DNA of 25,888 nt from IMG/VR virus record IMGVR_UViG_3300021962_005874, positions 1 to 25,888 of that record; one strand, 5' to 3'. The notes below the pieces were generated by a model, which had not been told where the DNA came from, ran no database searches, and was given only the letters and a program-made list of their open reading frames with translations. The DNA is from a virus. Below are positions 1-25,888 of the stretch, in pieces (the stretch's first letter is position 1; each line of letters opens with the position of its first letter). A program made the translations under genes and the position numbers.

Positions 1-510
1 CTCTGGGGTGGCATCACCGACTACATAGCGCAGGTGCCACGGCTCGGATTGTAGTTCCCATGAGAATCCGAAACGCTGAGCGTGTTTGAGCAGCCACGCT
101 AAGCGTGCACCGCTGGCGTTGGCAATATCGACGGCGATACCGAGGTTATGGTTGGAAGTCCCTGGGACCGCCATTGGTGCCATACCTTTTTTCAGGTACC
201 ACGCTTTGCCTTTGTAGATGCGCGGCTTTTGTTTGAGGAGTTTTTTGTTCGGGTTGTCGGTGTGCCTCTGGTAGAAGCCATACTCTTGGGTTTCGAGCGA
301 ACGGTAGGTGTCCGCTTGCGAGGTTGGGGCGAGGTCGATACCTTCGGCGTTGGCGGCTGCGTCCATTGCTTCGTATGCGTCAGCCGCACAATGATGGAGT
401 TTACCTTTGCCTTCAATGCTGCGCAGAAGTTCTGGACCGAGTTCACCAGGTTTGACGCCTTTCAGATGTGAGCAGAGGGTTACTTTGACGATGGGGTATG
501 GCGTTGCCAT
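1..510 (-). CDS. Endolysin, M15-type (VanY-like) peptidase, partial at left edge
   Basis: The frame is open from ATG at 510 to the window edge (170 codons, no stop), so the C-terminus is missing. Two hallmarks of the zinc-dependent LAS/M15 peptidases are visible: SNHNLGIAVDI at about residues 119-129 (SxHxxGxAxD, supplying a His and an Asp zinc ligand) and SEPWHLRYV at 155-163 (ExWH, supplying the catalytic Glu and third ligand). An upstream DTYRS at 67-71 fits the conserved Arg/Ser substrate segment. In this family the enzyme cleaves peptide bonds in the cell-wall stem peptide. Beside two membrane genes, the likely role is host lysis at the end of infection. The start overlaps the upstream stop as TAATG. 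Any cell-wall binding domain would lie beyond the edge. Exact cleavage specificity (D-Ala-D-Ala or L-Ala-D-Glu) cannot be told. Confidence 0.88.
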   Translation of the reverse strand, partial: MATPYPIVKVTLCSHLKGVKPGELGPELLRSIEGKGKLHHCAADAYEAMDAAANAEGIDLAPTSQADTYRSLETQEYGFYQRHTDNPNKKLLKQKPRIYKGKAWYLKKGMAPMAVPGTSNHNLGIAVDIANASGARLAWLLKHAQRFGFSWELQSEPWHLRYVVGDATPE

Positions 511-764
511 TACTTCTTCCCGAACGCTTCAGCAATCTCCTCGCTTGTCAGTTCGCCGTCGGTTGAGGCCGCTGCAAGTTTTTGAATCACTTGGACTACT
601 GCCATGAATCCTGCAAGCAACGCAGATTTGGCTACCGATACGCCGATGACGGCTCCGCCCGTGATGGCTGGGAGGGCGCTGGCAAGGAACAGGGATAGGA
701 GGCGTTGCCCCAAGTCGAGGAACTTTGTTATCACATTTTTGGTAATGGTCATGGCTTTATTCAT
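510..764 (-). CDS. Small membrane protein, holin candidate
   Basis: An 84-aa protein with a short positively charged N-terminus, then a hydrophobic stretch from about residue 22 to 62 that could form two membrane segments broken by Gly/Pro (PAITGG). The tail is hydrophilic and acidic, containing STDGELTSEEIAEAF, which looks like an EF-hand-like loop or a simple charged helix. It lies immediately upstream of the M15 endolysin (TAATG overlap) and overlaps the end of another small membrane protein by eight bases. Size, topology and position fit a holin or antiholin that permeabilises the cytoplasmic membrane and releases the lysin. No specific holin family is recognised, so the function is inferred from context. 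Confidence 0.65.
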   Translation of the reverse strand: MNKAMTITKNVITKFLDLGQRLLSLFLASALPAITGGAVIGVSVAKSALLAGFMAVVQVIQKLAAASTDGELTSEEIAEAFGKK

Positions 765-927
765 CTTTCTTCCCCGTTCCTAGTGTGAGTACTGAGTGTA
801 GCACTAGGGCTACTCCTGTAATCCAAAGTGCTTGGCGGAGGGTGGGGCCTGAGAGGGTGATGAGGACTAATCCTGTGCCTGCGAGGGTCCACGAGTTTTC
901 GGTGATGTAGTCGAGTATGCGTTTCAT
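757..927 (-). CDS. 56-aa two-segment membrane protein, holin/antiholin candidate
   Basis: Translation from ATG at 927 gives 56 residues, beginning MKRILDYITENSW and ending TGKKDE. Two hydrophobic segments are visible, about residues 13-26 (WTLAGTGLVLITLSG region) and 33-49 (ALWITGVALVLHSVLTL), joined by a short turn (GPTLRQ), with charged residues at both ends. This is the plan of a small hairpin holin. The ATG overlaps the stop of the secreted stalk protein (TAATG), and its own stop overlaps the start of the next membrane gene (ATGAATAA), so the lysis genes are probably translationally coupled. Two consecutive membrane genes before an endolysin often form a holin/antiholin or holin/co-holin pair. 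Which is which cannot be told from sequence. Confidence 0.68.
   Translation of the reverse strand: MKRILDYITENSWTLAGTGLVLITLSGPTLRQALWITGVALVLHSVLTLGTGKKDE
795..804 (-). promoter_or_regulatory. Possible extended -10 promoter inside the small holin gene
   Basis: The minus strand reads GTGCTACACTCA here, identical over 12 bases to the -10 region upstream of the scaffold gene at 14174-14185. It contains TGCTACACT, an extended -10. A weak -35 (ATTACA) lies at 817-822 with a 16-base spacer. Initiation would fall about 24 bases before the ATG at 764 and could add transcripts for the second membrane gene and the endolysin. It lies within coding sequence (LVLHS codons), so chance is a real alternative. 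Confidence 0.25.
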
Positions 928-2315
928 TATCGACGTATCCTAGTCGCTGCTGCGGCTGTGAGGGCTGCGCCGATAGCGATGAGGGCGCGTCGTTCTCCGA
1001 CGGGGATGTTGGACCCTGTGGGGATGTAGGTGTCTAGGGCGTTTTTGAAGATGTCCACTTTGTCTTCGAAGGCTTCTCGTACTTCGGTGGGGGCGTCTTG
1101 GACTGCGGCGATGAGTTCTGCGGTTTGTTCTTCGGTGAGGGCGGCTACGTCTAGGGTTTCAAAGATTTGTTCGGCTTGTTCTTCGCTGATGTTGGCTAGG
1201 ACTTGGGGGCTGGTGGCTAGGGCTACGGCTTGTTCTTGGGTGGGTTCTTCTTCAAGGATGGCTGTGATGACTTCTTCTAGTTGTTCTTCGGTGATGTTTT
1301 CGAATAGTTCTGTGAGTTGTTCTGTGGTTGCCTCGTCAAGTTCCTCGGCTTCGGGTATGGTTGACTCTGATGATTCTTCTTCTGTTTCCTTTATTGGGTC
1401 TGGTTCTTCTGGTGTCAATTCTGTTTCTGGGTCATCTGTTTCAGGTTGAGTCGTATCAGGCTCGTCTTCGGGCAGAGTCTCAGGGGTTGTCTCGTCAGGC
1501 TCGTCGTCTTCTGGCGGAGGAAGAGTTGTGTCAGGGGGAGGCGCTTCCTCCTCGGTAGGTTCTGTGGTGGTGGTGGGTTCGGGTTCGGGTTCTGCTTCGG
1601 TTGTGGTGGTTGGCGGCTCAGTAGTCGTAGTAGTCGTGGTGGTGGAAGTTGTGGTGGTCGTAGATGTTGTGGTGGTGGGAACGTAGACGGTTGTTGTTGT
1701 GGTGGTTTCAGGGACAGTTGTTTCAGGGACAGTCGTGGTCGGCTCTGACGTTGTGGTGGTTTCAGGGATGGTTGTGGATGGTGTTGAGGTTTGGGTGAAC
1801 GCTTCGTCGGGAACTATTGCCCAACCTTCGTCGTCGATGTTCCAGGCGAGCATGATGCACGATGAGCCACCGTTCTCGTACATCCACACGTCAAGCGGTT
1901 GGACGCCTGCCTCAATGTCTAGTTGTCCTGATGGTATCCAGGAGCAGCCCTGGTCGTTCCATGATTCGAACTCGTTGCCGCCGATGTTGGCGTAGCCGCC
2001 GTCATCTGTAGCCAACCAAAACTCAATCGTCGTATGTTCAGGGATGGTGATGTAGCCAGTCATGTGAACCATGAACAGGTCGCCTGTGCAGTTTTCGTAT
2101 GGTTCGCCGTCGTAACTGCGGTTGATGTTGTTTTCTGTTTCGGTTCCGCATATCGGATACTCGCTGGTGGAACGTAGCGGTGGTATTTCGTCGATGGTGT
2201 AGTAGGTGGTGGCAAGCCCTGGTTGGGGTTCAGCGTTGGCTGGGGTTGTGAGGGCGAAGAATATCGCGGGTGCGAGTATCAGCCAACGAAGGCTGTTATT
2301 CGGGCGCACTCTCAA
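927..2315 (-). CDS. Secreted PA14-like / Thr-rich stalk / C-terminal anchor protein
   Basis: Up to 462 aa. Residues 1-28 look like a Sec signal peptide: basic start, hydrophobic core (WLILAPAIFFAL) and a PANA cleavage site. Residues about 33-172 resemble a PA14-type beta domain (GYITIPEHTTIEFWLATDDG, then ANIGGN) and hold four Cys (56, 76, 124, 153) that could form two disulfides, as expected outside the cell. Residues about 174-328 are a low-complexity Thr/Pro/Glu stalk, followed by an acidic helical segment to about 432. The end is a short hydrophobic run (ALIAIGAALTAAAA) then RIRR, like a membrane anchor. The track start at 2315 is TTG; GTG at 2309 is an equal candidate, as neither has a clear Shine-Dalgarno. 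It overlaps the upstream accessory gene and is coupled (TAATG) to the holin candidate. Function is unknown; a surface-displayed carbohydrate-binding or exclusion factor is possible. Confidence 0.82.
   Translation of the reverse strand: MRVRPNNSLRWLILAPAIFFALTTPANAEPQPGLATTYYTIDEIPPLRSTSEYPICGTETENNINRSYDGEPYENCTGDLFMVHMTGYITIPEHTTIEFWLATDDGGYANIGGNEFESWNDQGCSWIPSGQLDIEAGVQPLDVWMYENGGSSCIMLAWNIDDEGWAIVPDEAFTQTSTPSTTIPETTTTSEPTTTVPETTVPETTTTTTVYVPTTTTSTTTTTSTTTTTTTTEPPTTTTEAEPEPEPTTTTEPTEEEAPPPDTTLPPPEDDEPDETTPETLPEDEPDTTQPETDDPETELTPEEPDPIKETEEESSESTIPEAEELDEATTEQLTELFENITEEQLEEVITAILEEEPTQEQAVALATSPQVLANISEEQAEQIFETLDVAALTEEQTAELIAAVQDAPTEVREAFEDKVDIFKNALDTYIPTGSNIPVGERRALIAIGAALTAAAATRIRR
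1332..1796 (-). repeat. Low-complexity Thr/Pro/Glu-coding tract
   Basis: About 155 codons of the secreted stalk protein are dominated by Thr, then Pro and Glu. The middle holds long runs of ACN codons (read as GT-rich on the plus strand, for example gtggtggt), and short units such as VPETT recur. Such tracts vary in length by slippage and unequal recombination. At protein level it would be an extended, glycosylatable stalk. Confidence 0.85.
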
Positions 2316-2553
2316 CTGCTGGTGTCACGAACTCATCTAAGTCAGCATCATAGGTGTCACCGATACCTGCGTATTTAGACCTGAACCCTGCTGAATAACT
2401 TGTTTGCTTCCACTCGCCAGCGAGTCCGAGTGATGCGATGAACGCTTGACCGACTGGTTCTGAGTCAGGGAAGTCGCCGCCACCGCAGTCGTCGTTTGAT
2501 ACGACGATGACCTGCTGAACGATGTTGTCTGAGATTCGTGCGAAATGTGCCAT
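2296..2553 (-). CDS. Small fibre-associated protein, copy 2 (MAHFA family)
   Basis: An 85-aa protein starting MAHFARISDNIVQQVIVVSN, clearly homologous to the 78-aa protein at 3413-3649. They share MAHFA, the VIVV.NDD segment, AFIAS.GLAGEW.QTSY and KYAGIGD. I remember relatives from many marine and freshwater phages, usually just downstream of tail-fibre genes, and they are sometimes annotated as fibre or hypothetical proteins. It follows the second glycine-rich gene with a two-base gap, so the two likely work together, perhaps as fibre tip, adhesin cap or assembly factor. No catalytic motif is visible. Its end overlaps the start of the secreted stalk protein by 20 bases (14 if GTG is used). 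Confidence 0.82.
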   Translation of the reverse strand: MAHFARISDNIVQQVIVVSNDDCGGGDFPDSEPVGQAFIASLGLAGEWKQTSYSAGFRSKYAGIGDTYDADLDEFVTPAVESAPE

Positions 2554-2555
2554 AA

Positions 2556-3416
2556 CTAAACCTTGAACCTTACATAGACGATTCCTGAGCCGCCTGTTGC
2601 GCCAGCACGACCATCAGTTCCAGAGCCGCCTGCGCCGCCACCTGTGTTCACCGTTCCGTTTGTTCCCTGTCCACTAGATGCGCCTGCGCCGCCGCCGCCA
2701 GTAGCCGAACCGCCACCGCCTGAACCTGCGCCGCCGCCACCACCTGCTACGAATGATGATGCGCCGCCAATGAACGCTGAACAATCATAACCTGTGCCGC
2801 CTGCGCCTCCAGTCGTTCCAGAGTTATTGGAACCGCCTGCACCTGCACCACCACCGCCGCCTGCGCCGTCGCTTGCACCTGTGCCACCGTTTCCCCCTGC
2901 GTTGCCACTAACGCCAGGTGCCATGCTTGCCGCACCAATGCGAGTTGTGGCGTTGTTCTGATTATTGCCGCCACCGCCTGAGCCGCCTAACTGCGCCAAC
3001 AGGTTCGTCGTGGCACTTCTTCCACCGCCTGCAACCGAAACGCCACGAGCACCACCGATAGATGATGATGAGCCATTCACCTTTGCGCCTCCGCCACCGA
3101 TAGTCACCGTTTGATTGGCGTCGAGATAGATAGTTTCTTCCAACACGCCGCCTGCGCCGCCGCCGCCGCTTGCTTCGCCGCCGCCGTTGTTCGCATCTGA
3201 TGAGCCTGCACCGCCCGAAACGACAAGCACATCAAACAACCCAGCCTTCGTCACCGTCAAAGTACCTGTCGCCGTGAACTGCAACACTCGGTACACGATG
3301 CCACCAACAGTCGGGTCAGGTGAGATAGCCGTGCCACCTGTGGCAACACCGTACTCCATAATGTTCACCGTGCTAGTTGTCTGTGACGAAACATAACCCA
3401 TGTACGAGCGTGTCAT
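2556..3416 (-). CDS. Glycine-rich tail fibre / receptor-binding protein, copy 2
   Basis: A 286-aa protein with an N-terminal anchor-like part (MGYVSSQTTSTV), a short beta segment (FTATGTLTVTKAGLFDVLVV) and then roughly 200 residues dominated by Gly, Ala, Ser and Asn in GGGG-type runs, ending GIVYVRFKV. This is the layout of the glycine-rich domain seen in phage tail fibres and adhesins, where Gly-rich strands can pack as polyglycine II helices and loops contact the receptor. The N-terminus matches that of the upstream Gly-rich gene (GY[I/V]SSQ), suggesting both dock on the same part of the tail. It starts inside the previous stop (ATGA) and is followed two bases later by its small partner gene. 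Confidence 0.83.
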   Translation of the reverse strand: MTRSYMGYVSSQTTSTVNIMEYGVATGGTAISPDPTVGGIVYRVLQFTATGTLTVTKAGLFDVLVVSGGAGSSDANNGGGEASGGGGAGGVLEETIYLDANQTVTIGGGGAKVNGSSSSIGGARGVSVAGGGRSATTNLLAQLGGSGGGGNNQNNATTRIGAASMAPGVSGNAGGNGGTGASDGAGGGGGAGAGGSNNSGTTGGAGGTGYDCSAFIGGASSFVAGGGGGAGSGGGGSATGGGGAGASSGQGTNGTVNTGGGAGGSGTDGRAGATGGSGIVYVRFKV

Positions 3417-3649
3417 TCCGTTACCTCACTAACAAACTCGGAACCATTCCACACATCACCGATACCTGCATACTTCCCACGGTCTTGACCCTCAATCGGA
3501 TTCCCGTTGTAAGAAGTCTGTATCCACTCACCAGCAAGCCCGATGCTGGCGATGAACGCTTTGCCTGCTGCTTCCGTTGGGGCATCATCGTTCCCGACAA
3601 CGATGACTTCACGAACAATACCGTTTTCTATTTTCGCAAAGTGTGCCAT
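3413..3649 (-). CDS. Small fibre-associated protein, copy 1 (MAHFA family)
   Basis: A 78-aa protein, MAHFAKIENGIVREVIVVGN at its start, paralogous to the 85-aa product at 2296-2553. Compared with that copy it lacks a stretch around the CGGGDFPDSEP insert. It begins on the last base of the preceding Gly-rich gene's stop (TAATG) and ends with ATGA into the second Gly-rich gene, so the four genes form an unbroken translational chain. No signal peptide, membrane segment or catalytic motif is visible. The role is probably structural or accessory at the receptor-binding end of the tail; this is inferred from position and from the usual location of relatives. Confidence 0.82.
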   Translation of the reverse strand: MAHFAKIENGIVREVIVVGNDDAPTEAAGKAFIASIGLAGEWIQTSYNGNPIEGQDRGKYAGIGDVWNGSEFVSEVTE

Positions 3650-4470
3650 TATGCCACCACCAATGTCCCTGTTGCTGTGTAATCAAAGTACGAATAAAGG
3701 CCGTCTACCGTTGGCGTCCCTGACGTTGCGCCCGTTGCCGTAATCGTTAGCCCGGTTGCGTTGGCTGTTAGGTAGCGCACGATGACACGGCCCGAACCTC
3801 CGTTGCCTCCGTTGCCAATATTGCCGCCGCCACCGCCACCGCCACGATTTGCGGGTGCGGTTCCAGCGGGTGCCGCACCTGCGGAAGCGTCACCTGCCGC
3901 ACCGTTGGTGACTGAACCTGCACCGCCACCGCCGCCCGAATACGCCTGGTTTGTGCCGTTGTAATTGTTGCTCGTCCCTGTACCGCCTGCACCGCCTGTG
4001 GTTCCTGCTCCGTTTGCACCTACCGCCGACGCGCCACCGCCACCGCCAGCGTTGGTAGTTGCTGCACTATTGCCGCCTGCGTTGCCCTCGCCGCTAATAC
4101 CTGCGCCGCCTACGTTTGAGTTGGAACCGCCGCCACCTGAGCCACCTAAACCGCCAATGCGCGTATCTTCTGCTCCACCTGCGCCGCCGCCGTTTGCACC
4201 GTTTATAAACGCCGACCGTGTGCCGGGGTTCATTGTTCTATTGGTGCCGCCTGCGCCACCTGCGCCGACCTTGACGGTGTAGGTCGTTTTACCAATGATG
4301 CCTGAGCCTGTGACGAAACCGCCACCGCCACCGCCACCGCCGTAGGTGGCTCCACCACCGCCACCACCACCACCGACGAGGAGGAACTCAACAGCAAGCG
4401 TCTGCGAAGCAAACACGGCCTGCGACGACTGCGAAGAAATGTACCCAAGTTGGCGACGAGCAGTAGCCAT
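3649..4470 (-). CDS. Glycine-rich tail fibre / receptor-binding protein, copy 1
   Basis: A 273-aa protein. The N-terminus (QLGYISSQSSQAV) matches the second Gly-rich copy, then LAVEFLLVGG opens about 190 residues of Gly runs interspersed with Ala, Asn, Thr and Ser, closing with GSGRVIVRYL. After this natural domain end there is an extra segment, ATGATSGTPTVDG followed by YTATGTLVVA, which resembles the lead-in to a Gly-rich domain in copy 2 and stops abruptly. The protein therefore appears to carry the truncated beginning of a second domain. Role by family: receptor-binding fibre or adhesin. It sits three bases after the preceding beta-rich gene, in the tail-fibre part of the late operon. Confidence 0.82.
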   Translation of the reverse strand: MATARRQLGYISSQSSQAVFASQTLAVEFLLVGGGGGGGGATYGGGGGGGGFVTGSGIIGKTTYTVKVGAGGAGGTNRTMNPGTRSAFINGANGGGAGGAEDTRIGGLGGSGGGGSNSNVGGAGISGEGNAGGNSAATTNAGGGGGASAVGANGAGTTGGAGGTGTSNNYNGTNQAYSGGGGGAGSVTNGAAGDASAGAAPAGTAPANRGGGGGGGNIGNGGNGGSGRVIVRYLTANATGLTITATGATSGTPTVDGLYSYFDYTATGTLVVA

Positions 4471-4473
4471 TAC

Positions 4474-4836
4474 TTACGCCGCAATAGCGTTCACGAAACC
4501 CGACAAAAGAATCACATCAGCCGTAGCCGCAAACGCCTTCACCACTTTCGCATTCTGCAAAATGAGTCCAGGGATTACTGTCACCAAACCTGCTTCGGGT
4601 AGCACAGTGAGTTCAATGTTTCCATCAGCGGCAGTAGCAGTACCCCACTCAATCGTCAGTTTCACCGACGAAGCAGAAGTATTATTCGCATACAACCACA
4701 ACTCATCAAACGTACCAACCGTCGTGCCAGCAACAGCCGTATGCACCGTCACCGTCGCCGCCGTGCTAGTACCAGTTACCTTGACACAAAGACCATCAGT
4801 CGAACCCGACAGTTTCTTCTTCGTAAATGTTGCCAC
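4474..4836 (-). CDS. Small beta-rich virion protein
   Basis: A 120-aa protein beginning (M)ATFTKKKLSGSTDG and rich in Thr, Val, Ala and Ser with alternating polar and hydrophobic residues, as in a beta sandwich. The start is GTG at 4836, supported by AGGAG five bases upstream on the minus strand. No upstream ATG in frame fits the gap after the previous gene. I remember similar short proteins near tail-fibre genes in uncultured actinophages, but no firm family. It could be a fibre-base, decoration or tail-tip protein. Position between the 159-aa tail protein and the Gly-rich fibres supports a virion role. Confidence 0.7.
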   Translation of the reverse strand: MATFTKKKLSGSTDGLCVKVTGTSTAATVTVHTAVAGTTVGTFDELWLYANNTSASSVKLTIEWGTATAADGNIELTVLPEAGLVTVIPGLILQNAKVVKAFAATADVILLSGFVNAIAA

Positions 4837-4844
4837 AATGACTC

Positions 4845-5324
4845 CTAACTAAACACTTGAATCTGAATAATATCAACCGACGGAGGAATAGCCGCCCAAG
4901 CAGCATCCGTACCATTGGAAGTCAACACCGTATCAGCCGAACCAATGGCAATACGAGCAAAATCAGGACCCGAACCCATCGTCAACAAATCACCACGAGT
5001 CGTCAACGTCGAAGCCAACTTATTCGCCTCATCAGCATCATCCGCCGAAAACACGGGGTAAATCGTCGCACCCGACGCATGAGAACCAGCAGTCGTATCA
5101 TCCTGCGCACGAGTCAACGTCAACACAGAACCAGAAATCGTCGCCAAACACTTCTCCTCAGAAGCAGTCCCAGGACTAATAACAACAAAAAACGGGACAG
5201 CCGCAGTTGAAGGCCAACCAGTAGTAGCAGCAACAGTAGCCGACGTATCACCAGACGCCAAAGCGTTCACAATCGTCGTCTGCGCCGCTGCGCCCTTATA
5301 TTGTCTACGAGTTACTGCTGGCAT
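4845..5324 (-). CDS. Tail fibre/tip-associated structural protein
   Basis: A 159-aa protein. The N-terminal half is beta-rich (TSATVAATTGWPS, then FFVVISPGTASEEKCLATI) and resembles small beta domains in phage tail proteins that end in AGSHASGATIYPVF. The C-terminal half holds ADDADEANKLASTLTTRGDLL and then IAIGSADTVLTSNGT.AAW, a common lead-in motif of phage fibre proteins, where it precedes receptor-binding parts. Here the protein ends soon after, so it may be a short fibre or a collar that carries separate fibres encoded downstream. It starts at ATG 5324, seven bases after the nozzle-like gene, with an AGGT-type ribosome site. Confidence 0.72.
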   Translation of the reverse strand: MPAVTRRQYKGAAAQTTIVNALASGDTSATVAATTGWPSTAAVPFFVVISPGTASEEKCLATISGSVLTLTRAQDDTTAGSHASGATIYPVFSADDADEANKLASTLTTRGDLLTMGSGPDFARIAIGSADTVLTSNGTDAAWAAIPPSVDIIQIQVFS

Positions 5325-5331
5325 ACCTGAC

Positions 5332-7185
5332 CTACCTTACACTACGCATGACCACTATAGCAGTACCCTCAAAATCGTTGGCACGGTGAGCGTTCACCAG
5401 TTGGGCTATCTGCATCTGGACATTCTCTACCACCACAGCAAAAGTTTCTTCGTTCTCCTGATAGGTGATAACCCTGGGGGTTTCCACGAGGTCACGCAGG
5501 TAGCCGAGTTCTCTGTCCACATCCTGCCAATATTCGCGTCCGTTGATGGACAGTTTGTGATGCATGATGAGGGGCACGGAGAAGATTTGGGAACGTAGCG
5601 GGGCGGCATAGGCGCGTGCCATCCAACGGGTAAGGGTTGGTCCTGTGGTTGCCGCGGCTGAACGGGTGAGGGTGACTTTCAGTTCGGCTTCAAACACTTT
5701 GTCTTCCAACCCGTCGAACGTTTTCTCTTTCGCCCCAACGGTTGAGAAAGGGGTGAAATCGTGGAAGTCGCCACCGTCCGAGGCAACGGACAAGGTGACG
5801 GAACCAACGAGAGGTAGGCAACGTAGGTCGAGTTTGGGGATGAACTTCGCATCGGGGACACCCCAACGGTAGATACCTGACCGCAAAAACCCTGACGCAA
5901 CAAGGTTCGTGGCGTGTTGGGCGTACAACCCTAAACCTGCGACGGTGAAAATAGGGTTGCCACCAAACTCGTGAACATCAGAAATTGCACCCTGACCTGT
6001 CACCATCAAATCTGAGGCATACGCAGGCTGGTTCGTGGAAATAAACACCGAGATGTCCATGCGTCCAATACCTGTCGAGGTGCCATCAAAGTTCTTGTAT
6101 CCGAAATAGATGTATTGTCCGACACCAGCGAACTCGTCAACCGATGAACCCGTCACAATCTTCGGACCAATCACCAAGTTGCCGTCACTATCAGATGAGC
6201 AGAGACGGAACCCGTCACTCAAACCGATTGCGACAAACCCTAGATAGCCGTGGACGCTCGTGATGATTTCACCTAATGGCAGTTCAGCGGCAACTGTCGG
6301 AATGTCCAACGCTGTACCGTCGGCTTTGATGGTTGTTTTGTAGACGAACGATTTGTTCCCTGCGTAACCTGCGCAATAGATGTGGTTCTGTCCAGCAGCG
6401 AAACCCACCCAGTTGAAATCGCTGTTCGGGTGCGTGAACAGAGCAGACGGGTTGTTCGCTGAAGACCCTGGGGTGGTGGTGATGTTCCAAATCTTGCGTT
6501 TATCGGTACCTTGCCCTGCGACCATGAGACGGCCTTTGACATACGCCAAATAGCCTGCCTCGATACCCGTAATGTAATTGGATGCCGTGCTAATGCCAGC
6601 GTCGGTTTGGTCAATGTCGCCGTCGGCATACGAAAAGAACACGTTGTATCCGTCAGACGCAATCGAAAACAAGTTAGATGCGTTAGTGCTAGTCACCGTC
6701 GTAAACGTTGACAGGTCCGTAGAGTATTTGACGGTTTGACCATCCGTAATATACAAACGTGTATCGGCAGTAGCAAGATGCAGATTGCTGTTCGCAGACG
6801 AATACTTCTGTACTGTTTCGGGCAGCAAACTCAACTTGCCTTTCTCCCAAACATCCACACCCTTACTGGTATAGAAACGGTAGGCCTCAGCATCGGCAGT
6901 ATCCGAATACTCTTGCCCAGCACCGTAATGCCACGACGATTGCGAACGACGCCACAACCCCTGCGGGTTCAACGCACCCTCGCCAGGTTCAGCAGACTGG
7001 TCCACAGAGTCACGGACACGGGCATCGAACTGGCGGTTGAACGCGTTCGCTGACATGTCCACCATGTATGGGCGTCCGTTGATAGCGACAGGGAAAATGT
7101 CGGGAACTAACGCAGTTGCCCCTGTCCCCGTATAGAACCCTGTTGCTGGAAGGAAAGCGTCTGTGAAACGCGTCAGCGTAGCCAT
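5332..7185 (-). CDS. Large beta-rich tail protein, nozzle / tail tubular B-like candidate
   Basis: A 617-aa protein. The middle (about residues 100-400) is a series of short beta blades with recurring patterns such as LYITDGQTVKYS, FSYADGDIDQ, HIYCAGYAGNKSFVY and YIYFGYKNFDG, suggesting a beta-propeller-like body. The C-terminal part (about 505-617) is a separate domain (SINGREYWQDVDRELGYLRD, then an EGTAIVVMRS ending) like those closing actinophage minor tail proteins. Gene order, directly after a connector-like gene and before fibre genes, parallels the adaptor then nozzle order of short-tailed phages. In that setting the protein would form the tail tube/nozzle through which DNA leaves. It could instead be a minor tail protein of a long-tailed phage; the absence of a tube and tape measure favours the first view. 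Confidence 0.68.
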   Translation of the reverse strand: MATLTRFTDAFLPATGFYTGTGATALVPDIFPVAINGRPYMVDMSANAFNRQFDARVRDSVDQSAEPGEGALNPQGLWRRSQSSWHYGAGQEYSDTADAEAYRFYTSKGVDVWEKGKLSLLPETVQKYSSANSNLHLATADTRLYITDGQTVKYSTDLSTFTTVTSTNASNLFSIASDGYNVFFSYADGDIDQTDAGISTASNYITGIEAGYLAYVKGRLMVAGQGTDKRKIWNITTTPGSSANNPSALFTHPNSDFNWVGFAAGQNHIYCAGYAGNKSFVYKTTIKADGTALDIPTVAAELPLGEIITSVHGYLGFVAIGLSDGFRLCSSDSDGNLVIGPKIVTGSSVDEFAGVGQYIYFGYKNFDGTSTGIGRMDISVFISTNQPAYASDLMVTGQGAISDVHEFGGNPIFTVAGLGLYAQHATNLVASGFLRSGIYRWGVPDAKFIPKLDLRCLPLVGSVTLSVASDGGDFHDFTPFSTVGAKEKTFDGLEDKVFEAELKVTLTRSAAATTGPTLTRWMARAYAAPLRSQIFSVPLIMHHKLSINGREYWQDVDRELGYLRDLVETPRVITYQENEETFAVVVENVQMQIAQLVNAHRANDFEGTAIVVMRSVR

Positions 7186-7188
7186 TGG

Positions 7189-8073
7189 CTACTTCCTGAA
7201 CTTGATGGGATACTGTGCTTTGAGGCGTGCCGCTTCTGCGATGATGCGTTCGCGACGCAATCGGGCAAGAGTTGTGGTGGAATCGCGTACTGCGCCAGGG
7301 GGCACTTCGTCGGAGCGACGGGTGTCGCCTTGTGCTTCAATGAAGTTGCGTTTGATTTCTCGTCCGTTCATCATCCGTAGAATGATTCCCGTTTCCACAA
7401 TGTCTTCACATGTGGCGGGTAGGAAACAGTTGGTGGTGAGGTCGGATGTTTCGGCTGTGGCTCGCACGAATGGTGCCTTGTAGCGGACGCGTACGGTGCC
7501 TGCCATTACAGGGTTGTCGAATACGAGTGTGTTCCCTGAAGCGAAATCGGCTGTCGGTAAACCTGTTTGGATGCGCACCGCGTTCAACACGGGATGGTCG
7601 TCGGCAAGGTAACGGAGACGGGCATCCAACAGTTCGATAATGTTCCCTGATGAGGTGATGTTGATTTGGCGGTCCGACCCGTTGTATGTCAAATCGACGG
7701 TGACGACACGGAACAATCCGTTCATCGTCGATGAAAGGTCGTCTAGTTCGGCGTTGACCGCATCGAACATTTGCGCCCGCGGGAACCGCGGATTGACCGT
7801 AGCAAGTACGTTGGCTGAGTGAGCCGCAGCGGTCGTTCCGTTGAATCCTCGTTCGACTGTAATCGTTTTCGTTGCTGGGTTCGCATCCCAAACGTAAAAG
7901 AGTTCTGATTCAATTTCGAATACAGAACCATTACGAAAGCCGCCAAGGTCATAAGACATAACAACAGTCGTCGTGCTGCTATCGAGGCTTGTCGCCAATT
8001 TGTTGCGTTCTTCAACGACCCCTGCCAACATCTGACGCGAAGCCCTCGTGAGGACTGTCGCAACCGTAGTCAT
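7189..8073 (-). CDS. Head-tail adaptor / connector-like protein
   Basis: A 294-aa protein. N-terminal helix (ATVLTRASRQML), then a beta domain of about residues 30-95 (GSVFEIESELFYVWD, TVERGFNGTTAAAHSANVL), a helical part (MFDAVNAELDDL) and a second beta region, ending with a long basic helix (LARLRRERIIAEAARLKAQY). The ERGFNGTTAAAH motif is common in phage tail and connector proteins. It lies three bases before the large nozzle-like gene, the order in which tail tubular A-like adaptors precede tubular B-like nozzles. I infer a role joining portal and tail. No catalytic motif is present. A minor tail protein is the alternative. Confidence 0.6.
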   Translation of the reverse strand: MTTVATVLTRASRQMLAGVVEERNKLATSLDSSTTTVVMSYDLGGFRNGSVFEIESELFYVWDANPATKTITVERGFNGTTAAAHSANVLATVNPRFPRAQMFDAVNAELDDLSSTMNGLFRVVTVDLTYNGSDRQINITSSGNIIELLDARLRYLADDHPVLNAVRIQTGLPTADFASGNTLVFDNPVMAGTVRVRYKAPFVRATAETSDLTTNCFLPATCEDIVETGIILRMMNGREIKRNFIEAQGDTRRSDEVPPGAVRDSTTTLARLRRERIIAEAARLKAQYPIKFRK

Positions 8074-8229
8074 TTAGTAAGTGTAACTCCCGTACCCTGG
8101 GAACGAACCTGCTTGTGCTTTCGCAGAAGTTTTGCGTGTCCGCTTACCCTTCTTGGGTTTCGGTGCAGGGCGATACTCCTTAGCGGGTGCGCCTTTCACG
8201 GAAGACTTCTTGTTCTTGGGAAGTGGCAT
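8074..8229 (-). CDS. 51-aa Lys-rich protein
   Basis: Reading from ATG at 8229 gives MPLPKNKKSSVKGAPAKEYR at the N-terminus and a further 31 residues, rich in Lys, Arg, Pro and Ala, ending with an aromatic tail (FPGYGSYTY). It starts inside the stop of the 37-aa neighbour (TAATG), and its TAA abuts the ATG of the connector-like gene with no gap. This unbroken coupling and the consistent frame argue it is real despite its size. The charge suggests nucleic-acid or capsid-interior binding, but no family is recognised. Confidence 0.72.
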   Translation of the reverse strand: MPLPKNKKSSVKGAPAKEYRPAPKPKKGKRTRKTSAKAQAGSFPGYGSYTY

Positions 8230-8342
8230 TACTTCTTCTTCTTGCCTGTCTTCATTTTCTTGCCAGTCTTCTTCGCTTCAGCCTTCGCCATAGCCATACC
8301 CTTTGGGGTGTATGCGAACTCTTTCTTTCCAACTTTCGGCAT
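8229..8342 (-). CDS. 37-aa Lys-rich protein
   Basis: The real start is ATG at 8342, giving MPKVGKKEFAYTPKGMAMAK followed by a Lys-rich tail (37 residues; 14 Lys). A longer in-frame extension upstream overlaps the DUF6321-like gene and is rejected. I remember near-identical small proteins with the opening MPKVGKK.[FY].YTP.GM from many phage genomes, often beside the other small basic genes found here. AAGGA lies about ten bases upstream. Function is unknown; the charge pattern would suit binding of DNA or RNA. The stop is TAATG-coupled to the next small gene. Confidence 0.82.
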   Translation of the reverse strand: MPKVGKKEFAYTPKGMAMAKAEAKKTGKKMKTGKKKK

Positions 8343-8343
8343 G

Positions 8344-8640
8344 TCACTTGTTCCTTTTGTTGCGTGCGGATATTGCTTTCGCCTTGCTGCGTGCATCCGA
8401 TTTGGATGATGCGCCCCAAGCCTGTAATGATAATAGCAGGCGAGTCGGCCTGCCTTTCTCATCGCGTTCAGGTCCAGGCATATTGCCCATGCGGGCAAGG
8501 AAGGATGCGCGTCGCGGATTGTCGCCCGCTTTGACAGGGGCCTTCAATGTGCCACCCTTGTATGATGCTCGACCTTTGGCGTTCAGTCCACCTTTCGGGT
8601 TCTTGCCCTCTTTGCGTGTCCATGCTGGGGTTTTAGCCAC
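8344..8640 (-). CDS. DUF6321-like small basic protein
   Basis: A 98-aa protein beginning at GTG 8640: (M)AKTPAWTRKEGKNPKGG, then LKAPVK.GDNPRRASFLARM and LLLSLQAWGASSKSDAR, with a Lys/Arg-rich end. From memory this matches the DUF6321 family, which is frequent in phages and has no assigned function. The GTG is chosen because family members begin at this point (MAKTPAWxRKEG) and because it overlaps the previous small gene by eight bases; an upstream GTG at 8700 would add 20 residues unlike the family. No clear ribosome site precedes the GTG, so translational coupling is likely. It ends one base before the next small gene. Confidence 0.85.
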   Translation of the reverse strand: MAKTPAWTRKEGKNPKGGLNAKGRASYKGGTLKAPVKAGDNPRRASFLARMGNMPGPERDEKGRPTRLLLSLQAWGASSKSDARSKAKAISARNKRNK

Positions 8641-8791
8641 GACGAGAAGCCCACGAATTGTCAACAAGATTCGGGTAGGGGCGACCCGCTTTGGAGGCAC
8701 GTGTTTTGGCTGCCTTCTTCTGTCCAGCGGACAGGGGCTTAGATTTCTTTTTCGGGTTTTTGGTGTCCCAAAACTCTTTCTTCTTTTTCAT
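8633..8791 (-). CDS. 52-aa Lys-rich protein with RPYPNLVDN motif
   Basis: Translation from ATG at 8791 gives MKKKKEFWDTKNPKKKSKPL, then SAGQKKAAKTRASKAGRPYP and NLVDNSWASRRG (52 residues). The AGRPYPNLVDN segment is one I remember from small phage proteins that occur next to DUF6321-like genes, so the pairing itself supports both calls. A good ribosome site (AGGAG, seven bases before ATG) lies in the end of the glycosyltransferase gene, and the start overlaps its stop (ATGA). It is highly basic and of unknown function. It is too short for usual length cut-offs and easily missed. Confidence 0.82.
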   Translation of the reverse strand: MKKKKEFWDTKNPKKKSKPLSAGQKKAAKTRASKAGRPYPNLVDNSWASRRG

Positions 8792-9882
8792 AATGTTGCT
8801 CCTATGAGGTTTCCGCTATCGCATACTACTTGATAAATGTTCTCTGGTACGACATACTCTTGCCCTGGGAGGTAGGTGAACTCTTTGCCGTTGATACTTC
8901 CTGAGACTTTACGTTTGACACGCATAGGCAATCTGAGGATGGACGGTTCCCATTCGGGGTTTTCAAGTAAATTGCCGACGAGCAATGTGTCTGCCAACTG
9001 GCGGGCGGCGTTATTCCAAGACCATGCCTTCGTTTTGCGGACCCTCAGTTTTGCTGACGTTTTATGGTTTTCGTAATCTGCGAACATGGTGCGCATGGCG
9101 TCAGCCAAATCGTCGGGGTTGGACTCGTCCCACAATCCCCCATAAATTGACTTGGATTGTCCGTGAGGGATAACGATGCTGGCAAGGTCCGCGAACTCTG
9201 CTTGACCAGAGGAAGCATTGATGATGGTGGGGATGCCCATAGCCATTGCTTGTAGGGGCATGAGTCCGAATCCCTCACCTCTTGTGGCTGCAATGTAGCA
9301 GTCGGCATCGTTGAAAAACTTGACGGTTTCTTCTTCGGTAAACCATTGCCTGTGCATGAATACGTTGTCGGGCAGGGTAAGTGGCGGAACGCCATGTGCT
9401 TCAGGGTTCGGTTTCAAATGTAGTTCGGCATCCAAGTCGGCTCGTTTGAACGCCTCCAGTACGATGTCCAAACCTTTGCGTAACCATTGTGAACCGCCAG
9501 CATGAAACCTAAATCGTTTGTTGTTGGGGCGTGGAGTGGCTTTCCAAATTGTGTGGTCCACCCCTAACGGCACTTTCTTTACGTTCTTGTGGTAGCGAGA
9601 AAAGAGTTCTAGGTTGTGGTCGCAGGGTACAAGAATCTGGTCATAGAAATCCAACCAAAGTGCGCCACGCGGGTCTAACTCTGTGGATTCCCACATTGTG
9701 AAACAGGTTCGATGTTGCCCTTTGTAGAAACCTTTGATTTGGTAGGGCTGCAACATGTTGACCATTACGTCGGCATGTTCGTGGAGTGTTATGTCGTTGG
9801 GGACGTGGCGCACAAAGTTGTGCCACATTGCTCCGTAGCCGTATCGCGGATGCGGGTACCCTTGCCAAGATTGATAGTTCAT
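8788..9882 (-). CDS. Glycosyltransferase, GT4-like, with C-terminal small domain
   Basis: A 364-aa protein from ATG at 9882, which overlaps the previous stop (ATGA). An earlier in-frame start at 10077 would run through the upstream gene in another frame and is rejected. The fold is GT-B-like: nucleotide-binding half with FHAGGSQWLRKGLDIVLEAF (about 127-145) and EGFGLMPLQAMAMGIPTI (203-220). The classical GT4 signature is E-x7-E; here the second acid is Gln (E203...Q211). Residues about 320-364 form an added basic/beta segment (VSGSINGKEFTYLPGQEYVV) not typical of GT4 enzymes but like small domains in phage proteins. GT4 enzymes transfer sugar from an activated donor. Acceptor unknown; a virion protein, surface glycan or DNA base is possible. 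Confidence 0.88.
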   Translation of the reverse strand: MNYQSWQGYPHPRYGYGAMWHNFVRHVPNDITLHEHADVMVNMLQPYQIKGFYKGQHRTCFTMWESTELDPRGALWLDFYDQILVPCDHNLELFSRYHKNVKKVPLGVDHTIWKATPRPNNKRFRFHAGGSQWLRKGLDIVLEAFKRADLDAELHLKPNPEAHGVPPLTLPDNVFMHRQWFTEEETVKFFNDADCYIAATRGEGFGLMPLQAMAMGIPTIINASSGQAEFADLASIVIPHGQSKSIYGGLWDESNPDDLADAMRTMFADYENHKTSAKLRVRKTKAWSWNNAARQLADTLLVGNLLENPEWEPSILRLPMRVKRKVSGSINGKEFTYLPGQEYVVPENIYQVVCDSGNLIGATL

Positions 9883-10586
9883 TGCGATACGTTGACGAAG
9901 TTCCAATCCAACGCATCCTTCAACGGGATAGCGGGAACATTGTTGTGGGCGACAAGGGACTGCAGGTAATCGTAAATTACTTCGTTGAAAAATCCGAACA
10001 CGTTCTGATGAATATGCCCGACGGTGATGGTCGGCTGGCTCATCACTTTTACGGTTTTGCAACCAAGCCCAGCCCAAAATAGCGGATATCTGGTATCAAC
10101 TTTGTTCAGGCCAAGCGCAACGTTCATCGCTGCTCGACGCCACACGTTTGCTGTAATCAGCGTTGATGCAACAAGTATCGACTTGTCGCTGAGGCTCGTA
10201 ATGTAATCGGGCATCGTGCCGTTGAAACCTGCCCCTGTTTCTCCTGCGTTCGCAGACCAATGAATCACCCTGTCTACTCCGTCAAGCATCGGCAACAAGG
10301 TTTCTATTGCGCCTGAGAGCATCGTGTCATCGTCTCCGAATACCCACACGTACTCCCCAGAGCCGCAAGCAAGTCCTCGTAACACGTTGGGGTCGCCTTC
10401 AATGTTGTAGTGGCGGTTTGAATATTGGGCTTGTGGGTAACGAAGAACAATGTTTTTTGCAAATTGTTTTGGGTCGTTGTCGCTGACAATCAGTTCAACT
10501 TCGCTGGTTAGTTGGGGGATGATGGATGCAAGGCAAACATCTAGTTCGCTGCGGAGGAACGTAGGAACGTAGATTGTTAGCCGCAT
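9879..10586 (-). CDS. Glycosyltransferase, GT2-like (GT-A fold)
   Basis: A 235-aa protein beginning MRLTIYVPTFLRSELDVCL, the usual GT2 opening. SDND at 35-38 and GDDD at 84-87 (in EYVWVFGDDDTML) are the nucleotide-binding and DXD-type metal-binding motifs of GT-A enzymes. The start is ATG at 10586, which overlaps the stop of the Cys protein as TGATG; a TTG three bases earlier is less likely. It ends ATGA into the GT4-like gene, so the pair is probably made together. The enzyme likely transfers a sugar from a nucleotide donor in the cytoplasm. The length is near the minimal catalytic domain and no membrane segment is seen, so a soluble acceptor or virion protein is plausible. Confidence 0.88.
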   Translation of the reverse strand: MRLTIYVPTFLRSELDVCLASIIPQLTSEVELIVSDNDPKQFAKNIVLRYPQAQYSNRHYNIEGDPNVLRGLACGSGEYVWVFGDDDTMLSGAIETLLPMLDGVDRVIHWSANAGETGAGFNGTMPDYITSLSDKSILVASTLITANVWRRAAMNVALGLNKVDTRYPLFWAGLGCKTVKVMSQPTITVGHIHQNVFGFFNEVIYDYLQSLVAHNNVPAIPLKDALDWNFVNVSQ

Positions 10587-10819
10587 CAATCGGCAGTCTT
10601 TTCTATTTTTGCTGAACCATCAATTTTCATAGGTTGACCACCCGTTTGCCGTATACGTTTGTAGGCATCCAAGTCTTTATCTAATGACCGTTCTTTTGAG
10701 TTGAGATGTGCAACATTTTGGCGGGTTGGCATAGCAGAACCAGACATGCGAACATGCGAAACACGGCAAGCAAAGCAGCCTTCAACATCTAACGTCGGAT
10801 GAGTCTCTGCGTGTTTCAT
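10586..10819 (-). CDS. Small conserved Cys-containing phage protein
   Basis: A 77-aa protein. The N-terminal third (THPTLDVEGCFACRVSHV, then SAMPTR) carries a CxxC pair at 15-18 flanked by His residues, which could bind a metal. I remember this HPTLDVEGCF.C..S..MPTR pattern from actinobacteriophage hypothetical proteins. The rest is hydrophilic, rich in Lys, Asp and Arg. It starts six bases after the 94-aa tail-like gene with an AGGGG-type ribosome site and is coupled (TGATG) to the GT2-like enzyme. Function unknown; with only one CxxC, a full zinc ribbon is not formed by one chain. Confidence 0.75.
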   Translation of the reverse strand: MKHAETHPTLDVEGCFACRVSHVRMSGSAMPTRQNVAHLNSKERSLDKDLDAYKRIRQTGGQPMKIDGSAKIEKTAD

Positions 10820-10825
10820 GTTCCC

Positions 10826-11110
10826 CTACGAAATGTATGCGCCGTACCCTGCCGCTGTAAGACTAGCAACCTCGGCTGCTGACACATCGTTATCCGAACC
10901 ACCCCAATAGACCTTGCTGATGGTGGTGATGTCGTTCGGTTCGTTCTCGGTAAAAGTGCCGTCAGTAAGTAGGAACACGTTCCTACCCCTGGGTTCGGCA
11001 TCGAAATGGCGGAACAGCGAATAGGCGAGTCTTGCCTCCTGGGAGTCAATCTCTTTCGGCGGGATACCCAATACCACGAAGTCGTCGGTTGGTGGTCTGA
11101 AGGTGCTCAT
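10826..11110 (-). CDS. Single-domain relative of the repeat protein C-terminus
   Basis: A 94-aa protein whose sequence aligns with the last ~80 residues of the upstream 358-aa protein: RLAYSLFRHFDAEPRGRNVF / RLFRYAEPTSSGVNVY, then LTDGTF / LVDGTF, VYWGGSDNDVSAAEV / TYWGGSNNFVTPEEK and LTAAGYGAYIS / LVAAGYGEYVT. The YxGG...V...E...L.AAGYG ending is one I remember at the C-termini of actinophage minor tail and fibre proteins. The gene starts inside the stop of its relative (ATGA), which fits a tandem duplication. It may cap, trimerise or compete with the long protein. Function is not known. Confidence 0.82.
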   Translation of the reverse strand: MSTFRPPTDDFVVLGIPPKEIDSQEARLAYSLFRHFDAEPRGRNVFLLTDGTFTENEPNDITTISKVYWGGSDNDVSAAEVASLTAAGYGAYIS

Positions 11111-12183
11111 GTTACGTATTCACCATAGCCTGCGGCTACAAGTTCGGCTTTTTCTTCTGGTGTCACAAAGTTGTTGGAGCCACCCCAATAGGTTCGCAGT
11201 ACTGGGTCACGGGTTTCGGTGCTGCTGAATGTTCCGTCCACAAGTTTGTATACGTTGACGCCTGATGAGGTGGGTTCGGCGTAACGGAACAAGCGACCAG
11301 CAATCGAATCGTCAAAACGGTCCGCGGCCCGAATCTCTGTTGTGGTGGGGGTGCGGAAGATGAGCAGTTTGAGTATTGCGTTCGTTTCACTACTTGCCCC
11401 TGATGCGGTGGCTGTGCGTTGTGCGACACGGGCTGACACAATCTGTCTGCCGCCTTCTCCTGATGCTGTGGCGGTACGGAAACGGGTGATGACACGCTGA
11501 GAGGAATCTGTACCTGTTCCTGCTCCTGTCGCTGTACGAGGAGCGATATGCAGTTGGGTGACGCTCGATGTTCCTGTGCCCGATGCTGTTGCTATGCATG
11601 CGCGGGTAACTTCTTCATCTGTGGTGGATGCCCCTGTCCCTGATGCGGTGGCGGTGCGTAGCACGAGACGAAGCCCTACTGCTGTTTGCGAGCCTGTCCC
11701 TGACCCTGTGGCGGTGAACGCACGAGTGACAACACCATTCGCAACCGAGGTCCCTGTGCCTGCGGCTGTGGCGGTACGGGGCGCAATATGCAACCCGACA
11801 GCACCACCATCCGTGGTCCCCTGACCACTCGCTGTGGCAGACCGTGGAACGACACGCTCACCCTCAGCGGTCTGCGAACCTGTGCCAGAGGCGAGTGCCG
11901 TGCGCTTAGCAACCAGCACCCTAGTAGTCGATGATGCACCTAACCCTGAACCTGTGGCAGCACGCAACGATACAACTAGACGTTGCGCAGTTGACGACCC
12001 TGTACCTGCTCCTGAAGCAGTACGGTCAACGACGACTAAGCCGCGATAGAAACCTTGCGTCGAAGCAAAAGGGGAAGCAAAATAGACGACCTTGCGGTAC
12101 GTGTAATTCGGTACTTCTTCAAACTCCCGAAAACCAGGAGTGTCGGTAAACCCGAAACTGAAATCGGTGACTCCAGTAGCCAT
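11107..12183 (-). CDS. Ser/Thr/Ala-Gly repeat virion protein, fibre-like
   Basis: A 358-aa protein in three parts: an N-terminal segment of about 48 residues (anchor candidate), a run of about eleven imperfect ~20-residue repeats from about 49 to 270 with consensus hhxRTATASGTGxxxxx, and a C-terminal domain (about 278-358) ending YWGGSNNFVTPEEKAEL.AAGYG. Such repeats could make a beta-solenoid or extended shaft, with the end domain as tip. Thr/Ser density makes it a plausible glycosylation target, and two glycosyltransferases lie three genes downstream. A good ribosome site (GAGG) lies seven bases before ATG. It is probably a decoration or side fibre rather than the main receptor-binding protein, which the Gly-rich genes suit better. 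Confidence 0.8.
   Translation of the reverse strand: MATGVTDFSFGFTDTPGFREFEEVPNYTYRKVVYFASPFASTQGFYRGLVVVDRTASGAGTGSSTAQRLVVSLRAATGSGLGASSTTRVLVAKRTALASGTGSQTAEGERVVPRSATASGQGTTDGGAVGLHIAPRTATAAGTGTSVANGVVTRAFTATGSGTGSQTAVGLRLVLRTATASGTGASTTDEEVTRACIATASGTGTSSVTQLHIAPRTATGAGTGTDSSQRVITRFRTATASGEGGRQIVSARVAQRTATASGASSETNAILKLLIFRTPTTTEIRAADRFDDSIAGRLFRYAEPTSSGVNVYKLVDGTFSSTETRDPVLRTYWGGSNNFVTPEEKAELVAAGYGEYVT
11374..12039 (-). repeat. Eleven ~60-bp coding repeats (RTATASGTG units)
   Basis: About eleven degenerate copies of a ~60-base unit encode the repeat region of the 358-aa protein; on the plus strand many copies contain a version of cctgatgcggtggcggtgcg. Units differ by substitution and by one or two codons in length, so the array is old or diversified rather than freshly expanded. 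The period matches the protein repeat of about 20 residues, showing selection on protein, not on DNA spacing. Confidence 0.85.
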
Positions 12184-12197
12184 GAGGCTACCTCACC

Positions 12198-12560
12198 CTA
12201 ATCCAAAGTAAGAGTCAGCGAAGTGATTTGGAAAGTGTCACCAGCAGTCACAGCAGCAGACGAAGACAATGCGCCAGTCCACAAACAGTTACCAGCAGTC
12301 AAGTTATCCCACAAAGAAAAATGCGAATAAGTTTCCGTAGTGGAAACGTTCGTCCATTCCACGGTTGCAGAAGACGCCATCGAACCAGATGATGCGGCAG
12401 AAAAAGAAACCGCCACACGAGTCGTATTTGCGGCTGCGTTACTTGTACCCGCTTCACCAGGGTCGCCCAAGTGAAGTTTCACGTATACGTTTGCCACCGA
12501 AAACGATTGAGCGCGAAGGGTGTCAAGCAGTTTGTTTTCTGCATAGTTAGAAATTGACAT
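12198..12560 (-). CDS. Short structural protein (GDPGEAGT family)
   Basis: A 120-aa protein with an N-terminal helix (ENKLLDTLRAQSF), then VYVKLHLGDPGEAGTSNAA, SATVEWTNVSTTETYSHFSL, WDNLTAGNCLWTGAL and a beta end (GDTFQITSLTLTLD). I remember this layout from many actinophage genomes (VKLHTGDPG...SLWD..TGG..LW.G.L), where it is called hypothetical or minor tail protein. It is probably a beta-sandwich virion component made in quantity. It is the first gene after the capsid terminator, with its own extended -10-like site and a GAGG ribosome site six bases before ATG. Confidence 0.8.
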   Translation of the reverse strand: MSISNYAENKLLDTLRAQSFSVANVYVKLHLGDPGEAGTSNAAANTTRVAVSFSAASSGSMASSATVEWTNVSTTETYSHFSLWDNLTAGNCLWTGALSSSAAVTAGDTFQITSLTLTLD

Positions 12561-12577
12561 CAGTTACCTCGCACAAG

Positions 12578-12586
12578 ATGATAGCA
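12578..12586 (-). promoter_or_regulatory. Extended -10 promoter candidate after the capsid terminator
   Basis: The minus strand reads TGCTATCAT, an extended -10, located just after the terminator T-run. No convincing -35 is seen at 17 bases, as allowed for extended -10 promoters. Initiation would give a leader of about ten bases carrying the GAGG ribosome site of the gene starting at 12560. It would restart transcription for the tail genes. Confidence 0.4.
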
Positions 12587-12590
12587 GAAC

Positions 12591-12639
12591 AAAAAGAGAA
12601 GCGGTGGGGCAGGCCGAGGGGAGGACGACCCACCCCACC
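12591..12639 (-). terminator. Intrinsic terminator after the major capsid gene
   Basis: On the minus strand GGTGGGGTGGGTCG pairs with CGGCCTGCCCCACC to form a 14-bp stem (three G-U pairs) around a nine-base loop, immediately followed by GC and the T-rich run TTCTCTTTTT. It lies 21 bases after the capsid stop codon (12661) and before the next gene. A GC-rich stem plus T-tract is the standard rho-independent form. Partial read-through would give more capsid mRNA than tail mRNA. Confidence 0.8.
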
Positions 12640-12660
12640 ACATTCAGTTGCTAAGCGCTA

Positions 12661-13620
12661 TTAGGCGCCGAGCGATGACGCCGACTCGATGCGACGCAGC
12701 GACGCTTCACGGAAGCGCGCGTAGCCACCGAGCCAGTACCAGCCGACAGGCTGGAAACGGCTGAGCACGTCAACCACTGGACCGCGCACGACGCGAGGGA
12801 ACGCACCGTTGCCATCCACGATTGAGTGAGCCTTTGCAAGCGCCTGACGACCTGCAATGTGGGTGCAATACGCATCCACGGTGCCAGTCGAGCCTGAGCC
12901 GTTCGAGGCGTTCTCGAAAATCTTCGCACGTGGCGTCTCAATGAAACGCACACCTTCGAAGGCTCCGACTTCGCCGTTGTAGATACCTGCTGGGTCGCTG
13001 TACACGTGCGGGTCACGCCACGAAGCCACACCTGTTTCCTTGCGGAGGTCGTATGACACGTCTGGGTGAATGTAACCCATGTACATGCCGTTGAACGACA
13101 CGGCGTTTGCCTTGCGCAAAGCGGCAACAATCTTGCGAACGTCGTTCGCTTCGATGATGTCGTTTGCGGTGATGCTTGTGCGTGCGCTTGGGGTGGTAGT
13201 TCCGCCACCGCCGTACACGACGTTGGTGCCAGCGGCAAGCACGTCACGGATAACTCCGTCGATGCTGATACCAGCGTTGTAACCAACGAGGTTCGCGGCT
13301 GCTGCATCCACGTCAAGGAACGAGGTGCCACGCAACTTGGCGGTGGTGTTCACGGCATTGCCGTACTCATCCAGCGTCACTTCAACTTGGCTGTCGCCCA
13401 TCACCACTGGGGTGATGTCGGTGTCCTCGGTGAGGGTGCTGGTCTTTTCGCTCAAGTCGTTGAAGATGGTGAACTTCACGCTTGAACCTGGCATTGCTTG
13501 TGCGACTGGCATCACGTCTGCAACCGCGTCGAACAAAAGTTCGGAGCGGAGTGCGAAGTACGCAATCCTGTCAAATGCAACCTGGTCTGTGAGCAGGCTG
13601 CTCTGTTGTGTCTTGGTCAT
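12661..13620 (-). CDS. Major capsid protein, N4-gp56-like (HK97 fold)
   Basis: A 319-aa protein. The N-terminal region is helical; VEVTLDEYGNAVNTTAKL at about 79-96 matches the conserved strand of N4-gp56-type capsid proteins (V.L.EYGN.V..T..L). YIHPDVSYDLRKETG.ASW (183-201), GEVGAFEGVRFIET (216-229) and the late WLGGYARFREASLRRIE (296-312) fit the P- and A-domain pattern of that family. It assembles the icosahedral shell. It follows a scaffolding-type gene, has an AAGGA ribosome site and is bounded by a strong terminator, the usual setting for the most highly made phage protein. The length is somewhat short for the family but in range. The leader contains overlapping hairpins. Confidence 0.92.
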   Translation of the reverse strand: MTKTQQSSLLTDQVAFDRIAYFALRSELLFDAVADVMPVAQAMPGSSVKFTIFNDLSEKTSTLTEDTDITPVVMGDSQVEVTLDEYGNAVNTTAKLRGTSFLDVDAAAANLVGYNAGISIDGVIRDVLAAGTNVVYGGGGTTTPSARTSITANDIIEANDVRKIVAALRKANAVSFNGMYMGYIHPDVSYDLRKETGVASWRDPHVYSDPAGIYNGEVGAFEGVRFIETPRAKIFENASNGSGSTGTVDAYCTHIAGRQALAKAHSIVDGNGAFPRVVRGPVVDVLSRFQPVGWYWLGGYARFREASLRRIESASSLGA

Positions 13621-13622
13621 GT

Positions 13623-13651
13623 CCTGTCCTTCCCCGACAGGGTTGACCTGT
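13623..13651 (-). promoter_or_regulatory. Two mutually exclusive hairpins over the capsid ribosome site
   Basis: The minus-strand leader of the capsid gene contains ACAGG, then CCTGTC, then GACAGG. CCTGTC can pair with downstream GACAGG (6 bp, loop GGGGAAG, placing the ribosome site in the loop and arm) or, through CCTGT, with the upstream ACAGG (5 bp, 5-base loop), freeing the ribosome site. The two cannot form together. This could tune capsid translation relative to scaffold, but short stems in 36 bases may be chance. Confidence 0.35.
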
Positions 13652-13656
13652 GCGGG

Positions 13657-14109
13657 CTAGATGTTTTGTGCTTCTTGTCTTGCCTGAGCCAAAATCTGCA
13701 TCACTTCATCCGAGTTCCGAGCCTGGTTGAGTTTCGTATTCCAGTCAACGACGGGTTCGCTTGTCTCACCAGCACGTTGCGCCCTTGTGACGCGGTTCCA
13801 TGCATCTGCTTCAGATTTGGCTTGCGCATTATCGGCAGCCACCTGAATGAGACGGGCTTCTTCCGCCGCTGTCCTTATCGCCTCAGGAGTGATTTCACCT
13901 TCGTAACCTTTTACGAAATACTTAGCCATCGGGTTATCCATTGGGATTCCCGCTTTCACAAACGCATATTCGCGTTTGAGTGCTTCGGCTTCCGTCAATG
14001 CTTGCTGGTTGGCTTTCAACTCTTTTTCAAGTTGACGCATCCGTGCCCGCACAGGGTCCTTGGGTGTTTCATCACCAGTTTCGTCTTCGAAATCGTGGAC
14101 GTTTGACAT
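13657..14109 (-). CDS. Capsid scaffolding-type protein
   Basis: A 150-aa, highly charged, almost wholly helical protein. Residues about 21-50 are coiled-coil-like (ARMRQLEKELKANQQALTEA), then a conserved-looking segment MDNPMAKYFVKGYEGEITPE and a charged C-terminal helix (SDEVMQILAQARQEAQ). Acidic N-terminus, coiled coil and position just before the capsid gene are the features of phage scaffolding proteins, which guide procapsid assembly and then leave or are degraded. The start is ATG at 14109 with AAGGAG seven bases upstream. It is the first gene after the promoter-like gap, so scaffold and capsid probably share a transcript ending at the terminator. Confidence 0.83.
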   Translation of the reverse strand: MSNVHDFEDETGDETPKDPVRARMRQLEKELKANQQALTEAEALKREYAFVKAGIPMDNPMAKYFVKGYEGEITPEAIRTAAEEARLIQVAADNAQAKSEADAWNRVTRAQRAGETSEPVVDWNTKLNQARNSDEVMQILAQARQEAQNI

Positions 14110-14128
14110 TGGCTCACTCCTTTACCCA

Positions 14129-14151
14129 CATCACGCTGGAGGGGCGTGATG
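14129..14151 (-). promoter_or_regulatory. Perfect 8-bp hairpin in the scaffold leader
   Basis: CATCACGC and GCGTGATG form a perfect 8-bp inverted repeat around a seven-base loop, lying between the putative promoter and the scaffold ribosome site. On the minus strand the loop reads CCCTCCA, which contains CTCC, complementary to the GGAG of the scaffold ribosome site at about 14113-14118. No T-run follows, so it is not a terminator. It may stabilise the 5' end of the scaffold-capsid mRNA or modulate translation. Confidence 0.5.
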
Positions 14152-14175
14152 GCTGTTGTCGTTATGACAATGTTG

Positions 14176-14205
14176 AGTGTAGCACACGGTACCGTAGCCG
14201 TGCAA
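14176..14205 (-). promoter_or_regulatory. Promoter candidate for scaffold-capsid genes, with palindrome
   Basis: In the 101-base gap the minus strand has TTGCAC (14200-14205), an 18-base spacer and TGC-TACACT, an extended -10 (14176-14184). The spacer holds the perfect 10-base palindrome ACGGTACCGT (14186-14195), placed where an operator would block RNA polymerase. Initiation near 14169 gives a leader of about 60 bases including an 8-bp hairpin. The gap is one of only two of about 100 bases in a densely packed window, which supports a regulatory role. Confidence 0.55.
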
Positions 14206-14210
14206 GTACC

Positions 14211-15347
14211 CTATTGGGCTAGACCGATACCTGTTTCAACGGTGCCTGAAGTGGCGCCTGAGGTGCGGGCGAACTGTCCTCCTGTTTGGAACTGTCCGAC
14301 GCGTTGAGCGCGGCGACGTTCCAATGTTTGTTGTGCTTCGACATCGAATCCGAGGGCTGCCCCAGCCTTTTGTGCTTCGGACAAACCTTCTTCGCCACCC
14401 ATCTCCTGATACAACCCTGCGAGTTGCCCTGCCCGTTCGAACGCGCTTTGGGCTTGTTCGGCGGTGTAGCCGCGAGCCACCAAATCTTCTGCTGTGGCAG
14501 CACCGAACTGGAGTCGGCCTTGTTCCCTGCCGCGGGCACCGATGCGGGCTGCCTCAACTTGACGTTGAAGGGCTGTGGCGGCACGGGTGGGGTCAATGAA
14601 GTATGCGGCTAGGGAGGATTCGTCGTTGCCAACTTCGGGGTAGAACTGGCGGAGGGTGTTCAGTACGGCTGGGTCTGCGTCACGTACCCTAGCGAATCCT
14701 TGGTCGATTCGGGATTGGAACTCGGCTGGGGAAACGTCACCTTCGATAAGTTTTTCGAAGTCATCTGGGGAGTCGTAAAAGTTGGATGGGAGACGGTTGG
14801 CTACGAGGGTGGAACGGTACTGCTGTTCCAATCCGATGTAGGTGGCGGGGTCTAGTTCGGGTAGTCCGAGGCGGGCGCGGGCGGCGTTGGCTTTGAACCG
14901 TGTTTGGAACTGTTGGGTTTCGCGGAGGTTGAACAGGATGGCGTCGGAGTCTTCGACGCCTTGGGCGAGGAGGCTGCGGATTTGGGTTTCTAACCCTTGT
15001 AGGCCTGCTCGTTGGAGGAATGTGTTGACGACACCAAAAGCGTTTTCTTGGCGTTGTAGGGCTTGTTGGCGGGCGAAAACTAGGGCTGGGTCTTCAACGG
15101 ATGGGGTGGTTGTAGTCGTTGTGGTGGCAGGGGTCTTTGTGGTGCTGGTGATTGCTGATAATTCTTCAAAAGTTTCGGTGCCAAAAAAGTTCTCTCCCAG
15201 TCCCTTCAGCGCCGCAGCACGTGTTTCCGCATCTGCTTCCGCAAGGCTGTCAATAATCCCTTGGCGCATTTCCTCTGAGGTGGGCTGAGTGGTCGTTGTG
15301 GCTGTTTCCCCACCCCCATCAACGGACTCAAACATTACGTTGCTCAT
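14211..15347 (-). CDS. Virion-associated protein of unknown function (ejection block)
   Basis: A 378-aa protein. It opens with a disordered acidic/Thr-rich part (poly-Thr run at about 76-85), then helical regions. FKANAARARLGLPELDPATY followed by LPSNFYDSPDDFEKLI and GDVSPAEFQSRID form a pattern I remember from uncultured phage proteins close to portal and capsid genes. The rest is Gln/Ala/Arg/Glu-rich helix (RQVEAARIGARGREQGRLQF). The C-terminus is Gly/Ser/Thr-rich. It begins at ATGA with the 498-aa gene and is the last gene before the scaffold promoter. A role in the virion interior or in DNA ejection is inferred from position between portal and scaffold. Confidence 0.72.
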   Translation of the reverse strand: MSNVMFESVDGGGETATTTTQPTSEEMRQGIIDSLAEADAETRAAALKGLGENFFGTETFEELSAITSTTKTPATTTTTTTPSVEDPALVFARQQALQRQENAFGVVNTFLQRAGLQGLETQIRSLLAQGVEDSDAILFNLRETQQFQTRFKANAARARLGLPELDPATYIGLEQQYRSTLVANRLPSNFYDSPDDFEKLIEGDVSPAEFQSRIDQGFARVRDADPAVLNTLRQFYPEVGNDESSLAAYFIDPTRAATALQRQVEAARIGARGREQGRLQFGAATAEDLVARGYTAEQAQSAFERAGQLAGLYQEMGGEEGLSEAQKAGAALGFDVEAQQTLERRRAQRVGQFQTGGQFARTSGATSGTVETGIGLAQ

Positions 15348-16840
15348 GCTCTATACCCGAACTTCTTTTCTAGGTCCATAACCAAACTCGTTGCCTGCTG
15401 CTTCGCCTCAGTCGTGAACTGCCAACCATACCTGTCATCAGACTTCAGTTTGGTAATCCAGTCAGTCAGCGACATCGGTTTTTCGCCCATCAACGCTGAA
15501 GCGAACTGGGTTGGAACCCCGTTCTCGTTGACGAAAGAAACCTGGTCCGCGGTTTTCTCTAACACGCTTGCCGCTATTTTTTGGTAAGGGGAGAAAATCG
15601 TTTCCACCGAAATGCCGCGGTCCAACAGGTCCGCAAACGGAGAATAACTCACCTTTGCTATGTCACGCAAATTGTTGCGCAACATATCCTCCGTCATCAC
15701 AACACCGCTGGCGGGGTCGGTTTCTTGGGCGAGGATGCGGGCAATTTGTGTGTCATCGGGGCGTTGCCCGTAGGCACGGTAGATGGCACGAATACGGTCC
15801 GCATCATTACCACCCAACGCAGTTTTCGCGGCGGTAGGTGTCGTAAAGTCTGGGGATACGGCTCCACGTTTGAACGCCGAACGATACACGAGACGACCCA
15901 GTTCCACGTCGCTTGAACCGTTGCGTGCTGCTACGCCTGCGACTTCTTCGAGAGTGTTTTGGTCGAATTGGATTTCGCCGTACTCGCTACGAATCTTGTC
16001 AATCTGCGCCTGGATAGCCAACTGTTTTTCGGCAGGGGTTTTGACATCGAACCCTTGCTGATTCTTGGAGGTGTTCAACCCGTATGGGGTTTTCTTTAGT
16101 TCCTGGAGGAACTGTGCTTTACCTTCTTCGGATTTGAACCATTCTTGTTGAACGGCTTTGCGTAGCAAATCTGCGACACCTTCGAACTTGGGGTCGAGTA
16201 GGTATGCGTATTCGCCTGCTTGTGTGGTGACGAGTGCTTCCCAGTTGGAGGGGGCTTTCTTGCCTGCTTTCAACTGTTCGCGAATGTCTTTGCGATTCTG
16301 TGGCGTGTCAGGCAAACCTGATGCGGCGAGGGCTGCATCGACTTCTGCTTTCGTTACGCGCTTTGGTGCCGCTGCACCACCATCGCCGCCCAAAGGGGGT
16401 GGTGGTTCTGTCACTTTCTCTGGTACGACGCCCATCGGTACTGGTGGAATGAACTTGCCGCCAGTACCGATGGGCCTCGTGGGTGTGGCAACGGTTGGTG
16501 TTGCTGCATATTTTTTTTGCAAAGCCAACTCTTGTTTGATAATCCCCGTTTGAGGTCCAGCAGGCGGCGTATATGTTTGCGCTTTGACGGCAAGTTGTTG
16601 CGTGATTTTGGTTTGTTCTGCTTGCAGTGTATTGCGTAACTCGATGAGATTGTTGTACGCTTCCGAGAACTGCGGCAGACGAACCGTTTTATTTGGTGCC
16701 GTGAAATTGGGGTCGGCAGCGTTTTTGGGTACATAAGTTCCCTTGGCAAGAGCATCATTTATTTCTTTGATTTGTTTGTTGAGTTCGTTGATGCGTTTGT
16801 CGCCCGAAACTAAATCGTATTGTTTGTCTTCAGCCATCAT
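15344..16840 (-). CDS. Virion-associated protein of unknown function, coiled-coil N-terminus
   Basis: A 498-aa protein. Residues about 1-90 are coiled-coil-like (INELNKQIKEINDALAKG, then AYNNLIELRNTLQAEQTKI). About 90-165 is a Pro/Gly linker (TRPIGTGGKFIPPVPMG, EPPPPLGGDGG). The remainder is helical and ends with SLTDWITKLKSDDRYGWQFT and a basic tail (EKKFGYRA); I remember that DxRYGW ending from actinophage proteins but know no function. Two ATGs lie at 16840 and 16837: the first gives the ATGA overlap, the second has better spacing (six bases) to GGAGG. The linker holds a perfect 15-bp inverted repeat. A role as internal or ejection protein is inferred from gene order. Confidence 0.75.
   Translation of the reverse strand: MMAEDKQYDLVSGDKRINELNKQIKEINDALAKGTYVPKNAADPNFTAPNKTVRLPQFSEAYNNLIELRNTLQAEQTKITQQLAVKAQTYTPPAGPQTGIIKQELALQKKYAATPTVATPTRPIGTGGKFIPPVPMGVVPEKVTEPPPPLGGDGGAAAPKRVTKAEVDAALAASGLPDTPQNRKDIREQLKAGKKAPSNWEALVTTQAGEYAYLLDPKFEGVADLLRKAVQQEWFKSEEGKAQFLQELKKTPYGLNTSKNQQGFDVKTPAEKQLAIQAQIDKIRSEYGEIQFDQNTLEEVAGVAARNGSSDVELGRLVYRSAFKRGAVSPDFTTPTAAKTALGGNDADRIRAIYRAYGQRPDDTQIARILAQETDPASGVVMTEDMLRNNLRDIAKVSYSPFADLLDRGISVETIFSPYQKIAASVLEKTADQVSFVNENGVPTQFASALMGEKPMSLTDWITKLKSDDRYGWQFTTEAKQQATSLVMDLEKKFGYRA
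16430..16475. repeat. Perfect 15-bp inverted repeat inside the 498-aa gene
   Basis: GCCCATCGGTACTGG at 16430-16444 is the exact reverse complement of CCAGTACCGATGGGC at 16461-16475, with 16 bases between. The arms encode parts of PIGTGG and PVPMG in the Pro/Gly linker. A stem this long and exact is not needed by the protein. No T-run follows on either strand, so it is not an ordinary terminator. Confidence 0.92.
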
Positions 16841-17628
16841 GCACCTCCGAACGCACGTTCGAACAAATCTGCCAACGTACGGAAACCTTCAACTTGGACT
16901 TCTTCTTGGCGTCCTTGACCGACAGCCTGTGTAGCCAACGTGCTCAACGCAGGAGCCTGCTCTGCGCCATATGCTGCTTGACGTTCACGGGACTGAACAA
17001 ACTGTACCGCTTCACGAACTTCTTTCGGAGTCATCGTGCGACCCAACTGGCGGAACGATTCTTCACGCAACACAGTTTGAATGTCCTCTTTCGCGGTAAC
17101 ACGAATCGTGCGACCTGATTTGACTTGTCCACCAGGGTACTCATTTTTCAGGTATGCGATGCCGATGTCTTCGGTAACACCCCAACGGTTCAACTCCATC
17201 AAATACTTTGATGTTGCTTCCAAATCTTTTCCATCGAACGTTGTTTGCGACGGTTTCCCGCCCTCATACAAACCGTAATCAGCGAGCGTGTTCAACAACG
17301 CTAAACGTTCACCGCGACCCTTGGATGCCAAGAAACGGTACGCCTCGGTATCCAAGTTGTATGGGTCATACGGTGCGCGTTTGATGACACCGTTGCCGTC
17401 AACTAAACCTGGGCCTCTGTAATAGGTTTTGTTGCCACGCTGAACGAAGTATTGCTGGTTGTAATAATCCTGTGTCCCTGCAAGCGCCAAAGAGCCTTGT
17501 GTGACGGGGCGTTCGGTGAACTGGAAATCTGAACCTAGCGAATAGCGGGGCACGCCTGCGGTGCCTGTGGTGACGGTGGGCATCGGTTCGATGTCCACAA
17601 TCGGCTGAGGCGTTGGCGTGTTGCTCAT
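16837..17628 (-). CDS. Virion-associated protein of unknown function
   Basis: A 263-aa protein. Residues 1-60 are Pro/Thr-rich and probably disordered. A middle part (LDTEAYRFLASKGRGERLAL, then YGLYEGGKPS) leads into helices with a basic character (TMTPKEVREAVQFVQSRERQ). YLMELNRWGVTEDIGIAYLK and the C-terminal FRTLADLFERAFGGA suggest packing helices. No catalytic motif, signal peptide or membrane segment is seen. It begins inside the stop of the 1566-aa gene (ATGA) and ends ATGA into the 498-aa gene, so these genes are co-translated. I recognise no family; an internal virion or ejection component is inferred from context. Confidence 0.72.
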   Translation of the reverse strand: MSNTPTPQPIVDIEPMPTVTTGTAGVPRYSLGSDFQFTERPVTQGSLALAGTQDYYNQQYFVQRGNKTYYRGPGLVDGNGVIKRAPYDPYNLDTEAYRFLASKGRGERLALLNTLADYGLYEGGKPSQTTFDGKDLEATSKYLMELNRWGVTEDIGIAYLKNEYPGGQVKSGRTIRVTAKEDIQTVLREESFRQLGRTMTPKEVREAVQFVQSRERQAAYGAEQAPALSTLATQAVGQGRQEEVQVEGFRTLADLFERAFGGA

Positions 17629-20600
17629 AGTTCGTCAACCTCTGATGCTAGTTCACGGTCCCAGACTCTCTGGAAATCTGGTACAGCATCCGCTAACGCG
17701 GTACCGATATTGAACAACCATTGACGTAAATCGGCTGCCTGTTTCGCTGTGGCGAACCCGCCTTCTTTGCCGCCTGCTGCAACATATTGGGCGATGGCCT
17801 GGTCACGATAGTTCAAGTATTCGCGGGCTGCGCCAGCAATCTCATTGTTTGCGAGTCGGGGGTCTTCGACGGCTCGTTTCATTTCTCGTACGCTGCGGTC
17901 AAACTCTCCGACGGTGAACATCGGTTTTGCTGGGAATCCTGGGAACTTTTCGCTAATCTTTTCGCGTTGACGGCTCAACCAGTCGCGGACTTCGGCTGGC
18001 GGATATTTACCTGCCTGCCGTTTCAGGTCACGGTAGATGGCGTTACCGACACGGAATTGGGCTAAGTCAATCATCTCTGATGCGGTGAGACGTTCACGTT
18101 TCCCTGTGCGAATCTGGCGGTCCCATACCGAGAACGAGAAGTCGTCGCCTCCTGGGGCGAAGTATGCGCCCGTCAACGGGAACGCTTCAAGGACGGCACC
18201 GTTTTTGCGTTCCCAGTCACCGAACTGTTCCGTTGCTGCGATACCAGGTTGCATCGCCTCGGTTTTGGATGAAACGTAGAGGAGGGCGTCGTCGCCGTAG
18301 ATGCGGAGGAACTCTCCGACAGCGGTGTCATAGTTGGTGGCCTGCAAATCTTGGAACGCTTTCAGCAGATACGAGGCGTAGATGTCGCCTTGGTTGGTTT
18401 CTACGATTGCTTCTGGGGTTCCTGATGTTGGTCCCAAGAATTGTGATGCTGCACGGAATAGGGTGAGTATGCGTCCACGCCATTTTGCGTCGTTGAGTAG
18501 CCGTTCTTTTTCGGCTGGGTCGTCAAGGTTGTATTCGCCTGATGCTGAGAGCGCGCGTACGGTTTCGGTGTAGGTGTTGGCGTAGATGGATTCTGTTTTG
18601 CCTGGGTTGTCACGCAACGCTGAATACAGTTTCGTGGCATATCCTGGGACGAGGGCACCAGGCTTCTTCCTGCCGTATGGCAGGAGGATTTCGACGATGG
18701 CATCTGCTGATGGGGTGTCGGGGATGAGTTCAGATGCTGCGATTTGGGCGACAGGTCCGATGGAGGGGATGACCTGTAAGCCCATTGACAAACCTTTTAC
18801 TGGTGCTTGTAGTGGGGCGTTGACGCCTGTGATGATTTTGGATAGTTCACCTGAGAATGGGATGTTGAAGGTGTTAGTTCCTGTGATTGGGTCTTTGTAG
18901 AAGAAGCCTTGTCCGTCGTTGTCGGGGTCGAAGTTGACTGCACCGTTGTAAACAAGTTGTGCGCGTCGGATTCGTGTCGGGTCTTCGATGAGGAATGAGC
19001 CGTATCGTTTGATTACTTCACGCCATGCTGGTCCGAATGGGACGATGATGCGCAGGATGTCTTCCATGTTGTTTCGTTCTACGGCGTTGAACAATGTTTC
19101 TTTCGTGTCATTCAGGGCACGTAAGCCTGCGTAGTCTTCTAGTTGTTTGACGGTGCCCGTACCGTTAGCGGAGTCCAGTTTGGCTATGAGTTCGTCGTAT
19201 TTGTCTTTGCCGCCGAACAGTTTTTCTTTGCTGATGCTGGCGCGTTGTGCGCGACCTTCAATGGAATCTTTGAACAGTTGCGCTTGGCGCGGGGTCAACA
19301 GGTCGGCGTTCTCAATGAACTGTTCATAGTAGAACTGGCGGTAGATAGGTGAACGTTCGAACTTGCGGCTGGCTGAACCGTATGCGTTGTCGAAGAAGAA
19401 GTTGACGCCACGGTTCCAAAGTTGCAGGGCTTCTTTCTGTTTCTCGGTTATGCCTAATGCGTCTGCTTCACCTAATTCGGGTGCATATTTGACGCGTGCG
19501 GGAAGGTTGTTGCCACGTGTTTCGTACACTTTTTGGATGTAGTCCTGTAATTCTTTTTGGCCTGCGGGGTTGTCCCATACGTCGTTGTCGGAGAGGCGGC
19601 GCACAGTCCAAGACGTGTCGCTGTTGACTGCGGTGACGACACCGCTAATCGGTTTACCGTTTTCGATGCCGAGGGTTACTTCGGAGCCGACGCCGCGACG
19701 TAGGGTGCCGCCAACGAAGTCGGCGTCTTTCAGGTTGCGTGGGTCAATCGTTTCGGATGCGGCTAACGGGAGGCGGCGATGGGCTACGGCGAAACGTAGT
19801 GTTTCGTCTCCGCCTGTGGTGAGGTCTAGTCGCGGGTTGCCGAGACGGTTTATCCAACGTGCCAACACGTCGTCGGTTACTTGTCCTGCTGCGACGCGTA
19901 CGGTGTGCATCTTTTGGGTGCCTGGGTCGTAAACGTCTAAGCCGCCTTCCAGGTAGCGGCGCAGCCTGTCTAATGCTCTGACTGCTTTCGGGTCTTGGTT
20001 GTTGCGTAGCCATGCGACGAGTTCTTCGGTGGGGATTCCTTTGGCGACAGCGTTGTTGATTTGGTCGAGTGAGAGGCGGCGTAGTTCTTCGTACATGCCT
20101 TTGAGGTATTGGGGTCGGTTGCTGACTTTGCTGACGGTGACCATCGAGTTGCTGCGTAGGGCACGTCTGTAGGTGGCTTCGGGGTCGTCGATGTTGCGAC
20201 GCAAGCCGAACGATAATGCTTCTTCGAAGTCGTCGGTTCTGTCGGACATTTTTTTGGCTAGGTCTTCGTATTCGATGTCGTCTAGTGCGCGGCCTAGGAA
20301 ACTTTCGGGCATTGTTTTGCCTAGGACGAGTTGTATGTATTTGATTGGGTGGTTGAAGAATCCTGCTTTGCCTACGGTTGCCATACGGATTTGGGCGTCG
20401 AACATGTTACGGAAGATGTATCCGCCTGTCATTAGGGCGAGTGGTTTCCATACTTCGTTTTGGAGGTAGTCGGCTACTGCTATTGCTCCCCGTGATTTGC
20501 CTGCGCCGCGTAGCAACTCTCGTGGGGCGTCTTCTAGTGGTACGCCTGCTGCGAGGGCGGCTGGTGATGGGAAGTCTGCGAACTTGGCTTTCTTGGATAG

Positions 20601-22325
20601 GGCGCGACGGATGAACGGGTTGGCGGTGACGCGACGTACGGCACGCAGGTCGGGGAGTACCTGGATTTTGTCTGCGAGTTCTGCGAGCGAGCCTGGTCCT
20701 GCGAGACGCAAATCTGCGAGGGTGGCAGGGTTGAGGTCGCCATCAAATACGAGTTGCCCCGAATCTCTCAATGATTGCAGTAATCCGAAGTCGTCGATTT
20801 CGCCTGCTTCGTTGATGAGGTAGAGGCGTAGTTCTTCACGTACTTTGGCGACACGTTGGAATAATTCGTTGGCTACTTCGTCGGCATCGGATTTTACGAG
20901 TGCACCGAAACCTTGGGTGAGTTCGTCGGATACGGTTTTCTTCACAATCTTTTCGAATAACGTGTTGACGCGTCCTGAGCCTGCGGCGTTCGGGTCAGCG
21001 AAAACCTCCATTACTTCTTGCATGAACTCTTTACCTTCACCGTCGGTGAGTTTGAGTCCGATTGACTTCAGGTAGTTGCCGTACGAGTTGACGGCTTTGA
21101 TGGAATCCTGACTGCTTCCTGTTTTGATAACCATGTCAGGCATCTTCGTCAACATTTTGCTATTGCGCAGGTTGTTGTAAATGGGGATTCGTTCGCGGGC
21201 TTTGACGATTTGGCGGATGTCTTGTGGGAATAGTCCTGATAGTTCGGCGTCCATGCGGTTTGTTTGTTCACCGATAATGGCAAGGATTTCGTCACGGCTT
21301 TTCGCATCGGCAAGACGTTTCGCTTCCGCTACGTCAATCTTACCTTTGAAGACGTTAGAGAAAATGTCGTACGCATCCTCTTTCTCCACGAGGGTGTTGA
21401 TAAGCCGTTTGGCTTTTCCGTTTGTTTCAGCCCAGGTACGGAACTTCGATGCGTTCCAAGCAACCATCTCACCCTCGGATAATCCTGCTGCTGCCAGTTC
21501 GCCTGCGCGAGCAATTTTGGCGAACGCCGCAATCTCATCAGCCGTCTGAATGGCGGGGATGGCTGCACCAGAAAATCCAAGTTTTCCTTCAAGACGCGCA
21601 ACCTTGAGCGCCTTACCACCGTAGAGGGTCGGGTCAGCAAAAATTGCTACAGAAGCATCAACCAACCCAGACAAAATGTTGTACGGCTTCGAACCAGGAG
21701 CGAACACAACATCCGCCGCACCACGACCCAACGTCCACGCGGAACCGTTGATGGTGCCACGCACGCGACGTGCACGCTCAGATTGTTTCTCGGCTGCCGT
21801 GCCACCCAGAAAGAAACCTTCACCTGCGCTAATCGCCTGACCAGTCACAGGGTCCACCTCACCCTTGGATGCGGCAATCATCGTCCCCAAAGAAGTTGAT
21901 TTGAACCAGCCGTCAAACCCTTTCGGATTGTTTCTGTTCAACAGTTGTGACGAAACGTTCTGCACCAACTCAGGTGCAAGGTTCAAAGTGGCGAACGCGT
22001 AACGTGAAGCGGCCCTAAGCGGGTCACCAATGTTGCGCTCAACCCAGTTCCTTTTCCGAGGAGTGGTCGGGTCCAAACGTGCAGGCAACTGTTTCGCAGA
22101 CTGTGTGGATGCGGCGTTCACCAACTGGTCTGATGCGCCCGCTTTGGCTAACGCAAGAATCTCACCTGGTTTCATCCACGGGTTCGCACGATAAATCTCA
22201 CCGATACGAGCCGACAAACCTGGAGACGCTAAAGCGGCAGCCTGTTCACGCAACTTGTTTTTAGATTCAATCCCATCCAGGATTGCGTCTTCGTCAGCCT
22301 TTTCTGGTAGCACCCCGAAGGCCAT
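17625..22325 (-). CDS. Very large (1566 aa) internal virion / DNA-ejection protein candidate
   Basis: By far the largest gene here. The chain is mostly helical with charged stretches. Notable parts: an N-terminal helical region; Gly-rich, weakly hydrophobic segments at about 180-260 (GFFLGGTAAEKQ, then YNILSGLVDASVAIFADPT); aromatic clusters (NFFFDNAYGSASRKFERSPI); VPFGPAWREVIKRYGSFLI; an amphipathic stretch (LSMGLQVIPSIGPVAQIAAS) that could insert into membranes; and a basic helical C-terminus. No lysozyme or transglycosylase motif is evident. The length would suit a tape measure, but its place straight after the portal and before scaffold and capsid fits the large ejection proteins of short-tailed phages. 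These ride inside the capsid and cross the cell envelope with the DNA. It is TAATG-coupled upstream and ATGA-coupled downstream. Confidence 0.66.
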   Translation of the reverse strand: MAFGVLPEKADEDAILDGIESKNKLREQAAALASPGLSARIGEIYRANPWMKPGEILALAKAGASDQLVNAASTQSAKQLPARLDPTTPRKRNWVERNIGDPLRAASRYAFATLNLAPELVQNVSSQLLNRNNPKGFDGWFKSTSLGTMIAASKGEVDPVTGQAISAGEGFFLGGTAAEKQSERARRVRGTINGSAWTLGRGAADVVFAPGSKPYNILSGLVDASVAIFADPTLYGGKALKVARLEGKLGFSGAAIPAIQTADEIAAFAKIARAGELAAAGLSEGEMVAWNASKFRTWAETNGKAKRLINTLVEKEDAYDIFSNVFKGKIDVAEAKRLADAKSRDEILAIIGEQTNRMDAELSGLFPQDIRQIVKARERIPIYNNLRNSKMLTKMPDMVIKTGSSQDSIKAVNSYGNYLKSIGLKLTDGEGKEFMQEVMEVFADPNAAGSGRVNTLFEKIVKKTVSDELTQGFGALVKSDADEVANELFQRVAKVREELRLYLINEAGEIDDFGLLQSLRDSGQLVFDGDLNPATLADLRLAGPGSLAELADKIQVLPDLRAVRRVTANPFIRRALSKKAKFADFPSPAALAAGVPLEDAPRELLRGAGKSRGAIAVADYLQNEVWKPLALMTGGYIFRNMFDAQIRMATVGKAGFFNHPIKYIQLVLGKTMPESFLGRALDDIEYEDLAKKMSDRTDDFEEALSFGLRRNIDDPEATYRRALRSNSMVTVSKVSNRPQYLKGMYEELRRLSLDQINNAVAKGIPTEELVAWLRNNQDPKAVRALDRLRRYLEGGLDVYDPGTQKMHTVRVAAGQVTDDVLARWINRLGNPRLDLTTGGDETLRFAVAHRRLPLAASETIDPRNLKDADFVGGTLRRGVGSEVTLGIENGKPISGVVTAVNSDTSWTVRRLSDNDVWDNPAGQKELQDYIQKVYETRGNNLPARVKYAPELGEADALGITEKQKEALQLWNRGVNFFFDNAYGSASRKFERSPIYRQFYYEQFIENADLLTPRQAQLFKDSIEGRAQRASISKEKLFGGKDKYDELIAKLDSANGTGTVKQLEDYAGLRALNDTKETLFNAVERNNMEDILRIIVPFGPAWREVIKRYGSFLIEDPTRIRRAQLVYNGAVNFDPDNDGQGFFYKDPITGTNTFNIPFSGELSKIITGVNAPLQAPVKGLSMGLQVIPSIGPVAQIAASELIPDTPSADAIVEILLPYGRKKPGALVPGYATKLYSALRDNPGKTESIYANTYTETVRALSASGEYNLDDPAEKERLLNDAKWRGRILTLFRAASQFLGPTSGTPEAIVETNQGDIYASYLLKAFQDLQATNYDTAVGEFLRIYGDDALLYVSSKTEAMQPGIAATEQFGDWERKNGAVLEAFPLTGAYFAPGGDDFSFSVWDRQIRTGKRERLTASEMIDLAQFRVGNAIYRDLKRQAGKYPPAEVRDWLSRQREKISEKFPGFPAKPMFTVGEFDRSVREMKRAVEDPRLANNEIAGAAREYLNYRDQAIAQYVAAGGKEGGFATAKQAADLRQWLFNIGTALADAVPDFQRVWDRELASEVDEL

Positions 22326-22666
22326 TAGTATCCTTCACGAAGAAAAGAATCCAAAAGGTCCGCCAAATCATCGTTCGGGAAACGTTGATAAATTGCTTTC
22401 AATTCCTCAATCACGTTGTCGCCAGCAGGAACCATCATCGGAATACCCGCACCTGAAGGACCGACACCAGCACCGAACGGTGCACCAGCAGTAATCGGCT
22501 CATCAGGACGCGCCGAAGGAGCCGTCAGTGAACCTGGAGCCGCTGGACGTGCAACCTGCTGAGCGCGACGCTCCGTAGGAGCAGCAGCAGTAGGTACCGC
22601 TTGGACGCTACGTTTCTGCGCCGTGGCCTCACCGTAGGTTTGTCCTTTGAATTGTGGCTGAACCAT
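22325..22666 (-). CDS. Short Ala/Pro-rich protein of unknown function
   Basis: A 113-aa protein. Residues about 10-80 are low-complexity (Ala, Pro, Gly, Arg) and probably disordered. The C-terminal ~35 residues form a predicted helical pair (VIEELKAIYQRFPNDDLADL then LDSFLREGY) recalling small three-helix binding domains such as CUE/UBA types, though this similarity is only visual. It abuts the portal stop with no gap and is TAATG-coupled to the 1566-aa gene. It might link portal and internal proteins, but I recognise no family. Confidence 0.7.
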   Translation of the reverse strand: MVQPQFKGQTYGEATAQKRSVQAVPTAAAPTERRAQQVARPAAPGSLTAPSARPDEPITAGAPFGAGVGPSGAGIPMMVPAGDNVIEELKAIYQRFPNDDLADLLDSFLREGY

Positions 22667-24421
22667 TTATCCCCCCAGTTGAGCAAGTAAAGATTCAAGT
22701 GACGGTTCACCAGCAGGCGCAGCAACAGGAGCCTCAGCACCCATACCTGGCATAGCCAACCCTGGCATCGTCTCAGGTGCACCCTGCGGCATCGCGGCAG
22801 CCTGACGTTCACGGGCACGCTCATCCGTACGTGCAACCGCTTCAAACAGTGGAACATCTTGTTCAACTACGAGACGGGTGAGGTACGCCAAATCTTCTGG
22901 CTGATACGGGCCTTGCGGATTAGCAGCCTGCTGCTGAATAGAAGCAAGCAAAGCATCCTCCACACCTTCAGCGATAATACGGTCATGTTCGAAATCGGGG
23001 TCGGAGATGAGAGGGTCGGCTTCACGAGCAGATTCCTTCGACATCAACCCTGTACCCAGGCGTTGCCCTAAACCGATAATCAGGTTGTTGACATCGGTAC
23101 CAGCAGCAGAATATGAGACGAAGTGGTAGTCGGTTTGCCAAATCTTGTTACCAACATACGTTTCTTGTCCTTGTGTCATTCGTCCTGACATGAAGAACGT
23201 TTTGGTTTGGTCACCCCAATACGCTTTTTCTAAAGCAATCGCAATCTTGTCCTCATGCAACAGGCTGTTCGCAAAAATTTCTTGTGCCTCTTGCACACGG
23301 TAATCGACGGTTGCCGAGAGGACTGCTTCACCGCGGCGACCAGTACGAATGTTCGTAGCCGATTCGCCACCAAACTCCGCAGGGATAGCACCCTCCAAGC
23401 GTTCTTGTCGTTCCAAACGGTCCAACGCTGTATCGGTTTTGTAGCCAGGGTTCAGTTGCAACTGTTGGATGTCGCCACCTTTGACGACACCGAGGATGCC
23501 TGCTTTACCGTCAGCGATTTGCAGAATCTCAGGGTTTTCGCCTGGGCGTGCAATCAAATATTCTTCAGGGAAAATGCCGCGCTCAATCGCAATCTCCGTG
23601 AGAGCCTGCAAACGTGCACGCGTATAATACATACCTAGTACGCCGTCGAATTGTCCTCGCGGTTTATCGAGGGTGATGCGTTTCGGTACGACTGCGAGTG
23701 GCATACCTGTGCGGTTGGGGATTGCTTCCAACAGGATTGCTTCCAAACCTGCGCGCTCAGATGCCGACAGTTCAGGGTTGTCTTCGGCACCTAAGACGGC
23801 AAGTTGTAGCGAGTCGTCGCAAACATATTCGAGAAGTGTGTAACGGGAATCGGAATCGACTCGCCCGAAACGCAGTTGGTCTGCTACCAATTCCCCGTAG
23901 TTTTTCAACAACCATGAGGCGGTGACGCGTGACGTGAAGATGCAGTTCTCTGGAACCACATCGTCATCGTCCATTGGTGCGGCGAATGTGTCCAACGGAT
24001 TGCGTACCTGCCATTTGGGGGTGAGTGTACCGAAATCTGGTTTCAAGAAAACTGGTGACGACGAATACGCGAGAAGGTGACGTGCACGGCGACGCAACTT
24101 CATTTGCATACGGTTCTCATCCCAGAAACCGAGCATCGCTTTCTTGCGCATACGGGCAAGTTTCTTCGAGTTCTCTGACCCTTCCTTCACTGGAGGGAAG
24201 TATGGGTTCGGCATTGTTGAGGAGACACGCATCGACATCTGCTCTAAGCCTTGTACGAGTAGGTTGGCTACGTTGGTTTTGGCGTTGCGGTCTAACTCGT
24301 TCAACGGAACGATTACGTCCCCGTTGGCGAGGTCGCGGACGCGACGCATCTGTTCATGCACGGGGCCAGCAGCCAATCGGCGCTGGTGGTACAGTTCAAC
24401 AATTTCGTCAAGCGACCTCAA
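22667..24421 (-). CDS. Portal protein
   Basis: A 584-aa protein located after the terminase. The N-terminus is helical and basic (VELYHQRRLAAGPVHEQM); NELDRNAKTNVANLLVQGLE and MLGFWDENRMQMKLRRRARH are typical of portal wing/stem regions in actinophages. A central part (PAEFGGESATNIRTGRRGEA) and then helices (VQEAQEIFANSLLHEDKIAI) fit the portal stem and crown; the end is Met/Gly/Pro-rich. Portals form the dodecameric ring through which DNA is packaged and ejected. The start is TTG at 24421, supported by AAGGAG seven bases upstream and by the end of the previous gene at 24433. A later ATG would cut into the conserved N-terminus. Confidence 0.86.
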   Translation of the reverse strand: MRSLDEIVELYHQRRLAAGPVHEQMRRVRDLANGDVIVPLNELDRNAKTNVANLLVQGLEQMSMRVSSTMPNPYFPPVKEGSENSKKLARMRKKAMLGFWDENRMQMKLRRRARHLLAYSSSPVFLKPDFGTLTPKWQVRNPLDTFAAPMDDDDVVPENCIFTSRVTASWLLKNYGELVADQLRFGRVDSDSRYTLLEYVCDDSLQLAVLGAEDNPELSASERAGLEAILLEAIPNRTGMPLAVVPKRITLDKPRGQFDGVLGMYYTRARLQALTEIAIERGIFPEEYLIARPGENPEILQIADGKAGILGVVKGGDIQQLQLNPGYKTDTALDRLERQERLEGAIPAEFGGESATNIRTGRRGEAVLSATVDYRVQEAQEIFANSLLHEDKIAIALEKAYWGDQTKTFFMSGRMTQGQETYVGNKIWQTDYHFVSYSAAGTDVNNLIIGLGQRLGTGLMSKESAREADPLISDPDFEHDRIIAEGVEDALLASIQQQAANPQGPYQPEDLAYLTRLVVEQDVPLFEAVARTDERARERQAAAMPQGAPETMPGLAMPGMGAEAPVAAPAGEPSLESLLAQLGG

Positions 24422-24432
24422 TGGTCAACTCC

Positions 24433-24708
24433 TTATCGCCCAGTAAGACGACTACCGCCACCGCCACGCATGAAACTTCGCATACCTTCTAATACGGAAC
24501 GGGTACCGAACTCTGCGGTGCGACCAGACAAAACATCTTTTGCTGCCTTGCTATAAGCGGCGGTACCTTTTTCAAATGGGCCAGCAACGATGTCGCCCGA
24601 TGAGCCACTTCGAACGTACGCTTTTCCACCACGAAGGAAATATTGGTCGGCACCGTCGTCGGAACCGCCCATATTGCTTTTGGTTTTGGCTGCACGTTTC
24701 TTACCCAT
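24433..24708 (-). CDS. Small basic protein between terminase and portal
   Basis: A 91-aa protein. It starts MGKKRAAKTKSNMGG (basic), has a small central beta-like part (QYFLRGGKAYVRSGSSGDIV) and ends basic and Gly-rich (SFMRGGGGSRLTGR). No known domain is recognised. It begins 21 bases after the terminase stop. No ribosome site is visible before ATG 24708, but an extended -10-like TGCTATCCT lies ten bases upstream. Position would allow a packaging or portal-assembly role; this is only inference. Confidence 0.72.
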   Translation of the reverse strand: MGKKRAAKTKSNMGGSDDGADQYFLRGGKAYVRSGSSGDIVAGPFEKGTAAYSKAAKDVLSGRTAEFGTRSVLEGMRSFMRGGGGSRLTGR

Positions 24709-24718
24709 AGTGTGTTTC

Positions 24719-24727
24719 AGGATAGCA
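24719..24727 (-). promoter_or_regulatory. Extended -10 candidate giving a near-leaderless transcript
   Basis: The minus strand reads TGCTATCCT in the gap after the terminase gene. Ten bases separate the -10 hexamer from the ATG at 24708, so initiation would fall about three bases before the start codon. Leaderless mRNAs with a TANNNT box at this distance are common in actinobacteria, and the gene lacks a ribosome site. No clear -35 is present. Confidence 0.35.
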
Positions 24728-24729
24728 CA

Positions 24730-25888
24730 TCATATCCAAGAAGGGCGCCATAGGCGAGGTGGGGCTTTCAATGGTCCGAGTTCTGGGAGGTGGAGCATGG
24801 CAAACCAGGCTGCCATCACCAAGTCGGTGCCATTCTTTTTGTTCGGTGTCCACGACGACAGTTCCTCGACGAAGGCGAGAGTCTTCCAGTTTTCTCTCAT
24901 GGTTGGCATCCGAATCTGGCCTGTTCTAAACAGGTTCGGCAACAAAGCCTCAACACCCAGGTTTTCGTCTAGTTTGTTTCTGGAGGTTGTATGAGGAATG
25001 ACGTTGACTCCGTGGAGGGCCTGCCACTTGCGGACGAAATCGTGAGCCAACAGGAACCGTTGAGCGGCGTTGACTTCAACTATCCAGTGGGATATCGGGT
25101 AGCCCATGTCGAACGACCTGTTTTGCCAAATCTCCATTATGCCGCCATAGTTACGGCTGCTCGTATCGTAACCAAGTAGTTCCTCGGCAGTCAATTTGGT
25201 TCGTTCGCAGTCAATCAAATAGCGCAGGTTGGTTTTGGGTTGGTAGAGCCACCATTGGATAGCCCAAAAGTTTGTTGGGCTTGGGTCCACGGATGCAACT
25301 GAGATGATTGGCGGCTCAAGATTCGATGGGATGTATCCAGGTCTGCGGTCGTTGTCGATGCACCCTGGGTAGAGCACGCCGTCGGGTCCCATGCCGCCTG
25401 TCGCCCACACCCTCTCAATGAGGTAGTTGCCTTGTGCCATGTCTTGCTGCTGGTAGATGACTTGAAACTTTGCTGGGGTGGAGTGTTTTAGGTACGACAA
25501 GTCTTTCCATGACAAGCGGTATGGGTCAAGTAGTGGCCCGTTAGGCCAAGGAGGTGCCGTCGTCTTACGGGAATCACGCCCTGTGTCCAATTCTTCGTAA
25601 TACGCTTTATAAACGAAGTGGGTGTACTTTGATTTCTTTTCAGGTTCCTTATCTTCCGAAATATCCGTAACATCGGCACCGTCGTATGCGTCAGGGTCTT
25701 CCTCATACGTCACTTTTGATAAACAATGTGCGTAGAGGTCACCTGGGCTTAGCCTTTGTCCGATGACTGCAAGCAAACCGCCTGGGTCTACACGTGCTTC
25801 GGCTACCGTGTCCCATCGTTCTAGGAGTTTGTCGCGGGCTACGGACTCTTTAGCGTTCTCAGGGGTTGCTACGTCGTCAAACAAGCAG
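24730..25888 (-). CDS. Terminase large subunit, partial (N-terminal ATPase mostly missing)
   Basis: At least 385 codons visible; the frame is open to the right edge, so the TTG at 25884 is not a start and the gene continues outside. The first visible residues (FDDVATPEN...LLERWDTVAEARVDP, then LLAVIGQRLSPGDLY) match the end of the ATPase domain, including the coupling-type segment after Walker B. The RNase H-like nuclease domain follows: Asp in ASVDPSPTNFWAIQWW (about residue 200), Glu in HWIVEVNAAQRFLL (270) and Asp in GTDLVMAAWFAML (354) fit the three metal-binding acids. The protein powers DNA packaging and cuts the genome at the portal. It is followed by a small basic gene and the portal. 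Confidence 0.9.
   Translation of the reverse strand, partial: CLFDDVATPENAKESVARDKLLERWDTVAEARVDPGGLLAVIGQRLSPGDLYAHCLSKVTYEEDPDAYDGADVTDISEDKEPEKKSKYTHFVYKAYYEELDTGRDSRKTTAPPWPNGPLLDPYRLSWKDLSYLKHSTPAKFQVIYQQQDMAQGNYLIERVWATGGMGPDGVLYPGCIDNDRRPGYIPSNLEPPIISVASVDPSPTNFWAIQWWLYQPKTNLRYLIDCERTKLTAEELLGYDTSSRNYGGIMEIWQNRSFDMGYPISHWIVEVNAAQRFLLAHDFVRKWQALHGVNVIPHTTSRNKLDENLGVEALLPNLFRTGQIRMPTMRENWKTLAFVEELSSWTPNKKNGTDLVMAAWFAMLHLPELGPLKAPPRLWRPSWI

Follow-up and report, generated by a model that had tools for sequence, protein, structure and literature searches.

We found that the viral record IMGVR_UViG_3300021962_005874, analysed here over positions 1 to 25,888 (the window, 25,888 nucleotides), carries on its minus strand a gene for a stalked surface protein followed by a gene for a 56-aa protein with two transmembrane (TM) segments, and that the two products, judging from their sequences and genomic linkage, very probably form one unit. 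It is probable that the surface protein is exported and retained in the membrane together with its two-TM partner, with a Ca2+-dependent lectin tip outside. As to function, the pair may be a late two-component, phage-encoded glycan-binding display unit, most likely an adhesive tether. We give this reading about an even chance, and its adhesive purpose is speculative. Adhesins with PA14 domains have been described before, as have surface proteins made by phages. What appears to be new is the form met in actinophages, a putative display unit of two components with exchangeable tips, and no description of the gene pair was found in the literature searched. The initial annotation of this DNA included neither the partner gene nor the helical module, and neither the exchange of tips nor the family-wide distribution. 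The features concerned are:

1..510, minus strand: VanY-type endolysin, truncated by the window boundary (Pfam)
510..764, minus strand: putative holin of 84 aa, phrog_26427 (PHROG match, hydrophobic sequence)
757..927, minus strand: two-TM partner of 56 aa, phrog_29041, no assigned function (ORF, PHROG match, linkage)
945..1001, minus strand: C-terminal membrane helix (residues 437-455), then the basic tail RIRR (hydrophobicity, AlphaFold2 model)
1056..1349, minus strand: conserved helical module of about 95 aa, or C-module (residues 321-418; AlphaFold2 pLDDT 85-95, conservation)
1350..1793, minus strand: Thr/Pro, then acidic stalk (residues 173-320; disordered in the AlphaFold2 model)
1794..2225, minus strand: predicted PA14 domain of the Ca2+-dependent lectin type (residues 29-172; Pfam, profile, model, Foldseek)
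1866..1874, minus strand: Asn146-Gly147-Gly148, putative second calcium-binding loop (aligns to MpPA14 Gln156-Gly157-Gly158)
2001..2006, minus strand: Asp102-Asp103, putative DcisD calcium/sugar motif (aligns to MpPA14 Asp110-Asp111)
2232..2309, minus strand: GTG start and predicted signal peptide (residues 1-26, ending TTPANA before EPQ; start in relatives, hydrophobicity)
2296..2553, minus strand: small upstream gene of the fibre cassette, phrog_7759, with a 14-nt overlap with the surface gene (ORF, PHROG)

The open reading frame of the surface protein (927-2315, minus strand) is real, and comparison with four relatives shows purifying selection on its PA14 domain (dN/dS 0.09-0.29). The TTG at 2315, given as the start in the initial annotation, did not hold: two relatives (L011 and L013) have an ATG at the codon matching 2309 and neither has a start at 2315. 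Thus, the GTG at 2309 is the likely start, and the product is likely to be a protein of 460 aa (927-2309). The overlaps described at both ends of the gene stood in part. That with the fibre cassette is present, but on the other side the surface gene overlaps the 56-aa gene instead of the holin.

The protein consists, in this order, of a signal-peptide-like segment (residues 1-26), the PA14 domain (29-172), the stalk (173-320), the helical module (321-418), the membrane helix (437-455) and a basic tail. The h-region of the putative signal peptide reaches 2.42 (Kyte-Doolittle, 12 residues) and is followed by a cleavage-like site between ANA and EP. When the same crude rule was applied to the 29 window genes, only one other ORF above 100 aa passed (8344-8700), a small and doubtful case. 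The traits already noticed in this protein recur across the family: a hydrophobic stretch fitting the signal peptide is found in 121 of 124 relatives, the four Cys are kept in 72 of the 79 PA14-type relatives, and the poly-Thr stalk has a Thr-rich counterpart in 123/124. The C-terminal anchor corresponds to the helix at 437-455, which is present in the model. With mostly 15-17 residues free of interruption, this helix is short, and model confidence is low there; the topology proposed for the surface protein is based on hydrophobicity and one structure model. Stalk or linker length varies from 100 to 468 aa in the 123 relatives measured (median 188, mean 36% Thr), which if extended would in principle be long enough to cross the cell wall.

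Several established ways of anchoring were considered and rejected. The LPXTG test for a sortase anchor failed, the best string being VPxGS, in place of which relatives have VMVGS or VMLNQ, with Arg-Arg before the helix, and PEP-CTERM or other CTERM sorting gave no NCBIfam match. A lipoprotein anchor or a one-piece spanin does not agree with a signal peptide that ends in ANA before Glu and lacks a lipobox Cys. Likewise, a GPI anchor of the Flo type does not agree with a TM helix followed by a basic tail at the C-terminus, in a bacterial host. A Pfam search of the window protein revealed no curlin repeats.

The PA14-like domain proposed earlier was confirmed by profile, AlphaFold2 and Foldseek in agreement. 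The Pfam family PF07691 matches it with E=2e-4, below the cut-off, and with 24.4 bits in the genome search, barely above the cut-off. A profile of 50 relatives found the PA14 domain of RsgI3 (6qe7) as its best match in the PDB, with E=1.6e-18, and also matched the PA14 lectins of the Marinobacter and Marinomonas RTX adhesins. AlphaFold2 modelled the domain with a pLDDT of about 95, and comparison of this first domain with known folds led to PA14 lectins, Foldseek giving a probability of 1.0 to MpPA14, Epa1 and Flo1/Flo5. In such lectins, an Asp-Asp pair binds calcium and sugar (PMC8092209; PMC6218569). The corresponding Asp102-Asp103 is invariant in our alignment, DDG being present in 79 of 79 PA14-type members, and the ENGG of the window protein is aligned with the DQGG of MpPA14. 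We infer that the tip is a Ca2+-dependent sugar-binding domain, as predicted from both motif and model.

The partner gene separates the surface gene from the holin. A 1-nt overlap (TAATG) couples it translationally to the surface gene, and it overlaps the holin ORF by 8 nt. Its start is found 0 or -3 nt from the stop of the surface gene in nearly all relatives. In 73 of the 77 loci retrieved via the two-TM protein alone, the surface module stands directly upstream; the other four carry a tip-less version of 82 aa with a signal peptide and a TM segment. Moreover, the partner is fused to the C-terminus of the surface protein in 20 of 24 DSL-like loci, some of them in 200-kb records, and a tblastn search of 50,697 phage records with the partner matched only DSL-LC01, within the gene of the surface homologue itself. 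It is because of this constant adjacency and of the fusion in large actinophages of the DSL-LC01 type that we consider both proteins parts of one unit. The divergence of the C-module correlates better with that of the partner (rho 0.61) than with that of the N-terminal domain of its own chain (rho 0.28; bootstrap difference 0.14-0.52), in a comparison where the partner is also nearer to the C-module on the DNA than the N-terminal domain is. The C-module and the two-TM partner constitute an uncharacterised anchor pair.

The tip-less version (79-82 aa), when used as the query, was found at 11 loci, and the core pair may therefore have a role that needs no lectin. These short proteins (L167, L169, L170, L176, L238-L248) comprise a signal peptide, a Cys-containing stretch of about 30 aa, a TM segment and RRK, and the two-TM gene follows in the four loci checked.

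Comparison of 124 distinct complete proteins revealed 79 PA14 tips and 27 tips with a CBM/MAM-like jelly roll model (a weaker model, mean pLDDT 64), the remainder being of several other kinds, one of which looks fibronectin-like by eye. Two loci, L117 (PA14) and L133 (jelly roll), have C-modules that are 100% identical and tips that differ, and the DNA of L117 and L124, 95% alike beginning with the stalk, shows no detected similarity in the tip. The converse also occurs: between the window and L007, 92% is shared in the tip but 49% in the C-module and 30% in the partner. These computations establish the tip as an exchangeable cassette on a conserved backbone. The region upstream of the surface gene, which is the fibre region, is hypervariable. 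Of 30 pairs whose downstream DNA has a similarity above 0.9, 27 retain the tip next to a differing upstream region. The idea that tip and fibre genes vary together was rejected because the fibre region turns over faster, and the impression given by L117 and L124 is not general. This lack of matching between tip and fibre favours a glycan of general occurrence as the target over the receptor that the phage itself uses.

The surroundings of the pair are highly constant. Where at least 1.1 kb of downstream DNA was available (178 loci), a holin-like gene was found in 177, the two-TM gene in 173 (at this sensitivity) and a VanY endolysin in 165. In the large phages this neighbourhood is loosely kept: the fused gene of DSL-like phages lies apart from the endolysin, in many cases on the opposite strand to the holin-like gene, and a holin-like gene is near even the fused version. 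The label of nuclease attached to phrog_26427 is doubtful, and the hydrophobic sequence of the holin-like protein gives it no support. Elsewhere in the window, two glycosyltransferase genes (GT4-like and GT2-like; 8788-10589) lie inside the structural gene block, and their products might glycosylate the Thr stalk, the virions or the host surface. A 1566-aa protein without clear family is encoded between the portal and capsid genes (17625-22325), and a protein without Pfam match (11107-12183) contains repeats of the RTATASGTGTS type.

Viral contigs encode the C-module in at least 575 stretches and the two-TM partner in at least 541. Scans of 84,980 cellular species, each with one or two strict degenerate patterns, revealed no relative of either. 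A host origin of the C-module was rejected on these empty scans, and the suggestion of the initial annotation that the gene had been captured from an acidimicrobial host (Acidimicrobiia) found no support, as the C-module and the partner were met only in viral contigs. Named phages and plasmids contained no close DNA relatives, those of window positions 1-12000 being sought in the case of phages. WhiB is encoded in 9 of 12 carrier records, which identifies the hosts as actinobacteria; among 14 control genomes it occurred only in Corynebacterium, and the window itself, a 25.9-kb fragment, has none. The capsid and terminase of the window are closest to those of Streptomyces phages, and for DSL-LC01 a host among the Actinomycetia has been predicted (PMC10611076).

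In the mechanism that we favour, the gene pair would, presumably late in infection, equip the infected host with a lectin display unit. The signal peptide would export the 460-aa protein in vivo, and the C-terminal helix would keep it in the cytoplasmic membrane, held there in a complex by the helical module and the 56-aa partner. The Thr-rich stalk, of 100-470 aa, would carry the Ca2+-dependent PA14 tip out through the cell wall. Such a tether might join the dying host to neighbour cells or to glycan-rich matter, and virions on release would thereby meet new hosts. We prefer adhesion because of the late placement of the genes, the long stalk, the failure of the tip to follow the fibre, and the parallel with adhesive curli. 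The first and the second of these features, together with the tip that stays the same while the fibre region changes (27/30 pairs), also count against receptor masking or superinfection exclusion, in which the lectin would occupy the host's own glycans, so that rivals and progeny avoid the infected cell or its debris. A sugar-binding fold placed at the host surface, tip exchange as expected for an arms race and a single copy of the module per phage (6/6 records tested) would all suit masking, which we nevertheless hold to be unlikely.

A role in lysis, with the protein and its partner regulating or completing holin action, also seems improbable to us, but the constant presence of lysis genes nearby, which would suit such a role just as well, and the existence of a tip-less version keep it alive. 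The outer domain could sense glycans or link the membrane to outer layers, with a topology like that of an antiholin sensor or of a spanin made in one piece. The pair, its start codons coupled, directly precedes the holin and the endolysin in nearly all small phages, a holin-like gene is close to the fused version as well, the tip-less 82-aa versions retain the membrane core, and the best profile match is the PA14 domain of the polysaccharide-sensing RsgI3. However, the DSL-like fused gene stands apart from the endolysin, often on the other strand with respect to the holin-like gene, tips of unrelated fold substitute for one another, and neither a lipobox nor an outer-membrane signal is present. 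It is very improbable that the protein is a virion component, namely a fibre tip whose N-terminus is hydrophobic by chance, even though the gene comes directly after the fibre cassette and many viral proteins have PA14 domains, some maybe structural. Nearly all members have a signal peptide with a cleavage-like site, and the TM helix at the C-terminus and the membrane-bound partner likewise count against a fibre tip. To our knowledge, such virions contain no membrane, which also counts against a place in the particle. The initial view of a surface protein and not a virion part agrees with the predicted export and envelope retention, the late position and a carbohydrate-binding fold.

If the adhesive display reading is true, late infection gains a widespread function, the dressing of the dying cell with a lectin, in bacteria that are among the most abundant of fresh water. 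The components of the anchor pair are each encoded at more than 500 places in viral contigs.

Among known systems, the yeast proteins Flo1, Flo5 and Epa1 share with the window protein a signal peptide, an N-terminal PA14 lectin with a DcisD site, a Ser/Thr-rich stalk and a C-terminal anchor. Unlike in yeast, where the anchor is GPI, here a helical module, a TM helix and a two-TM partner are present, the protein is phage-encoded and its tips are swapped for unrelated folds. MpPA14 and MhPA14 have the same fold and the calcium/sugar loops, but belong to giant type I-secreted RTX adhesins of Gram-negative bacteria. Unlike RsgI3, which signals to a sigma factor, the window protein has no cytoplasmic signalling domain. 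Two phage proteins in BFVD, A0A6J5SZ50 and A0A1B0XUN5, are close homologues by fold and sequence, deposited just as PA14-domain or unnamed proteins and without a function there.

The best match outside actinophages is AGE60352 of pelagiphage HTVC008M (L059:7965-9290), whose alignment to the window tip has an hhalign probability of 97.5. This protein combines a signal peptide, a PA14 domain and curlin repeats, and its gene adjoins those for CsgF and CsgG; in its relatives (L249-L288) the curlin-repeat scaffold is conserved and the N-terminal domain swapped. The first report of pelagiphage curli genes described two hypothetical proteins, deemed CsgA and CsgB missing and proposed the capture of siblings (PMC7029224). 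The PA14-curlin protein is a candidate for the missing curli fibre subunit. A later paper proposed a role in lysis and observed no cell clumping in a related methylophage with curli pore genes (PMC9004378), an absence that counts against the adhesive-tether reading. AGE60352 and the window protein are both phage-encoded, with a signal peptide, a homologous PA14 domain and an exchangeable N-terminal domain, and they differ in that AGE60352 has a curlin-repeat scaffold with CsgG/CsgF export and a SAR11 host. Tentatively, and with more doubt than confidence, aquatic tailed phages may have independently evolved swappable-lectin display machines that capture the next hosts before lysis, by a stalk and two-TM anchor in actinophages and by curlin fibres in pelagimyophages. 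With related PA14 domains, a scaffold at the host surface and exchangeable tips on both sides, the actinophage pair offers a parallel, open to testing, for the curli operons of SAR11 phages, which are themselves unexplained.
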